The notes beneath the pieces were generated by a model. It saw only the letters and a program-made list of their open reading frames with translations. It did no database searches and was not told where the DNA came from. A DNA stretch of 64,000 nt, from contig NZ_LAJC01000004.1 in assembly GCF_000981225.1 (NCBI RefSeq), forward strand, positions 62,001 through 126,000, in the 5' to 3' direction. Shown piece after piece: positions 1 to 64,000 of this stretch (its first letter is position 1; each line of letters opens with the position of its first letter). The stretch is from Allosalinactinospora lopnorensis. GTDB taxonomy: Bacteria > Actinomycetota > Actinomycetes > Streptosporangiales > Streptosporangiaceae. Both the position numbers and the translations under genes were made by a program.

Positions 1-205
1 ACATCCGAGCGCCGCCCTCCGTCAGGCTGCTCAACCCGCTGACGACCGCAGAGAGCTGCTCCGCGTACTCCCGCGGAAAGTCCTGGGAGGCGGTCAGCAG
101 CAGGCTGTCGGACGAGACCACAATGGCGTGCTCAACCCCGCTCACTTCGGAGACGAAGTTGGAGACCAGCCAGGTGAAGTTCTCGGCGTTCTCACTCAAC
201 GACAA
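1..205 (-). CDS. Roadblock/LC7-domain protein, cvnB-like (3' end outside window)
   Basis: The minus-strand frame starts at a TTG (203-205) with a GAAGGAAG-type ribosome site 7 bases upstream and runs off the left edge after 68 codons. The visible protein begins MSLSENAENFTWLVSNFV and continues with HAIVVSSDSLLLTAS and a QLSAVVSGLSSL helix. This is the N-terminal pattern of actinobacterial roadblock/LC7 proteins encoded in conservons (cvnB) between a sensor kinase and a DUF742 protein. Such proteins are thought to regulate a small Ras-like GTPase. The rest of the conservon would lie to the left and cannot be checked. The family call is firm; the conservon context is inference. Confidence 0.8.
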   Translation of the reverse strand, partial: MSLSENAENFTWLVSNFVSEVSGVEHAIVVSSDSLLLTASQDFPREYAEQLSAVVSGLSSLTEGGARM

Positions 206-613
206 GGCATCGCTTCCTTCGATCGACGGACAATAGGAAATCGCCCCCAGAACGCACAAGCGCCCCACCGGAACACCGAGGTCATAGGGATTTCTGCACT
301 ACAACGGCAGTTTTCCGCTCTTTCCACGAATGAACCGCTGATTCGGAGGTCAGCTTAGCAAAAAACGCGTTCCACGCTAACTCTTCACGATATTCGCAGA
401 TCAAGCCAATCAACCTGGAATAACGGCGATACACGACGGCAAGGAGATGCGCCCGGTTTGCCTATGAAGCGCGGTTCGTTAACCGCAGAGACGTAAGAGG
501 CGGGGCGGCTATATACAGACTCCCGGAATACTCCCGGGAATCCCATAGGTCCGTTATCAACAGGGATGGCCGGAAACCCGCCGCCCCTGAGCTCCGCCGG
601 ACCGCCGCAGCGG
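206..613. other. Intergenic gap, no gene seen
   Basis: This stretch lies upstream of the roadblock gene and beyond the stop of the next minus-strand gene. It has a moderately AT-richer patch around 290-400, probably holding the roadblock promoter. I see no convincing coding frame, hairpin or RNA gene in it. Confidence 0.5.
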
Positions 614-847
614 TCACATGACCGGCGGCTCGGCCAGGAGAACGACCTGATCGGCTGCAACATCGAACCCGAGCACCGGACGGCCGCGGTCCCCTTCCGG
701 CTCCATCAGCACCGGTTCGCCCAGCCGCCGCCCGGTCGCCCGCAGAAGACCGCAGAACACGTCGAGTCGCTGCCGGCCCCGCAACTTCCGCAGGTCGACA
801 TCGAAGTCGACCTCGTCCGGCTCCTGGAAGCGGAAGATCGCCAGCAC
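614..847 (-). CDS. Small conserved-looking hypothetical protein (77 aa)
   Basis: A 77-residue protein beginning at GTG (845-847) and ending at TGA (614-616). It opens MLAIFRFQEPDEVDFDVDLR and ends VLGFDVAADQVVLLAEP. It is acidic and arginine-rich, with no signal peptide, membrane segment or cysteine cluster. The regular alternation of hydrophobic and charged residues and the absence of a better opposite-strand frame suggest a real small cytoplasmic protein. No strong ribosome site precedes the GTG, so the start could be slightly upstream. I do not recognise a function. Confidence 0.5.
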   Translation of the reverse strand: MLAIFRFQEPDEVDFDVDLRKLRGRQRLDVFCGLLRATGRRLGEPVLMEPEGDRGRPVLGFDVAADQVVLLAEPPVM

Positions 848-1055
848 ACCGGCCGCCGGCCGGGCGGGACAGCACCGCCTCCGCCCGTGGCACCGCCCTT
901 TCAGGCGGTACGGGAGGTTTCACCTGCGCGGGTGTGGAGATCTCGTTGGCATAGGAGGAGAGCGGCCACCGCCGACACAGGCCCTTTCTCGCGTGTTGAC
1001 GTGGCGACTACCCAGGATCAGAGGGGAACGCGGAAGACCGGGGAAGGAGTCCGTG

Positions 1056-1727
1056 ATGTCGTTGTTCACTGACCGGGAGGACGCGGGACGGCGCCTCGCC
1101 GCGGAACTGGAGCATCTGAAAGGCGAAGACGCCGTCGTTCTGGCTCTGCCGCGCGGTGGAGTGCCCGTGGGTTTCCAGGTCGCCGCGGCGATCAGCGCGC
1201 CGCTGGATGTGATCGTCGTCCGCAAGCTCGGTGTCCCCCACCAGCCGGAATTGGCGCTGGGCGCCATTGGCGAGGGAAGCGTGCGGGTGATCAACGACCG
1301 CGTGGTCAGCCTCGCCGAGGTCAGCGCGGAGCAGATCGCCAGGGTGGAGGCGAGCGAACGAGCGGAGCTGGAGAGCCGCATACGCCGGCTGCGCGGGGAC
1401 CGTCCGCAGGTGCCCGTGGAAGGGCGGGTCGTGATCGTGGTGGACGATGGTATCGCGACGGGGTCGACCGCCCACGCCGCCTGCCAGGTGGCGCGGGCGC
1501 GGGGCGCGGCCCGCGTGGTCCTCGCGGCGCCCGTGGGGTCTGCCGACTCCATCGCGCGGCTGCGGAAGGCCGAGGACATCGACGAGGTCGTCTGTCCGGA
1601 GACGCCGCGCTCCTTCTCGGCCATCGGCCAGTTCTACCGGGACTTCTCCCAGACCTCCGACGCCGAGGTGGCGGCTCTGCTGGCCAGGGCCGCGGCCGTA
1701 CACAGCGGTGGGTCCGAGCGGGGCTGA
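1056..1727 (+). CDS. Phosphoribosyltransferase-domain protein
   Basis: A 223-residue type I phosphoribosyltransferase. The PRPP-binding loop reads VVIVVDDGIATGSTAHAA (about residues 126-143), with two acidic residues followed by the G-[IA]-T-G-S-T phosphate loop. An earlier ALPRGGVPVG segment matches the part of this stand-alone family that contacts pyrophosphate. The family is common in actinobacteria as a 210-230 residue cytosolic protein whose base substrate is mostly undefined, so no specific nucleobase is assigned. ATG 1056 follows GGAAGGAG (1042-1049). A GTG three bases earlier is an equally placed alternative. The neighbours do not form an obvious purine-salvage operon. Confidence 0.88.
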   Translation: MSLFTDREDAGRRLAAELEHLKGEDAVVLALPRGGVPVGFQVAAAISAPLDVIVVRKLGVPHQPELALGAIGEGSVRVINDRVVSLAEVSAEQIARVEASERAELESRIRRLRGDRPQVPVEGRVVIVVDDGIATGSTAHAACQVARARGAARVVLAAPVGSADSIARLRKAEDIDEVVCPETPRSFSAIGQFYRDFSQTSDAEVAALLARAAAVHSGGSERG

Positions 1728-1858
1728 CGGCCGTGCGGTGGCGGGAGCGTCTCGGTGCCCCACTGGACGGCGGCCACGAAGGCCATGTTTGACCGCCCGA
1801 CCACCGGGGCAGCCAAAGTGCATTCAGGGATGAAGGGCGTCCGGATCGGGGGGATCCA

Positions 1859-2098
1859 ATGGCTGCCTGCGAGGTCTGCGGAAACGAGTACGAACGGGCC
1901 TTCGAAGTGCGTATGGCCGGGCAGAGCCACACCTTCGACAGCTTCGAATGCGCGATACACCGGCTGGCGCCGTCCTGTGAGCACTGCGGTTGCCGGGTGA
2001 TCGGCCACGGGGTCGAGGCCGGTGAGCACGTCTTCTGCTGCGCTCACTGCGCGGTCGCCGAGGGGCAGACGGGGCTGCGCGACCACGTTTCCGCGTGA
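1859..2098 (+). CDS. Small zinc-ribbon/metallothionein-like protein
   Basis: A 79-residue protein rich in paired cysteines: CEVCGNEY near the N-terminus, then a CxxH pair (CAIH), CEHCGCRVIGHG and CCAHCAVAEG towards the C-terminus. The spacing fits one or two small zinc-binding sites of the prokaryotic metallothionein/zinc-ribbon type. It has no signal peptide and is probably cytosolic. It is followed about 70 bases later by polX, whose start lies outside this frame. Redox or metal buffering is plausible for the family, but nothing here proves it. Confidence 0.85.
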   Translation: MAACEVCGNEYERAFEVRMAGQSHTFDSFECAIHRLAPSCEHCGCRVIGHGVEAGEHVFCCAHCAVAEGQTGLRDHVSA

Positions 2099-2171
2099 TG
2101 GCGGACGCGGACCGGCGCAGCCGGAGGGCACTGCCGCCCGGGTAGGCCTCGCCGCGGAGGGGACAACGGGG

Positions 2172-3887
2172 ATGCGGGTCAACGACGAAGTCGCGGCCCT
2201 GCTGCAGGAGTACGCCGACCTTCTCGCCATCACCGGCGGCGACGCCTACAGGGTCCGGGGTTACGAGAAGGCCGCCCGAGCGGTGGCCGGCCACTCCACG
2301 GACCTCGCCCGGCTCGATCCCGACGGGATTCGGGCCATACCGAACGTCGGCACGGCCATCGCGGCGAAGATCGAAGAGTACCTGGCCGGCGGCAGCATCC
2401 CGCAGGTCGAGCGGCTGCGCGCGAAGATCCCCGCGGGCGTGCGGGAACTCACGCGGGTCCCCGGGCTCGGCCCCAAGACCGCCATGGTCCTGTACGAGGA
2501 ACTCGACGTCGCCTCCGTGGACGCCCTGGAGGAGGCGATCCGGGCAGGCCGACTGCGCGGTCTGCGCGGTTTCGGCCCCAAGACCGAGGAGAACCTGCTC
2601 GGCGGCATCAGTCTGCTGCGCGAGGCGAGGGAGCGCGTATCGCTCGGCGAGGCGCTGGAGACCGCCGAACGCGTGGTCGCGGAACTGTCCGCGATCGAGG
2701 GCTGCCGCCGGTGCTCCTACGCCGGTTCGCTGCGCCGGATGAAGGACACCATCGGAGACATCGACGTCCTGGCGGCCTCGCGGCAGAGCGCCCCGATCAT
2801 GGAGGCCTTCCGGCGACTTCCACTGGTGGACCAGGTGATCGCGAGCGGCGAGACCAAGACCTCGGTGCGCACGCCCAGCGGGGCGCGGATCGACCTGCGG
2901 GTGGTGCCGCCCGAGACCTGGGGAGCCGCCCTGCAGTACTTCACCGGGTCCAAGGCCCACAACATCCGCCTCCGCGAGATCGCCGTCCACCGCGGGCTCA
3001 AACTGTCGGAGTACGGCCTCTTCGACGCCGGGACCGGTGAGAAGCTCGTCTCCGAGACCGAGGACGACGTCTACCACCGGTTCGGCCTGCCCTGGATTCC
3101 GCCGCAGTTGCGCGAGGACGCCGGCGAGATCGAGGCGGCGCAGCGCGGCGCGCTTCCCATCCTCGTGACCGGCGACGAAATCCGCGGCGACCTGCACACC
3201 CACACCGACCTCACCGACGGGTTGGCGCCGCTCGACGAGATGGTCGCGGCGGCCGCGAACCGCGGCTACGCCTACTACGCGGTCACCGATCACGCGCCCG
3301 ACCTGTACATGCACCGCATGTCCGACGAGAAGATGCTGGACCAGCGCGAGCGGATCCGCGAACTGGACGGCGCCTACAACGACATGCGTGTACTGCACGG
3401 CACCGAACTGAACATCGGCCCCGGCGGCGAGGTCGACTGGCCCGCGGAGTTCCTCGCCGGATTCGACGTCTGCGTGGCGTCCGTGCACTCGCACTTCACC
3501 CAGCCGCGCGCGGAGATGACCCGCCGGTTCGTGCGGGCGTGCGAGAACCCCCATGTCAAGATCCTGGGCCACCCCACCACGCGGATCATCGGCCGGAGGC
3601 CTCCGGTCGATGTCGACCTCGAAGAGGTGTTCCGGGCGTGCGCGCGGACGGGCACCGCCCTGGAGATCGATGGTGCTCCCGACCGGCTCGACCTGATGGC
3701 CGACCACATCCGGCTGGCCCGGCAGTTCGGCGTCGTCTTCGCCGTCGACAGCGACGCGCATGCCGCGCCACACCTGGACTTCATGCGCTACGGCGTCGGC
3801 ACCGCCCAGCGCGGCGGGCTCGGCGCCGACGACGTCATCAACACCTGGCCGTGGGAGCGGCTCGCCGGCTTCCTCCAGAGGCGGTGA
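2172..3887 (+). CDS. polX: DNA polymerase/3'-5' exonuclease PolX
   Basis: A 571-residue family X DNA polymerase for gap-filling synthesis in DNA repair. The N-terminal helix-hairpin-helix region has IPNVGTAIAAKIEEYL (about residues 55-70) and VPGLGPKTAMVLYEEL. The nucleotidyltransferase signature YAGSLRR...GDIDVL lies near residues 183-200 and carries the catalytic aspartate pair. The C-terminal third is a PHP phosphoesterase domain starting at GDLHTHTDLTDG (about residue 338), with later histidines (VHSHFTQ, LGHPTTR, VDSDAHA) that bind metals and give the 3'-5' exonuclease activity. ATG 2172 follows GGAGGGG (2157-2163) with 8-base spacing. Length and domain order are normal for bacterial PolX. 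Confidence 0.96.
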   Translation: MRVNDEVAALLQEYADLLAITGGDAYRVRGYEKAARAVAGHSTDLARLDPDGIRAIPNVGTAIAAKIEEYLAGGSIPQVERLRAKIPAGVRELTRVPGLGPKTAMVLYEELDVASVDALEEAIRAGRLRGLRGFGPKTEENLLGGISLLREARERVSLGEALETAERVVAELSAIEGCRRCSYAGSLRRMKDTIGDIDVLAASRQSAPIMEAFRRLPLVDQVIASGETKTSVRTPSGARIDLRVVPPETWGAALQYFTGSKAHNIRLREIAVHRGLKLSEYGLFDAGTGEKLVSETEDDVYHRFGLPWIPPQLREDAGEIEAAQRGALPILVTGDEIRGDLHTHTDLTDGLAPLDEMVAAAANRGYAYYAVTDHAPDLYMHRMSDEKMLDQRERIRELDGAYNDMRVLHGTELNIGPGGEVDWPAEFLAGFDVCVASVHSHFTQPRAEMTRRFVRACENPHVKILGHPTTRIIGRRPPVDVDLEEVFRACARTGTALEIDGAPDRLDLMADHIRLARQFGVVFAVDSDAHAAPHLDFMRYGVGTAQRGGLGADDVINTWPWERLAGFLQRR

Positions 3888-3965
3888 GTGCCGGCCCCTC
3901 CGCCGCCCGTTCCGGAAGGCGCCCGAAGCGGTCCGGAGCGGAGGTGCGCCTCGGAGGCCGGTGCG

Positions 3966-4811
3966 TCAGCCGGCCCGCCAGTCCGACGACCGCACCGCCC
4001 CGGCCGCCTGCGGGCCCATCATGGTGAGACCGCCGTCGACGTACAGCGACTCGCCGGTGACGTAGGAGGATTCCGGCCGGGCGAGGAACGCGATCGCCGC
4101 CGCGACCTCGTAGGCGTGGCCCGGACGCGCCAGCGGGTACCCGGGGCGGCTGCCCGGAGTCGGCATCTCGTTGTGCTGCCCGGTCATCGGGGTGGCGATC
4201 TCTCCGGGGGCCACCGCGTTCACCGTGATGCCGTACGCGCTCAGCTCCAGCGCCAGCATCCGGGTGAGCATGCGCAGCCCGCCCTTTGCCGCGCAGTACG
4301 GGCCGGCACCGATTCGCGGATAGGCCTCGTGCACGCTCGTCACATTGATGATCCTGCCTCCGCGGCCCGTGTCGGCCATGCGCCGGGCGGCCAGTTGCGA
4401 GCACGTGAACGGCCCGTCGAGATCGATGGCCAGGGTGTCCCGCCATTCCCGGTACTCCGTGTCCATGAGGTGCCGGCTCGTGCCGACCCCCGCGTTGTTC
4501 ACCAGGACGCCGAGCCCGCCGAGCTCGTCGGCCATCTCGCCGACCTCGCGGGCGGCGGCGAGCGGGTCCTTCAGGTCGAGGCGGCGCACCGCCGTGCCGC
4601 GTCCGAGCTGCTTCACCTCCTCCGCGGTCTGCCTCGCACCCTCTTCGTCGGTGTTGAAGGTGATACCGATGTCGAACCCCTCCGCGGCGAGGGCCACGGC
4701 CGTCGCGTTGCCGATGCCGCTGTCCGCCCCGGTGATGATCGCGACCCGGTCGTACCCGGTGGCCGTCTTCCCGGACAGCTCCGCCGCTTCCCGCACGGTT
4801 TCCTCTGTCAT
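3966..4811 (-). CDS. SDR-family NAD(P)-dependent oxidoreductase
   Basis: A 281-residue classical short-chain dehydrogenase. The Rossmann motif ITGADSGIGNATA is near residue 27 and NNAGVGTS near residue 113. A catalytic Ser lies in INVTSVHE, and YCAAK is the Tyr-xxx-Lys pair. The C-terminus has the usual YVTGESLYVDGG segment that closes the substrate loop. The N-terminal extension of about 20 residues is slightly longer than in the minimal family. ATG 4809-4811 follows GAGGGGG. It is divergent from the DeoR regulator downstream and convergent with polX. The substrate is unknown; glucose-dehydrogenase-like or 3-oxoacyl reductase roles are both possible. Confidence 0.9.
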   Translation of the reverse strand: MTEETVREAAELSGKTATGYDRVAIITGADSGIGNATAVALAAEGFDIGITFNTDEEGARQTAEEVKQLGRGTAVRRLDLKDPLAAAREVGEMADELGGLGVLVNNAGVGTSRHLMDTEYREWRDTLAIDLDGPFTCSQLAARRMADTGRGGRIINVTSVHEAYPRIGAGPYCAAKGGLRMLTRMLALELSAYGITVNAVAPGEIATPMTGQHNEMPTPGSRPGYPLARPGHAYEVAAAIAFLARPESSYVTGESLYVDGGLTMMGPQAAGAVRSSDWRAG

Positions 4812-5027
4812 GGAGTCCCCCTCGGTTGCCCTTGTCATCGGGCCTCTCTGACCGACCGCTCTCTTGTCAAACGTGCGGCCGGCCCGCTCAGGAGCGGCGG
4901 CGGCCGCCAATGGGCGCCGACAGCAGTGCGCGAAACACGCAAACACTCCGCCCACCGCACATGGCGCCATTGCTCTTGGAGAGGGGCGAAAACCGAACGA
5001 ACACCCCTTGCCCCAACTGCACAAAAC

Positions 5028-5053
5028 GCGCATACTTAACGCTTAACATGCGC
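5028..5053 (+). promoter_or_regulatory. Inverted repeat over the DeoR-gene start, candidate autoregulatory operator
   Basis: The outer arms GCGCAT (5028-5033) and ATGCGC (5048-5053) are perfectly complementary. They enclose two CTTAAC direct half-repeats (around 5035-5040 and 5042-5047). The right arm contains the likely ATG start of the DeoR-type gene, so protein bound here would block transcription or initiation. This is seen in sequence; the operator role is inferred. Confidence 0.45.
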
Positions 5054-5848
5054 GAAATGAGCAACAAGATGCGTAGCCATCAGCGGCTGCTGGACGCCGT
5101 CCTGGACGGGGTCCAGCGCGTCGAGGACCTCGCGGAGGCGCTGGGCGTGAGCCCGTCCACGGTCCGCCGGGGCCTCGGTGACCTGGAGTCGGCCGGGAAA
5201 ATCGTCCGCACCCACGGGGGTGCGGTACCGGCGGGGCTCGCCGGTGAGCTCTCATGGACCCAGAAGAGCCGACAGCACGCTCCTGCCAAGCGCCGCATCG
5301 CCGACCGTGCCGCGCGGATGGTCGAGGAGGGCGCGTGCGTGCTGCTGGACGCCGGCAGCACCACCACCTTCGTCGCCGAACTCCTCGCGGAGCGGACCGG
5401 GTTGACCGTGGTCACCAACGGGACCGGACCGCTGTGGGCGCTGCACGACGCCACCGGCGTCGAGCTCATCGTCGCCGGCGGGCGGCTGCGGCACCGGCGG
5501 GGCTCGATGGTCGGCGACCACACCCGTGCCGTTCTGGACCGCCTCACCGCTGACATCGCGTTCATCGGCGCCGACGGGTTGCGGCCCGGCAAGGGCGTCA
5601 ACTGTTCGAGTGCCGATCTCGCCGCGGTCAAGGAAGCGCACTTCCGCAACACCCGGCACGCCGTTGTGGTCGCGGACTCCAGCAAGATCGGCGCCGCGCC
5701 CTACCCGCACTGGGCGGTGGCCCCCGGCCCCTACACGGTGATCACCGACGACGCGATCACCGAGGATGGCCTGCAATCGCTCTCCGACGACCCGCACTGC
5801 ACCCCCCTCGTCGTGCCCTTGGGCACCTCACCCCCGCCCCCGCACTAG
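5048..5848 (+). CDS. DeoR/GlpR-family transcriptional regulator
   Basis: A 266-residue regulator. The N-terminal winged helix-turn-helix contains DLAEALGVSPSTVRRGLGDL (about residues 24-43) followed by the family turn IVRTHGGAV. The C-terminal DeoR sensor domain has LLDAGSTTTFVAELL, VVTNG and FIGADGL, which in relatives binds a phosphorylated sugar. It heads the GntP-kinase-PdxA2 genes on the same strand, 15 bases before gntP, so it is probably the local repressor with a phosphorylated sugar-acid effector. ATG 5048 has no clear Shine-Dalgarno site. In-frame ATGs at 5057 and 5069 are alternatives, and a leaderless start is possible. Confidence 0.9.
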   Translation: MREMSNKMRSHQRLLDAVLDGVQRVEDLAEALGVSPSTVRRGLGDLESAGKIVRTHGGAVPAGLAGELSWTQKSRQHAPAKRRIADRAARMVEEGACVLLDAGSTTTFVAELLAERTGLTVVTNGTGPLWALHDATGVELIVAGGRLRHRRGSMVGDHTRAVLDRLTADIAFIGADGLRPGKGVNCSSADLAAVKEAHFRNTRHAVVVADSSKIGAAPYPHWAVAPGPYTVITDDAITEDGLQSLSDDPHCTPLVVPLGTSPPPPH

Positions 5849-5863
5849 CACTGGAGATCGGGC

Positions 5864-7273
5864 ATGGAACCGCACCTGCTCGCCGCCCTCGTCCTCGGTG
5901 TCGCCTCCGTCGTTGCGCTGGTCCTGTGGTCCCGGTTGGACGCCTTCGTGGCGCTGCTGACCGGTGCCCTCGTCACCGGCGTCATCGCCGGCGTCCCAAT
6001 AACGGATCTGATCGAACACCTGACCACCGGCTTCGGCGACACCCTCGCGGGCATCGGCATCGTCATCGCCCTCGGGGTGATGATCGGCAAAGTCCTCGAA
6101 GAGAGCGGCGGTGCCGACGCTCTGGCCAAACTGTTCGTGCGCCTCGCCGGCAAGGGCCGCGAGGACGTCGCGATGACCGCCACCGGTTCGGTGGTCTCCG
6201 TCCCGGTGTTCTGCGACTCCGGCTACGTGATCCTGCACCCGCTGGCGCGCTCGATCGCCCAGAGGTACGGCAGGCCGCTCGTCACGATGTCCCTCGCGCT
6301 CGCGGGCGGGCTGGCCCTCACCCACCACATGGTGGCTCCCACACCGGGCCCGCTGGCCGCGGCCGGCCTGCTCGGCGCCGACCTGGGCACCGTCATCCTG
6401 GCGGGGATCCTGTTCGTCATCCCGCTGGTCCCGGTCGTGATCGCGTATGCGCGCATCATGGGGCCGCGGCTGGAGTCCCGGATCGACCCCGCGCTCGTGC
6501 CCGGCCTGCGTGCCGAGGAGGCCGGTACCGGGGCGACCGGGAAAGGCGGCGCCGGCGTGTCCTCCCCGCTGACCAAGGACGGCCGCGACATCAGCGAGGA
6601 GCCGGGCGACCCCGGTGTCAGCGCGTTCAGCGCCGGCATCCCGCTGCTGCTGCCGTTGCTGCTCATCGTCGGTAACACCTTCACCGAGGCGCTCGCGCCG
6701 GACACCCGGCTGGCCGGCGTGTTCGGGTTCGTCGGCGAACCGGCGATCGCCCTGCTGATCGGCCTGGTCGTCGCCGTCTACCTGCTGCCGCGCCGCGGCA
6801 CCGACCGCACGACCGTCCTGAGCTGGCTGACCGCGGCCGCCGCGTCCGCCGGAATGATCGTCTTCATCACCGGGGCGGGCGGCGCCTTCGGCGAGGTGCT
6901 GCGGCAGTCCGGGGTCGGTGACGCCCTCGCCGACGCGGTGGCCGGCTGGCCGTTCCCGCTGTTCCTCATGCCGTTCCTGATCGCGACCTTCGTGCGCGTC
7001 GCCCAGGGGTCCGGCACCGTGGCCATCATCACCGCGGCCACCCTCAGCCAGCCCTTCGTCGAGGCGAGCGGCCTCGACCCCACTCTGGCCGCGTTGTCGG
7101 CGTGCGCCGGATCGTTCGTCTTCTCCTACGTCAGCGACTCCTACTTCTGGGTCGTGACCCGCTTCACCGGACTCTCCGGCGGAGCCGCCATGAAGATGTG
7201 GACGGGGATGACCACGCTGCTGTGGGCCGCGAGCCTTCCGCTGCTGGGCATAGCGGCGCTCATCCTGGGATAA
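5864..7273 (+). CDS. GntP-family gluconate/sugar-acid permease
   Basis: A 469-residue polytopic membrane protein of the GntP/gluconate:H+ symporter family, taking up sugar acids across the cytoplasmic membrane. About 12 hydrophobic segments are visible. Family landmarks include the GIGIVIALGVMIGKVLEESGG region, the VSVPVFCDSGYVIL segment, ALTHHMVAPTPGP and a C-terminal SYFWVVTRF. A GGAG site sits 7 bases before ATG 5864. It lies between the DeoR regulator and the four-carbon acid sugar kinase, so the likely substrate is D-threonate, D-erythronate or a similar acid rather than gluconate. Confidence 0.92.
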   Translation: MEPHLLAALVLGVASVVALVLWSRLDAFVALLTGALVTGVIAGVPITDLIEHLTTGFGDTLAGIGIVIALGVMIGKVLEESGGADALAKLFVRLAGKGREDVAMTATGSVVSVPVFCDSGYVILHPLARSIAQRYGRPLVTMSLALAGGLALTHHMVAPTPGPLAAAGLLGADLGTVILAGILFVIPLVPVVIAYARIMGPRLESRIDPALVPGLRAEEAGTGATGKGGAGVSSPLTKDGRDISEEPGDPGVSAFSAGIPLLLPLLLIVGNTFTEALAPDTRLAGVFGFVGEPAIALLIGLVVAVYLLPRRGTDRTTVLSWLTAAAASAGMIVFITGAGGAFGEVLRQSGVGDALADAVAGWPFPLFLMPFLIATFVRVAQGSGTVAIITAATLSQPFVEASGLDPTLAALSACAGSFVFSYVSDSYFWVVTRFTGLSGGAAMKMWTGMTTLLWAASLPLLGIAALILG

Positions 7274-7282
7274 GAGGCGGTT

Positions 7283-8587
7283 ATGGCACAGGTCCTCGTT
7301 GTCGCCGACGACCTCACCGGCGCCAACGCCACCGGTGCGCGGTTCGCCCGGGCCGGGCTGAGCGTGGTGACCCTGGACCCGGCGCGTGTGGGCTCGGCGG
7401 GCGCCGGCTACGACGTCGTGGTGGCCAACACCGGCAGCCGGCACCTCCCGGCGGCCCGCGCCGCCGAACTGGTCCGCGACGCCATCGCGGCGGTCTGGCC
7501 GGTGCGGCTCGTCGTGAAGCGCACCGACACCACGTTGCGGGGCAACATCGGGGCCGAGGTGGAGGCGGCCTGGCGCGCCGTCCGGGACCGGGTGCCCGCC
7601 GAGGTCGCGGTGCGGGTGCTGCTCGCACCGGCCCACCCCGCCTCCGGCCGGGCGACCGTGGACGGTGTCCAACTGCTGGACGGCCACCCGCTGGAGCGGA
7701 CCGAGCTGGCGCTCGACCCCGCCGCCCCGATCCGCACCAGCGTGGTCGCCGACATTCTCGCCCAGCAGACCCGGCTCCCGGTCGGGCGCGTGCCGATCAG
7801 CCAGGTCACCGCGCCGGGACTGGCCGACCGGCTGGCCGAGGGCGACCACCCCGTCGTGCTGTGCGACGCCCTGGTCGAGGACCATCTCTCGGCCATCGCC
7901 ACGGCGGCCGCGCACGTCCACGAGAAGGACAGAACCGTGTGGGTGGCGGTCGACCCCGGCCCCTGCGGCGCCCTGCTCGCCGCCGCGCTGAACATCCGGT
8001 GCCGGGAGGCAGCGGGGCCGCTGCTCGCCGTGGTCGGCAGCGCCACCGAACTGACCCGCCGCCAGCTTGAGCGTGTCCGCGGTACCACCGCGGCGACCTG
8101 TGTCGACGTCGACGCCGCCGAGCTCACCCTCGGGGACGGCGGCTACCGTGCGGCCCTCGCCGCCGACCTGCGCACCCTGCTCACGGAGCGCGCGTTCCCC
8201 GAGGTCGTCATGGTGCGCACGGTGGCGAGCAGCGGTGCCATCGTCGAGATGGCGGAGGGAGCGCGCCGTGCGCTGCCCCGGCTGCTGGCGCGGGTGGTCG
8301 CCGACAGTGTCGGCGCGGCCGGCGAACGCCCGCCCAGCGGCCTCTACACCAGCGGCGGCGACATCACCGGGGCGGTACTGGATGCGCTGGGCACGCACGC
8401 GCTCGACGTGGGCGGCGAGGTCGTCCCGCTGGCCGTGCACGGGACACTGGTGGGCGGGCCGCTCGACGGCGCACCGATCGTCACCAAAGGCGGGCTGGTC
8501 GGCGACGACGACACCGCTGTGGAATGCCTGCGCCATCTGCGGCACACCGCCCGGTCGCGCCGCCGGCGGGTGCACGCCGGGATTTGA
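7283..8587 (+). CDS. Four-carbon acid sugar kinase (DUF1537 family, DtnK/DenK type)
   Basis: A 434-residue kinase of the four-carbon acid sugar family, which phosphorylates D-threonate, D-erythronate or L-threonate at O4 with ATP. The N-terminal substrate domain starts LVVADDLTGANATGARFARAG and has the KRTDTTLRGN motif near residue 80. The C-terminal nucleotide domain includes GLYTSGGDITGAVLD around residue 352. GAGG precedes ATG 7283, nine bases after the permease stop. With the PdxA2-type gene immediately downstream it matches the known two-step route from a four-carbon acid to dihydroxyacetone phosphate. D-threonate versus D-erythronate cannot be settled from sequence alone. Confidence 0.9.
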   Translation: MAQVLVVADDLTGANATGARFARAGLSVVTLDPARVGSAGAGYDVVVANTGSRHLPAARAAELVRDAIAAVWPVRLVVKRTDTTLRGNIGAEVEAAWRAVRDRVPAEVAVRVLLAPAHPASGRATVDGVQLLDGHPLERTELALDPAAPIRTSVVADILAQQTRLPVGRVPISQVTAPGLADRLAEGDHPVVLCDALVEDHLSAIATAAAHVHEKDRTVWVAVDPGPCGALLAAALNIRCREAAGPLLAVVGSATELTRRQLERVRGTTAATCVDVDAAELTLGDGGYRAALAADLRTLLTERAFPEVVMVRTVASSGAIVEMAEGARRALPRLLARVVADSVGAAGERPPSGLYTSGGDITGAVLDALGTHALDVGGEVVPLAVHGTLVGGPLDGAPIVTKGGLVGDDDTAVECLRHLRHTARSRRRRVHAGI

Positions 8588-8668
8588 ACCGAACGCGGGC
8601 CGCCGCGCCCGCGTGAGAGCAGAGCCGCATCGTGGCGAGCTCCGCGAGACCACAGGAGGAGAACAACC

Positions 8669-9691
8669 GTGACCCAACGTCCGACCCTGGCCCTCACCGT
8701 CGGCGATCCGGTGGGGATCGGCCCGGAGATCACCGTGCGCACGCTCGCGGACGCGGGCGGATCGGCGCCCGCGCGCGGGGTCGCCGTCGCCGATCCGGCG
8801 GTGCTGCGCCGAGCCGCGGCGGTGTGCGGACTCGATGTCGAGGTGCGCGCCCTGAGCTCCTGGGACCTCCCCGCGCCCCGTGCGGGGGTCATCGACTGCT
8901 ACGACATCGGTGTCCTGGGCGACACCGAACTGCCGTGGGGCGAGGTCGACCGCAGGGCCGGCCGCGCGGCGGTGCGCGCGATCGAGGTGGCCACCCGGGC
9001 CGCCATGGACACGCTCGTCTCCGGCGTCGTCACCGGTCCCATCAACAAGGAGGCCATCTGGGCCGCGGGCAGCGAGCACCTCGGGCACACCGAGATGCTC
9101 GGCGCGCTGACCGGAGTGACCCGGCAGAACACGATGTTCGTGGTGCGCGGGAAGAAGATCTTCTTCGCCACGCGGCACGTGTCGCTGCGCCAGGCGCTCG
9201 ACCAGACCACGGAGGAGCAGCAGATCGCCCAGATCGGGGAGGCGCTCACGGCGCTGCGCGTCTTCGGCCACGACGAGCCCCGGCTGGCCGTGGCCGCGAT
9301 CAACCCGCACGGGGGCGAGAACGGCGCGTTCGGCGACGAGGAGATCCGCCATCTCACCCCGGCCGTGCAGCGGGCGCGGGCCGGCGGCGCCGAGGTCACC
9401 GGCCCCGTGCCGGCGGACTCGGTGTTCCACCGGCTGCTGGAGGGCCACTACGACGGTGTCCTCTCGCAGTACCACGACCAGGGCCACATCGCCGCGAAGA
9501 CGTTCGACTTCAACGGGACCGTCTCGGTGACGGTCGGACTGCCCATCCTGCGCACCTCGGTGGACCACGGCACCGCCTTCGACATCGCCGGCCAGGGCGT
9601 CGCCGATCCGGCCACCATGAGGTCGGCGTTCCTGCACGGCGCGGAGTTCGCCCACTTCGCCGACCGGATCCGCGCGGAGTACGGGGGCTGA
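8669..9691 (+). CDS. pdxA2: PdxA2-type 4-phospho-D-threonate/erythronate dehydrogenase
   Basis: A 340-residue NAD-dependent dehydrogenase of the PdxA family. It starts ALTVGDPVGIGPEI and has the GPINKEAIW segment, the HTEMLGALTG motif and the metal-binding YHDQGHIAAK motif near residue 271, followed by TSVDHGTAFDIAGQG. In the catabolic PdxA2 subgroup the enzyme oxidises 4-phospho-D-threonate or -erythronate. The product decarboxylates to dihydroxyacetone phosphate. The neighbours favour this over pyridoxine synthesis, since no pdxJ is present. GTG 8669 follows AGGAGGAG (8654-8661). A strong hairpin closes the operon at 9697-9727. Confidence 0.9.
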   Translation: MTQRPTLALTVGDPVGIGPEITVRTLADAGGSAPARGVAVADPAVLRRAAAVCGLDVEVRALSSWDLPAPRAGVIDCYDIGVLGDTELPWGEVDRRAGRAAVRAIEVATRAAMDTLVSGVVTGPINKEAIWAAGSEHLGHTEMLGALTGVTRQNTMFVVRGKKIFFATRHVSLRQALDQTTEEQQIAQIGEALTALRVFGHDEPRLAVAAINPHGGENGAFGDEEIRHLTPAVQRARAGGAEVTGPVPADSVFHRLLEGHYDGVLSQYHDQGHIAAKTFDFNGTVSVTVGLPILRTSVDHGTAFDIAGQGVADPATMRSAFLHGAEFAHFADRIRAEYGG

Positions 9692-9696
9692 GGCCC

Positions 9697-9727
9697 GCGG
9701 CCGGCCGGCGTTCTGCCGGCCGGCCGC
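9697..9727. terminator. Perfect 13-bp hairpin between convergent genes
   Basis: Left arm 9697-9709 and right arm 9715-9727 are exact complements of GC-only sequence around a five-base loop (GTTCT). It sits between the stop of the PdxA2-type gene and the stop of the facing SSS transporter, so it can serve both transcripts. There is no U-tract, as is common in high-GC actinobacteria. Confidence 0.75.
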
Positions 9728-9739
9728 CGGGAGCCCGTC

Positions 9740-11257
9740 TCACTCGCGGTCGGCGTCCGCCACGTGACCGGTTTCGGTGTCGCCGGCCCGCACCCGGGTG
9801 CCCACGTCGACCTCGGCGCGTTCGGCGGCCAGCCGCTGGAGGGCCTCCTCGCGGGTGATCCGCTGGGGCGGGGTGAGCAAGGTGACGGCGACCCCGGCGG
9901 CGAGCGCCACCGCCAGCGACGGAATCACCGGGTTGCCCCAGAACTCGGTCCAGGACTCGACACCGTTGACGGTCAGCGCCGTCGCGGAGCCGCCGACCAT
10001 GGCCGCCAGGCCCCCCTGCCAGGTGGCACGCGGCCAGAACTTGCCGAGTACGGCCGCCACCAGCAGACCTGTGAGCACCGTGGAGATCATGAGCGTGATG
10101 TACTCGATGATGGTCGTCGCCATCAGCGCGAAGGCGAGGGCCACCCCGAGTACGGCGATCAGCGCGAAGCGCGAGTAGCGCACGATGTGCTCGGCCCGCG
10201 GAAGCCGCCCCGTCACCAGGTGGGTGACATCGCGCAGCAGGATGGTGACCGCGGTGATCGCGTCGGAGTCCCCCGACGACATGGTCGCCGAGAGGCCGGC
10301 GACCAGAAGGAGGGCGCCGATCCACACCGGGAAGACCTCGGTGGCCAGGTACGGGAACGCCAGGTCGGGACTCTCCAGGCCGGGCCGCATGCCGCTTGCC
10401 GCCAGACCGGCGATGGCGGGCATGACGGCGAAGGCGGCGAACAGCACCCCGACCAGGGCGAAACTGCGCCGCACGGTCCGGGTGTCCGCAGCGGAGTAGA
10501 TCCGTTGCCGGTAGGAGGGGGTGGCCAGCACCCCGACGGCGATGACGAGGGCCAGCGACACCGCGGGCAGCGCTCCGAGCGCCTCCACCCCCAGGACCGA
10601 GGTCGCCTCGTCGGGCGCGGCGCTGCTGACCTCGCCGAGCCCGCCGACCTTGACCACGGCGAGCACCGCCAGTGCGGTGAACCCGACGAACAGGATCGTG
10701 CCCTGCACGGCGTCGGTGATCACGACGGCCAGGTAGCCGCCGAGCACGGTGTAGGCCCCGAAGCCGAGCGCGACGACGATCTTGGCCGTGGTCATGTCCA
10801 TGCCGGTGATGTAGGACAGGTACAGCGACCCACCGAGGATGTGGGCGCCCAGCCAGCCCATCGACGCGATCAGCATGGCCACGGCGACCACGCCCTTCAC
10901 CACGCGGCTGGCCCCGTAGTAGGAGCTCATCTCCTCCGGGAAGCTCATGAATCCGTGCTCGCGCACGTCGGCGAAGAGCCAGAGGAGCGCGAACACACCG
11001 ATCGCCCCGCCGATGCCGTAGAGCGCTCCGGCCCACCCGTTCTCGTAGGCGAAGCCGACGGCCCCAAGGCTGGAGCCGGTGCCCACCAGTGTGGCCAGTG
11101 TGGTCCCCACCAGCAGGGGCGTGCCCAGGCGGCGCCCGGCGAGCAGGAAGTCCTCACCGCTGGCGGTGCGGCGCGCGATCCACACGCCGAGGCCGAGCAT
11201 CACGGCCAGGGACGCCAGGAAGGCCGTGAGGAAAATCGGGTTCGTTCCGGCGAGCAT
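9740..11257 (-). CDS. Sodium:solute symporter (SSS) family transporter
   Basis: A 505-residue polytopic membrane protein of the SSS/SLC5 family. About 13 membrane helices are visible. The first segments contain ARRTASGEDFLLAGRRLG and a VGTGSSLGAVGFAYENG stretch, typical of the sodium-binding TM1-TM2 region. ATMSSGDSDAITAVTIL near residue 330 matches the conserved TM8 sodium site. The charged tail is cytoplasmic. ATG 11255-11257 follows GGAGG. It is the last gene of a minus-strand set with RidA, a PLP enzyme and a deacetylase, so it probably imports that pathway's substrate. Confidence 0.9.
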   Translation of the reverse strand: MLAGTNPIFLTAFLASLAVMLGLGVWIARRTASGEDFLLAGRRLGTPLLVGTTLATLVGTGSSLGAVGFAYENGWAGALYGIGGAIGVFALLWLFADVREHGFMSFPEEMSSYYGASRVVKGVVAVAMLIASMGWLGAHILGGSLYLSYITGMDMTTAKIVVALGFGAYTVLGGYLAVVITDAVQGTILFVGFTALAVLAVVKVGGLGEVSSAAPDEATSVLGVEALGALPAVSLALVIAVGVLATPSYRQRIYSAADTRTVRRSFALVGVLFAAFAVMPAIAGLAASGMRPGLESPDLAFPYLATEVFPVWIGALLLVAGLSATMSSGDSDAITAVTILLRDVTHLVTGRLPRAEHIVRYSRFALIAVLGVALAFALMATTIIEYITLMISTVLTGLLVAAVLGKFWPRATWQGGLAAMVGGSATALTVNGVESWTEFWGNPVIPSLAVALAAGVAVTLLTPPQRITREEALQRLAAERAEVDVGTRVRAGDTETGHVADADRE

Positions 11258-11350
11258 CGGTAACCTCCATTGCCTCGGTGCGTGCAAGCACCGCGGGATG
11301 AACCGCCGACGTCGTTGGCTACGGCGGGGACGGGAAAGGGGGAACGGGGG

Positions 11351-11731
11351 TCAGGCGCTCGGCCGGTACAGAACGGCGTCGACCTCGATGGCGAATCCGG
11401 GCAGGTCGGCCCGCAGGGTGGTCCTGGCGGGCGGCTCGGCACCGAAGTACTGCGCGAACAGTTCGTTCATCGCCGCGAAGTCGTCGAGGTCGCGCAGGTA
11501 GACCCCCACTCTGACCGCGTCGGCCAGTGTGGCTCCGGCGGCCCCGGCGACCGCGGCGAGGTTGTCGAAGGCGGCGCGCGCCTGCTCGACGAACGGCCCT
11601 TCGACGCGGGAACCGTCCGGGCGGGCGGGGATCGCGCCCGCGCAGTGGATGTGGTCTCCCGCGACGACGGCGTGCGAGTACGGGCCGCCGGGGGGCGCGG
11701 CGTCGGGGGCGTGGATGACGCGTTTGGGCAC
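11351..11731 (-). CDS. RidA-family enamine/imine deaminase
   Basis: A 126-residue YjgF/YER057c/UK114 (RidA) protein. The family pattern includes PGGPYSHAVVAGDHIHCAG near the N-terminus, an ADAVRVGVYLRDL strand-helix and PARTTLRADLPG. The last carries the arginine that binds the carboxylate of 2-iminoacids. RidA proteins hydrolyse reactive enamines and imines released by PLP-dependent dehydratases. That fits its place directly after the fold-III PLP enzyme on the same strand. GTG 11729-11731 follows GGAAGGGAG. Confidence 0.93.
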   Translation of the reverse strand: MPKRVIHAPDAAPPGGPYSHAVVAGDHIHCAGAIPARPDGSRVEGPFVEQARAAFDNLAAVAGAAGATLADAVRVGVYLRDLDDFAAMNELFAQYFGAEPPARTTLRADLPGFAIEVDAVLYRPSA

Positions 11732-11794
11732 AGCAGGCTCCCTTCCTGGTACTGGTCGGTGGTGGCGTGCCCGGCCCGGAGCGGTCGGGCGGGT

Positions 11795-13099
11795 TCAGAA
11801 GAGGGTGCGCACGACGTCGACGACGTTGTCGTCGCTGTCGAGCACCGGGATCAGCGTCCATTTGTCGAAGACGGTGCACGGGTGGGACAGGCCGAGCTCG
11901 ACGATGTCGCCGGTCTCGAGCACCCCGGGTTCGGTGTCGCAGAAGGCGTGGTGGTCGTTGAGCTCGACGACGCGCACCCGCCCGTCGAGCGGCTCGCCGG
12001 CGCCGCCGCCCGCCCGCCGGAGGCTCCGGGCGACGGGCAGGTCGATGTCGAAGGAGACGTCGCGCTTGCCCACGCCGAGCAGCGCCCGCCCCGGCTCGGG
12101 GCACGACACCACCCGGGCGAAGCACGAGAGCGCGGGCCGCAGCGGGTCCGGGTCGGCCTCGGAGCGCAGCGGCGAGCTGCGCTCGTAGGACAGGTCATCG
12201 TGGGTCAGGTAGCACCCCGACCGGATGATGCGCCGCGTCGGGCGCGACAGCTCGGGCATGGCGGCCAAAGCCTCGGCGGCCAGGTCGGGGTAGCCGCTGC
12301 CGCCCGCGGTCACCAGCACCTCGTCGGAGCCGGCGAACAGGCCCTCGGCGTCGGCCCGGACAGCGAGGGAGGTGAGCCGGCCGAGCCAGTCGCGGGCCGC
12401 CTCCTCCGCATCGCCGTCGCGCCGCTGCGGCAGCACCCCCTCGTAGCCTTCGATCCCGGCCAGCCGCAACCGGCCGCTGCGTGCCACCCGCGCGGCGAGG
12501 GCGAGCGCGTCGCCGGTGTCGCGGACACCCGTGCGCCGGCCCGGGACGCCGAGCTCCACCAGTACCGGGAGCGGGCGGGAAGGCGAGTCCAGGTGCCGCT
12601 CCATCAGCTCGACCCCGGCCGTGGAGTCGACCAGGCACACCGGATCGAAGCCGGGCTCGGCGAGGGCGTCGGCCAGCCAGGCGAGCTGCCGGGGCTCGAC
12701 GACCTCGTTGGCGATGAGGACGCGGGGCACGCCGAACCGGTGCATCACCCTGGCCTGGGCCGCGGTGGCCGCGGTGAGCCCCCAGGCTTCGCGCTGCAGT
12801 TGGGCCGCCCACAGGTGGGGCGACATCGTGGTCTTGCCGTGGGGTGCGAGCTGCACCCCGTGCCCGGCGCACCAGCGGGCGAACCGGTCGAGGTTGTGCA
12901 GGACGGCGTCCTCGCGCAGCACTACCGCCGGCAGCCACAGGTCGGACAGCCCCCAGCCGGCGGTCCGCGCCCCGGCCGCGGTGATGGGGCTGATGGGCAG
13001 TGAGCGCGCCTCGACCGGCTCGGAGTCGAGGGCGGTGAGCCGGTCGGCGGGCAGGCCCCTCCCGGCGAGTCGGGACGGGAGTGCGGTGGTGTCGGTCAT
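11795..13099 (-). CDS. Fold-type III PLP enzyme, D-threonine aldolase/D-serine dehydratase-like
   Basis: A 434-residue cytosolic enzyme. The N-terminal alanine-racemase-like barrel has APHGKTTMSP with the PLP-binding lysine at about residue 89. The C-terminal D-serine-dehydratase-like domain carries ELNDHHAFC near residue 390, whose His and Cys are the zinc ligands in characterised dehydratases. The family deaminates D-beta-hydroxy amino acids or cleaves D-threonine. Its ATG (13097-13099) overlaps the upstream deacetylase stop as ATGA, so the two are translationally coupled. Neighbouring deacetylase and keto-deoxy-sugar-kinase-like genes suggest an amino acid or amino sugar acid dehydratase. 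The exact substrate is unknown. Confidence 0.85.
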   Translation of the reverse strand: MTDTTALPSRLAGRGLPADRLTALDSEPVEARSLPISPITAAGARTAGWGLSDLWLPAVVLREDAVLHNLDRFARWCAGHGVQLAPHGKTTMSPHLWAAQLQREAWGLTAATAAQARVMHRFGVPRVLIANEVVEPRQLAWLADALAEPGFDPVCLVDSTAGVELMERHLDSPSRPLPVLVELGVPGRRTGVRDTGDALALAARVARSGRLRLAGIEGYEGVLPQRRDGDAEEAARDWLGRLTSLAVRADAEGLFAGSDEVLVTAGGSGYPDLAAEALAAMPELSRPTRRIIRSGCYLTHDDLSYERSSPLRSEADPDPLRPALSCFARVVSCPEPGRALLGVGKRDVSFDIDLPVARSLRRAGGGAGEPLDGRVRVVELNDHHAFCDTEPGVLETGDIVELGLSHPCTVFDKWTLIPVLDSDDNVVDVVRTLF

Positions 13100-14361
13100 G
13101 CGGACGCTCCGGGTCGCGGGAAGGGTTCGTCGAAATCCTCGGGGCGGGTCAGGCGCGGGGCCGCCGCGGCGCGTGTCCGCTCCTGCCGGTCCGCCTCGGC
13201 GCCGCCCTGCGCGGGGCTGAGCGGCACCCATGGGGGCGGCGGTTCCGCCGCGCACGGCGGCAGCGGCCGGCCGGCGACGTAGGTGGCGGTGTTGGCCAGC
13301 TTCAGTGGGGCCTCGCGGACTCCGCCGTGCACGTCGACGACCGGGAAGCGGCCCTCCTCGACGGCGAACACCGCGATGTCGGCGGGGCTGCCGGGAGCCA
13401 GGCCGCCCGCGTCGAGGCCGAGGACACGGGCGGGACGGGTCGTGGCGGCCTCGATCGCCTCGTAGAGCCCCCAACCGGCGGCGAGCATCTTGACCAGCAC
13501 CGTCGGCAGGTCGAACGCGGGGCCGTGCACCGACCGGGCGTGCAGGTCGGTGGAGACGACCGGCCGGACGCCCGAGGCCAGCTCGGCCTCAAGCACGTCG
13601 AAGGCGAACGCGCCGGAGCCGTGGCCGATGTCGAAGACCACTCCGTTGTCGTGGGCCTTGCGGGCGGCGCTGCTGAGCTTGCCGTCCTCCACCAGGTCGG
13701 CAGGGCATCCGGAGGCGCAGTGGGTGAGGATGTCCCCTTCGGCGAGGAGGGGGGCGATGTCGGCGATCGTCGGGGGCCCGTAGCCGACGTGCACCATCAG
13801 CGGTCGTTCGATCCGCCGGGCGAGGGCGACCGCCCGGCGCAGCGGCTCGATCCCGTTCGGTCCGACCGTGCGGGAGTCGATACGCGCCTTCACCCCGCAC
13901 ACCAGGTCGCCGTGGCGGGCCGCCACCGCGGCGGCGGTGTCGACGTCGAGGTGGTCGAGCACGCGGTGCTCCCCGGTCTCCGCGACCAGGCCGAGACCGG
14001 ACACGTTGATCAGCGCGCGGACGCGCACCCGCGAGCGGTCGGCGATGAACCTGCGCAGCCCGTCCATGCCGTAGGCGCCGGCGGAGCCGGCGTCCACCCA
14101 CGTGGTCACCCCGGTCCGCCAGGCCACCGGATCGGGGTCCAGGCCCCAGTAGGTGGCGCCCGTCCACACGTGGGTGTGCAGGTCCACCAGACCGGGGGTC
14201 ACCAGGCGGCCGCGGGCGTCGGCGACCTCGGCGGCCGCCTCCGCCGGCAGTCCGGGCCGCACCTCGGCGATCCTTCCCGCGCGCACGGCTATGTCGGCCG
14301 TGCCGTCGTGCCCGGTAGCGGGGTCGATCACCCGGCCGCCGCGCACCAGCAGGTCCCACAT
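13096..14361 (-). CDS. Amidohydrolase/deacetylase family metallohydrolase (COG3964-like)
   Basis: A 421-residue amidohydrolase-superfamily enzyme. The metal-binding HTH motif sits in PGLVDLHTHVW (His62, His64). A candidate carboxylated lysine is in CGVKARID near residue 150. Later ligands are in VHVGYG, LTHCASG and VVSTDLHARS. This arrangement and the DLLVRGGRVIDPATG opening match the COG3964 group, members of which deacylate N-acyl-D-amino or acyl-hydroxy acids. ATG 14359-14361 follows GGGAGG. It is the first gene of the minus-strand operon, divergent from the PfkB kinase across a palindromic operator. The C-terminal 50 residues are arginine-rich and of unclear use. Confidence 0.85.
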   Translation of the reverse strand: MWDLLVRGGRVIDPATGHDGTADIAVRAGRIAEVRPGLPAEAAAEVADARGRLVTPGLVDLHTHVWTGATYWGLDPDPVAWRTGVTTWVDAGSAGAYGMDGLRRFIADRSRVRVRALINVSGLGLVAETGEHRVLDHLDVDTAAAVAARHGDLVCGVKARIDSRTVGPNGIEPLRRAVALARRIERPLMVHVGYGPPTIADIAPLLAEGDILTHCASGCPADLVEDGKLSSAARKAHDNGVVFDIGHGSGAFAFDVLEAELASGVRPVVSTDLHARSVHGPAFDLPTVLVKMLAAGWGLYEAIEAATTRPARVLGLDAGGLAPGSPADIAVFAVEEGRFPVVDVHGGVREAPLKLANTATYVAGRPLPPCAAEPPPPWVPLSPAQGGAEADRQERTRAAAAPRLTRPEDFDEPFPRPGASA

Positions 14362-14410
14362 GCCGACCAGCCTCCCATCGAGGACCGGCGCCGCCGGCGC
14401 CGACCGATAA

Positions 14411-14429
14411 TGCTGCGTATTACGCAGCA
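14411..14429. promoter_or_regulatory. Palindromic operator between divergent catabolic operons
   Basis: TGCTGCGT (14411-14418) and ACGCAGCA (14422-14429) form a perfect 8-3-8 inverted repeat about 50 bases upstream of the deacetylase start and about 90 upstream of the kinase start. A local IclR-family gene lies downstream of the kinase, so this is its most likely binding site controlling both directions. The palindrome is seen directly; the regulator assignment is inferred. Confidence 0.6.
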
Positions 14430-14518
14430 GCGTTGCGTGTGTGTAAGCAAAGTTAGTAGCATCGCAGAACATGACAGGTCAAGACCCATGTGCCGAGGGT
14501 CGCTCCGGGAGGCCACAG

Positions 14519-15463
14519 GTGCACGCGGCGAACGGTCCGGCCACCGAGGCGGTGTGCGTCGGCGAGACGATGGCGCTGCTGATCCCCGACCCCCCGGCGC
14601 CCCCTGACCAGGCGGCGGTGTTCCGCCGGGACATCGGGGGCGCCGAGTCCAACGTCGCCGTGCACATGGCGCGGGCCGGGCGCCGAGTGGCCTGGCACAG
14701 CGCGGTCGGCGACGACGGCTTCGGCCGGCACCTGCGCGAGAGGCTGGCCGCCGAGGGCGTCGACTGCACGGTCCGGGTGGACCCGCACCGGCCCACGGGG
14801 CTGTATCTCAAGGAGCTCCGCCCCGAGGGCACCCGCGTGCGCTACTACCGCCAGGGGTCGGCGGCCTCCGCGCTGGAGCGGACCGACGCCGAGGAGGTGT
14901 GGAAGCGGCGGCCGCGGCTGGTCCACACCACCGGCATCACCGCCGGACTGTCCGACTCCAGCCGCGGCCTGGTCGAGGAGCTCCTCTCCGGCCGCCCGGG
15001 TGCGCTGCGCAGCTTCGACGTCAACTACCGGCCCGCTCTGCACGGTGAAAGCAGCACCGAACTCCTGCGCGAACTGGCGCGGCGGTCCGACGTCGTTTTC
15101 TGCGGGCTCGACGAGGCCCAGGCGCTGTGGGGCGTCCACACCGTCGACGACGTGCGCAGGCTGCTGGCCGGCCCCGACCTCGTCGTCGTCAAGCAGGGAG
15201 CGCACGGCGCCACCGCCTTCCGCGGCGACCGCTCCTGGCACCAGCCGGCCCCGCAGACCCGGGTGGTCGAGGCCGTGGGGGCGGGCGACGCGTTCGCCGC
15301 CGGAGTGCTGGACCGGTTGCTCGACGACGCGCCCATCGACCAGTGCCTTGTGGAAGGATCACGGTTGGCCGGCGCTGCGCTGCGGGTACGCGGCGACATC
15401 CCGCCCGTCGGCGAGTCCGGAGCCGCGGGCCCGGGCAGTGCCGGGCGCGGGGCGCAAGGCTGA
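14519..15463 (+). CDS. PfkB-family carbohydrate kinase, 2-keto-3-deoxygluconate kinase-like
   Basis: A 314-residue ribokinase-fold sugar kinase. It begins EAVCVGETMALL and has the IGGAESNVAVHMARAG substrate-binding segment. SFDVNYRP lies mid-protein and the catalytic anion hole is EAVGAGDAFAAG, whose Asp is the base. The GETMALL opening and DVNYRP are typical of 2-keto-3-deoxygluconate kinases. GTG 14519 follows GGGAGG (14507-14512) with good spacing. An in-frame ATG at 14471 would add 16 residues that look non-conserved. It is divergent from the deacetylase and 44 bases before the IclR gene. Confidence 0.87.
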   Translation: MHAANGPATEAVCVGETMALLIPDPPAPPDQAAVFRRDIGGAESNVAVHMARAGRRVAWHSAVGDDGFGRHLRERLAAEGVDCTVRVDPHRPTGLYLKELRPEGTRVRYYRQGSAASALERTDAEEVWKRRPRLVHTTGITAGLSDSSRGLVEELLSGRPGALRSFDVNYRPALHGESSTELLRELARRSDVVFCGLDEAQALWGVHTVDDVRRLLAGPDLVVVKQGAHGATAFRGDRSWHQPAPQTRVVEAVGAGDAFAAGVLDRLLDDAPIDQCLVEGSRLAGAALRVRGDIPPVGESGAAGPGSAGRGAQG

Positions 15464-15507
15464 CCGCCGCCGCGCGGACAACGCGCGCCGAACGAAAGGA
15501 GGGTCCC

Positions 15508-16254
15508 GTGTCAGGCAGCGTCGAGCGCGCCCTTCACATCATCGTCGAGCTGTCCGGCGGTCCGGCCACCATCAGTGAGCTGGGCCGGCGCCTTGATGTG
15601 CACCGCACGACGTCGCTGCGGCTGCTGCGCACGCTCGAAGAGGAGCGGTTCGTGCGGCGCATGGAGGACGGAAGGTACCGGCTGGGGCCGCGCATGACCA
15701 CCCTCGCCCATGCCGCCCTGGAGGGGATCGACGTCCGGACCGCGGCCGCCGGCCACCTCCGCGCGCTCGGCGACAAGTGCGGCCACACGATCCACCTGGC
15801 GGCCATCGAGGACCGCGGCGTCGTCTATCTCGACAAGGTGGAGTCGCGCCACGTCATCCGCATGTACTCGCATGTCGGCGCCACCGCCCCCGTGCACGCG
15901 ACCGCGGTCGGAAAGGCGATGCTCGCGCACCTGCCCTCCCGCGAGCGCGACCGCCTGCTCGGCGAGCCGCCGTACCTCCGCTGCACGCCCAACACCCGCA
16001 CCACCCGGGAGGACCTCGACGCCGACCTCGCGCGCACAGCGGCCCAAGGGTGGGCGCTCGACGACGTCGAACACGAGGACTTCATCCACTGCGTCGCCGC
16101 CCCGATCTTCGACGCGGCCGGGCGGGTCGCCGCGGCGGTGTCGATCTCCGTCCCGCACATGGTGCTGGACCGCGAAGGGCTTCTCGCCCTCGTCCCCGAC
16201 CTGCGGGCCACGGCCGACGCCATCAGCGAGGAACTCGGCCGGGAGCGCGCCTGA
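15508..16254 (+). CDS. IclR-family transcriptional regulator
   Basis: A 248-residue IclR protein. The N-terminal winged helix-turn-helix has ATISELGRRLDVHRTTSLRL (about residues 19-38). The effector domain shows GHTIHLAAIEDRGVVYLDKV, the signature HATAVGKAMLAHLP and an ALDDVEHEDFIHCVAAPIFD stretch. GTG 15508 follows AAAGGAGGG (15495-15503). It is downstream of and probably co-transcribed with the sugar kinase. IclR regulators commonly control a divergent catabolic operon, so the palindrome at 14411-14429 is the best candidate site. Confidence 0.93.
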   Translation: MSGSVERALHIIVELSGGPATISELGRRLDVHRTTSLRLLRTLEEERFVRRMEDGRYRLGPRMTTLAHAALEGIDVRTAAAGHLRALGDKCGHTIHLAAIEDRGVVYLDKVESRHVIRMYSHVGATAPVHATAVGKAMLAHLPSRERDRLLGEPPYLRCTPNTRTTREDLDADLARTAAQGWALDDVEHEDFIHCVAAPIFDAAGRVAAAVSISVPHMVLDREGLLALVPDLRATADAISEELGRERA

Positions 16255-16542
16255 CCCGCCTCCCCCGCCCGTGAGTCCGGGGCGGTCCGCACGCCCCGGA
16301 CGGTCCGCACCGCGGGGCCGGGCCGCCGCTTCCCCGCAGGAAAGAGCGCATTCCCGGTGGCGGGGAGTCCCGCACCGTTGCCGGGAGCCGCTGCCTTCCG
16401 GCGCGCGGAGAGGCCGGTTCGAGGAGGTCTCCGGTGCCGGCCGACCGCGCCGTTCAGGGTCCTGACACGCGGAAACAGCGCCCCTCCGCCCCGTCAGTCC
16501 CTACTAATTCTCTTGACCCCCTGGTCACCGACGTCAAAGCCC

Positions 16543-16562
16543 CATACCATCTGGTTGGTATG
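16543..16562. promoter_or_regulatory. Palindrome upstream of the ABC transporter operon
   Basis: CATACCA (16543-16549) and TGGTATG (16556-16562) are perfect complements separated by six bases, 77 bases before the first transporter gene. The form resembles operators of TetR-type regulators, but no such gene is nearby. The rest of the 384-base gap (16255-16638) holds a TTGACC box at 16513-16518 and no gene. Confidence 0.5.
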
Positions 16563-16638
16563 TGAAGCATGTCTCACCCTGCCCATCCCCCGTTCCCTTC
16601 CCGCGACCGACCACATCGCGGCCGAGGAAGGAGCCTGG

Positions 16639-17432
16639 TTGACGACCACCACTTCTGACCCCCTCCTCGCAGCGGAGGGCATCACCGTCCGCTTCGGCGG
16701 GCTCGTCGCCCTCAACGACGTTCACCTCGCCGTACCGCCCCGCGCGTCGTCGGCCTCATCGGCCCCAACGGCGCGGGAAAGACCACCCTGTTCAACGTGC
16801 TCTCCGGCCTGATCACCCCGGAACACGGCTCCATCACGGTCAAAGGCCGGCGGCTCAACGGCCACCGCCCCCACCACCTCGCCGGGCTCGGTATCAGCCG
16901 GACCCTGCAGGGACTCAACCTGTTCCCGGGGATGACCGTTCTGGAAAACGTCACCGTCGGCGCCGACCCGCTCTCCAGATCCGGGATGCTCTCGATGCTC
17001 ACCGGCCTGGGTCCGTGCGAACGCGACGAACGGGAACTGCGGCAGCGCGCCATGGCGATGCTGGACGAACTCGGTGTCGCCGACGTCGCCTCCGCCCTTC
17101 CGGAGACGCTGTCCTTCGGCCTGCAGAAACGCGTGGCGCTGGCCCGTGCGCTCATCAGCGAGCCCGATCTGGTCATGCTGGACGAACCCGCCAGCGGCCT
17201 CGCCGCCCAGGAGGTCACCGAGTTGGCCGACCGCATACGCGGCCTGCGCACGCGCGCGTCGGTCATGCTCGTCGAACACCACATGGACCTCGTCATGGAG
17301 GTCTGCGACCACATCGTGGTACTCGACTTCGGTGAGGTCATCTCCTCCGGGCCCCCTGATGCGGTCCGCGACGATCCCGCCGTCACCCGGGCCTACCTGG
17401 GCGATTCGGTCGGGGAGGAGAGCGATGACTGA
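16639..17432 (+). pseudogene. livG: Branched-chain amino acid-type ABC transporter ATP-binding protein (LivG-like), frameshifted
   Basis: A cytoplasmic ATPase of a HAAT-family (branched-chain amino acid/urea/amide) importer. TTG 16639 follows AAGGAG. The first frame reads LAAEGITVRFGGLVALNDVHL and stops matching at 16741-16746. The second frame continues with [21 protein letters not shown] (Walker A), a [14 protein letters not shown] signature region and [10 protein letters not shown] (Walker B) to 17432. Restoring one base gives a normal 264-residue LivG. The shift is just before Walker A, so the protein as sequenced would be non-functional. Nearby livF and livH show the same kind of single-base loss, so a sequencing indel is a serious alternative. 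Confidence 0.85.
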
Positions 17433-18146
17433 GCAGGCACTACTGCGAGTCGAGGACCTGGTGGTCGGCTACGGCGCCGCCCGGGCACTGGACGGGGTCT
17501 CCCTGCGCGTCCCAGAAGGCAGCATCTGCGCCGTCCTGGGAGCCAACGGCGCCGGCAAGACAACGCTGCTGCGCACCATAAGCGGCTCAAACGCCCCGAG
17601 TCCGGACGGATCCGGATCGACACCACCGAACTCACCCGCACCGCCGCGGAGAACGTCATCCGCATGGGCGTCGCCCACGTGCCCGAGGGCGGCGGCGCCA
17701 TCGTCGAACTCACGGTGGAGGAGAACCTGCGGCTCGGCGGGCTCTGGCGCGCCGACCGCGCCGACCGCGCGGCGGCGCTGAACGAGATCTACGACCTCTT
17801 CCCGGCACTGCGCCAACGGCGCACCCAGGCCGCCAGCAGCCTCTCGGGCGGTGAGCGCCAAATGCTGGCCATCGGCCGCGCGCTCATGGCCCGCCCCCGC
17901 GTCCTTCTGCTGGACGAACCCTCCCTGGGCTTGGCCCCGCGCATCACGCGCCAGCTGATGGGGCTGATCCAGGAGCTGCGCGCCGAGACCGGCCTGACCG
18001 TCCTGCTGGTGGAGCAGAACGCGACGAGCGCCCTGTCCATCGCCGACCACGGTTTCGTCCTCTCCCAGGGGGCGGTCGCCCTCTCCGACGCCGCCGATCG
18101 TCTGCTCAGCGACGACCAGGTGCGCCACGCCTACCTCGGCTTCTAG
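17425..18146 (+). pseudogene. livF: Branched-chain amino acid-type ABC transporter ATP-binding protein (LivF-like), frameshifted
   Basis: The second ATPase of the importer, with ATG 17425 overlapping the livG stop by eight bases after GGGGAGGAG. The Walker [19 protein letters not shown] is intact. At about 17586 the reading frame shifts by one base (GGC then CTCAAA expected). The family sequence resumes as [11 protein letters not shown] and [14 protein letters not shown], with SSLSGGERQMLAIGRAL (signature) and LLLDEPSLGLAP (Walker B) to 18146. One added base restores 240 residues, the normal LivF length. Whether this is real decay or a sequencing error cannot be decided here. Confidence 0.85.
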
Positions 18147-18162
18147 AAAGAGGCACGCGAAC

Positions 18163-19013
18163 GTGGACTACTTCCTGAACCTTACGCTGCACGGGATATC
18201 CAACGGCGCCGTGTACGCGGCGCTGGCCCTCTCGCTGATCATCATCTACCAGGCCACCCGAGTGGTGAACTTCGCCCAGCCGGCGCTGGCGCTCATCGCC
18301 GCCTACGTCGCCTTCACTGTCACCCAGGCCACCGGAAGCTACTGGCTCGGCTTCGGCGCCGCGCTGCTGACTGGCCTTCTCATGGGGGCGCTCACCGAGC
18401 GGCTGCTGATCCGCCCGGTCCACGACACCTCTCGGCTCAGCGCGATCATCATCACCCTCGGCCTGCTGCTCCTCCTCCAAGGCGTCGCCGGATGATCTGG
18501 AGCAACGAACCGCACTCCTTCCCCTACCCGATGGACTACCGCGGCCGGTTCTCCCTCTCCGACGTCTTCGCGGTCACCGCGGTCGGCGCCGCGGCCCTGC
18601 TGCTGCTCGCCCTCTACCGGTGGACCCCCCTGGGGCTGCGGATGCGCGCCGCCGCCGCGCACCCCGAGATGGCGCGGATGCTGGGTGTGCGGGTCGGCCT
18701 GATGCTCACCCTGGGGTGGGGCCTCGCCTCGGTCATCGGAGCGCTCGCCGGGATGCTCGCGGCTCCCCCGTTCATCTACCCCAACGTCTTGGACTCGGTG
18801 TTCGTCTACGGGCTCGCCGCCGCCGTCGTGGGCGGGCTCGACAACCCATTCGGCGCGATCCTCGGCGGATTCCTCCTGGGGCTCTCCCTGTCGTACGTCT
18901 CCGGCTACGCGGGCCCGGAGCTGATGACCCTCGCGGCCCTCGCGATCCTCGTCCTGGTACTCAGTGTCCGCCCCGACGGCCTGTTCACCCGGCCAACGGC
19001 ACGGAAGGTCTAG
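18163..19013 (+). pseudogene. livH: Branched-chain amino acid-type ABC transporter permease (LivH-like), frameshifted
   Basis: An inner-membrane permease starting at GTG 18163. The first frame gives GISNGAVYAALALSLIIIYQ and VVNFAQPALALIAAYVAF, the usual LivH beginning. It stops at a TGA (18493-18495) directly after LLLLLQGVAG. The continuation MIWSNEPHSFP... through GLDNPFGAILGGFLLGLS lies in the next frame. One missing base near 18491 explains the break, and repairing it gives 283 residues with about eight helices. This is the third such event in 2 kb of one operon. Confidence 0.85.
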
Positions 19014-19014
19014 C

Positions 19015-20115
19015 ATGACCCGGCTCTCGCAGCGCTCATCCCGCTCCCCCGCCCAGGACGGAGGGGCCGCGGCCCGCCCCGGCGGACCGCGCGGCCTCGG
19101 CGCCGTCGTCGCCCGCTGGAACGCCCTGCCGATGCTGGCACGGCACGGGGCGGCGGCACTGGCCGCCTTCCTCGGGATCGTCCTGCTGACCTCGGCCACC
19201 GACTCCCTGGCAGACCTGCGCATCGCCAGTGTCGGCTTCTCCATGCTCGCGGTGGCCGGGCTCGGGCTGCTCGTCGGAATGAGCGGCCAGATCTCGCTGG
19301 GCCATGGGGCGTTCATGTTCATCGGCGCCTACACCATGGCGCTCCTCGTCATCCACCAGCCCGCATTTCCGCTCTGGTTCAACCTCCTCCTCTCCATCGC
19401 GGTGAGCTGCGTCGCCGGTGTGCTCGTCGGCGCCGCCACCGCACGGCTGCACGGCCCCTACCTGGCGGGGGCCACCCTCGCCCTGGCCGTGGGACTTCCG
19501 GCGCTCGCCCTGCGCTTCCCCGAGTTCCTCGGCGGCAGCAACGGGCTCTCCTTCACCACCCGCGGGGCTCCGCCGGGACTCGCCGAACTCGTCCCCGCCA
19601 CCCGCTGGCAGGCGTGGGGGGTCTGGCTGGCCGTCCTGCTCGCCCTGGTCGTGCTGGCCAACATCGGCAACGGCCGGCTCGGCCGGCGGATGCGCGCCAT
19701 CCGCGACGACGAGACGGCCGCGGCGCTGGCCGGGCTGCGGGTAGGCCGCATCAAAGTGCTCGCGTTCGTGATCAGCGCGGGCTGCGGAGGGCTCGCAGGC
19801 GCCCTGCAGGCCTACCTCCTCGGCACCGCCACACCCAGCACGTTCGGGGTCGCGCTGTCGCTGACCCTACTCGCGGTGCTGGTCCTCGGCGGCCTCGGCA
19901 GCCTCTGGGGCGCGCTGTGGGGAGCGCTGGCCCTGGTCTACATCGAGGTGTGGGGGGACGAACTCGCCCACGCCCTGGCCCTGGACACCGACGTCGCCAA
20001 CAACCTACCGATCGTGCTCTACGGCGTGCTCCTCATCGCCATCGTCCTCATCTGGCCGGGTGGTATCCACGGCGCGCTGCGCCACCTGGGCTCCCGGCTC
20101 CGGCCGCGCTCGTGA
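19015..20115 (+). CDS. livM: Branched-chain amino acid-type ABC transporter permease (LivM-like)
   Basis: A 366-residue membrane permease, the partner of LivH. After a 40-residue charged N-terminus there are about ten membrane helices. Family landmarks include GLGLLVGMSGQISLGHGAFM, PYLAGATLALAVGLP and GRRMRAIRDDETAAAL, the last being the cytoplasmic loop that couples to the ATPase. ATG 19015 follows the livH stop by one base. The frame is intact, unlike the three genes before it. The substrate could be a branched-chain amino acid, an amide or another hydrophobic amino acid. Confidence 0.92.
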   Translation: MTRLSQRSSRSPAQDGGAAARPGGPRGLGAVVARWNALPMLARHGAAALAAFLGIVLLTSATDSLADLRIASVGFSMLAVAGLGLLVGMSGQISLGHGAFMFIGAYTMALLVIHQPAFPLWFNLLLSIAVSCVAGVLVGAATARLHGPYLAGATLALAVGLPALALRFPEFLGGSNGLSFTTRGAPPGLAELVPATRWQAWGVWLAVLLALVVLANIGNGRLGRRMRAIRDDETAAALAGLRVGRIKVLAFVISAGCGGLAGALQAYLLGTATPSTFGVALSLTLLAVLVLGGLGSLWGALWGALALVYIEVWGDELAHALALDTDVANNLPIVLYGVLLIAIVLIWPGGIHGALRHLGSRLRPRS

Positions 20116-20173
20116 CCCCCACGCAGTGCGGCGACCGCACCCGCCCCTCACAACCGAAAGCGAGAACCCGACG

Positions 20174-21499
20174 ATGAACACACGCAGCCCGGTCCTCGCC
20201 GCGGCGCTCGCGGCCACACTGCTGTTGAGCTCCTGCGCCGGCGCCGGTGAGGTCGACGACGCCGCCGACGCCGACCTCGACGTCGCCCCCGGTGTCACCG
20301 ACGACAGCGTCCTCATCGGAACGCACCAACCACTCACCGGTCCCGCCGCGCCCGGGTACAGCCAGATCTCGGCCGGCGCCGGAGCCGTCTTCGACTACAT
20401 CAACGACAACGGCGGCATCCACGGCCGCGAGATCGTCTACCACGTCGAGGACGACGCCTACGACCCCACCAACACAGTGGAGGTCACCCAGGACCTCGTC
20501 CACCGCGAGGAGATCTTCGCGATGGTCGGCGGCCTGGGGACACCGACCCACTCCAAGGTCGTCGACTTCCTGAACCGCGAGGGAGTTCCCGACCTGTTCG
20601 TCTCCTCCGGCGCGCTGATGTGGAACCAGCCCGATGAGTACCCGCTGACGTACGGCTACCAGGTCGACTACACCCGCGAGGCCAAGATCCAGGGCGAGTA
20701 CATCAAGGAGAACTTCCCCGACGCCGATGTCGGCTACCTGCACCAGGCCGACGACGTCGGCTCCGACTCCCAGGCCGGCCTCGACCAGTACCTGAAGGAC
20801 CAGGTCGTGACGGTCGAGGCCTACGAGTCCGGCCAGGACGACATCGGTGCGCAGGTCGAGGCGCTCGACGACGCCGGCGCCGAGCTCGTCGTCTGCTCCT
20901 GCGTCCCCTCCTACGTCGCGATGATGATCCTGGAGGCCCAGCGGATCGACTTCGACCCGCAGTTCGTCGTCAGCAGCATCGGCGGCGACACGATCACCCT
21001 CTCCGGGCTGCTGGAGGAGTTCACCAAGGACACCGATGCCGAGGGGGTCCCCGCCGACGCCCTCCTCGACGACCTGATCACGACCGGTTACCTCCCCCAG
21101 GTCGAGCAGGAGGAGGACCCCTGGATCGAGCTGTTCACCGAGATCCACGGCGAGTACATCGAGGACGTGGTCTTCTCCAACACCACCATCTACGGCATGG
21201 CCCAGGCGGCGAAGTTCGCCCAGGTCCTGGAGGCCGCCGGGCAGGACCTGACCCGGCAGACCCTCATCGACGCGCTCGGCGAGAACGAGTTCAGCGGTCC
21301 CGGGCTCGTTCCGTTCAGTACCGCGGACGACGACCACGCCGGCTTCATCGGGGCCTACATCTCCCGGTTCCAGACCGGAGAGGAGCCCGAGATCCTGCAG
21401 GAGGTCCGGGTGACCGACAACGGCGACGGGCCGATCGAGGAGTTCGAACTCGACCGCCCCGGTCCCGACGAGGTCGCCCCCTTCGCCGGCCTCGACTGA
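20174..21499 (+). CDS. livJ: Branched-chain amino acid-type substrate-binding lipoprotein (LivJ-like)
   Basis: A 441-residue extracytoplasmic binding protein. Residues 1-21 form a lipoprotein signal ending in the lipobox LSSC, with lipidation expected at Cys21. The mature part is a type I periplasmic binding fold: DDSVLIGTHQPLTGPAAPGY, YINDNGGIHGREIVY, an AMVGGLGTPTHSKV ligand segment and a VVSSIGGDTITLSG hinge region. It is strongly acidic, as expected for a secreted protein of a salt-tolerant actinomycete. ATG 20174 lies 58 bases after livM. A 42-base perfect palindrome at 21521-21562 ends the operon. Confidence 0.93.
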   Translation: MNTRSPVLAAALAATLLLSSCAGAGEVDDAADADLDVAPGVTDDSVLIGTHQPLTGPAAPGYSQISAGAGAVFDYINDNGGIHGREIVYHVEDDAYDPTNTVEVTQDLVHREEIFAMVGGLGTPTHSKVVDFLNREGVPDLFVSSGALMWNQPDEYPLTYGYQVDYTREAKIQGEYIKENFPDADVGYLHQADDVGSDSQAGLDQYLKDQVVTVEAYESGQDDIGAQVEALDDAGAELVVCSCVPSYVAMMILEAQRIDFDPQFVVSSIGGDTITLSGLLEEFTKDTDAEGVPADALLDDLITTGYLPQVEQEEDPWIELFTEIHGEYIEDVVFSNTTIYGMAQAAKFAQVLEAAGQDLTRQTLIDALGENEFSGPGLVPFSTADDDHAGFIGAYISRFQTGEEPEILQEVRVTDNGDGPIEEFELDRPGPDEVAPFAGLD

Positions 21500-21520
21500 C
21501 GCTACGCGCGGTGCCTCCGC

Positions 21521-21562
21521 GAGCGCCGTGCCCCCGGGAGGCCTCCCGGGGGCACGGCGCTC
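21521..21562. terminator. 42-base perfect palindrome ending the ABC transporter operon
   Basis: The arms 21521-21541 and 21542-21562 are exact reverse complements without a loop spacer, so a stem of about 19 bp with a minimal loop can form. It begins 22 bases after the binding-protein stop and lies between convergent genes. The remaining DNA up to 21854 shows no gene. Confidence 0.8.
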
Positions 21563-21854
21563 CCCTTCCGGGTACGCCCCCCCAAGGCTCACACCTCCAC
21601 GATGACCCGGCACGACCAACCACGCTCGTCGGGCCGAACCGCAGCCCGTGCAGGGTCACGGCCTTGAGGGCTGCACCGATGAACTCGACCCGGTCGAGCG
21701 GTGCGAGACGGAAACGAAGCAGCGGCCCGCCGGCCACCTTGTGGCGACCGGGCGGTGCTGTGCGCGGCGGCTCCGCGCCCCGGAGCCTAGACCGCCCCTG
21801 ACACCAGCGGGACTCGCTGATTCGCCCCGTGGGCCTCAGGAGCGGCGGCCGGTC

Positions 21855-23820
<1,966 letters not shown>

Positions 23821-24570
23821 ATGCTAACCCCCCAATGGCGAAGTTTCGGTCGAGGTGTTGCACGCACGGCCGCGGTGACGGCGATAGCGGTCACGGTCGG
23901 CGGGTTCGGCCTCTCCGCGCAGGCCGCCGCGGCCCCCGCCGGCGCCCCCTCCGGCAGCGAGTTCTCCGCTAGCGACGAGCTCCTGCGGCAGGGCGACTCC
24001 GGGCCCGAGGTGCGGGCACTACAGGAACGTTTGGCAGAACTGGACTACTGGCACGGCGGCGCCGACGGCGAGTTCGACGGTCTGACCACCCACGCCGTCG
24101 TCGCGCTGCAGAAGGCGGCCGGGATCGACCGCGACGGCCTGGTCGGCCCCGACACCCGCAAGGCCCTTGATGAGGGCGCGCGCCCCGAGATCCAGGGCAA
24201 GTACAACAACGCGGTCGAGATCGATCTGGAGCACCAGTTGCTCATCGTCGTTTCGGACGGCGAGCTGGAACAGATCTTCACCACGTCCACCGGATCGGGC
24301 GAGACCTACGAGTCCGAGGGCGAGGAGCGCGTGGCCACCACCCCCAAGGGTGAGTTCACGGTGTTCCGCGAGGTGGACGGCTGGGATCACGCCCCGCTGG
24401 GCTCGCTGTACCGTCCCAAGTACTTCAACCGCGGTATCGCCGTGCACGGCTACGACTCCGTGCCACCCTACCCCGCCTCGCACGGGTGCACCCGCGTGAG
24501 CATCCCCGCGATGGACTGGCTGTGGGAGAACGAAGCACTCGAACAGGGAACCCCTGTCGTGGTGCGCTGA
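23821..24570 (+). CDS. Secreted L,D-transpeptidase with peptidoglycan-binding domain
   Basis: A 249-residue exported protein. Residues 1-35 form a signal peptide ending in a run of alanines. Residues about 55-115 are a PG_binding_1 domain (LRQGDSGPEVRALQERL, TTHAVVALQKAAGID). The rest is a YkuD catalytic domain with the active site HGYDSVPPYPASHGCTRVS, nucleophile Cys near residue 222. It forms 3-3 crosslinks or attaches proteins to peptidoglycan. There is no Shine-Dalgarno sequence. TAGATT ends seven bases before the ATG, so transcription may start at the ATG itself (leaderless). A clean hairpin terminator follows at 24596-24624. Confidence 0.92.
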   Translation: MLTPQWRSFGRGVARTAAVTAIAVTVGGFGLSAQAAAAPAGAPSGSEFSASDELLRQGDSGPEVRALQERLAELDYWHGGADGEFDGLTTHAVVALQKAAGIDRDGLVGPDTRKALDEGARPEIQGKYNNAVEIDLEHQLLIVVSDGELEQIFTTSTGSGETYESEGEERVATTPKGEFTVFREVDGWDHAPLGSLYRPKYFNRGIAVHGYDSVPPYPASHGCTRVSIPAMDWLWENEALEQGTPVVVR

Positions 24571-24595
24571 CCGCCCCGGACCCCATTCCATGATC

Positions 24596-24624
24596 CCGAG
24601 CCCCACCGTCCCGGTGGGGCTCGG
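24596..24624 (+). terminator. Intrinsic terminator after the L,D-transpeptidase gene
   Basis: Arms 24596-24608 and 24612-24624 are perfect 13-base complements around a TCC loop, followed by CGTTTTA. This is a classic stem plus T-run in the direction of the transpeptidase gene, 26 bases after its stop. Confidence 0.88.
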
Positions 24625-24731
24625 CGTTTTATGGACCGCTGCGGCGTTCGTGGCCGTGCGGGGACCGGGCGTGGTTTGCTGGTGGCGGGGTGGCCCGCCT
24701 CCGGCATCGGCGGGGACGGGCCGCCCTCCTC

Positions 24732-24833
24732 TCAGCGCCGCGGGCCGCACCTGTGGCCGGGCCCCACCGGGGTTCCGCAGTTGGGGCAGTGGGGCCGCGG
24801 GTGCGGCATTGCGGCGGCGATGACGCCGGGCAT
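24732..24833 (-). CDS. 33-residue zinc-knuckle microprotein
   Basis: ATG 24831-24833 is preceded at five-base spacing by a near-ideal AAAGGAGGT (24838-24846), which strongly argues for translation. The peptide is MPGVIAAAMPHPRPHC then PNCGTPVGPGHRC and a short arginine tail. It thus has Cys-xx-Cys and His-Arg-Cys, plausible ligands for one zinc ion. It lies downstream of two coupled hypothetical genes on the same strand. Its function is unknown. It is too short for ordinary gene callers. Confidence 0.6.
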   Translation of the reverse strand: MPGVIAAAMPHPRPHCPNCGTPVGPGHRCGPRR

Positions 24834-24958
24834 GTGACCTCCTTTGCTGCGCTGCCCGCGGCCGGGGGTGGCCGTGGGCCGTGTGCGCTGCGCATGGCGG
24901 CTCCTTGACTTCCTTGGCTCGGCGTCATCGACCACGGGGGAAAGAGGAGCGGGCCGGT

Positions 24959-25438
24959 TCAGGCGGCCTGGGGGGTGGGCGGTTCCCAGTCGGCCGGGGG
25001 CTGCAGCCACAAACCGCCACGGGGTGAGCGCAGGACCAGCTTCCATACCAGCGAGGCCTTGTCCTGGGCGTAGCCCACCACCACGTGCGGGCCCTCGGCC
25101 TCATAGGCGCCTGCCTGTTCCGGGTCGCGCCGCCGTACTGTGCCGCCCGCCGGGTAGGCCCGGCGCAGGAAGGCATAGCGCATCAGGCTGTAGCGGGCGA
25201 GGTCCTGGCCCTGGGCGTACATCCGGGCGTGCTCGGTCTGGGCGGTGCCGGTCTGCGGCGGGGCGGCCGCATAGACCAGCGACCGGTGGGCGGCGTGGGC
25301 CACCCAGACCTGGCGGCCTTCGGCGTCGGCGCCTTTGCGCTCCACGGGTACGCCCACCTCGGCGGCCCAGGCCACCAGCTCGTCGAAGTCCGCGGCCTGG
25401 CCGATGTCGGGCGCTGAGGTCGCCTGCGCGGGGCTCAC
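24959..25438 (-). CDS. Hypothetical protein (159 aa)
   Basis: GTG 25436-25438 overlaps the stop of the upstream gene as GTGA, indicating coupled translation. The protein begins MSPAQATSAPDIGQAADF. It has no signal peptide, membrane segment or recognised catalytic motif. Conserved-looking stretches are ELVAWAAEVGVPVERKG, SLVYAAAPPQTGTAQ and SLVWKLVLRSPRGGLWLQPP, suggesting a compact alpha/beta domain. It belongs to a small operon divergent from an XRE/DUF397 pair. I do not recognise the family. Confidence 0.6.
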   Translation of the reverse strand: MSPAQATSAPDIGQAADFDELVAWAAEVGVPVERKGADAEGRQVWVAHAAHRSLVYAAAPPQTGTAQTEHARMYAQGQDLARYSLMRYAFLRRAYPAGGTVRRRDPEQAGAYEAEGPHVVVGYAQDKASLVWKLVLRSPRGGLWLQPPADWEPPTPQAA

Positions 25439-25740
25439 CGGGCCACCGCCGACGCAAGCCGTTCGGTGCCGGACAGCCGGGCGGCGACGGCCCGGCGCTG
25501 GCGCGCTGTTTCCCAGATGATGAGCTGTTGCCGCTGGATGCGCCGGCGGCGCTCTTCGACCAGCACATAAGGGCGCACCACGCAGGGCGCCGCATGCCTG
25601 GGGCGGTAGTAGCGGGGCCGGGTGGGCGGGCATCCGGGCCGGGTGGCGATACGCTGCACCACGGGGTCCTCACCTGCTTTCTCAGGTCGGGGGCTCAAGG
25701 CCCTGCCCGGTGTCCCAGCACTGGTCAGGGCCGCTTTCAT
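25435..25740 (-). CDS. Hypothetical basic protein (101 aa)
   Basis: ATG 25738-25740 has GGAGAGG about 12 bases upstream. The protein is very basic. RPRYYRPRHAAPCVVRPYVL is followed by an arginine/glutamine helix (EERRRRIQRQQLIIWETARQ). It has no known domain. Its stop is embedded in the start of the next gene (GTGA). The composition could suit nucleic-acid contact, but that is only a guess. It is the first gene of the three-gene minus-strand unit. Confidence 0.55.
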   Translation of the reverse strand: MKAALTSAGTPGRALSPRPEKAGEDPVVQRIATRPGCPPTRPRYYRPRHAAPCVVRPYVLVEERRRRIQRQQLIIWETARQRRAVAARLSGTERLASAVAR

Positions 25741-25902
25741 TTCGGGTCGGTGCCTCTCCAACGGAAACAGCACCTAGCCGCTGGCCCACCAAGCTGTCAC
25801 CACAGACAAGAAAATTCCATGAACACAGGTCAGGTGGAGTATTAGCGATCACCTTCGAAGAAGTAGTGGCGAGTAATTGTTTGTTTGTTGTTTTCTGTGT
25901 AC

Positions 25903-26745
25903 ATGGGACGGAAGCGGAAAGTAGCTCCAGAAGACAACCCGGTCCTGCATGAATTCGGGGCCGAAGTAACGCGCTTGCGCAACCTGACCGATATATCGCA
26001 GCGCAGGCTGGCTTCAGCAACCCATGTATCGCCTCAGCAGGTGGGAGCTATCGAGCGAGCAGAGCGCTACCCCGGCAAGGATTTCGCTGAACTGGCCGAT
26101 AACGTGCTCGGCGGCGATGGTGCGCTGATCGAGCTTTGGCGACGGCTCTACAACGCCTCTTACCCGGCCTGGCTCAGTGAACTGGTCGAGGTCGAACCTC
26201 TCGCCACGATGGTCCGGGAATACCATCCGACTCTCGTGCCAGGCTTGTTGCAGACCAAGGACTATGCCTGGGCTACAGTGCGCGCCGGTAATCCCCTAAT
26301 GCGCGACGAAGAGGTCGAACGACTGGTCGCGGCCCGAATGAATCGACAGAGACTGCTTTCCAAGCCAGACGCCCCGATCACGGTGACCGTCGTGGACGAA
26401 ACAGTGGTCACGCGCCCTCTGGGTTCTCCAGAGGTCATGCACGCCCAGCTCAGCGCCCTACTCGACAAGATCGACCAACGACGCATCCAACTACAGATCG
26501 TCCCCTTCACCACCCGGCAACACCCCGGGCTCACCGGACCTTTCACCGTCCTGTCTTTTCCGGACAAGCCCGACCTTGTGTACGTCGAAGACGTGGTTGG
26601 TGGCACAATGGTACAAAAACCCGACCAGGTAAGCCGTATGACGGTGCTCTTCGGCAGCCTGCAAGGAGTAGCACTGTCTCCGGACGAATCAGTGAAGCTA
26701 CTCAGAGAGACACAGGAGGAGTTCGGTGGAACTCAAGTGGCGTAA
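25903..26745 (+). CDS. XRE-family regulator with DUF5753 domain
   Basis: A 280-residue protein. The N-terminal helix-turn-helix includes TDISQRRLASATHVSPQQVG with the recognition helix near residues 35-45. The rest is the actinobacterial DUF5753 domain: EYHPTLVPGLLQTKDYAWA, ARMNRQRLL and LQIVPFTTRQHPGLTGPFTV. These proteins are encoded with a small DUF397 partner, and here that gene overlaps the stop. ATG 25903 lies in an AT-rich stretch with no ribosome site, so leaderless translation is possible. Codon use is less GC-biased than that of the neighbours, which may hint at transfer. Confidence 0.9.
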   Translation: MGRKRKVAPEDNPVLHEFGAEVTRLRNLTDISQRRLASATHVSPQQVGAIERAERYPGKDFAELADNVLGGDGALIELWRRLYNASYPAWLSELVEVEPLATMVREYHPTLVPGLLQTKDYAWATVRAGNPLMRDEEVERLVAARMNRQRLLSKPDAPITVTVVDETVVTRPLGSPEVMHAQLSALLDKIDQRRIQLQIVPFTTRQHPGLTGPFTVLSFPDKPDLVYVEDVVGGTMVQKPDQVSRMTVLFGSLQGVALSPDESVKLLRETQEEFGGTQVA

Positions 26746-26908
26746 ATCCAGCTATAGCGGCCAGCATGGCGGGAACTGCGTGGAGGTCGCCGAGGCTCCC
26801 CCAACGGTGCTGATCCGCGACACGCAGCATCGCGCCTCCGGACACCTGAGCTTCCCCATCGAGGCGTGGACCGCCTTCCTGCGGAACGTGAAAGCCGACC
26901 GCACGTAA
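26726..26908 (+). CDS. DUF397 domain protein
   Basis: A 60-residue protein starting at GTG 26726, preceded by AGGAGG (26715-26720) and overlapping the regulator by 20 bases. The family pattern WRKSSYSGQHGGNCVEVAE is followed by VLIRDTQHRASGHLSF and a WTAFL helix. DUF397 proteins pair with XRE regulators and act as partner or antagonist in some developmental systems. No membrane segment is present. Confidence 0.92.
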   Translation: MELKWRKSSYSGQHGGNCVEVAEAPPTVLIRDTQHRASGHLSFPIEAWTAFLRNVKADRT

Positions 26909-26986
26909 GCACCCGCCCAGGCTGCGGCCTCCTCTCCACACGGAGGGGAGATCTTTTCATAGCCACCGTCCCAAAAGAACTATTTC

Positions 26987-27051
26987 CCGCCGATCTTGAC
27001 GATTTTGTTCCTTTAGCGCGCATGAAGGAACGAAATCGTCAAGATCGGCGG
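26987..27051. repeat. Long hairpin element, 27-bp stem, next to CRISPR array 1
   Basis: Arms 26987-27013 and 27025-27051 pair along 27 bases with a single G-T wobble around an 11-base loop. It lies 79 bases after the DUF397 stop and 286 bases beyond the leader-distal end of array 1. No T-run flanks either side. It may be a bidirectional terminator or a small mobile inverted-repeat element. The rest of 26909-27337 holds no gene. Confidence 0.7.
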
Positions 27052-27337
27052 TGAGGACCCCACAAACCGGACCACGCCGACGACCGCATCCTCTTTGCGC
27101 GCCATGAGCGGTGGTGAGGGTGGACGGATCTGGTCACGCAGAGCGCATCGCGGCGGGAGACCGGGGGCCGACAAGCTTGACAAGCGCGGTGCGGGCCCTT
27201 GGGCTCCACCGCGTTTTTCCCGTACCCGGCCCCCGGTCGTAGGGCCCCGCCGCGAGGAGCGAACGTGGACAGATCCGGCACACCCGCCCTTCCCCGCGGA
27301 CCCAAACCCCGCAACGGATGCGTCCCATCATCGGCCA

Positions 27338-28891
27338 AATCCCATCCCGGCGTGCGCGGGGAGCAGCAGCATCTCGGCATCGACCGAGACGGTCAGGGGG
27401 GACCATCCCCGCGTGCGCGGGGAGCAGGGCGGACGGGCCCCCCTTAGGCAGTCCCTCCCGGGACCATCCCCGCGTGCGCGGGGAGCAGTTCGCGCAGGAA
27501 GACGGGCGGCTGGAGCAGGCGGGACCATCCCCGCGTGCGCGGGGAGCAGCCAGCGTTGAGGCGCCGTAGCGAAGGTGGTTCGGGACCATCCCCGCGTGCG
27601 CGGGGAGCAGCGGTCGGCATCACGCAGGTGCGCCGCCAGGTGGGGACCATCCCCGCGTGCGCGGGGAGCAGTAATCCGGGTGGTCGGAGTAGACGGCGGC
27701 CATGGGACCATCCCCGCGTGCGCGGGGAGCAGCTCTACCCAGTTGTCACGGCTGCCGGGGGCCCGGGACCATCCCCGCGTGCGCGGGGAGCAGATTAGGT
27801 CTGTGAGGGTTTCCCCTCCCCCCTCGGGACCATCCCCGCGTGCGCGGGGAGCAGCCCTTCCCGGCGCCCTGGTCCTGCAGCATCACGGGACCATCCCCGC
27901 GTGCGCGGGGAGCAGTGGGGAGCGGCACCGGGTCACCCCCTCGGCTGGGGACCATCCCCGCGTGCGCGGGGAGCAGCGCAGGAGGCTGGCGTGCCTCCCG
28001 GTCCACTGGGGACCATCCCCGCGTGCGCGGGGAGCAGATCGCCGCATGGTTCGCCGACCAACACCCCGAGGGACCATCCCCGCGTGCGCGGGGAGCAGGG
28101 TTTCGGGGGGCGGGGGGTTGACCGTGTCCGGGGACCATCCCCGCGTGCGCGGGGAGCAGACCCTCGACGACAACCCCGGCCTACCCGACGGGGGACCATC
28201 CCCGCGTGCGCGGGGAGCAGGTCACCGCCATAGCGCAGGACCTCGGCCTGTCGGGACCATCCCCGCGTGCGCGGGGAGCAGGGCGCAAGTCCGCGCGCGA
28301 GCGGCTGAAGGTCGGGACCATCCCCGCGTGCGCGGGGAGCAGATTCGTCATCTGGCCCTGTGTCCTCTCTCTTCGGGACCATCCCCGCGTGCGCGGGGAG
28401 CAGTGCGCGGGTCAACCCCGAGCTCAGACAGCAGCGGGACCATCCCCGCGTGCGCGGGGAGCAGTCGGCGGGCTCACTGGGGATCGCGAAGTTGACGGGA
28501 CCATCCCCGCGTGCGCGGGGAGCAGACCCTCGACGACAACCCCGGCCTACCCGACGGGGGACCATCCCCGCGTGCGCGGGGAGCAGCGCTCGATCTCGCG
28601 CTGCCGCATGCGCGCCTCGGGACCATCCCCGCGTGCGCGGGGAGCAGCCGCCCCCGCTGCCGCGTTGGCCGCGGGACAGGGGACCATCCCCGCGTGCGCG
28701 GGGAGCAGGCGACCGCCTCAGCGATGGTCGCCCCGGGCCGGGGACCATCCCCGCGTGCGCGGGGAGCAGATCGCCGCATGGTTCGCCGACCAACACCCCG
28801 AGGGACCATCCCCGCGTGCGCGGGGAGCAGGGTTTCGGGGGGCGGGGGGTTGACCGTGTCCGGGGACCATCCCCGCGTGCGCGGGGAGCAG
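27338..28891 (-). CRISPR. Type I-E CRISPR array 1: 26 repeats, 25 spacers
   Basis: 29-base repeats recur every 61 bases with 32-base spacers. The repeat core is the hairpin CCCCGCGTGCGCGGGG. Read on the minus strand the repeat begins CTGCTCCCCGCG and ends GATGGTCCC, the usual type I-E sense, so crRNA is transcribed right to left. The first unit at 27338-27366 is degenerate in its first four bases and at position 12, marking the leader-distal end. The leader is therefore at 28892-28999, beside cas2. Spacers at 28038 and 28099 reappear in order at 28770 and 28831. The spacer at 28160 reappears at 28526. Confidence 0.98.
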
Positions 28892-28999
28892 ACTCCGTGA
28901 CCTGCACTTCTACCCCGGGACCAGGCCCATATTTACCACTTCCCGAAATTCGCGCATAACCCCACAAAACTCGCGAACCACGACTTCGCGCACCTTACT
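28892..28999 (-). promoter_or_regulatory. Leader of CRISPR array 1
   Basis: An AT-richer stretch between the last repeat and the cas2 stop, closely similar to 39698-39800 beside array 2. Next to the repeat it reads ACTCCGTGACCTGCACTTC on the plus strand. On the minus strand a TAAATA element in the middle is a candidate -10 box. Conservation in both copies supports a role in transcription and spacer acquisition. Confidence 0.8.
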
Positions 29000-29350
29000 T
29001 CACTTCCTTCCATAGCGACGGCGCTTGGCCGCCTTGCTCCAGCCTTTCTGCTTCGCTGTCGCTGCCTCCGGCCGCTGCTGGTACGGACGGTGGATGAGTG
29101 TCAATCCTTCATGGTCCACCGGAACCCATTTGTGTTCGAAGGTCTCGAAGGTGTACCCCTGCTCGTTGTTGGTGGTGTAGACGAGGAGAGCGCGGCCGTT
29201 GCCCGCGTACTCCCGCACCTCCGCCCACAGTGCCTCACGGATACGAGCCGAGGGATTACCGATGAACACTCCGGAGGAGATCTCCAGCAGCCACCGGGTG
29301 AGGAATCCGCGCAGCCCTGGCGGGCAGAGGGTGAGCACGATAACTGTCAC
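29000..29350 (-). CDS. cas2: Type I-E CRISPR-associated endoribonuclease Cas2
   Basis: A 116-residue Cas2e, partner of Cas1 in spacer integration. It starts MTVIVLTLCPPGLRGFLTRW, continues EISSGVFIGNPSARIREALW and VREYAGNGRALLVYTTNNEQ, and has a basic tail ending KRRRYGRK. These are hallmarks of the I-E subtype. GTG 29348-29350 overlaps the cas1 stop as GTGA. The stop is immediately beside the array 1 leader. A second, 5'-truncated copy of this gene lies at 39801-40101. Confidence 0.96.
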   Translation of the reverse strand: MTVIVLTLCPPGLRGFLTRWLLEISSGVFIGNPSARIREALWAEVREYAGNGRALLVYTTNNEQGYTFETFEHKWVPVDHEGLTLIHRPYQQRPEAATAKQKGWSKAAKRRRYGRK

Positions 29351-30318
29351 CAGATCACTTCCCAGGGGGCATCCGATTCGCCATCCGAACCGTAGTTCCG
29401 TCCTGATTCCAGGTCAGGGCCGCGGTCAGACCGCAGGCTCACCCGGTCTGCGGTGTCATCGACCAGGATGTCGGCCCCCTCGGGGAGCAGCAGCCACTTG
29501 ATGTCGCGGACACATTGCCCGAGCAGGCCCGTTTCGTTGATCCGATCCCGGATCGCCCGTCGGGTCCGCGACCCCACATCCTCCGGACTCTCCGCGGCGA
29601 CGTCGAAGGCCACCGGGATGCCGACGCTCGTCTTGTACAGGTCGGCGATATCCATGACGAACGAGAGATCGTGCCCGGAGTGCACGAACCCGAGGCCCGG
29701 GGTGCAGCCGAGTGCCGCGACCACCGCGTGCGCCACCCCGTACATGCACTGGGCCGCCGCGGTGATCCCCTGGTTGGGCGGGTCGCCGGCGGTAAAGTCA
29801 CCGGGAACGTACTGCCGGCCGCGCCAGGGGACCCCGGTGCGTGCCGACTCTTTCCGGTAGCACCGCTTGACCCGGTCGCCCTCCTTGCCAAGGATCTCCC
29901 GCCGGGTGCACCCGGACGGGTCCTCGTCCGGAAAGCGCAGCCTGTACATCGCACGGGCGACCTCCAGGCGCGTCTTTCGGTTCGCCCACGCTGTGGCCTG
30001 CGCCTCGACCAGAGCCGAGGACCGGGTCAGGGCGCGTCCCCCGGAGTAGTAGCGCACCCCGTGCTCCCCGACCCACACCACCCCCGCCCCGCTCTCCCCG
30101 AGCACGCTCATGGCCTGGTGGGTGACCCGGGTTCCCGGCCCCAGCAGGAGGGTGCCGATGGTCGCGGAGGGGATGTGCCTGATCCCTTCAGCGTCTTCGG
30201 CGGTGATCGCGTTGGCCTCCTGGTGGACGGTGCAGCGTTCCAGGTAGACGAAGGAGAGCCGGTCACCCACCCGGGTCAGTTCCCGTGGCGAGGAGGCTCC
30301 CCGCTTGCTGATGCTCAC
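29347..30318 (-). CDS. cas1: Type I-E CRISPR-associated integrase Cas1
   Basis: A 323-residue Cas1e that catalyses protospacer integration with Cas2. Visible features are RVGDRLSFVYLERCTVHQE, a VVWVGEHGVRYYSGG stretch, AQCMYGVAHAVVAALGCTPG, and GFVHSGHDLSFVMDIADLYK. The last contains the His and Asp metal ligands; the glutamate ligand is expected earlier near residue 140. GTG 30316-30318 overlaps the cas6 stop as GTGA. Length is normal for the subtype, with a C-terminal tail of about 40 acidic residues. Confidence 0.96.
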   Translation of the reverse strand: MSISKRGASSPRELTRVGDRLSFVYLERCTVHQEANAITAEDAEGIRHIPSATIGTLLLGPGTRVTHQAMSVLGESGAGVVWVGEHGVRYYSGGRALTRSSALVEAQATAWANRKTRLEVARAMYRLRFPDEDPSGCTRREILGKEGDRVKRCYRKESARTGVPWRGRQYVPGDFTAGDPPNQGITAAAQCMYGVAHAVVAALGCTPGLGFVHSGHDLSFVMDIADLYKTSVGIPVAFDVAAESPEDVGSRTRRAIRDRINETGLLGQCVRDIKWLLLPEGADILVDDTADRVSLRSDRGPDLESGRNYGSDGESDAPWEVIW

Positions 30319-31037
30319 CGCGGCTGTCCCTTCACCGGGGCGAGGGTCATCAGCCCGCAGCCGTACGCCTTGGCGCGGCCGAGCCCGCTGGTGAGGGTTC
30401 TGCGCAGGGCGTCGGGGTCGGTGACCTCCAGGCGGCCGTCAAAGGTCACGGTGTTCAGCCTGACCCTTCTCGAATCCCTGCTCCGGTTCCGTTCCCCTTT
30501 GCCGAACTCGATCCGGCGCTGGCCGTGCACAAGCAGCTCGTGTTCGTCGTCATCGCCCAGCTTGCGCCGCTCCTCCGGTTTGCGCAGCACCTGGAAGCCG
30601 GCCCCCTTCTGGCGCTCCAGCAGCCATCCCATCTGGTGGCGCCAGGTGACATGCGCGGTCACCTTGGTCGGCTCGCCCGCCTTGATGCGGATGTTGTGCA
30701 CGGGGTTCGCGGTGAGGCGGAAGGCCCACACCTCGCCCGCGGCCAGTTTGGCCAGGAACGGCGCGTACTCGTGGGCCTCCCAACCGCTGCCGGCCGTGGG
30801 CCAGCCGGCCTGCTCCACCAGGTGGGTGTAGTCGGGGCGGTCCGGGCTGACGACGTAGAGGAACATCTCGGCCTTCGCGTTGCGGTCTACCCGCCACAAC
30901 ACACGCGGGCCGCCGGTGTCGCCGGGAAGCGCCTTCGGGAAGCCGGCCATCACCGCTGCGTGCATGGCCTGTGGTGACGACAGCAGCTTGCGCGCCCCCA
31001 CGCGGGCGGTGTTGACGCGGAAGCGGGTGAGGTACAT
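30315..31037 (-). CDS. cas6e: Type I-E crRNA endonuclease Cas6e (Cse3/CasE)
   Basis: A 240-residue RAMP protein that cuts the repeat hairpin and stays bound to the crRNA 3' handle. It starts MYLTRFRVNTARVGARKLL with AMHAAVMAGFP, containing the conserved His. It ends with the glycine-rich loop SGLGRAKAYGCGLMTLAPV typical of Cas6e. Its ATG (31035-31037) shares one base with the cas5 stop (TGATG), so translation is coupled. Confidence 0.95.
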   Translation of the reverse strand: MYLTRFRVNTARVGARKLLSSPQAMHAAVMAGFPKALPGDTGGPRVLWRVDRNAKAEMFLYVVSPDRPDYTHLVEQAGWPTAGSGWEAHEYAPFLAKLAAGEVWAFRLTANPVHNIRIKAGEPTKVTAHVTWRHQMGWLLERQKGAGFQVLRKPEERRKLGDDDEHELLVHGQRRIEFGKGERNRSRDSRRVRLNTVTFDGRLEVTDPDALRRTLTSGLGRAKAYGCGLMTLAPVKGQPR

Positions 31038-31746
31038 CAGTCGCCTCTCATCAGGGGCATCGTCGGGTCGTGGTCGGGGAACCGCCTCGCCTTCGGGTTC
31101 GGCACCGCCACCCGGCCCGGCTTAACGCCGCGCAGCCTGTAGCGGCGGTGCAGGGGATCGAAGCTGAGCGGCACATCGCGCAGGCTGTCGGCGTCGGCGT
31201 CACCGGGTTCGGCGTCGACGAGGACGTCGAGTTCCACCTTCGGCTCCCTCCTGCGCCGGTACTGGTGCCTCTCGGACGCGTGCCACCCCACTTCCCGCTC
31301 GAAGACCCGCTTCAGGGTCCCTCGTAGACCCCGATATCGACCGGTCTGGACGGCGGGCAGGACCGCCTGCCCAGATACGGCAGGAACACCGGCCGCCGCA
31401 CCGCCCGGTGCAGTTCGCCGATCAGGTCGTCGTCGCCCTCCACCGCGGCGACGAACACCGCGTCGGCGAGGTAGAACCGGTGCGAGACCGGCATCGCGTC
31501 CTCGGTGTCGGCGTGGTGCGCGGTCTGGTAGTCGCGGATCCGCACGCCCTCCTGATCCACGCGCACCCCGAACCGCAGCTCGGCGAGGTCGGAGAGGTCG
31601 GCTGTGCGATCGCGCCCCTGCGCGGCGGCGAGCAGGCCGAGCACCCCGCTCTTGGTGGGCGCGTTCTCGGTGGTGCGCCGTGCGAAGCGGGCCGAGGAGC
31701 CCCATGCCTGCAGCGGGCCCGCCAGCAGCAGCGCCAGCACGCTCAC
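31037..31746 (-). pseudogene. cas5e: Type I-E Cascade subunit Cas5e (CasD), frameshifted
   Basis: A Cascade subunit that caps the 5' handle of crRNA. From GTG 31744-31746 the first frame reads LLLAGPLQAWGSSARFARRT and reaches PPSRPVDIGVYEG, then a TGA. The rest, TLKRVFEREVGWHASER to the basic C-terminus, is in the next frame. The shift falls at about 31314-31322 within a GGGACCC tract, and one extra base restores 236 residues. The start overlaps the cas7 stop as GTGA. An intact operon around it suggests a sequencing error or programmed slippage rather than old decay. As read, the protein is truncated. Confidence 0.88.
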
Positions 31747-32930
31747 TGCGACTCCACGCGTTCGGCCACCGCGGCGCCGACGCCTTCGACCAGCTTCTTC
31801 AGCGACACCGTCTCCCCCTCAACCGCCTCAAGGGGCCGGGTGCTGTCCCCGATCCGCAGCACCCATGTCTCTGTGCCTTCGTCCGCGCCGTAGGCTCCCT
31901 CGATCTCCGGAATGAACTTGGCGAGCCGGTCGCAGGCGGTGCGCAGGTAGCCGCTGTCCAGTTCCTCCGGGACGGGCTTCTCGAACGCTCCGACGAAGCT
32001 GATCGGACGCGCGGAGCGCAGCTTGACGATCACCGCCTCGGGCAGGGTGTGGTTGGCGAAGGTGTTGGCCTTCCCGGTGGGCATGGACTCCACGAAGCCC
32101 CGCAGGAACGCCTGCACGGCCCGGCGTATCGGTTCGGTGGTGTCCTCGCCCTCGCGGATCCCCTCGCCGAGGTTCCGGCGCAGTTGGTCCACGTCGAGGG
32201 CGGCGTAGCGGTACAACGTCGCCGAGTTGAACTCGACCGTGCCGATCATGCCGGCGCCCGGCTCGTCGTCCTCTTGGCGGTCGTCCACGGCGGTGTAGTA
32301 GTCGGCCTCGTTCTCCACCGCGTGCACGCTGATGGCGTGGGCCACCTGGGCCGCGGCGTCCACGTTAACGTCGGCCCCGTCGGCGACCATCCGGCCGAAC
32401 AGTGCGATGTCCACCGAGTGCCGGGTGTCGGCGGCGGCCCTGGCCCGCTTCTTGTTCTCCGCAACCTTGAAGAACTCCTTGATGTCGGCGCGGCCCTCCA
32501 CCGCCAGCTCGGCGAGGGCGTCGCGCTGGCGAGCGCTGAGGAACATCAGGTAGGCGGACTCGGGCGCGGCGGGGTCGTCGCTGTCCTCGTTCCTGCTCTT
32601 GCGTTTGGGCGGCTCGATCTTGGAGCCGGTGGCGGTCTTGACGGTCTCGGCGGCCAGGGCGAGCGCTTCGGTCTGCGGAATGGACTTGTCCAGCCCACGG
32701 ATCCTCTCGGCCACGAACTCGGCGACCCGCTTGGTGCGGGTGCCCAGGTCCTGGGGGTCGAGCAGGCCGTCGAAGGCCTTCCGGGTGGCGCGCTTCCACG
32801 CCTGGCTGGACACCCGGGAGCGGCGCGCCCCGCCGTAGACGGCGGTCTTCGGGGCGCCGGTGTCGTCGCGGTTCAGGTTGCTCGGCGGGACGGTCTGCAG
32901 GACGTGCAGGTCGAGGATGGTTCGGGTCAC
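31743..32930 (-). CDS. cas7e: Type I-E Cascade backbone subunit Cas7e (CasC/Cse4)
   Basis: A 395-residue RAMP protein forming the six-copy crRNA-binding backbone. It has LDLHVLQTVPPSNLNRDDTG at the N-terminus, AVYGGARRSRVSSQAWKRA, and a DIALFGRMVAD segment. The thumb-like GMIGTVEFNSATLYRYAALD precedes FANHTLPEAVIVKLRSARP. GTG 32928-32930 lies 12 bases after the cse2 stop. The length is slightly above the E. coli protein because of a charged insertion around residues 105-125. Confidence 0.96.
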   Translation of the reverse strand: MTRTILDLHVLQTVPPSNLNRDDTGAPKTAVYGGARRSRVSSQAWKRATRKAFDGLLDPQDLGTRTKRVAEFVAERIRGLDKSIPQTEALALAAETVKTATGSKIEPPKRKSRNEDSDDPAAPESAYLMFLSARQRDALAELAVEGRADIKEFFKVAENKKRARAAADTRHSVDIALFGRMVADGADVNVDAAAQVAHAISVHAVENEADYYTAVDDRQEDDEPGAGMIGTVEFNSATLYRYAALDVDQLRRNLGEGIREGEDTTEPIRRAVQAFLRGFVESMPTGKANTFANHTLPEAVIVKLRSARPISFVGAFEKPVPEELDSGYLRTACDRLAKFIPEIEGAYGADEGTETWVLRIGDSTRPLEAVEGETVSLKKLVEGVGAAVAERVESQ

Positions 32931-32942
32931 GGTGGTGTGTCC

Positions 32943-33617
32943 TTACTTGGTGTCGGTGGTGGCGGGCTCGTCGTCGGAGGCGGTAGCTGGGGGGCGGTAG
33001 GCGACGAATCCACGTCCCCACGAGCTACGGATCTTGCTCATACCGCCCGGCTGCTGCGCGGTGACGAGCTGGTCGGCGAGCAGGCCGTAGTCGAGCGGCA
33101 CCGCTTCGCGGCGCAGCAGCTGCACGATGCCGCGCAGCCGGTAGGCGAGGATGGCCGTGCTCGTCGCCTTCCCGGCCTGGACGAAGCGCTTGCGCAGCGA
33201 CTCGTCGATCTCGGCACCGGCCATGAGCTCGCGCATCGCCCAGCCGAGGTCGCGGTCGCGGCGCCGCCCGGCCTGCCACATCGGGCCCCGGTGCATGCGG
33301 TCCTCGCGGCGGGACTGCTGGTGCAGCGCGTACAGGGTCAGGGCGATGTGGACGGCGGTCTCGGCCTGCTCCTCCTGCTTCTCGGTGCATCCCGGAGAGA
33401 TGTAGTCCGTGAGGTCGCCCGTGAGACCCCACAGGTCAGGGGGGTCGCCGGGCAGCTTGCCCGCGCCGCCGCGCAGTTGCGCGAGCGTCGCGACGGCGCC
33501 GGGCTGATCGGCGAGATAGCCGCCCTGGAGCGAGCCGATCCGCTTGGCGACGGCCGCGCCGAGAGGAGTCAGGTCGGTGCGGCCTGAGGCTTCGGTGGTT
33601 GCGGTATCGGATGTCAT
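32943..33617 (-). CDS. cse2: Type I-E Cascade small subunit Cse2 (CasB/Cas11)
   Basis: A 224-residue helical small subunit that contacts target DNA. The Cse2 pattern includes ALYALHQQSRREDRMHRGP, GWAMRELMAGAEIDESLRKR and ILAYRLRGIVQLLRREAVP with DYGLLADQL. ATG 33615-33617 overlaps the cas8e stop as ATGA. The C-terminal 25 residues are acidic and low-complexity. Confidence 0.94.
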   Translation of the reverse strand: MTSDTATTEASGRTDLTPLGAAVAKRIGSLQGGYLADQPGAVATLAQLRGGAGKLPGDPPDLWGLTGDLTDYISPGCTEKQEEQAETAVHIALTLYALHQQSRREDRMHRGPMWQAGRRRDRDLGWAMRELMAGAEIDESLRKRFVQAGKATSTAILAYRLRGIVQLLRREAVPLDYGLLADQLVTAQQPGGMSKIRSSWGRGFVAYRPPATASDDEPATTDTK

Positions 33618-35262
33618 GCGGGCGCCTCCGCGGGCTGCTCGGTGGTCATGGACAGGGACTTGCGCAGGCTCCGGTAGAACCGGCGTTCGGCGTGCGCGGA
33701 GTTGAGCCACAGGTCCCCGGTGCCGGTGGCGACGAGCCGCCCGGTCCAGGCGGCCTCACCCGCCTGATCCACCAGTTCGGCTCCGATGCCGCGGATGATC
33801 CGCCCCGCGGTGTCCTGCCAGTGCGCGCGGTACTCTTCCGGGTCGGTATCTGGGGCGATATCGCGCAGCCACTTCCGGAACGGCCCGTCCAGCGCGCCGA
33901 ATCCCCGGTCGCGGGCGGAGTCGCGCGGGCCGGCGGCTTCGGCCCCGACGGCGTGGGCCAGGTCGGCGGCGAGTTGGCCCAAGACGGTGACGGCGCCCTC
34001 CGCGTCTTTCACCGCCTCGATGGCGGTGTTCCCCAGTTCGGTGTCGCGGTTGTGCAGCAGCACCACCGGCATCGCGATCCGGTCGTCCACCACCTCGTCG
34101 ATCACCGACTGCTGGGTTCCGTAGACCGCGCCGACCAGCCGGGTACGGATCAGGAAATTCTTCTCCAGCGGTCCCTCAGTGGTGAGCCGCGCGATCCATT
34201 CCAGGATGCCGGGCCGCACACCGCCGGCGGCGTCCTGGCGCTGGCCGGCCTCCCGGGCATAGCCCACGATGATCGACTCCAGACCCCGCCAGGCGCTGCG
34301 GGAGGGAATGTGTTCGCGCGGCAGGTACACCTTCGACAGGCCGTGCTTCTTCTCCTGGGCGGGGCTACGCCGCCACGCCGTCATCGGCTCGCGCTCGTGC
34401 ATGTTGCGCGGCGCCAGCGGATCGCCGTAGGCGAGCAGTACGCCGTACACGCCATTGGTGTCGTAGTGCAGGCGCAGCCGGCGGGTCTGCCAGGTGTAGA
34501 GGTCGCGAACACCGTAGGGACGGAATACGGATTCCTTCCCCTTGAGCGCCGCGGCCTTCGGCGGCTCGAACCGCCACGCCGGGCGGTCCTCCTCGCCGGC
34601 CTGGATGTCCTCCTGGGAGATGAGGTTCAGCAGCAGGGTTTCCCGCAGGCTGTTCCCCTCCACGAGCACTCCGCCGAGGTTGCCCGCCCAGCCGATCCCC
34701 TGCGGGTAGCCCTTGCCGCCCTTGACCCGACTGTCCCCCACCGCGCCCGACTTGATTCCGGAGGGGTCATAGGCGTGCGCGTGCACCACCCAGCGGGCCG
34801 CTTCGGCGAAGCGGAGACGGTCGACCCCGCGCGCCCGCATGGTGAAGAACGGCGTGCCGTTGGGCACGTCGGCGACGATGCGGTTCAGCGAGGAGATCTC
34901 GCCCTTGGCGGTGTGCAGGCCGGCGACCTGGAAGAACGGGGTTTCGGGGTGGAGCAGGTCGAACCGGTCGCGGTGCCGGTCCAGGTAGTCGGCGATCTCC
35001 TCGACCGGCAGCCCACCCTCCACAGTTCCTGCCACTGCTCGGGGTCCTGCGGCCCGTCGACCGCGTCGTGCAGGATCGCCAGCAGCAGCCGCAGCAGCGC
35101 GAACTCCTGGGTGGGAATGTCGCCGACGATGCGGCGCAATTCGGGGGCCTGCCGGAAGACCTCCCGCAGGGACAGCTCCGCCTCGGTGCCGTCCGACCGG
35201 AGGACCGGGATCCACGGTTGATCGGTCAGGTCGAACGACATGTCGGGGGGCTCATTGGGCAT
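33614..35262 (-). pseudogene. cas8e: Type I-E Cascade large subunit Cas8e (Cse1/CasA), frameshifted
   Basis: The PAM-recognising large subunit. From ATG 35260-35262 the first frame gives MSFDLTDQPWIPVL, LREVFRQAPELRRI and DPEQWQELW, then diverges. At about 35018-35023 (TGG followed by AGGGTGGG) one G appears lost. The family sequence resumes as EGGLPVEEIADYLDRHRDRF and runs through HPETPFFQVAGLHT and FEPPKAAALKGKESVFRPYG to 33614. One base restores about 549 residues, normal for Cse1. The start overlaps the cas3 end by 11 bases. A homopolymer indel in sequencing is plausible. Confidence 0.88.
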
Positions 35263-38188
35263 GGTGGACCTCAAGTCCTTCGGTGGGTGAGTAGCTGAGT
35301 TCGCAGTCTGCTAACCGGGTGCGACAGTTCTCGTCCAGCACGAGGACCAGCTCTCCGGCCAGCCAGTGGCACTCCTTGTCCTGCCATGCGGGGAAGCAGT
35401 TCTGTTCCAGTTCCTCGATGGCCTGGTCGAGCAATTTGGAGAGGGTGAACGGGAAGGGCAGCCGCAGGGAGCACGCGGCGATCGTGCGGGCCAGGTCCGC
35501 TGGGGGCGCGGCGTCTTCGGGGATGGATCGTCCTCCCCTGTCCTCGCTGAGGTGCGGGAGGGTGGCGAGGGTTCCGTCCGCCCGCCGCTGCACGACCAGC
35601 ACCTCAATGCTGTCGTCGCTGTCGCGGACCTGGGCGCGGCCTTTCGCGGTGTCGTCGGCGTCGCCGACCCCGGCGTCCACCCACCCCACCAGGCTCCGCC
35701 CCACTCGGCCCGGAGCGGAAAGCCGGAACACGTCCGCTTCGACTCCCTGCTTCGCCTGGTGCACCTCGTACTTGTCGCGGGCCTCGTCCAGGGCCTTCCG
35801 CCACTCCGGCGGCCCGGCGGGGTCTTCCCCGTAGGCGTGCTGGACGAAGGGGCTGATGTCGTCGGGCAGCCGGACCGTACGGTCCTCCTCCTCGACCGCT
35901 GCCAGGTGGGGCTCCAGAACGGCCGCGGCGCGCAGCAGCGGCCAGAGGCCGTAGATCCGCCATGACCCGTCCACCGGTTTCGGCGGACTCTGCTCCCAGT
36001 CCGCGCCGGTGATCAGGCAGCGGGCTTGCCGCAGCCGCTCCGGGCGCTCGCTCTGCCCCTCCCCGCGCCGGTGGCGGTGCAGCCGGCCCATGCGCTGCAG
36101 CAGCAGGTCGACAGGGGCGAGGTCGGTGACCATGAGGTCGAAGTCGATGTCCAGGGACTGCTCCACGACCTGGCTGGCGACCACGATGTGCGCTCCGGTC
36201 GGGCGGTTCCCCCGGAGTTCGGCGACTTTCTCCGGCGGGCCGAAGGTGGCGAGCAGGCGCTCGTCGTTCTCGGCGCGGTCCAGGTCCAGGAAGCGGGCGT
36301 GGGCGACCTCGATGGCGGTTTGTGTTCCGGCGAAGTACTCCCGGAGGTAGTGGGCGGTCTCGTGCACCCGCCGTACGGTGTTGCGCACGACCACGGCGCA
36401 GCCGCCGTCACGGAGTTCACCGGCCAACCGGTCGGCGAGGGATCCCAGATCCTCATCGAGCCGCTCCAGCCGAACATCCGTGGCGCGCCCCGAGGCAGCA
36501 GGCCGGTACAATCGCGGTTCCTCACCCGGGACAACGGCGGTGATCAGCGGATAACCCCGTTCCTCCCCTACGGCGTCGAAGGCGGTGTCGTATCGCCGGG
36601 CCCCGGCGTAGGCCGCGGCGAGTTCCCGGCGGCGCCCGGCGGGCAGGGTCGCCGACAGCACCACCACCGGCACCCCGTAGGCCCCCAGCCAGGCGAGAAC
36701 CCGGTCCAGGTAGGTGTTCATGTAGGTGTCGTAGGCGTGCGCCTCGTCGATGACCACGGCCTTCCCGGCGACGGCCAGGTGGCGCAGCGCGAGGTGGCGG
36801 CTCTTCAGCCCGGCGAACAGCAGTTGGTCGACAGTGCCGACGGCGAACGACGACAGCATTCCCTTCTTGCGCCCGCGCAGCCAGTGGTGTGCCACCAGTG
36901 CGGCGGAGGACGCGCGTCTGTCCGACCGGTGGTCCAGGTGATCGGCCGCGCCGTCCCGGTCGATGTCGGCCGCCGCGCGCCCGGCATGGCGGGGAAGCCG
37001 CGCATAGTCCCTGTTGAGCGCGGACTTGGAGTGCCGCAGCTCCACCGAGTGGGCACCGGTCCCGGCTCGATGGTCCGGCAGGCGACTCAACCACTTCAGC
37101 AGCCGGGGGAACATCGCGTTGCTGGTGGCCATGGTGGGCAGCGCGATGAAGCAGCCGCCCGCACCGGCGCGGGCGGCGAGGCTCTCCACAGCCGCGAGCG
37201 CCGCCTCGGTTTTCCCCTCCCCCATTGGCGCCTCGACCAGCAGCATCCCGGGGCCGGTCACCTCCCGAGCGGCACGGACGGCCGCTTCCTGCACCGGCCG
37301 GATCTCGGCTTCCTCGGGAAGGTCGAAACGGGCGGCGAAGAGTTCGGCCGTGTCCTCCACGGGCTCCACCGCTTCCCAAGGGGAGGGCAGCTCGACCTGC
37401 CGCCACGCGTTCTCCACCCGGTCGGGATCGGTGAGCGAGGCATCAGGGGCGTAGGGGAAGAAGTCCCGGTTGCTGGCGATCCAGTCCGCCATGATCACTA
37501 ACGCGGAGAGTAGGACCTGCACGGGCTGCGGCAACTTCGCCTCGCGCCAGGCGTCAAGGCGGGCAGCGGCCCCGGTCGCCTCCGCACAGGCGTTGAGCAG
37601 TTCCTCCTGGACGCCGTGCCACGCCTCCTCGCTGCCGCGGGTGCGCAGCAGGTACGGCGACTCGGTGAGTGCCTTGATGTCGGAATGGGTGGGCGGAACC
37701 CCGTGGTGGCCGCCGACGATGGTGGTGATCTGGTGGATGGCCGTTTTCCGCCACCCGTGGTGCTCGGTCAGCCACTGCTGCAGGAGAACCTGACCGGCCA
37801 GGCCGTGCGGAGCGAGCTTGCGGTCATCGCCCAGTTCCCTGTAGGTCCGCATCTCCAGCCCGTGGTCGCGCATCCTGCCCGTTAGTCGGCCCACTTGGCA
37901 CGCGAACGCGGGGGTCGCCTTCCCGATGTCGTGGACGGCCGCCAGCCACACCGCGAGTACCCGGGCGTCGTCCGCGCCACAGGGAAAGGCGTCCGCGATG
38001 AGGTGACGGACCTTACGCGGCAGCCAGTGGTCCCACAGCCGTCCCGCGATCTCGGCGCTATCCGCCATGTGGCACCACAGCGGCAGCCAGGCATCGTCTT
38101 CGTCTTCACGACTGGACTTGGCCCAGGCGGAGCGGGCTCTCTCCGTGAGTCCCGCAAGAGCGCAGTGGAGGGCGCTGGGGGTAGTCAT
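35252..38188 (-). CDS. cas3: CRISPR-associated helicase-nuclease Cas3 (type I-E)
   Basis: A 978-residue Cas3 that nicks and degrades target DNA recruited by Cascade. The N-terminal HD nuclease has His40 (WCHMAD), VHDIGK at residues 85-90 and VGGHHGVP near residue 169. The helicase follows with Walker A APMGEGKTEAAL near residue 328, VIDEAHAYD (DEAH), VVLSATLP, and motif VI LLQRMGRLHRHRR. The C-terminal domain is normal in length. ATG 38186-38188 is first in the operon, just left of array 2 and a strong hairpin. The frame is intact. Confidence 0.96.
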   Translation of the reverse strand: MTTPSALHCALAGLTERARSAWAKSSREDEDDAWLPLWCHMADSAEIAGRLWDHWLPRKVRHLIADAFPCGADDARVLAVWLAAVHDIGKATPAFACQVGRLTGRMRDHGLEMRTYRELGDDRKLAPHGLAGQVLLQQWLTEHHGWRKTAIHQITTIVGGHHGVPPTHSDIKALTESPYLLRTRGSEEAWHGVQEELLNACAEATGAAARLDAWREAKLPQPVQVLLSALVIMADWIASNRDFFPYAPDASLTDPDRVENAWRQVELPSPWEAVEPVEDTAELFAARFDLPEEAEIRPVQEAAVRAAREVTGPGMLLVEAPMGEGKTEAALAAVESLAARAGAGGCFIALPTMATSNAMFPRLLKWLSRLPDHRAGTGAHSVELRHSKSALNRDYARLPRHAGRAAADIDRDGAADHLDHRSDRRASSAALVAHHWLRGRKKGMLSSFAVGTVDQLLFAGLKSRHLALRHLAVAGKAVVIDEAHAYDTYMNTYLDRVLAWLGAYGVPVVVLSATLPAGRRRELAAAYAGARRYDTAFDAVGEERGYPLITAVVPGEEPRLYRPAASGRATDVRLERLDEDLGSLADRLAGELRDGGCAVVVRNTVRRVHETAHYLREYFAGTQTAIEVAHARFLDLDRAENDERLLATFGPPEKVAELRGNRPTGAHIVVASQVVEQSLDIDFDLMVTDLAPVDLLLQRMGRLHRHRRGEGQSERPERLRQARCLITGADWEQSPPKPVDGSWRIYGLWPLLRAAAVLEPHLAAVEEEDRTVRLPDDISPFVQHAYGEDPAGPPEWRKALDEARDKYEVHQAKQGVEADVFRLSAPGRVGRSLVGWVDAGVGDADDTAKGRAQVRDSDDSIEVLVVQRRADGTLATLPHLSEDRGGRSIPEDAAPPADLARTIAACSLRLPFPFTLSKLLDQAIEELEQNCFPAWQDKECHWLAGELVLVLDENCRTRLADCELSYSPTEGLEVHHAQ

Positions 38189-38262
38189 GACGGAAAGTCA
38201 ATCGGAGTACAAGGGTGAAGTCAGGCGAATGCTGCGATTTGCCTGTCCGGATGCGGCTATAT

Positions 38263-38305
38263 GCGGCTATGGGTGTCCCGCGCATATGGGGACACCCATA
38301 GCCGC
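38263..38305. terminator. 17-bp hairpin between array 2 and cas3
   Basis: Arms 38263-38279 and 38289-38305 are perfect complements with a nine-base loop, 22 bases beyond the distal end of array 2 and about 75 bases before the cas3 start. It could stop the array 2 transcript from reading into cas3, or act on the cas promoter region. There is no U-tract. Confidence 0.6.
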
Positions 38306-38326
38306 TTGGTGGGCCTCACCAGCCAC

Positions 38327-39697
38327 GGAACCATCCCGGCGTGCGCGGGGAGCAGCCCACCATCATCTGAATTGAATACCAGGTGGTGGGACCATCCCCG
38401 CGTGCGCGGGGAGCAGACAACGTCGGCCCCCTTCACGAGCACGGCCCGGGGACCATCCCCGCGTGCGCGGGGAGCAGCGGTGGAGAACACGATGCCGTGC
38501 CATGGGGCAGGGACCATCCCCGCGTGCGCGGGGAGCAGGTATGGGGCTATCGCCGCCGGAGTGGTGCGGCGGGACCATCCCCGCGTGCGCGGGGAGCAGT
38601 CGTGCAGTGGGGGAGCAGCTCGCGCTTCTCGGGGACCATCCCCGCGTGCGCGGGGAGCAGGTTTTCGCGGGGCAGGGAATCACCACGAGCACGGGACCAT
38701 CCCCGCGTGCGCGGGGAGCAGAATGAGCTTCAGCGGCGGGAGTTCCAGCCGATGGGACCATCCCCGCATGCGCGGGGAGCAGAACCAAAACTGCTGGTAA
38801 ACCCACGGTTTCGGGGGACCATCCCCGCGTGCGCGGGGAGCAGCACTCATCGACCTCGGTGTCCCAGTACGGCGGGGGACCATCCCCGCGTGCGCGGGGA
38901 GCAGTGCCTACGCGTCACCGTGCCCGGCGGCAGTCTGGGACCATCCCCGCGTGCGCGGGGAGCAGCAGCGGAATCCGCCGCCGCCATCAATTGCGGTGGG
39001 ACCATCCCCGCGTGCGCGGGGAGCAGGAGAGCACGTTGTCCAGGTCGCGGACCTTCTTGGGACCATCCCCGCGTGCGCGGGGAGCAGGAGCTCCGGCCGT
39101 ACCTGGCGAACTTCCGGCGGGGACCATCCCCGCGTGCGCGGGGAGCAGGCCAGGGCGCGAATGGCGCCGGCTGCGATCTCGGGACCATCCCCGCGTGCGC
39201 GGGGAGCAGTTTCCCCTCCCACGGGGCGCACAGCGGGCACTGGGACCATCCCCGCGTGCGCGGGGAGCAGCGCCGAGCGCACCGATCGACAGCTCATAAA
39301 GGGGGACCATCCCCGCGTGCGCGGGGAGCAGCTACAAACCCCCAAGCTGGCCATGCTGCTCCGGGGACCATCCCCGCGTGCGCGGGGAGCAGATGCCCGC
39401 CCCCGACCAGGACCGGCCCGGCCGGGGACCATCCCCGCGTGCGCGGGGAGCAGATCACGATGTGGGCGTAGTCGCCGGCCACCGCGGGACCATCCCCGCG
39501 TGCGCGGGGAGCAGCCCGTATGTCTCGTTATCGCTGGTCATCAGCTGGGACCATCCCCGCGTGCGCGGGGAGCAGAGCAAGCCGAAGCCGACCCGGGCGC
39601 ACGTCCCGGGACCATCCCCGCGTGCGCGGGGAGCAGTTCATGGCGTCATGATGCCATGGGGTCGTGGGGGGACCATCCCCGCGTGCGCGGGGAGCAG
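38327..39697 (-). CRISPR. Type I-E CRISPR array 2: 23 repeats, 22 spacers
   Basis: It has the same 29-base repeat and 61-base period as array 1, so it is processed by the same Cas6e. The unit at 38327-38355 differs at positions 3 and 12 and marks the leader-distal end. The position 12 change is shared with the terminal repeat of array 1. The repeat at 38754-38782 has GCATGCGC in place of GCGTGCGC, making the stem a perfect palindrome. No spacer is shared with array 1. The leader is at 39698-39800, and transcription runs right to left toward cas3. Confidence 0.98.
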
Positions 39698-39800
39698 ACT
39701 CCGTGACCTGCACTTCTACCCCAGGAGCAGGCCCGTATTTACCACTTCCCGAGATTCGTACGTAAACCCATAAAGCTCGCAGACCAGGACTTCACGCACC
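39698..39800 (-). promoter_or_regulatory. Leader of CRISPR array 2
   Basis: Aligned by eye, this matches the array 1 leader along its length with scattered substitutions and the same ACTCCGTGACCTGCACTTC boundary. The central TAAATA-type element on the minus strand is kept. It is followed by the cas2 fragment, so the leader was copied together with the 3' part of cas2. Confidence 0.78.
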
Positions 39801-40101
39801 TTACTTCCTCCCATAGCGGCGGCGTTTGGCCGCCTTATTCCACCCCTTCTGCTTCGCCGGCGCCACCTCCGGCCGCTGCTGGTGCGGACGGTGGATAAGC
39901 ATCAGCCCTTCATGATCCACCGGAACCCATTGATGTTTGAAGGTCTCGAAGGTATACCCCTGCTCGTTGTTGGTGGTGTAGGCGAGAAGAGCGCGACCAT
40001 TACCCGCATACTCCCGCACCTCCGCCCACAATGCCTCACGGATACGAGCCGAAGGGTTACCAATGAACACCCCCGGAGAGATCTCCAGCAACCACCGGGC
40101 A
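39801..40101 (-). pseudogene. 5'-truncated second copy of cas2
   Basis: The frame encodes EISPGVFIGNPSARIREALW through the basic tail KRRRYGRK, nearly identical to residues 24-116 of the intact Cas2. Homology stops abruptly near 40101, so the first 21 or so residues and the start codon are missing. The frame is otherwise open, indicating a fairly recent duplication or continued constraint. It sits beside the array 2 leader just as cas2 sits beside the array 1 leader. It is unlikely to make active Cas2. Confidence 0.9.
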
Positions 40102-40541
40102 ATGAAATCTCATCTACTTGCGCCACGGCCCGGCGCATGCGCTGACCCTGATGCCCACCTTGATGACAGTGCGGGCCAGTGTGTTCCGCGCATCTCGCAG
40201 TCTGACCGGCTTTGCGCACACTGACGTTGGGGGACGCGACGAGTCGGTCACCGGCCCGATCGATTTCGGCGGCCGGTCGAGCGAACCACTCGGCGGGGCT
40301 TCGCATCCGAACACATACCTCCACACGCCCGCGCGTACGAGGAGCTTTGTGGAGGTGGATACGGAGTTCGGATCATGCCCTCGACCAGGGCCAGGGACCG
40401 GCCCCGGCCGGGACGCCGGGTGCTCCGGGTCGGATAGGCTACGTGGCCGGCTTACGGCGTGGCGGCCGACCAGCACCGACTGGCGGCGCTCACGCGGACG
40501 CGAGCAGTCGGCGCCGGATCGCGCTACCCCAGGAGGCAGCA
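40102..40541. other. Gap after the cas2 fragment, no gene recognised
   Basis: Homology to the cas locus ends at about 40101. Open frames exist on both strands but have no recognisable product or good ribosome site. This is the right-hand breakpoint of the CRISPR duplication. Confidence 0.4.
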
Positions 40542-40760
40542 GTGGGCAGAACGGGAATACCAGTACTCCTCGTCATCTGGTTGATCGTCGGGGCGGTGAT
40601 CGCCGGCCAGCGGGGATACTTCAGCGGGGAGGAAGAGGAGAACTGCGCCTCGATCGGCAGCGCCGTCATCACGATCGCCATCGGTCCGTTGAACCTTCTC
40701 GGCCTCAACCCGGAGATCGAGTGCCCCGAGCTTCCGGAGGTGGAGGAGCCCACGGGGTGA
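40542..40760 (+). CDS. Small single-pass membrane protein (72 aa)
   Basis: GTG 40542 is preceded by AGGAGG (40531-40536). The protein starts MGRTGIPVLLVIWLIVGAVI, a clear membrane helix. A short acidic stretch (SGEEEENC) follows, then a second hydrophobic segment (AVITIAIGPLNLLG) and an acidic tail with two cysteines. Similar small proteins of unknown role are frequent in actinobacteria. No partner gene is evident. Confidence 0.65.
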   Translation: MGRTGIPVLLVIWLIVGAVIAGQRGYFSGEEEENCASIGSAVITIAIGPLNLLGLNPEIECPELPEVEEPTG

Positions 40761-40910
40761 TCGTCGCCGAGGCGGCCGGACTCCGTGCCGGCGATGCGGC
40801 CCGGTTCCGGCCGCGCTGCTGGACGACTACTTCACGGATGGCTGTGCGCTCACCCCGTGGCTGAGCACTTACGCCCCGGCCTGGTCAGCGTCGCCCAGCG
40901 CCCCTGGACC

Positions 40911-41420
40911 TCACTCGTCTTCGTCATCGTCGTCGGCGGTCATGGCGTCCACGCACACGGCGACGCTGATGACCAGCGCGGGGTCGCCGCCCGCGTCCTG
41001 CCGGAAGGTGTTGACGTCCACCGCGTAGGTGTCCCGTAGCCGGAACCACTTGCGCGAGACGTGGGCGACCGGCCCGTGGTCGTCCCCGATGGTGTACTCC
41101 TTGTCGAGGAAGTCCCCGGTGACCTCCCACTCCCCGCCCTCGGCCAACTCGACGACGAGCTTGTCCTTGATGGGGTTGAACATCCGCTTGCGGACGGTGG
41201 CCGCCGTGTCCCCGTCGCGCTCGACCGTCATGGTGTCGCGCAGCCGGAACAGCTTCTTGCGGATGACCGCGAGTTGGTTGCCCTCGGTGTCCTTCAGTTC
41301 GAAGGTCTGGCGCAGCCGCAGCGCCTTGCCGTCGACGAGGAACACCCGCTCGTCGTTCTCGTCCGTCACCCAGTAGTCGTCTCCGATGTCGAAGACACGT
41401 TCCCGTACCACGAACTTCAC
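40911..41420 (-). CDS. LURP-one-related (tubby C-terminal-like) family protein
   Basis: A 169-residue protein whose repeating pattern (VFDIGDDYWVTDENDERVFL, KALRLRQTFELKD, IRKKLFRLRDTMTVERDG, SRKWFRLRDTYAVDV) is the LURP1-like/scramblase-related beta-barrel fold. It has no signal peptide. The C-terminus is a run of Asp and Glu. GTG 41418-41420 follows GGGGGT. Bacterial members are of unknown function and often located near the membrane. Confidence 0.88.
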   Translation of the reverse strand: MKFVVRERVFDIGDDYWVTDENDERVFLVDGKALRLRQTFELKDTEGNQLAVIRKKLFRLRDTMTVERDGDTAATVRKRMFNPIKDKLVVELAEGGEWEVTGDFLDKEYTIGDDHGPVAHVSRKWFRLRDTYAVDVNTFRQDAGGDPALVISVAVCVDAMTADDDDEDE

Positions 41421-41649
41421 GAGCAGCTACCCCCGACGCTTTTCCGCGGCACCGTCCGCTCGGTGCCGGCAGTCACCGCCACTCAACCGCCCTCTCCCCC
41501 GGGCGTCAAGGCGGTGCGGGGCCACCCCCGGCAAGGTGCCCGGCGGAGTCCGCCGCCTGGAATACCCGGCGCCGTGCGGCGGCTACGATCGTCGAGGCTC
41601 TCAGCCGGATAGCAGAACACCATGCAGCTCGACGACGTGAGGACCGACC

Positions 41650-42477
41650 GTGAGCAGAACCCCCGCTGTCACCCTGAACAACGGCGTGTCGATGCCGCAG
41701 CTCGGCTTCGGAGTGTTCCAGGTGCCCGACGCGGAGGCGGAGACCACCGTGGCCACCGCGATCGAGGCCGGATACCGCAGTATCGACACCGCCACGCTCT
41801 ACCAGAACGAGGCGGGCACCGGCCGCGGGATCGCCGCGTCCGGCCTGCCGCGTGAGGAGCTGTTCGTCACCACCAAACTGTGGAACACCGACCAGGGGTA
41901 CGACTCCACCCTGCGCGCCTTCGACACCTCGCTGGCCGAGCTGGGCATGGACTACGTCGACCTGTACCTGATCCACTGGCCGGCACCGGCCCGCGGCTCC
42001 TACGTCGACACCTGGCGCGCCTTCGAGCGGATCCACTCCGAGGGCCGCGCCAAGGCCATCGGGGTGTCCAACTTCCAGCCCGCCCACCTGCAGCGGCTCT
42101 TCGAGGCCAGTGGCATCGTTCCGGCCGTCAACCAGATCGAGCTGCACCCGCGCCTGCAGCAGGCCGAGCTGCGCGAGTTCCACGCCGCCAACGGCATCGC
42201 CACCGAGGCGTGGGGCCCGCTGGGCCGGGGCAAGGGGCTGCTGGACGATCCGGCCCTGACCAGGGTTGCCGGCAAGCACGGTGTCTCCCCGGCCCAGGTG
42301 GCGCTGCGCTGGAGCGTCCAGCTCGGCACCATCGTGATCCCCAAGTCGGTCACCCCGTCCCGCATCCGGGAGAACATCCACGTCTTCGGCTTCAAGCTGG
42401 ACGAGGAGGACATGGCGGCCATCGCCGATATGCACACCGGTGTCCGGATCGGCCCGGACCCCGACACTCTGAGCTAG
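41650..42477 (+). CDS. Aldo/keto reductase
   Basis: A 275-residue NADPH-dependent aldo/keto reductase. It has GVSMPQLGFGVFQV, then YRSIDTATLYQNEAG with catalytic Asp and Tyr, and TKLWNTDQG with the catalytic Lys. LYLIHWPAP carries the catalytic His, and IGVSNF and VIPKSVTPSRIRENI bind the cofactor. This is the 2,5-diketogluconate reductase/AKR5-like branch. GTG 41650 lies downstream of a weak GAGGACCG site. It stands alone, so no substrate is suggested by context. Confidence 0.93.
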   Translation: MSRTPAVTLNNGVSMPQLGFGVFQVPDAEAETTVATAIEAGYRSIDTATLYQNEAGTGRGIAASGLPREELFVTTKLWNTDQGYDSTLRAFDTSLAELGMDYVDLYLIHWPAPARGSYVDTWRAFERIHSEGRAKAIGVSNFQPAHLQRLFEASGIVPAVNQIELHPRLQQAELREFHAANGIATEAWGPLGRGKGLLDDPALTRVAGKHGVSPAQVALRWSVQLGTIVIPKSVTPSRIRENIHVFGFKLDEEDMAAIADMHTGVRIGPDPDTLS

Positions 42478-43006
42478 CCGGCGGCTAATCCGCACGTTTT
42501 AGATGGCTCCCCGCCCGCCGGGCGGTGCACTGCCCGGCGGGCCGTCAGCCGCCGCCCCGCTCCGGGAGAACCCGCGGTGCGATCGTCGTGAAGAGCGGTC
42601 CCAGCCGCACCGAACGGCGTTCCGTTACCGAGAATGGCGCGGTGGCCACTGCGAGCCGACCCCGGCAAGTGTATGCCGAGACCGAATGAATATCCCACTG
42701 CATCGGCTTGGACGGGCGCTGTTCCGACCGCAATACTGTCACGAATCGTGCGCGATTGCAGTCCAATCTGCTTTCTGGGGAGAATACGGTGTTCACGGAA
42801 CAGGGTGCATGAAACCCGGGGTGCTTCAAAGTTCCGTAGTTGATGGGCATACACATTGACAGAACCGTGGCGCGTAGGGCATGTGGACGGATCACGCGCC
42901 CTTGCAGGGGTCGGCCTGCATCTGCCCATACGCTGAGGAGGTGTCGGGTAGACGACCAACTCACGCCCACCAACTACGGAACGCTTTCAAGAACGGACCT
43001 TCGGCG
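42478..43006. other. Intergenic gap, no gene seen
   Basis: Short overlapping frames on both strands lack ribosome sites and homology. Base composition is more AT-rich than the flanks from about 42680 on, which may reflect regulatory DNA or old insertions. Confidence 0.4.
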
Positions 43007-43420
43007 TTACTTCGTGTAGACGTACACCGGCACCTCGCTCGAACTCTGCACCCAGATCGTTCCCCCAGGGAAGAACTCCGTCGTGCAGTTCAGCTCGTCC
43101 TTCACCGGCAAGGCGGTACCGACATTCTCGTGGCCGGGGCCGTAGAGCACCGTGTCTGTCGTGGGGTACTCGGTGCTGGGCGTGCCGCTCGTGGCCTTGA
43201 CGCAGAGGGTCGTCCGCCCCCACCGGTCGATTTCCAGGAACTCTTTGTCGCCCCTCTCAGGCAGGAGCACGCCCTCTCCCGCCACAATCGGTGGCGTGTC
43301 CGCGGTGGCGATGTTCGACTCGGACGCGGATGCAGCCTGAATTGTCGCGCCGCTCATGGAGGCTACCGCGGCGAGAACAACACCGGCCCGCGCGATGTTC
43401 GAAGTCCAGCGACTCTTCAA
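43007..43420 (-). CDS. Secreted protein of unknown function
   Basis: A 137-residue protein from TTG 43418-43420, preceded by GGAAGG. Residues 1-33 form a signal peptide: basic MKSRWTSN, a hydrophobic core, and an AASASES-type cleavage region. The mature part (ILPP-free, beta-rich) includes GEGVLLPERGDKEFL, TTLCVKATSGT and ELNCTTEFFPGGTIWV. Its two cysteines could form a disulfide. I do not recognise the family. Confidence 0.65.
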   Translation of the reverse strand: MKSRWTSNIARAGVVLAAVASMSGATIQAASASESNIATADTPPIVAGEGVLLPERGDKEFLEIDRWGRTTLCVKATSGTPSTEYPTTDTVLYGPGHENVGTALPVKDELNCTTEFFPGGTIWVQSSSEVPVYVYTK

Positions 43421-43993
43421 GAAATTACCTTCCTAAGACAGGAACCCTGGATTCCGGGTTCGCCATATGTTTTATCCAACTGGACAGAGAATCGCCAAAT
43501 CAGATTCCCGAAGCGCCAACCCCTTCGCACTGACACTCTGACCTGCACCTTCGGCGCGTAAACGGGAGAAACGGCCGGAATTCACTCCCGAGTGACCCTT
43601 GCCACCCGGCGGTCCCACGCGCATGAACCCAGTGTTTTAACTGGCCACGCGCCGTCCAACATCCCGACAAGGCTTTCCTAAAACAGTCGAAAGTTTCTTT
43701 TAAGAGTGTTTTAGGGTTGCTGTCGATAACGTCACTATGACCAACTCCCAGGGGATATCGGCGTGACCTCCGATTTTTTGTTCGCGGGAGCGGGTCACGG
43801 CTGTTTCATTCTCGGGAAGGTGGGTTGTTTCCCCAGGCAACAGCCCTATGGTGATCCGGTGGAACCCCGCACACACGCAACGGAGCCCCGGTAGAAGCAC
43901 GGGGACTCTCACCTCTCCGAGCTTCCACCGAGGACTCCGTTGCGCTCCCACCCCGATCCCCAGGGCGGGGACACCGCACGTCCGGGGGCGGGG
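43421..43993. other. Intergenic gap with an imperfect inverted repeat
   Basis: An AT-rich region. An inverted repeat pairs 43876-43898 with 43921-43944 (CGCAACGGAG facing CTCCGTTGCG) around a 22-base loop, with a few mismatches in mid-stem. It could be an insertion-sequence end or a structured leader. No gene is seen. Confidence 0.45.
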
Positions 43994-44422
43994 TCAGCGG
44001 CCAGGTTCGGACGCCCGGTCGAAGCGTTCGCGGCTGGTCGCGATGTAGGGGTGGTTCACCTCGGCCCATTCGATCAGCGGCCGCAGCCGCGCGGCCAGGG
44101 TCCGGCCGACATCGGTCAATTCGTATTCGACGCGCGGTGGCGTGTGCTCGGTCACCGCTCGGGTGACCAGGCCGTCGCGTTCCAGATTGCGCAGGGTCAG
44201 AGTCAGCATCCGCTGGGAAATGCCGTCGATTTCGCGGCGCAGTTCCGAGTAGCGGAGGGGGCCCGATTCGAGCAGGCTGATCACCAGCACGCTCCACCGG
44301 TCCCCGATCCGGTCCAGAACGTAGCGGATATCACACCGGTTCGCCCTTACCTGCACGGTAACACCAGTGTTCGTTGCGAACACGGATTTTCCGTCTTCCG
44401 GTGGGCGTTCGTTCTCTTCCAC
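43994..44422 (-). CDS. HxlR-family winged-helix regulator
   Basis: The HxlR domain is complete: CDIRYVLDRIGDRWSVLVIS, LRYSELRREIDGISQRMLT, LRNLERDGLVTRAVTEHTPP and VEYELTDVGRTLAARL. With GTG 44420-44422 (GAGG six bases upstream) it is 142 residues. An in-frame ATG at 44449 and a GTG at 44383 are alternatives. HxlR proteins often sense redox or quinones through the N-terminal cysteine, here in NRCDIRY. It is divergent from the DoxX-like gene, which is its likely target. Confidence 0.9.
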   Translation of the reverse strand: MEENERPPEDGKSVFATNTGVTVQVRANRCDIRYVLDRIGDRWSVLVISLLESGPLRYSELRREIDGISQRMLTLTLRNLERDGLVTRAVTEHTPPRVEYELTDVGRTLAARLRPLIEWAEVNHPYIATSRERFDRASEPGR

Positions 44423-44471
44423 AATGGTCCTCACAAGTTTCGGCTCCATCAACGAGAATACGGGGTGAGGC

Positions 44472-44849
44472 GTGCTCATCGCCGCGGTCGTTCTACCCAT
44501 TTTGCTGGCCTTGGCAGTGCTGGCCATCGGTGTCCCGAAGGCACTCAAGTTGGAAAGCGCCGTGCGGCAAACGGAGGACATGGAGCTCGACCTCAGGGTA
44601 ATGCGTCTGACGGGCGTGTTCGAGACGCTCGGCGGCATCGGACTGCTCGCCGGACTGGCCGGCGGATGGCTCGGGATCACGGGCGCCGTGTGGCTGGCCA
44701 TCGCCGCCGGAACCGGCCTGTTCGTACTCATGCTCCTGGCGCTCGGGTTCCATATGCGCAGGCGGGATCCTGTTAAGGCCATGGCGCCGTCCACGGTCCT
44801 GCTGGTTCTTTCGACCGCCGTGCTGGTCGTGCTCATGCGCGCGGCGTAA
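44472..44849 (+). CDS. DoxX-like integral membrane protein
   Basis: A 125-residue protein with four predicted membrane helices and a DoxX/DUF4267-like pattern (GVPKALKLESAVRQTEDMEL, TGVFETLGGIGLLAGL). GTG 44472 is preceded by TGAGGC at short spacing. The arrangement divergent from an HxlR regulator is common, and the pair may respond to quinone or oxidative stress. Function is otherwise unknown. Confidence 0.82.
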   Translation: MLIAAVVLPILLALAVLAIGVPKALKLESAVRQTEDMELDLRVMRLTGVFETLGGIGLLAGLAGGWLGITGAVWLAIAAGTGLFVLMLLALGFHMRRRDPVKAMAPSTVLLVLSTAVLVVLMRAA

Positions 44850-45283
44850 GGCCGAGCGGCTCCCTCGTACCCATATCGGCACACATATCCCGCGCTCTTC
44901 GATAATTAAAGATGAATTTTGCGGACCGAAGCGTGATCCACCCCACGTTGAGTTGATCTCCTCCCCTGTGCTGCCCTGGGTTCAGAATACGGTCCGGATT
45001 TTTATGAAGACGGGGGACGGTGGCGATCACCGGGCCGCGTATGAGATGGGCAACATTGTTTTAATCGGGGTCCGGCGGACCGCCGCCGATGGGGTTTCCC
45101 TTGCTTCTGGGACTTTCTTTGTTTTTCTCTGGAACGAGAGGCAGTGCGTTACCAGCCGGGGATGATCCCCCTGATAAGGCTGGCAGGGCATTCGCGCCGA
45201 TGGGCCCGGGAGTCCCCGACAAAGAGCGATGTGTAAATCCTGGGAGAGCTCTCACTTTGAATCTGTATCAAGAACGAACCGGC
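44850..45283. other. Upstream region of the biosynthetic operon
   Basis: A 434-base gap with an AT-rich segment around 44890-44925, likely holding the promoter of the NRPS-like gene. No conserved frame was found. The frame open through 45089-45283 lacks a ribosome site and homology. Confidence 0.4.
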
Positions 45284-48064
45284 ATGTCCGAGGGGACCCA
45301 CCCCTGGAACTCCTTCGACACCGCGGTTGACCTGCTGACCGGCGCCGCCGAGCTGTGGCCCCAGGCCGGGACCACCTACGCCGGCCCCGACTCCCCCGAT
45401 GACTCGGTGTTCCAGTCCTACCCGGCCCTGCTCATGGCGGCCTCGCGCCTGCTCGGCGGGCTGCGCGCCGAGGGTCTGCGACCCGGGGACCACGTGGTCC
45501 TCCTCCTGGAACAGCCCCAGGACTACGTCCCCGCCCTGTGGGCCTGCTTCCTCGGGGGCTTCGTGCCCTGCCCGATGAGGCCCCAGGCCACCGGCGGCGA
45601 CCGCTGGATCGAGCAGCTGCTGCACGTCGACGCGCTGCTGGAGCGTCCGCTGTGGCTCACCACCAAGGGACTGCGCGCGGACCTGCCTTCCGCCCCCGAA
45701 GTGGCCGGTCTGGCCGTGCGTTGTCTGGAGGAGACATCCGCCGACGCACCGGAGAGTGCCTTCCACCGGGCCAGGCGGGGTGAAACCGCCCTGCTCATGC
45801 TCACGTCCGGCTCCACCGGCCGCCCCAAGGCCGTGGCGCTCTCGCACGCCAACCTGCTGGCGGCGATGCCCGCCAAGGCGGCGAGCCTGCGACCGGACGC
45901 GGGCGACACCACGATGAACTGGATCGCCTTCGACCACATCTCCGCCATCGAGATGCACCTGCTCCCGATGGGCGCGGGCGCGCACCAACTGCAGGTCGCC
46001 CCGGAGACCGTCCTCGGCGAACCGCTGCGTTTCCTGCGGCTCGCCGACGCCCACCGGGTCACCCTCACCTTCACGCCCAACTTCCTGTTCGCCCAGATGA
46101 ACCGGGCCTTAGCGCGGGAGGAGGAGCTGTCCCTGGACCTGTCCCCGCTGCGCCGCATCATCTCCGGAGGCGAGGCCACCGTTTGTGCGACGGTCGAGGA
46201 GTTCCTCGACCGGCTCGCGCCCTTCGGCCTGGTCCGCGACGCGGTCGCACCGGGCTTCGGGATGACCGAGACGTGCGCCGGGAGTGTCTTTTCACTGGAC
46301 TTCCCGGACGTCGACGCCGGCCGCGAGTTCGCCTCCCTCGGCCACCCGGTTCCCGGCATGGAGCTGCGCATCGCCTCCGAGGGCGACGAGCGCCCACTGC
46401 CCGACGGTGAGGAGGGCGAACTCCACGTCCGCGGGCCCATGGTGTTCAGCGGCTATCTCAACAACGAGGAGGCCACCCGCGCGGCGTTCACCCCGGACGG
46501 CTGGTTGCGCACCGGCGACCGCGGCATGCTGAACGGGGGCCGGCTGACGCTGGCCGGACGCAGCAAGGACAGCATCATCGTCAACGGCGTCAACTACTTC
46601 AGCCACGACCTGGAGACGGTTCTCGAGCGGCTGGAGGGCGTAGCGAAGTCCTACGTCGCCGCGTTCCCGATCCGGCCGCCCGGCAGCGACACCGAGCAGC
46701 TCGCCGTCGTCTTCGCCTCCGAGGTTCCTTTCGAGGAGGAGGCGGAACTGTACCGCCTGCTGGTGACCGTGCGCAGCAGCACCGTGCTGCACTGGGGTTT
46801 CCGCCCCGCGCTCATCCTGCCGCTGGACACCTCCGACATCCCCAAGACCAGCCTCGGCAAGATCCAGCGCTCCCAGCTGCGCAAGCGCTTGGAGGCCGGC
46901 GAGTTCGATGCGGCGCAGGCGCTCGTCGCCGAGCTCACCACCCGCCAGCTCGGCGGCCACACCCCGCCGGAGGGCGCGGCCGAGACCGCGCTCGCCGAGA
47001 TCTACGCCGAGATGTTCGGCACGGACCCGGCGGAGATCAGCGCCACGGCGAGCTTCTTCGACCTGGGCGGGACGTCCCTGGACATCCTGCGGTTGAAGAA
47101 CTCCATCGGGCGGGTCTTCGATCTGCCCGACGTCCCGGTCGTGCAGATCCTGCGTGCCCCCACGGTTCGCGAGCTGGCCGCGCGGCTCGGCGGCGCCCGG
47201 GGCGACCGGGAGGTGGCCGCCTACGACCCGCTTGTCCCGCTCCAGCTCAGCGGGGACGGCACCCCGCTGTTCTGCGTGCACCCGGGCGTCGGCGAGGTGC
47301 TGGTGTTCGTCAACCTGGCGAAGTACTTCATCAACGAGCGCCCGTTCTACGCCCTGCGCGCCCGCGGTTTCGGCGAGGGGGAGGGCTACTTCTCCACGTT
47401 CCGTGAGATGGTCGACACCTACGTCGAGGCCATCCGCGCCGAGCAGCCCGCCGGCCCCTACGCCGTCGCCGGGTACTCCTACGGCGGCATCGTCGCCTTC
47501 GAGATCGCCAAGTCCCTGGAGGCTAGGGGCGAGAGGGTCGACTTCGTCGGGATCTTCAACCTGCCGCCGCACGTCCAGGACCGCATGCACGAGCTCGACC
47601 TCGTCGAGGGCGCGGTCAACCTGGCGTTCTTCCTGTCGCTGGTCACCAAGGAGCAGGCCGCCGAGCTGCCGGACGTGCTGCGCAACGGCATGACCCGCGA
47701 CGAGCAGCTCAAGTACCTCATCGACATCGCGCCGAAGAAGCGCCTGGCCGAACTCGACCTCGACGTCGCGAAGTTCGGGGCGTGGGTCGACCTCGCCCAG
47801 TCGCTCGTCCGCCTGGGCACGACCTATGAGCCGAGCGGGGACGTGCGCTCGCTCAGCGTCTTCTACGCCATCCCCCTGCGCGGCACGAAGGAGGACTGGC
47901 TGAACAACCAGCTCCGGGCGTGGGATGACTTCTCCCGCGAGGAGAACCGATACATCGACGTCCCCGGTGAGCACTACACGCTCATGGGGCCCGACCACGT
48001 GGCCGCCTTCCAGGCCGTCCTGCGTGCGGAACTCGGCCGCGCGCTGAGCGGCGACCGCCCCTGA
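45284..48064 (+). CDS. A-T-TE NRPS-like enzyme, candidate terphenylquinone (polyporic acid-type) synthetase
   Basis: A 926-residue enzyme with three domains and no condensation domain. The adenylation domain (about 1-560) has LLMLTSGSTGRPKAVAL near 169, FDHISAIEMHL, the GFGMTETCAG motif and the TSLGKIQRSQLRK lysine. A carrier domain near 575-650 has FFDLGGTSLDIL (Ser at about 599). The thioesterase has nucleophile motif AGYSYGGIVAFE near 730 and a late His in GEHYTLMG. This A-T-TE layout, with an FDH-type A-domain core, is that of enzymes that condense two arylpyruvates to terphenylquinones or furanones. ATG 45284 has only a weak ribosome site. Confidence 0.88.
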   Translation: MSEGTHPWNSFDTAVDLLTGAAELWPQAGTTYAGPDSPDDSVFQSYPALLMAASRLLGGLRAEGLRPGDHVVLLLEQPQDYVPALWACFLGGFVPCPMRPQATGGDRWIEQLLHVDALLERPLWLTTKGLRADLPSAPEVAGLAVRCLEETSADAPESAFHRARRGETALLMLTSGSTGRPKAVALSHANLLAAMPAKAASLRPDAGDTTMNWIAFDHISAIEMHLLPMGAGAHQLQVAPETVLGEPLRFLRLADAHRVTLTFTPNFLFAQMNRALAREEELSLDLSPLRRIISGGEATVCATVEEFLDRLAPFGLVRDAVAPGFGMTETCAGSVFSLDFPDVDAGREFASLGHPVPGMELRIASEGDERPLPDGEEGELHVRGPMVFSGYLNNEEATRAAFTPDGWLRTGDRGMLNGGRLTLAGRSKDSIIVNGVNYFSHDLETVLERLEGVAKSYVAAFPIRPPGSDTEQLAVVFASEVPFEEEAELYRLLVTVRSSTVLHWGFRPALILPLDTSDIPKTSLGKIQRSQLRKRLEAGEFDAAQALVAELTTRQLGGHTPPEGAAETALAEIYAEMFGTDPAEISATASFFDLGGTSLDILRLKNSIGRVFDLPDVPVVQILRAPTVRELAARLGGARGDREVAAYDPLVPLQLSGDGTPLFCVHPGVGEVLVFVNLAKYFINERPFYALRARGFGEGEGYFSTFREMVDTYVEAIRAEQPAGPYAVAGYSYGGIVAFEIAKSLEARGERVDFVGIFNLPPHVQDRMHELDLVEGAVNLAFFLSLVTKEQAAELPDVLRNGMTRDEQLKYLIDIAPKKRLAELDLDVAKFGAWVDLAQSLVRLGTTYEPSGDVRSLSVFYAIPLRGTKEDWLNNQLRAWDDFSREENRYIDVPGEHYTLMGPDHVAAFQAVLRAELGRALSGDRP

Positions 48065-48122
48065 CCCCCGATTCCGAGAAGGCCGGACCGGGCGACAGCT
48101 CGGCAAACCCACGAGGAGGCAC

Positions 48123-49052
48123 GTGTCCACACGTAGGAAGGTCCTGATCACAGGGGCGACCGGGCAGGTGGCCCGGCAGGCCGCCGAGACGCTCGCGCTG
48201 AACGACGAGGTCTGGTGCCTGGCACGGTTCAGCGACCCCGGCATCGAGCGCGACCTGGCGGCGAAGGGCGTCCGCACCCGGCGGTGGGACATGGCCGCCG
48301 ACGGGCTCGACGGACTGCCCGACGACTTCACCCATGTGTTGCATGCGGCCGCGTACCGCGGCGACGGAACCGACTTCGAGACGACCCTCGACATCAACTG
48401 CGTGGCCACCGGGCGGCTGATGACGCACTGCCGCCGAGCCGAGGCGTTCCTCTACATCTCCAGCGGCGCCGTCTACGCCCGGCAGAACCGCGACCACCTG
48501 CACACCGAGACCGATCCCCTCGGGGGGTGGACACCGTGGCTGCCCACCTACCCCGTCGGCAAGACCGCGGTCGAGGGGACGGTGCGCGCGTACGCCGACA
48601 CGCTCGGCCTGCCCTCCACCATCGCCCGGCTGAACATCGCCTACGGCCCACACGGCCACGGCGGCGTCCCCATGCTGCTGTTCCGGCGGATGCAGGCCGG
48701 AGAACCCGTCGAGGTCCCCCGTGAGGGCCAGAACCGGTGCAACCCCATCCACACCGACGACATCGCCCGCCAAGTCCCGCTGCTGTGGGACGTGGCCGCC
48801 GATCCGGCGACCGTCGTCAACTGGGGCGGCGACGACGTGGTCGGCATCCAGGACATCCTCACCTACCTGGCCGAGATCACGGGGACCGAGGCGCTGTTCG
48901 AGCCCAGCGAGGCCCCACGCGAGACGCATGCCTTCGACAACACCCGGCGCCAAACGTTCATCGGCGGCTGCACGGTCGACTGGCGCACCGGGCTGCGCCG
49001 CACCCTGGAGGCCCACTTCCCCGGCGCCACCGCACCCGCCGCGCCGGCCTGA
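48123..49052 (+). CDS. NAD-dependent epimerase/reductase (extended SDR), candidate quinone reductase
   Basis: A 309-residue extended SDR. The dinucleotide motif is VLITGATGQVARQAAETLA. The catalytic region has LYISSGAVYA and TYPVGKTAVEG, a Tyr-xxx-Lys pair, then ARLNIAYGPHGHGG and the PIHTDDIARQVP domain. GTG 48123 follows GAGGAGG, 58 bases after the synthetase. By position it resembles the reductase of terfestatin/echoside-type pathways (TerB), which reduces the polyporic acid quinone. That role is inferred from context. Confidence 0.85.
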   Translation: MSTRRKVLITGATGQVARQAAETLALNDEVWCLARFSDPGIERDLAAKGVRTRRWDMAADGLDGLPDDFTHVLHAAAYRGDGTDFETTLDINCVATGRLMTHCRRAEAFLYISSGAVYARQNRDHLHTETDPLGGWTPWLPTYPVGKTAVEGTVRAYADTLGLPSTIARLNIAYGPHGHGGVPMLLFRRMQAGEPVEVPREGQNRCNPIHTDDIARQVPLLWDVAADPATVVNWGGDDVVGIQDILTYLAEITGTEALFEPSEAPRETHAFDNTRRQTFIGGCTVDWRTGLRRTLEAHFPGATAPAAPA

Positions 49053-49095
49053 ACCAGGCCCGCACAGTCCGCCCCACGAGAAAAGGAAGGCACGC

Positions 49096-50523
49096 GTGTC
49101 GACCAACACCGAGCTCATCCGCGCCTCCTACGCCGCGTTCCGACGCGGCGACATCGACGCCGCCACCGCCTTGTTCGACCCCGGCATCGAGTGGACTCAC
49201 CCAGACGGCATGGAGGACTACGGCCTCGGCGGGACGAAGAAGGGCATCGACGAGGTGCGCGCGTTCATGGCCCGCGCCCGGACCGTGTTCAGCGAACTGC
49301 GCCAGGAGCCGCGGGAGTTCCTGGAATCCGGCGACCGGGTCGTGGTGATCGGCGTCCACCACATGCGCGGCGCCCGCAGCGGGGTCACCGGCACCGTCCG
49401 GTTCGTGCACACCTGGCGGCTGGCCGATGGCAGGGCGACGCACTTCGAGGACCACCACGACACCTACGACGTGCGCCGCATCGTCGATGCCGGTGACGCC
49501 GCGCACGGCGACGGCGCCGACTCGCCCGGCCGGATCGTCCAGACCGGTCTGGCCTTCTGGCAGGCCAAGACGCTGCACACGGCGGTCGAGCTGCGGCTGT
49601 TCACCGAGCTCGCCGCCGCCGGGCCGCTGGACGCCGGCCAGCTGCGCACCCGGCTCGGTCTGCACGGGCGCGGGCTGCGCGACTTCCTCGACGGCCTGGT
49701 CTCCATGGGTCTACTGGAGCGCGAGGACGGGCGCTACCACAACCTGCCGGGCCCGGACGCCTTCCTGGACGAGGCTAAGCCGGACGGCTTCATCGGCGGG
49801 CTGCTGGAGGTCGCCTCCCAGCAGTGGTGGCAACCGTGGAGCCGGCTCGGCGAGGCGCTGCGCACGGGGGAGCGGCAGAATAACGTCCACGGCGGAGAGG
49901 ACCCGTTCACCGCGCTGTACTCCGACCCGGAGCGGGCACGCCGGTTCCAGCGCGCCATGACCGGCGGCTCCACCGGGAGCATCGCCGCCCTCATCGACCG
50001 GCTGCCCTGGAGTGAGCACCGGACCGTCGCCGACGTCGGCTGCTCGGAGGGCGCGCTGCTGAGCCGCGTACTGCGCGCCCATGAGCACCTCACCGGCATC
50101 GGATTCGACCTACCCGTGGTCGAACCGCTCTTCGGGGAGACGGTCGCCGAGGCCGGCCTGGGCGATCGCCTGTCCTTCCAGGCGGGCGACTTCTTCGCCG
50201 ACCCGCTCCCGCAGGCGGACCTGATCGTCTTCGGCCATGTCCTGCACGACTGGGACCTGGAGACCAAGCGCATGCTGCTGCGCAAGGCCTACGAGGCGCT
50301 GCCGGACGGCGGCCGGGTCGTCGTCTACGAGGCACTGATCGACGACGGGCGTCGGCACAACACGTTCGCGCTGATGATGAGCCTGCACATGCTCGTGGAG
50401 AGTTCCGGCGGATTCGACTACACCGGGGCGGACTGCCGCGGCTGGATGGCCGAGGCCGGGTTCCGGAACTGCTACGTCCAGCACCTGGCCGGGCCCGAGT
50501 CCATGATCGTGGGCATCAAGTGA
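49096..50523 (+). CDS. Fusion of NTF2/SnoaL-like domain and O-methyltransferase
   Basis: A 475-residue two-domain protein in one uninterrupted frame. Residues about 1-130 are an NTF2-like SnoaL domain (ELIRASYAAFRRGDIDAATA, TWRLADGRATHFEDHHDTYD). After a 15-residue linker, residues 150-475 are a class I O-methyltransferase. That part has a dimerisation helix region (LFTELAAAGPLDAGQLRTRL), a SAM motif VADVGCSEGALL near 310 and LHDWDLETK. GTG 49096 follows AAAAGGAAGG. SnoaL-like domains catalyse dehydration or cyclisation, so the fusion could dehydrate and methylate, or the methyltransferase part may be structural. Motif I lacks the usual double Gly (DVGCSEG). Confidence 0.85.
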   Translation: MSTNTELIRASYAAFRRGDIDAATALFDPGIEWTHPDGMEDYGLGGTKKGIDEVRAFMARARTVFSELRQEPREFLESGDRVVVIGVHHMRGARSGVTGTVRFVHTWRLADGRATHFEDHHDTYDVRRIVDAGDAAHGDGADSPGRIVQTGLAFWQAKTLHTAVELRLFTELAAAGPLDAGQLRTRLGLHGRGLRDFLDGLVSMGLLEREDGRYHNLPGPDAFLDEAKPDGFIGGLLEVASQQWWQPWSRLGEALRTGERQNNVHGGEDPFTALYSDPERARRFQRAMTGGSTGSIAALIDRLPWSEHRTVADVGCSEGALLSRVLRAHEHLTGIGFDLPVVEPLFGETVAEAGLGDRLSFQAGDFFADPLPQADLIVFGHVLHDWDLETKRMLLRKAYEALPDGGRVVVYEALIDDGRRHNTFALMMSLHMLVESSGGFDYTGADCRGWMAEAGFRNCYVQHLAGPESMIVGIK

Positions 50524-51596
50524 CGCCGCCCGACGGGCACCGGCCTGCGGCGCCGGCCCCCAGAGGACAAGGAGAGCGCGTTCCCGACGAGAAGCCGGAG
50601 GACGCCGCGTCCCGCCTGCTGGAGATGCACGATCGCCTCATCCACTCGCGCGCCCTGCAGACCGCCGCGGAGCTGGGAATCGGCGACCTGCTCGCGGACG
50701 GCCCGCGCACCGCGGCCGACCTCGCGGCGGCCACCTCCACTCGGCCCGACGCGCTGTACCGGCTGCTGCGCCTGCTCGGCGCGTGCGGCGTGCTGACCGA
50801 GACCGAGCCGGGCGGCCCGTTCGCGCTCACCCCGTCCGGCGGCCCGCTACGCTCCGACCACCCCTTCAGCGTCCGCTCCACGCTGGCGTTCGGCGGGGTC
50901 ATCGCCACGGCCTTCAACGCCTGGACGCACAGCCTGCGTACCGGGGAGGCGTCCTTCCCGGAGGTGTTCGGCGCGCCCTTCTTCGACTACCTGGAGGACC
51001 GGCCCGAGCACGGGGCCTTGTTCAACGCCGCCATGGAGGAGATGAGCCGGCCGGTGGTCTCCGCCGTGGTCGGCTGCTACGACTTCGCCGCGGCACGGCG
51101 GATCGTCGACGTCGGTGGGGGCAACGGGACGCTGATGAGCGCCGTCCTGCGCACCGCACCCGAGGCCCACGGCATCATCCTCGACGCCCCGCACGTCGTC
51201 GGCGCCGCCCGGGGGAAGATCCGGGACTCTGGCCTGGAGGAGCGCTGCACCGTCGTCGGCGGGGACTTCTTCCAGAAGGTTCCGGAGGGCGGGGACCTGT
51301 ACCTGCTGAAGTGGATCCTGCACGACTGGCCGGACGACCGCGCGACCGCGATCCTGCGCGGCTGCCGTCAGGCCATGGCCGAGGACGGCCGGGTGGTGCT
51401 CGTCGAGACGGTGGTCCCGCCCGGCGACACCCCGCACCCGTCCAAGACCATGGACCTGAGCATCCTCGCCCTGCTGGGCGGGCTGGAGCGGACCGAGGAG
51501 CAGTTCGCGTCCCTGCTCGCCGACGCGGGCCTCCGGCTGCGCCGCGTCGTCTCGACGCCCTCGCCGTTCAGCCTCATCGAGGCCGAGTCGGTCTGA
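50520..51596 (+). CDS. SAM-dependent O-methyltransferase
   Basis: A 358-residue class I O-methyltransferase (hydroxyneurosporene/AcnC-type family). The N-terminal winged helix dimerisation domain (AAELGIGDLLADGPRTAADL) precedes the SAM site VDVGGGNGTLMSAVL near 196. KWILHDWPDDRAT then carries the conserved catalytic His. GTG 50520 overlaps the fusion gene stop as GTGA. The last gene of the four-gene operon, it probably methylates phenolic hydroxyls of the terphenyl product. Confidence 0.9.
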   Translation: MTPPDGHRPAAPAPRGQGERVPDEKPEDAASRLLEMHDRLIHSRALQTAAELGIGDLLADGPRTAADLAAATSTRPDALYRLLRLLGACGVLTETEPGGPFALTPSGGPLRSDHPFSVRSTLAFGGVIATAFNAWTHSLRTGEASFPEVFGAPFFDYLEDRPEHGALFNAAMEEMSRPVVSAVVGCYDFAAARRIVDVGGGNGTLMSAVLRTAPEAHGIILDAPHVVGAARGKIRDSGLEERCTVVGGDFFQKVPEGGDLYLLKWILHDWPDDRATAILRGCRQAMAEDGRVVLVETVVPPGDTPHPSKTMDLSILALLGGLERTEEQFASLLADAGLRLRRVVSTPSPFSLIEAESV

Positions 51597-51726
51597 GGGA
51601 CCCGCGGCCGGAGCCCTCGCGCCGCGGCGGGCGAGGGACTCGGACAGCACGTCGATCTGGTCGCCGTCCCCGAGGCTCAGGCGGGTCTCGGCGCCGCCCG
51701 CGACGTCCCCGGTTCTCCGCACTGGG

Positions 51727-51768
51727 GTGGGCGGCGCCGGGACCTGTGTGGGGCCCGGCGCCGCCCAC
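51727..51768. terminator. Hairpin between the biosynthetic operon and the lipase gene
   Basis: Arms 51727-51741 and 51754-51768 are perfect 15-base complements with a 12-base loop. It lies about 130 bases after the last methyltransferase stop and about 80 bases before the convergent lipase stop, so it can end both transcripts. Confidence 0.65.
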
Positions 51769-51847
51769 GGCTGCGTGTCCTCCTCCACGCGTCTCTCGAA
51801 GACAGGGGCGGTGCCTGCTGATCTGTAGGTAAACGGATTGGGGTGTG

Positions 51848-52732
51848 TCAGCAGGAGGGGCGGAAGTCCGGGTCTGCGGGCCCAGACCGGCCAAGGGCGT
51901 TCAGCACCCACTGCAGGGTGACCCGGTCATAGAGCGGGGTGGCGTGCTTGCCCAGGTGGAACCAGCACGCGTCCTGCAGTACCACGTTGGTCACCTGCTC
52001 GGCGGGGCCGTCCAGGAACCCCCGGGTGTAGGGCACGACCGCCTCGTCGTAACGGGTGTTGACGGTCGTGTAGTCGACCCCCGGTTCCACATCGCGGCCC
52101 TCGTTCAGCGTGGTCAAGAACTCTGAGCCGTGACTGAACTGTCTGCAGGACCCGCAAAGTGCGTCGGCCATGTCAGGTGGCAGCAGGTCGATGAAGTTGA
52201 TGTCGCTGCCGTGGTTGGGCGGTGCGAGACCGACGAATTCGCCCACGTGCGCCGCGCCGTCCTCGAAACGCAGGTACCAGCGCGGCATCAGCCCGCCCTG
52301 GCTGTGACCGACGAGATCGACCTCCTCCGCGCCCGTCGCGGCCTTGACTCCGGTGACGAAACTGGCGAGCTCCACGGCGGACTCCTCCATCGGCGACACA
52401 CCGGCCACCCCGTTTTCCTCTCCGTAATTCAGCGCGAAAACGCAGTAGCCGGCACCGGCGAGCCGGGGTGACATGTAGAACCAGCTAAGCGCGGCATCGA
52501 ACAACAGGCCGTGCACCAGCACCACGGGGTTGGGGTGCTCCGCAGTCGGTTCACATTCCCAGTCGTTGGCGCCCGGCACATCGGGGGCGGCGAGCTCCTG
52601 GGCCTCGGCCACCGGGTTGGGTTCCGAGGCGTACGCGGCCGGCGCGGTGTTAACGGCGAAGAGGCCAGCCAAGGAGAGCAGGAGTACGGCGAGGCGTGGC
52701 CATCGCGCGCGCCCGGACTTCAGGGGGGACAT
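51848..52732 (-). CDS. Secreted lipase/esterase (alpha/beta hydrolase, class 2 lipase-like)
   Basis: A 294-residue exported hydrolase. Residues 1-36 form a signal peptide. NPVVLVHGLLFDAALSW supplies the oxyanion region and VDLVGHSQGGLMPRWYL the nucleophile Ser near residue 147. Late HLGKHATPLYDRVTLQWV contains the catalytic His. Four cysteines may form two disulfides (WECEP, YCVF, CGSCRQF). ATG 52730-52732 follows GGAGAG. Relatives are extracellular lipases of Streptomyces and Propionibacterium. Confidence 0.9.
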   Translation of the reverse strand: MSPLKSGRARWPRLAVLLLSLAGLFAVNTAPAAYASEPNPVAEAQELAAPDVPGANDWECEPTAEHPNPVVLVHGLLFDAALSWFYMSPRLAGAGYCVFALNYGEENGVAGVSPMEESAVELASFVTGVKAATGAEEVDLVGHSQGGLMPRWYLRFEDGAAHVGEFVGLAPPNHGSDINFIDLLPPDMADALCGSCRQFSHGSEFLTTLNEGRDVEPGVDYTTVNTRYDEAVVPYTRGFLDGPAEQVTNVVLQDACWFHLGKHATPLYDRVTLQWVLNALGRSGPADPDFRPSC

Positions 52733-52966
52733 AGCGGGATCTCTCCTTACTTTTTTGCCCCCGGATTACCAGTAGATGAACGTACGTTTATACACTCGCA
52801 CACTTGGTACCCCGAGTACCAGAGGGAATCCGAAAAGAGGCACGGGGGCGTTTGGGCCAGCCTGTGGAGCAGGGGCGGGTCCATCGCGAAGTAGAGGACG
52901 TTCTCCGAGGTCGCTCCCAGGTCCTCGTAGTCCTTGAAGGGTCGGCGGCAGGTGCCCGGCCAGGCG

Positions 52967-53257
52967 GTTGGGTCGGCCCAAGCGGCGAGGGGCCGGCTGC
53001 GGGGCCGGTCCTTTCCCGCTCGGCCTCCCGCCGAACCAGACGTGATGGTTTCCCGATCATCCGGCTCTCCGGTGGCTAATGCGTGAGTGGTGGGGCCGGC
53101 TGCCCAGGGTGGATCTGGCCGTGGCCCACTGGAACCGAGGCGGCCCGGGTGTGCTGAGCTCTTTGAGTGTGCGGACGTGGTGCACCTGGACCCCGCCCGC
53201 GTGCCGGCGGATCTCGCGGACAGCCGCCTTCTCCACGCCCGGACGACGCCTGCCCAC
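52967..53257 (-). mobile_element. Group II intron 3' remnant with maturase HNH fragment
   Basis: On the minus strand an open stretch encodes HAGGVQVHHVRTLKELSTPG, the start of the HNH endonuclease domain that ends group II intron reverse transcriptases. The zinc-ribbon part is already corrupted. It is followed by a well-formed domain V (53033-53067) and a GC-rich stem like domain VI, with a GACCCAAC-type 3' end near 52967. The reverse transcriptase and the 5' ribozyme half are missing. It is therefore immobile by itself. Confidence 0.7.
53033..53067 (-). ncRNA. Group II intron domain V
   Basis: Read on the minus strand the 35 bases begin GAGCCGGATGAT, have a GGGAAACC tetraloop cap and end ATCACGTCTGGTTC. 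The 5' AGC triad, GNRA-type loop, two-base AC bulge and closing pairs match the catalytic domain V consensus. Confidence 0.75.
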
Positions 53258-53816
53258 AACACGGAAAACGGCCTGAACGTCAAGCCGAGGTCAGCCCTCG
53301 AATTTCGCCCCGAAAACCAGTCGGCTTCGAACTGGCTCAGAAATCCGGCGGCCAGCGAACGGCCTCTCCCGGCTACGGCCTCCTTTGCTGGCCGGATTCT
53401 CCGTTTTCGGCCTTGGAACCGTGTTCGCCGGATGGTGTCGCGAAGGTGGGGCATCGCTGTTCCGGCAGCGAGCCGGAGGCGATTCGCCTCTGGTGGGCTG
53501 GCTGGAGCGCACTTACCGTTAGCGGGGTCGCCACCGGCGAATTACCCGGTGCGCCGTCCCTCGCAGCCGCGTGCGGGACATCGGGCGCGCCGAGCGCTGG
53601 TGCTGTACACCTACCGGACGAGCGTGTGCAAAATGCCATCAAAAATCCCCTATTTCCCGACAAATGCGCACAACATCGCTCGACAGGGAAACCGGGGGTG
53701 ATGATGCTTGATCGAGTAGTTCCACCTTCCTGGCAACCGGGCGGCCCTGTCAAAGCCTCGCTTTGAACGCATAGGAGAAATTCATGCCCCAACAGTGATC
53801 GTCAACCGGTGTCGAT
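53258..53816. other. Gap between intron remnant and oxidoreductase genes
   Basis: Several frames are open by chance on both strands, but none has homology or a ribosome site. The upstream part of the intron or of the gene it entered may be decayed here. Confidence 0.4.
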
Positions 53817-54308
53817 GTGGCGGACAGGGCGCGTCTGCGTGGTCCGGAGCCGGTCACAGTAGAGCTGTCGATCAACCATCGGACCCGTATTCTGGAGATC
53901 GAGCCGCGGACGAGCCTTCTCGATGCCCTGCGCGAACAGCTCGATCTCACCGGTTCCAAAAAAGGGTGCGATCAGGGGACGTGCGGTGCCTGCACCGTAT
54001 GGGTCGACGGGCGCCGAGTGTTGGCGTGCTTGACGCTCGCGATCACCTGCGAAGGCCGTGAGATCACCACCATCGAGGGGTTCTCCGACGGTCGTCGGAT
54101 GAACGCCATGCAGCGGTCCTTCATCAAGCACGACGCTTTCCAATGCGGATACTGCACCCCGGGTCAGGTCATGTCCGCCGTTGCGTTGCTCGATGAGGGG
54201 CACGCCTCAAGCGACGCCGAGATCGCTGAGTGAATGAGCGGCAACCTATGCCGCTGCGCCGCCTACCCCAATATCCGGACGGCGATCCGCGAGGTGCGGG
54301 ATGAGGGG
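53817..54308 (+). pseudogene. Aldehyde/xanthine oxidoreductase 2Fe-2S subunit (PaoA-like) with internal stop
   Basis: The small iron-sulfur subunit of a molybdenum hydroxylase. The plant-type cluster motif is GCDQGTCGACTVWVDG with a later Cys in RRVLACLT. The second cluster has FQCGYCTPGQVMSA and, after a TGA at 54231-54233, MSGNLCRCAAYPNIRTAI. The conserved residue at that TGA is Trp, so a single G-to-A change (TGG to TGA) interrupts the gene and removes the last cluster ligands. The frame then continues into the FAD subunit without another stop. GTG 53817 has a weak ribosome site. Confidence 0.85.
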
Positions 54309-54320
54309 CCGGGGGCAGGC

Positions 54321-55313
54321 ATGCGTCCGGTTAGTTATGCGAGAACCACGGACGTAGACGGTGCGATCGCCCTCGTCAGCAATACTCCGGCCAGCGCTTT
54401 CCTGGCCGGGGGCACGACCGAGGTCGACCTGGCTCGGCAGAACGTCCTTCAGCCCGACCTGCTGGTCGATATCAACGATCTTCCGCTGAAGGAGATCGGG
54501 GAACGGCCCGACGGGAGTGTGCGCCTCGGGGCGCTGGCGCGAATGAGCGACGTGGCGGAGGCCCGTGGTGGTGAACCGGTTCCCGATGGTCGCCCAGGCG
54601 CTCGTTCTCGGTGCCTCGCCGCAGCTGCGTCACATGGCTTCCATGGGGGGAAATCTGCTCCAACGCGTTCGCTGCAGCTACTTCCGCGATCCGCACGCGC
54701 CGTGCAACAAGAGGCTGCCGGGCAGCGGCTGTGGTGCTTTGGAGGGGATCAACCGCGGTCACGCGATCCTGGGCACCAGTGACCACTGCATCGCCACACA
54801 TCCCTCGGACGTCGCCGTGCCCCTGGTCGCTCTGGACGCCATCGTGCATGTCGAGGGACCTTCCGGCGGCCGCGCGATTCCGATCGACGACTTCTTCCTC
54901 CTGCCCGGCGATAGCCGGAACGGGAGCACCCACTCGACCATGGCGAGTTGGTCGTGGCGATCGATATACCACCGTCACCGGCGGCTCGGCGTTCGCTGTA
55001 TCTCAAGGTCCGCGACCGGCAGTCCTACGAGTTCGCCCTGGCTTCGGTGGCGGTCGCAGTACGGATCGAGGACGATACCGTCGCCGAGGTCCGCCTCGCG
55101 TTGGGCGGTGTGGCCACGAAACCGTGGCGGGCCCGCCGCGCTGAGGAACTGCTTTCCGGACGACCCGCCCAGACGGACGGCTTCGCCCGCGCCGCACGCG
55201 AGGAACTCGCCCTTGCGGTCCCTCGACGCCACAACGCGTTCAAGGTCGAACTCGCGCAACGCGCGATGATCCGCGCACTCGAGTCGGCCGCGATGACGGG
55301 AGGGACACCATGA
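54321..55313 (+). pseudogene. Aldehyde oxidoreductase FAD-binding subunit (PaoB-like), frameshifted twice
   Basis: The flavin subunit. FLAGGTTEVDLARQNV (FAD loop) lies near residue 35. The frame changes near 54565, continuing as VVNRFPMVAQALVLGASPQL, ASMGGNLLQRVRCSYFRD and CNKRLPGSGCGAL, the cysteine pattern of PaoB-type proteins that bind an extra 4Fe-4S cluster. A second shift near 54940 returns to the first frame with HGELVVAIDIPPSPAARRSL. The C-terminus ends at 55313, overlapping the large subunit start as ATGA. As sequenced it cannot make a full subunit. Confidence 0.85.
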
Positions 55314-57583
55314 CCGCGGTGACAAACCAGACGATCAGTCAGCCACTCGACCGGGTCGACGGTCCGGCCAAGGTAACCGGACGCGCCCGCTACTCGGCCG
55401 AGATCCCGCTGCCGGGTACGGTCCACGCGGTCCTGGTCGGCGCGGTGGTGCCGAGCGGCCGGACCAACACCATCCAAACGGGCGAAGCCGAGCAGGTGCC
55501 GGGCGTGCTCGCTGTGCTGACCCACGCCAACCTGCCCAAGATCGCGGCACAACCGCGGTTGTTCCCGTCACTGTTCGGCCATGCGGCTGTCGGGGAGACG
55601 TTCTTCCCGATGCAGGACGATGTCGTTCACTACGCCGGCCAGCCCGTCGCGATGGTGGTCGCCGACACCCTGGAACGGGCCCAGCACGCAGCGGGCCTGG
55701 TCCATGTCAGCTACCACACCGCCCCTTCGACCACGACCTTGGAGCAGGGGCGCGACCGGGCCTACGAGCCGGGGCGGATCTTCGGTGGCCTGCTGCCGGG
55801 ACGAATGGAGCGCGGTGACCCCGATAGTGGTCTCGCGAAGGCGCCCGTGCACATCGACCGGACCTACCGGTTCGCCGCCAACCACCACAACCCCATCGAA
55901 CCTTCCAGCACCACCGCGGTCTGGGAGGACGACCGGCTCACCCTCTACGACTCCACGCAGGGCATAACCGCCACCCGGCTCACAGTCGCCGAGCTCATGG
56001 GCCTGCCTTCGTCGAATGTCCGAGTCCTGACGCACTATGTCGGCGGCGGCTTCGGAGCCAAGGCGATGATCTGGCCCCATGTGGCGCTCACCGCGATCGC
56101 CGCACGCTATGTCGGGCGCCCGGTCAAACTCGCCCTGACCCGCGAACAGATGTTCAGCTCCTGCGGCCACCGCGAGGAGCAGGAACAACACGCCGTGCTC
56201 GGCGCCGGCAACGAGGGCCGCGTCACCACGCTGCGCCATCACAAGCTCTCGGCGACCTCGCCCTTCGACGACTGGGCCGAGCCGTCGCTGAACGTCGCCG
56301 CGCAGGCGTACTCCTACCCGAATTACCAGGGCAGCTACCGACTCGTCCGCACCAACACCATGACGCCGACGTTCACCCGCGGGCCGGGTGAGGCCTCCGG
56401 AATGTTCGCCTTGGAGTCCGCAATGGACGAACTCGCCTACGAGCTCGGCCTGGACCCGATCGAACTGCGGCTGCGCAACCACGCCGACGCCGATCCTCTC
56501 ACCGGAAACCCCTGGTCCAGCAAGGGGCTCCGGGAGTGCTACCAGCGCGGTGCCGAACGCTTCGGGTGGCGGGAGCGGAACCCGGCAGCACGCTCCCAGC
56601 GTGACGGGCACTGGCTGATCGGTTCCGGAACGGCAACAGCGGGCTACCCTGTCCCGGCTTTCCCGGGACTGCAGCCCCAGCGGGCGCGGGCGCGGCTGTA
56701 CGCCGACGGCAGTGCCGTGCTCCAGGCCGGAACACAGGAGTTCGGCACCGGGGTGGCGACCGCGATGACCCAGGTCGCCGCCGACGGCCTTGGCGTCCCA
56801 CTCGACCGCGTGCGTTTCGACTACGGCGACACCGAACTGCCGAACACCGCCCCCGCGGTCGGCTCAGCGGGATCCGGCATGGTCAGCTCCGCCGTTCACA
56901 GCGCTGCCACGAGCCTGCGCGACCAGCTCGTCGCCCAGGCCGTCGCCCAGGCCGTCGCCGACAGCGAATCGCCGTTGCACGCCGCAGATCCAAGCACCGT
57001 GGTCGTAGGCGACGGTCGGATGATGCTGCGTGACCGTCCCGAAACCGGCGAGACCTATAGCGAACTGCTGCAGCGCAATGGGGTGGAGGATGCCGAAGCG
57101 CTGGGAAGCTGGCAGCCCACCGGTATGGACACCGGTTACGCGCTGACCACGTTCGGTGCTCAGTTCGCAGAGGTCGCCGTGGATTCGGACCTCGGGCTCG
57201 TCCGTGTCCGGCGGATGGTCGGCGCCTTCGCCCCGGGCCGCGTGCTCAACCCCAAGACCGCGCGCAGCCAGCTCATGGGCGGGATGCTCTGGGGAATGAG
57301 CCAGGCCCTCCCCGAGGGCACCCAGATGGACAGCCGGATGGGCCGCTGGGCGAATGCGAGCTTGGGCGAGTACTTGGTACCCGTGAACGCAGACGCGCCC
57401 GAGGTCGACGTTGAGTTCGTCGAGGTCCGCGAGGACGTCGCCAACCCGCTCGGGGTCAAGGGAGTCGGTGAGATCGGCCAGATCGGCGCGGCGGCGGCCA
57501 TCGCCAATGCCGTCTTCCACGCTACCGGCCACCGCGTCCGCGAGCTTCCGATCAGAATCGAGCACCTGCTGCGATCCGCATGA
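55310..57583 (+). CDS. Aldehyde oxidoreductase molybdenum-binding subunit (PaoC/xanthine dehydrogenase family)
   Basis: A 757-residue large subunit binding the molybdenum cofactor. It starts with DRVDGPAKVTGRARYSAEIP and has the FHNPIEP-like NHHNPIEPSSTTAVW region. HYVGGGFGAKAMIW and TRGPGEASGMFALESAMDEL bind the pterin. The catalytic glutamate is in KGVGEIGQIGAAAAIANA near residue 719. It is intact, while its two partner subunits are broken upstream. Family members oxidise aldehydes or purines, and the 4Fe-4S signature in the FAD subunit points to the PaoABC aldehyde group. ATG 55310 overlaps the preceding stop. Confidence 0.9.
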   Translation: MTAVTNQTISQPLDRVDGPAKVTGRARYSAEIPLPGTVHAVLVGAVVPSGRTNTIQTGEAEQVPGVLAVLTHANLPKIAAQPRLFPSLFGHAAVGETFFPMQDDVVHYAGQPVAMVVADTLERAQHAAGLVHVSYHTAPSTTTLEQGRDRAYEPGRIFGGLLPGRMERGDPDSGLAKAPVHIDRTYRFAANHHNPIEPSSTTAVWEDDRLTLYDSTQGITATRLTVAELMGLPSSNVRVLTHYVGGGFGAKAMIWPHVALTAIAARYVGRPVKLALTREQMFSSCGHREEQEQHAVLGAGNEGRVTTLRHHKLSATSPFDDWAEPSLNVAAQAYSYPNYQGSYRLVRTNTMTPTFTRGPGEASGMFALESAMDELAYELGLDPIELRLRNHADADPLTGNPWSSKGLRECYQRGAERFGWRERNPAARSQRDGHWLIGSGTATAGYPVPAFPGLQPQRARARLYADGSAVLQAGTQEFGTGVATAMTQVAADGLGVPLDRVRFDYGDTELPNTAPAVGSAGSGMVSSAVHSAATSLRDQLVAQAVAQAVADSESPLHAADPSTVVVGDGRMMLRDRPETGETYSELLQRNGVEDAEALGSWQPTGMDTGYALTTFGAQFAEVAVDSDLGLVRVRRMVGAFAPGRVLNPKTARSQLMGGMLWGMSQALPEGTQMDSRMGRWANASLGEYLVPVNADAPEVDVEFVEVREDVANPLGVKGVGEIGQIGAAAAIANAVFHATGHRVRELPIRIEHLLRSA

Positions 57584-57755
57584 GGGACGCACCACCGGCC
57601 AGATGCGGCGCGATTTCCCGCATCAAGGGGGCCCGGCGATCGTGGACCCCCGGTCTGGCGGTGGCAGGTACCGCGCGGTACCTCACGAACCGGTGTGCGG
57701 TCGCGGGGTGGGGCCTTGAGAGGGCTGTGGCTGGGAGTGGTGTGATCCGGGGTGG

Positions 57756-57985
57756 TCATGAGCCGTGAGGTCCCGGCTCATCCGGTACCGTCCGGCGGAT
57801 CTGGTCGCCGGGTCCGCCCAGCCATGGCACAGCAAGGCCCCTGCCCCGAGAAGTTCGAGCGGCGGTCCGCGGCCCTGGTCTGGTGATCGAACGATAGTGG
57901 TCGGCCTCGTATTCGGCCGGTGGCACGTCGCCGATCGCTGAGTGGAGACGATTTGACCAGGTCCGGCCGACCGCGGTGCGGGTAG
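57756..57985 (-). mobile_element. IS3-family transposase (OrfB) 3' remnant
   Basis: On the minus strand the frame reads RTWSNRLHSAIGDVPPAEYE followed by ADHYRS, the C-terminal signature of IS3-family OrfB after the catalytic glutamate. The frame runs to a TGA at 57756-57758. The upstream catalytic core is absent. Its partner OrfA fragment lies on the same strand at 62080-62301. Confidence 0.75.
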
Positions 57986-58313
57986 AGGACGGCTTCGCCG
58001 CCCTTTCCCCTCAAAGACCAGGGCGAGAACCTCAAACAACGCGCCACGGAAAGCAACGTCAGCGCGATGAGCTCGATGACGGTCACAGCAATCATCGACG
58101 GTCGCATCGACAAAGCCACCTATGCCCACACGCTGACCGTGGATTCCGGCGGCGCCGGCCCTGGAGAGCACCTCCATGCCAATCCGAAAAAGTGGCGCAT
58201 CCCGCGCAAGCTGCGCTATCGTTCGAATACTCGCTTTGCAAACCTGACAAGCAGGACAAAAAGCGTTCAGCGCACAGCAATATCGATTACGACGAAGCGA
58301 AAAGAGGGTTCCG
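57986..58313. other. Gap between IS3 remnant and methyltransferase remnant
   Basis: Mixed-composition DNA with no recognisable gene. The AAAGAGGG site at 58300-58308 belongs to the next gene. Confidence 0.4.
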
Positions 58314-58785
58314 GTGAGCGACGGCTCGTCACCTCCCAATGACCCTGACCCGCTCCCCTCTTCCAAGATCGATACCAGTGTCCCGCACTCGGCTCGTATC
58401 TGGAACTACTGGCTGGGCGGCAAGGACAATTACCTCGTGGACCGCGAGGCCGGCGACCAGTTCTGCGAGGTCTTCCCGGGCATCGTTGATATCGCTCGCA
58501 CCTCCCGCCACTTTCTCGGTCGTGTCGTCCGGTACCTGACCGGCGAGGCGGGGATCCGCCAGTTCCTCGACCGACGAGGCGTCCGTCGAGGCACACCGGC
58601 GCTACAACGAGAGCGGGGCGGCCCCCTACAACCTGCGCAGCCCTGAGCGAATCGCCGGGTTCTTCGATGGTCTGGAGCTGGTGGAGCCGGGCGTGGTGCC
58701 GGTCACCCTGTGGCGGCCTGAGCCGGCCCCGTGGAGCGCCCCCGCCGAGGTGGCTGAGTTCGGCGGGTTGGGCAGGAAGCCGTGA
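58314..58785 (+). pseudogene. SAM-dependent methyltransferase (SAV2177/DUF574 family), internal deletion
   Basis: GTG 58314 follows AAAGAGGG. The first 88 residues match the family start: DTSVPHSARIWNYWLGGKDN, YLVDREAGDQF and TGEAGIRQFLD. At 58570-58576 the sequence jumps, in another frame, to the family C-terminus: VEAHRRYNESGAAPYNLRSP, ERIAGFFDGLELVEPGVV and EFGGLGRKP, then TGA 58783-58785. About 130 central residues, including the SAM-binding core, are missing. It is a clear relic of a family often found beside XRE regulators like the next gene. Confidence 0.85.
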
Positions 58786-58989
58786 GGAGAACCGGTGCGC
58801 CGCTCCTCCTGTGACCATCCGCGGCCTTGACTCCCCGCACGGCCGCGCTTAGCGAGTGGAGGACCGGCGACCGCCCAGCGGAAACCCCGATTGGCCGCAA
58901 AGGGTGCCGCTCCGGGTAAGGCGTGCCGCACAATCCCTCCTATCCTGAACTGCCATCCGCGACGAGTGCTGCTCTGGGAGGGGCTGTAT

Positions 58990-59892
58990 ATGCTCCCAGC
59001 GGAAGATTCCGCGACTGCCGGGCGTGTCCACGGGGACGCGCACGGCGGGTCGACAGTCGTGCGCGTCCTGCTGGGCGCCCATCTGCGCCGGCTGCGCACC
59101 GCCAAGGGCTTATCCCCCGAGGAAGCGGGGCGTGCGATCCGGGCTTCCCCTGCCAAGATCAGCCGCATAGAGGTGGGACAGATCCATTTCAAGACCCGCG
59201 AGGTGACCGATCTCCTCACCCTCTACGGGGTACAGGATCCCCAGGAGCGGGCCACGTTCATAGCGCTGGTCGAGTGCGCCAACGTGCCGGGCTGGTGGCA
59301 GGAGTACGAGGACGTCCTGCCCGACTGGTTCGAGCTCTACCTCGGGCTGGAGGAGGGCGCCTCCATCATCCGCTCCTATGAGCTGCAGTTCGTACCCGGC
59401 CTGCTGCAGACCGAGGACTACGCCCGCGACGTCATCCAACTCTCCCGTACCGTCACCTCAACCGCCGAGATCGACCGGCGCGTCGCCATGCGGATGCGGC
59501 GCCAGCAGCGCCTCACCGGCCCCACGCCGCTGCGCTTCTGGGGGGTACTGGACGAGGCGGCGCTACGCCGCCCCTACGGCGATCCCAAGACGCTGCGCGC
59601 TCAGATCACCCATCTGCTCGAGATCGCGGAGCTGCCCAACGTCACGCTGCAGGTCGTCCCGCTCACGCAGGGGGGACACCCCGCTGCGGGTGGCCCTTTC
59701 AGCCTCCTGCGTTTCGCCGAAACCCAGCTGCCCGACGTTGTTTACCTCGAACACCTGCACAGCGCCTGCTACCTCGACAAGTATGACGACACCGACTGCT
59801 ACATGGAGATCATGGGGGAGCTGTGCGTCCAGGCCCCACCACCCGCAGCCACCCCTGAACAACTGGTTTCGCTACGCGACGACCTCTGCTGA
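58990..59892 (+). CDS. XRE-family regulator with DUF5753 domain
   Basis: A 300-residue protein. The helix-turn-helix has LRRLRTAKGLSPEEAGRAIR and ASPAKISRIEVGQ. The C-terminal DUF5753 part is typical: SYELQFVPGLLQTEDYARDV, RRQQRLTGPTPLRFWGVLDE, LQVVPLTQGGHPAAGGPFSL. ATG 58990 follows GGGAGGGG at seven bases. Unlike the homologue at 25903, no DUF397 partner follows. The adjacent DUF574 remnant is the usual other companion. Confidence 0.92.
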   Translation: MLPAEDSATAGRVHGDAHGGSTVVRVLLGAHLRRLRTAKGLSPEEAGRAIRASPAKISRIEVGQIHFKTREVTDLLTLYGVQDPQERATFIALVECANVPGWWQEYEDVLPDWFELYLGLEEGASIIRSYELQFVPGLLQTEDYARDVIQLSRTVTSTAEIDRRVAMRMRRQQRLTGPTPLRFWGVLDEAALRRPYGDPKTLRAQITHLLEIAELPNVTLQVVPLTQGGHPAAGGPFSLLRFAETQLPDVVYLEHLHSACYLDKYDDTDCYMEIMGELCVQAPPPAATPEQLVSLRDDLC

Positions 59893-60690
59893 GCCCGCCC
59901 ACAGCCGGTATCACGGGCAGTCGATCCCGACGACGGCCGGGGGACCGTACAAAGAACGGCTCTGCCCCGCTTTCGGTGGTGACTGAGTGCGGTGTTGACC
60001 GAGGAGGATTCGACAGCGGAGCAGCGCGAACCCCGCACGGCCGTACCCGGCCCTCCTGAGCGCTTTGCCCAGGCAGATACCGCCTTCCACCGCTCCTGAG
60101 CTCCAAGGGAGAGTCAGCCCGGCTTTGACCGCCTCAAGGGGAACGAAAGTTCACCCTCGAACCCACTCGTCTTCTTCGTCGTGTGTCTCCTAAGCCAAAT
60201 TCGCTGAGATCACTTCAGCATTATCCCTAAAGTCCTGATTGATCCAGTTTGATGGAATGGGGGAGGCCGTGACTGGTATCACCGAGGCTCGCCAACCCAG
60301 GGAAGCGGCACAGCGGTCCCGCGACCACGGCGCCACCAGCGGCCCCGCAGCCGCTGGAGCAGGCCGCCTCCGAGCCCGATGCGGCCCCCCTCTGGCCGAA
60401 CCCGCACCCCAGGGCCCCGCGACGACGCCCCGGCCCGGCGAAAACCCGCGGCGGCCATTGGGGGTGAACCACCCGGCCGGAAACGGGAGCAGGGGCGAGA
60501 CACCCGAAAAGAGCGCGGCCGAAGGGCCGACCGGAAGAGCAGAGGGAACACCCGGTTTCCGATCTGTGATTTCCACGCCGCCCGCGGCGCACACCCCCCA
60601 CTGAGCACGGCAGCGCGCTCACACCCTTTCTAAGAGGACACCCCGCGGGAGGCGTGTGTCTCCTGGAATCCCGAAAAAGGAGATCGGTTG
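59893..60690. other. Long intergenic gap
   Basis: About 800 bases without a supported gene. An AT-rich patch at 60140-60250 may be a promoter region. The GC-rich part at 60300-60600 is open on several frames, as expected by chance. AAAAAGGAGAT at 60674-60683 is the ribosome site of the next gene. Confidence 0.45.
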
Positions 60691-61977
60691 ATGAGATACA
60701 GACGCATGAAGACCGCGATCGGAATCTTAGGGATCACGTTTCTCGCCGCCGCATGCGGTGGTGGCGGTCAGGAGACCGACAGCGATGTACTCGAGGGACG
60801 CGGTCCCATCACCTTTGTCCGGGGCAAGGACACCGCGGACGTGGTCCACCAGAAGGTCAACGAATGGAATGAGTGGCATCCCGACGAGAAGGTCACCTTC
60901 CTCGAACTGCCGGAAGCGGCGGACGAGCAGCGCCGGCAACTGGTCCGCAACGCCGAGACGCGGTCCGAGGAGTACGACGTCATCCTCATCGACGTCGTGT
61001 GGACCGCGGAGTTCGCGGCCAACCGCTGGGTGGAGGAACTGCCGCGGGAGGAGTTCGACTTCTCCAATCATCTGAAGCCCCCTGTCGAGGCGGCCACCTA
61101 CCAGGACCGGCTGTTCGCGGTTCCCAGCTATTCCGACGGGGCGCTGCTGTACTACCGCAGCGACCTGCTCGGCGAGGTCGGCGCACAGCCGCCGCAGACC
61201 TGGCAGGAGATGGAGCAGATCTGCGCGAAGGTGCGGGAGCTGCCCGAGGGCGAGGGCGTGGGCTGCTACGCGGGCCAGTTCGAGAAGTACGAAGGGCTCA
61301 CCGTGAACTTCGCCGAGGCCGTGCAGAGCGCGGGCGGTTCGGTCGTGGACGAGGACGGCACCCCCACGGTCGACACCCCCGAGGCGAGACAGGGCCTGGG
61401 CTTCCTCGTCGAGGGCTTCAAGGAAGGCTTGATTCCGTACGAGGCCCTCTCCTTCAAGGAGGAGGAGGGGCGGCGCGCATTCGAGGACGGCGACCTCGTC
61501 TTCCACCGCCAGTGGCCCTACCAGTACCACCTGGCCAACGACCCGAACAGCGAGTCAGAGGTCGCCGGCGACTTCGGCGTCGCCCCGCTGCCCGGCCTGG
61601 ACGGCCCCGGTTCCTCCAGCCTGGGCGGCTGGAACCTGGCGATCTCCAGCTTCTCCGACAACAAGATCACCGCGCTGGACTTCATCAAGTGGTACAGCAG
61701 GGAGGATGCCCAGTGGGAGCGGATGGACAAGGCGTCGCTGGCGCCGGTAGTGAAGGACCCCTACGAGGCTGAGGAACTCCAGGACGACTCTCCCTACCTG
61801 CCCATCCTCAAGGAGTCGATCGAGACCGCCGAGCCGCGGCCGCGGGTGGTGGAGTACGCCAAGATGACAGCGGCCATCCAGGACGAGGTCTATGCCGCTC
61901 TGACCGGCGACAAGGACACCGGGCAGGCGCTCGCCGACCTGCAGGACAGGCTCGAGGGACTGACCGAGCAAACATGA
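60691..61977 (+). CDS. ABC transporter sugar-binding lipoprotein (family 1 extracellular solute-binding)
   Basis: A 428-residue lipoprotein. The signal ends in lipobox LAAAC with Cys22. The mature fold is the carbohydrate uptake type: VNEWNEWHPDEKVTFLELPE, YDVILIDVVWTAEFAANRWV, YSDGALLYYRSDLL, an NFAEAVQSAGGSVVDEDGTP segment and GWNLAISSFSDN. It would bind trehalose, maltose or another sugar outside the membrane. ATG 60691 follows AAAAAGGAG. No permease or ATPase gene is adjacent; insertion-sequence DNA begins right after the stop, so the operon seems severed. Confidence 0.92.
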   Translation: MRYRRMKTAIGILGITFLAAACGGGGQETDSDVLEGRGPITFVRGKDTADVVHQKVNEWNEWHPDEKVTFLELPEAADEQRRQLVRNAETRSEEYDVILIDVVWTAEFAANRWVEELPREEFDFSNHLKPPVEAATYQDRLFAVPSYSDGALLYYRSDLLGEVGAQPPQTWQEMEQICAKVRELPEGEGVGCYAGQFEKYEGLTVNFAEAVQSAGGSVVDEDGTPTVDTPEARQGLGFLVEGFKEGLIPYEALSFKEEEGRRAFEDGDLVFHRQWPYQYHLANDPNSESEVAGDFGVAPLPGLDGPGSSSLGGWNLAISSFSDNKITALDFIKWYSREDAQWERMDKASLAPVVKDPYEAEELQDDSPYLPILKESIETAEPRPRVVEYAKMTAAIQDEVYAALTGDKDTGQALADLQDRLEGLTEQT

Positions 61978-62079
61978 GGCTCCGACCGCGGCGGACGGCT
62001 CGATGCATGGCTCTGAAATCTGGCAGTTGAATCTGTGTTCTGACGCGCATGTCGCATCCGGGTCCGTCTGCCGCTGAGG

Positions 62080-62301
62080 TTGAGCTGACCGATGCTCAGC
62101 GTGCCCGCCCACGGTGGTGCGGGTCCGGGCGGGCGCGGGGACGCTGGAGCGTGCCGCGTCGTCGGCGCGGATCCGGTCGCACAGCGTCTCACGGCTGACG
62201 CCCAGCTCATCGGCGATCTGCGCGATTGTCACACCGGGACGGAACCGGTACAAGGCGACCGCGTCGGCCCTGAACTCAGCCGGGTAGACCTTCATGGCCA
62301 T
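62080..62301 (-). mobile_element. IS3-family OrfA 5' fragment
   Basis: From ATG 62299-62301 (GAGGAGGAG upstream) the frame encodes MAMKVYPAEFRADAVALYRF and VTIAQIADELGVSRETLCDR, the helix-turn-helix of IS3-family OrfA. The homology fades after about 70 codons. The remainder is non-homologous. It cannot encode active transposase. Confidence 0.78.
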
Positions 62302-62359
62302 GGGGTGGACTCCTCCTCAAGATCACATTGTCGGAGATGTCCACTACTCGGCGGGGAAC

Positions 62360-62475
62360 GCCCAGCCTTCACCCAGGACACCTACCAACACGCCCACCCC
62401 GTCGTGGTCCAAGAGGCGGCCGGAGCCACCGCAGCGCTGATCCCGCTGAAACGCCGCCGTAAGGACCCTGCCTGA
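62360..62475 (+). pseudogene. 3' tail of a tyrosine-type integrase
   Basis: The frame ending at TGA 62473-62475 encodes PAFTQDTYQHAHPVVVQEAA then GATAALIP and a basic tail. This is the pattern after the catalytic Tyr of phage/ICE integrases (TxxTYxH). The upstream catalytic domain is cut off by the IS3 fragment. The tail ends 87 bases from a tRNA-Lys gene, the usual place for integrase genes of site-specific elements. Confidence 0.7.
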
Positions 62476-62516
62476 CCTGCGGCGGCGCAAACACTCAGGC
62501 AACCGAGCACGCAAAA

Positions 62517-62554
62517 CCCCGGGTCGGGGTCCGTTGAACGGACCCGACCCGGGG
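62517..62554 (-). terminator. Terminator of tRNA-Lys
   Basis: CCCCGGGTC and GACCCGGGG arms pair across a 38-base hairpin with a central CCGTT/AACGG stem and one bulged G. On the minus strand it is followed by TTTTGC, an intrinsic terminator directly behind the tRNA. Confidence 0.8.
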
Positions 62555-62562
62555 TCTGACCG

Positions 62563-62635
62563 TGCGCCATCAGGGACTCGAACCCCGAACCCACTGATTA
62601 AGAGTCAGTTGCTCTGCCGATTGAGCTAATGGCGC
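62563..62635 (-). tRNA. tRNA-Lys (anticodon CTT)
   Basis: The 73-base gene folds normally: acceptor GCGCCAT/ATGGCGC with discriminator A, D arm GCTC/GAGC, anticodon stem ACTGA/TCAGT with loop CTCTTAA, and T arm CGGGG/CCCTG with TTCGAGT. CCA is not encoded. It reads codon AAG. An integrase tail near its 3' end suggests it has served as an integration site. Confidence 0.97.
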
Positions 62636-62797
62636 CTACCGGATGATGTGCCGGTGGGGGTGCTTTCGCCCCGCTCCTTCCGACGGCGTCAACTTTAGCA
62701 GCCCCCGGGAGTCCCCGCGAATCGTTTGTCCCAGGATGCCCCCGCCACCGCGGCGCGGCAGCGAGGGCTCAGTGGTGACCGCCGATCCGGAGGCGGC

Positions 62798-62998
62798 TCA
62801 GGACCATGTCATGACCACGGCGACCACAATGGCGACCGCGACGATGACACCGACGGCGGCGAGGATATAGGGGGTGATCGGGGGCTTGGGCGGGGCCGCG
62901 GGCTCGTCGTTGGTGTCGACGAACTTGCGGAACATCATGGTCGACCCTGCGGGGTCGTTCTGTTCTTCGTTGTCTTGGTCTTTCGGATTCTGTGGCAT
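62798..62998 (-). CDS. Small C-terminal membrane-anchored protein (66 aa)
   Basis: ATG 62996-62998. The first 40 residues are charged and proline-rich (PKDQDNEEQNDPAGSTMMFR, DEPAAPPKPPITP). The rest is a single membrane helix, YILAAVGVIVAVAIVVAVV, followed by MTWS. The topology fits a tail-anchored protein of the cytoplasmic membrane. Small proteins of this design are common and uncharacterised in actinobacteria. Ribosome site is weak. Confidence 0.65.
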   Translation of the reverse strand: MPQNPKDQDNEEQNDPAGSTMMFRKFVDTNDEPAAPPKPPITPYILAAVGVIVAVAIVVAVVMTWS

Positions 62999-63090
62999 GA
63001 GCTAGACACTAGCGACTCGCCGCCCCTGCGTGGACCCTTTGCCGGGAGGAATCCGCCAGGTGTATGCGTGATCACGGAAGAGGTCCGCCA

Positions 63091-64000
63091 CTACGGGGAC
63101 GGCTGTACCGCCCGCAGCAGCGCGTCGTGCGCTCCCTCCGGGGCGCCGGCCCTGCGCAGCGCCAGGCCCGCGGCGCCGAGCGCGCCTTCGGTGGCGGTCT
63201 GCGGGACGATCCCGTAGCGGTCGCGCAGCCCGGACCGGACCGAGTCGGCCACCGGGCCGTGCGCCAGCACCGCGCCCGCGAGCACCACCGGAGCGGCGCC
63301 GACGTTCTCGGGCGCCACTGTCGCAAGGCTGCTCAGTAACCTGTCGGCGGCCTCGGCGACGATGTCGTGCGCCACGGCGTCGCCGTCGGAGGCCGCGGCC
63401 GTCACCTCCGGGGCCAGCCGCCCCAGTTCCGCGGGGTGCCGGGCGTAGCCGGCATCGACTATGCGCTCACGTTCCCCCGGTGGGAGCTCCAGGGCGGCGG
63501 CCAGCCGGTCGCACAGCACGGTCGGCCGGCCGCGGCCGTCGAGGGCGGCCAGTACGGCCCGCAGCCCGCGCAGTGCGATCCACACCGCCGAGCCCTCGTC
63601 TCCAAGCAGCCAGCCGTGGCCGTCGCAACGGCGCGCGAGGGCGCCGTCGCGCACATAACCGGCGACCGCCCCGGTACCCGCGATGAGCACCGTTCCCGCG
63701 TCCGCCGCGCTGCCCGCGGCGAACGCGGCGGCTATGTCATCGGTGACGTACGGCTCCCCCGGGAGTCCCAGCGACGCCCAGACCCGCCCGGCCATCTCGG
63801 CAGCCCGGGCGTGTCCGGCCCCTGCCGCTCCCGCCACACCGAACACCGCGCCGAGCACCGGAACGCCCTCCGCCGCGGCCAGCGCGCCGCTCAGCGCCGC
63901 CCGCAGCGACGCTTCCGGATCGGGGCTGGAGTGCTGGTTGGCGCCTCCGGAACGCCCGCGGCCGAGCACCGTCCCGTCGAGCGCGGCCACGACGCAGCGT
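63091..64000 (-). CDS. N-acetylglucosamine kinase-like BadF/BadG ATPase (5' end outside window)
   Basis: A partial protein of at least 303 residues of the BadF/BadG/BcrA/BcrD ATPase fold, to which N-acetylglucosamine kinases of actinobacteria belong. Visible features are RCVVAALDGTVLGRGRSGGA, VTDDIAAAFAAGSA and VLIAGTGAVAGYV. The phosphate motif CDGHGWLLGDEGSAVWIAL and late VVLAGAVLAHGPV also fit. The first phosphate loop (DGGxTK) lies beyond position 64000. The frame is still open at the right edge. It would phosphorylate GlcNAc or a related amino sugar. Confidence 0.87.
   Translation of the reverse strand, partial: RCVVAALDGTVLGRGRSGGANQHSSPDPEASLRAALSGALAAAEGVPVLGAVFGVAGAAGAGHARAAEMAGRVWASLGLPGEPYVTDDIAAAFAAGSAADAGTVLIAGTGAVAGYVRDGALARRCDGHGWLLGDEGSAVWIALRGLRAVLAALDGRGRPTVLCDRLAAALELPPGERERIVDAGYARHPAELGRLAPEVTAAASDGDAVAHDIVAEAADRLLSSLATVAPENVGAAPVVLAGAVLAHGPVADSVRSGLRDRYGIVPQTATEGALGAAGLALRRAGAPEGAHDALLRAVQPSP

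Follow-up and report, generated by a model that had tools for sequence, protein, structure and literature searches.

The window analysed here is a 64,000-nucleotide stretch of contig NZ_LAJC01000004.1 of Allosalinactinospora lopnorensis. It contains four adjacent plus-strand open reading frames of 926, 309, 475 and 358 residues, separated by gaps of 58 and 43 bp and then linked by a 4-base GTGA overlap. The first encodes an NRPS-like quinone synthetase (45284..48064; Pfam AMP-binding, PP-binding and Thioesterase) and the second an extended SDR reductase (48123..49052; Pfam Epimerase). These are followed by a fusion of an NTF2-like domain with an O-methyltransferase, MT1 (49096..50523; Pfam SnoaL_2, Dimerisation and Methyltransf_2), and by a second O-methyltransferase, MT2 (50520..51596; Pfam Dimerisation and Methyltransf_2, E 3e-48). 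The preliminary description had recognised the same domains and overlap, and the open reading frames and Pfam matches agree with it; the absence of a glycosyltransferase was likewise borne out by a Pfam scan of the conserved-block genes. It had drawn the unit as four genes, and these do lie side by side, but the conserved unit also takes in two genes upstream, for a HxlR-family regulator (43994..44383, minus strand, start codon inferred; Pfam HxlR E 5e-28) and, divergent from it, a DoxX_2-family protein (44472..44849, plus strand; Pfam DoxX_2 E 2e-16). The same four genes, with HxlR and DoxX upstream, are present in genomes G021 and G075, where the outer flanks differ; three outer neighbours tested (AKR, lipase and a small ORF) have no match in either genome. 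A promoter scan found no sigma-70-like site.

The core genes of the ter and ech clusters follow the order synthetase, reductase, dehydratase. The synthetase of the present operon has the domain order A-T-TE and no condensation domain (Pfam), as in the EchA/TerA/DatA type, and the carrier serine motif and the thioesterase serine and histidine motifs (GGTS, GYS[YF]G and G[EQ]H[YH]TLM) are each found in all 15 sequences of the synthetase alignment, its own included. Examined for a keto-acid as opposed to an amino-acid type, its A domain has McyG and 6ulw as best PDB matches, and AA-adenyl-dom scores 154 bits against a cut-off of 317. Relatives 55-61% identical occur in seven genomes of family f18, by inference a Streptomyces family, each adjoining a TerB-like SDR. 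The SDR matches TerB with phmmer E-values of 1.1e-120 (PDB 6nd7) and 1.3e-120 (6d2v), the next SDR reaching only 1.3e-10, and this full-length homology far above that to other SDRs (E 1e-120 against 1e-10) places it with TerB and EchB. An A-T-TE synthetase, an SDR reductase and an NTF2-like dehydratase are likewise combined in TerABC, EchABC and DatABC, of the terfestatin, echoside and daturamycin pathways; for the dat genes all three are described in an excerpt of PMC9379647.

TerABC, EchABC and DatABC each have the dehydratase as a protein of its own, as do seven related loci, whereas here one continuous frame joins the NTF2 domain to a methyltransferase, and the domain does not stand alone as TerC and EchC do. 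The domain (residues 1-132, 49096..49491) is homologous to TerC (PDB 6d34, E 3e-33) and keeps the shared HP..M and LGG residues. A linker at residues 134-140 (49495..49515; pLDDT under 50) leads to a RedM-like, COMT-type methyltransferase domain (49525..50520). The frame of the fusion runs through unbroken here, and likewise in the copies of two related genomes (77% and 74% identical); its recurrence in three genomes excludes both a sequencing artefact and a product of chance. The Pfam and TerC matches thus support the earlier proposal that dehydratase-like and methyltransferase domains share one chain; dehydration by the fused NTF2 domain is predicted from sequence. In structure searches with the 475-residue model, the best 50 matches of each all cover the methyltransferase part and 22ow is not among the matches listed, so the NTF2 fold is assigned by homology at the amino acid level. 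The predicted model (pTM 0.70, with a floppy linker) lends no support to a channel between the fused domains.

Homologues of the 475-residue fusion, a search for which had been proposed, include the copies in the two related genomes and a solved member, PDB 22ow; in view of these we no longer regard the fusion as unique. Among 16 loci with both synthetase and reductase, six carry the fusion, seven a separate NTF2 gene and three no detectable NTF2; two further loci join the NTF2 domain to an enzyme of the MT2 clade. The NTF2 tree does not tell a single fusion with a later change of partner from two separate fusions. All 13 reductase-linked NTF2 domains keep the residue set H35/P36/M39/L44/G45/G46, and none of the four unlinked ones does. 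PDB 22ow, listed as 'Methyltransferase', is identical over 460 residues to the fusion of genome G045. It has the full-length NTF2-MT1 architecture in common with the present protein (about 49-50% identity) and adjoins an A-T-TE synthetase, but no SDR match was found in the 19 kb examined, the NTF2 residue set is lost and the histidine of the HDW motif is replaced by leucine. In genome G654, where reductase and fusion are both present, NTF2 positions 47, 68, 74 and 81 differ and cysteine replaces the HDW histidine. A terphenyl role for every relative of the fusion was also dropped, as those of L065 and L066 (in A. flavalba and G097 respectively) lie among other biosynthetic-looking neighbours, with no A-T-TE match.

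Both methyltransferases have Dimerisation and Methyltransf_2 domains (Pfam) and the HDW motif with its catalytic histidine, and are predicted to O-methylate a terphenyl. The modelled MT1 domain (residues 142-475) superposes on RedM (8tjj) with Z 43.0 and rmsd 1.1 over 318 aligned residues. RedM, the reductasporine N-methyltransferase, is 54% identical to this domain and the closest single-domain solved structure among the matches listed; it N,N-dimethylates its substrate (PMC10784701, excerpt) and has serine where MT1 has the usual catalytic histidine. The SAM motif DVGCSEG, thought atypical in the preliminary description, proved ordinary, as DVGCSEG, DIGCAEG and similar forms are common in aligned RedM-like relatives. 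Homologues of MT2 are 68% identical in L061 and 67% in L062.

A possible product is suggested by genome G021, in which there is a cluster of the novobiocin type (NovO E 2e-136, NovP E 6e-172, PTase_Orf2 E 1e-118 and a gyrB-like gene). Nocardiopsis gilva is reported, in an excerpt of PMC7024382, to make both novobiocin and 6'-hydroxy-4,2',3',4''-tetramethoxy-p-terphenyl, and the same terphenyl is reported for Nocardiopsis CG3, a strain near N. rosea and N. gilva (PMC9137728 and PMC9363871, excerpts). The novobiocin-type cluster therefore points to G021 being N. gilva. Against this naming, CouO matches the G021 C-methyltransferase nearly as well as NovO does, and the PTase_Orf2 prenyltransferase family occurs in G045 too and is absent from the present genome.

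Very probably the four genes direct the synthesis of a methylated compound with three rings and an antibiotic-like character. From their content, homology, conservation and co-occurrence we infer a route in which the A-T-TE enzyme would dimerise an arylpyruvate, most likely 4-hydroxyphenylpyruvate, to the terphenylquinone atromentin. The SDR would reduce the quinone and the NTF2 domain would remove water, giving a central ring with three hydroxyls. Since this catechol/hydroquinone intermediate should be labile, the tethered methyltransferase may methylate the trihydroxy-terphenyl at once, before it re-oxidises, and MT2 would complete the remaining methylation. This should give 6'-hydroxy-4,2',3',4''-tetramethoxy-p-terphenyl or a closely related compound; the three central oxygens of the former agree with a single reductive dehydration of a 2,5-dihydroxyquinone. 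The fungal allantofuranone pathway (AlfA, AlfC, AlfD), as described in an excerpt of PMC12105029, has a common logic of quinone synthetase, reductive dehydration and stabilising O-methylation: its trihydroxyterphenyl undergoes re-oxidation or dimerisation and seems to gain stability from O-methylation. AlfC combines reductase and dehydratase, whereas the present fusion combines dehydratase and methyltransferase. Compared with TerABC, EchABC and DatABC, the second methyltransferase and the likely 4-hydroxyphenylpyruvate precursor are features of the present operon. Taken whole, a compact p-terphenyl operon fed by 4-hydroxyphenylpyruvate, with tethered methylation, a tetramethoxy-type product and HxlR/DoxX control, is in our judgement the probable explanation.

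The same pathway could instead be fed by phenylpyruvate, leading through polyporic acid, which the preliminary description had named, to a methoxy-terphenyl that resembles terferol and bears no substituents on its outer rings. Polyporic acid is the product of EchA and DatA (PMC9379647, excerpt), and the present synthetase has isoleucine at motif-aligned position 5, as do fungal polyporic acid synthetases; in fungal A domains isoleucine or valine at this position denotes phenylpyruvate and asparagine 4-hydroxyphenylpyruvate (PMC10316625, excerpt), so the fungal rule would give phenylpyruvate here. The synthetases of L069 and L076 also have this isoleucine despite a prephenate dehydrogenase homologue nearby, and the rule was dropped for bacterial synthetases because in the alignment the residue does not separate them. 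The A-domain stretch NWIAFDHISA-IEMHLLP (45917..45979) lacks one residue relative to the Streptomyces synthetases whose NTF2 gene stands apart. All three loci that have a homologue of prephenate dehydrogenase nearby show this short form, and the one locus with a prephenate dehydratase shows the long form, making the length difference a candidate marker of 4-hydroxyphenylpyruvate versus phenylpyruvate use in bacterial quinone synthetases. Within 24 kb around the present operon there is no match to prephenate dehydrogenase, prephenate dehydratase, chorismate mutase or DAHP synthase. Two N. gilva terphenyls bear 4-methoxyphenyl rings (PMC7024382, excerpt), and with the short A-domain form this makes a phenylpyruvate-fed route unlikely. 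The terphenyl pathway first proposed thus keeps its TerB-like SDR and TerC-like NTF2 domain, while polyporic acid gives way to 4-hydroxyphenylpyruvate and atromentin as the likely precursor and quinone.

Fusions with no reductase nearby (G045, which is PDB 22ow, A. flavalba and G097) have lost the NTF2 residue set, so an NTF2 domain can persist without dehydration, and in three of the 16 clusters no NTF2 gene was detected. Such observations would suit a fusion that is simply a methyltransferase, its NTF2 domain being a non-catalytic remnant or dimerisation module and water being lost spontaneously or through another protein; as the residue set is intact here, as in the 13 tabulated reductase-linked domains, we consider this quite improbable. 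That RedM methylates a bisindole (PMC10784701, excerpt), and that the NTF2-MT1 relatives in L065 and L066 adjoin long ORFs resembling polyketide synthases by eye, could indicate another quinone substrate, such as a bis-indolylquinone or naphthoquinone, and a misleading terphenyl link. The strong homology to TerB and TerC, together with the match to the Nocardiopsis terphenyls reported in those excerpts, leaves very little chance of this.

Returning to the atromentin-fed operon, its HxlR gene has orthologues adjoining the same operon in L061 (72% identical) and L062 (70%), and the DoxX gene has a 70% identical neighbour in both. HxlR relatives 58-60% identical lie near the clusters L069, L076 and L137; others, in L159 (59%) and L095 (53%), are at loci where no A-T-TE synthetase was found. 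A single cysteine ahead of the HxlR HTH domain is kept in all seven rows that reach it, of eight aligned. The HxlR/DoxX pair probably senses and buffers quinone; a literature search combining HxlR, quinone and DoxX found nothing. More tentatively, the joining of a TerC-type dehydratase to an O-methyltransferase may be a selected trap for a self-oxidising trihydroxy-terphenyl, reached with two methyltransferase clades (MT1 and MT2) and here defining an atromentin-fed route to the Nocardiopsis methoxy-terphenyls under a quinone-sensing HxlR. This would offer a testable case of an enzyme making an unstable intermediate fused to the enzyme that caps it, and the operon is proposed as the gene cluster for the reported Nocardiopsis p-terphenyl family. 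Among the matches listed from the open-licence literature, no report described a Nocardiopsis terphenyl cluster or an NTF2-methyltransferase fusion. Scans also gave six terminator-like sites (2.5 expected) and, upstream of the synthetase, one imperfect inverted repeat alongside two families of short direct repeats; we base no conclusion on these or on the promoter scan.

The four genes lie on the plus strand and were confirmed as the preliminary description had them, in coordinates, domains, the single frame of the fusion and the GTGA overlap. They encode an A-T-TE synthetase (45284-48064; AMP-binding, PP-binding and Thioesterase domains), an SDR with an Epimerase-type domain (48123-49052), a 475-residue fusion read from a single open frame (49096-50523; SnoaL_2, Dimerisation and Methyltransf_2) and the separate methyltransferase MT2 (50520-51596; Dimerisation and Methyltransf_2), whose gene shares a GTGA overlap with that of the fusion. 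Residues 5-300 of the SDR match the solved terfestatin-type reductase TerB at E 1.1e-120, the next SDR reaching only 1.3e-10, and the NTF2 part of the fusion matches the solved dehydratase TerC at E 3e-33; the terphenyl-family reading is thus upheld. A stronger match to the NTF2 part is 3ebt (E 7e-38), an uncharacterised NTF2-like protein. The methyltransferase part (MT1) matches RedM, the reductasporine N-methyltransferase (E 5e-111), which superposes on an AlphaFold2 model of the fusion (mean pLDDT 91.7, pTM 0.70, residues 134-140 below 50) with Z 43.0 and rmsd 1.1 over 318 residues. The entire fusion matches PDB 22ow at E 9e-139, a sequence with which the G045 genome's own fusion is identical across 460 residues.

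A search with the fusion matched 125 of 150 family genomes at E 1e-10 or better, in most matches listed through the methyltransferase part alone. The fusion is not unique: near-full-length relatives among the matches listed occur in G021 (77%), G075 (74%), G045, the source of the 22ow sequence (50%), G109 (46%) and G107 (43%), and those of G007 and G097 align from residues 72 and 67 onward, respectively. G021 and G075 repeat the four-gene order, preceded by genes for an HxlR regulator (72% and 70%) and DoxX (70% in both). Since three outer neighbours of the window operon (AKR, lipase and a small ORF) had no match at these two operon loci, the conserved block was taken as 43994-51596. HxlR proteins of this kind, and DoxX proteins, are tied to quinone stress. 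The HxlR Cys ahead of the HTH is conserved in seven of eight aligned rows, that is, in all rows reaching the position. HxlR relatives also lie near clusters L069, L076 and L137 (58-60%), at two loci where no A-T-TE gene was found (L159, 59%; L095, 53%) and, with weaker matches, at five further loci; HxlR by itself is therefore no specific marker. A literature search found no paper bringing HxlR, quinone and DoxX together.

The association of synthetase and reductase was surveyed at 18 loci plus the window, two of them (L186 and L187) being copies at contig ends of one genome. The SDR query matched five of 341 family genomes at E 1e-70 and 34 of 394 class genomes at E 1e-50, of which 10 with at least 57% identity were retained and 24 at 37-46% left out; the one of the latter that was examined, L084, had no A-T-TE match within 18 kb. 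The A-T-TE query matched 12 of 394 class genomes at E 1e-180. An A-T-TE synthetase and a TerB-like SDR occur together in 16 genomes. Six carry the fusion (the window, G021, G075, G107, G165 and G654), and seven a separate NTF2 gene (L078, L079, L081, L083, L105, L109 and L137), L105, L109 and L137 being preselected for an NTF2 or methyltransferase match because they were found with the fusion alignment; the other census loci were picked up by searching with the fusion, the SDR or the A-T-TE synthetase. No NTF2 match was present at the remaining three loci, L077, L080 and L082. G045 and G066 have an A-T-TE synthetase without SDR, G045 together with the fusion. At L080 (9116-11110) and L082 (9616-11613) the synthetase and SDR genes are followed by one for a protein of about 660 residues, whose C-terminal part is an aminotransferase domain (by Pfam at L080) and whose N-terminal part has no assignment. 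The terphenyl-type cluster L137 of Streptomyces phaeofaciens (25-11439) lies near genes for prephenate dehydratase, class II DAHP synthase, chorismate mutase, HxlR, a zinc dehydrogenase, a methyltransferase and DoxX.

Linkage to the reductase is mirrored in the NTF2 domain. H35, P36, M39, L44, G45 and G46 are all kept in 13 of 13 reductase-linked domains, and T47 in 12, the exception being G654, which also deviates at positions 68, 74 and 81. The full set occurs in none of four unlinked domains (G045, Actinomadura flavalba and two own-genome paralogues), each of which retains part of it; a fifth, at L066 in G097, lacks most of the region. Being related to one another, the domains are not independent observations in any of these counts. 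This conservation suggests a catalytic role for the six residues. The two paralogues (L074 and L075, on contigs C66 and C116), which share 44% and 39% identity with the NTF2 domain of the fusion, are without the TerC-type set, and the NTF2-MT1 fusions of A. flavalba (L065) and L066 have lost it. Adjoining these two fusions are long ORFs, polyketide synthase-like by eye, and a gene resembling FAD monooxygenases, with a flavodoxin-like reductase at L065 and an arylamine N-acetyltransferase homologue at L066, a setting that we take to be ansamycin-like.

The fusion partner also varies. MT1 and MT2 clades split at 100/100 support, and in G107 (Sphaerisporangium album) and G165 the NTF2 domain is joined to a methyltransferase that groups with MT2 homologues (99/99; 100/98 in a second tree), not MT1. 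The two fusion types may reflect two origins or a partner swap. The window's fused methyltransferase has the usual His of the HDW motif, a residue whose role is treated in PMC10784701; this His is missing in RedM and in the related enzymes of G045, A. flavalba and G654.

The precursor first proposed, phenylpyruvate leading to polyporic acid, was revised on the basis of A-domain form and of supply genes neighbouring relatives. The window A domain reads FDHISA-IEMHLLP, and FDHVAALLECHLLP is one residue longer. The short form is found in all six clusters with fusion and SDR, in L080 and L082 and at both SDR-less loci; the long form is found in all seven separate-NTF2 clusters and L077, and may represent a single event because it makes one clade in a tree of 15 (L109 not included). 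A prephenate dehydrogenase gene adjoins L069, and relatives of it (tblastn, 48% and 50%) are found close to L076 and L186; each of these three clusters has the short form; the prephenate dehydratase gene near L137 accompanies the long form. Neither gene had a match within 24 kb around the window operon. According to PMC10316625, Ile or Val at position 5 of the fungal code specifies phenylpyruvate and Asn 4-hydroxyphenylpyruvate. Motif alignment places Ile there in the window synthetase, so phenylpyruvate would be favoured by that rule, but the rule has no discriminating power here because L069 and L076 carry the same Ile.

A guide to the product comes from G021, which has a novobiocin-type cluster with a C-methyltransferase (NovO, E 2e-136; CouO, E 4e-134), NovP (E 6e-172), PTase_Orf2 (E 1e-118) and aldolase, rmlD-like and gyrB-like genes, in an order that was compared with that of the novobiocin cluster. 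The PTase_Orf2 prenyltransferase family is not specific alone, one member being present in G045; it had no match in the window's own genome. Nocardiopsis gilva YIM 90087 is described in PMC7024382 as making novobiocin, 6'-hydroxy-4,2',3',4''-tetramethoxy-p-terphenyl and a benzothiazole terphenyl, and because of these products and the novobiocin-type cluster G021 is probably N. gilva. PMC9137728 and PMC9363871 report the same tetramethoxy compound from Nocardiopsis CG3, and nocarterphenyls of further Nocardiopsis strains are listed in PMC9231205. With its three central oxygens and four methyl groups, the tetramethoxy compound is consistent with a single reductive dehydration and a pair of methyltransferases. 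According to PMC12105029, 2,3,5-trihydroxyterphenyl is unstable, re-oxidising or dimerising, O-methylation seems to stabilise it, and the same step in echosides takes two collaborating enzymes. In the fusion, a tethered dehydratase might hand the trihydroxyterphenyl to the methyltransferase ahead of oxidation.

Elsewhere in the window, a molybdenum hydroxylase-like gene set at 53817-57583 is probably broken or mis-assembled, because its FAD-binding part is divided between two ORFs (54234-54782 and 54948-55313). A CRISPR array with a 61-base period and adjoining cas genes (Cas2 of CT1978 type, Cas1, CT1975-like and Cas3) occupies 27337-38188, and is presumably of type I-E.
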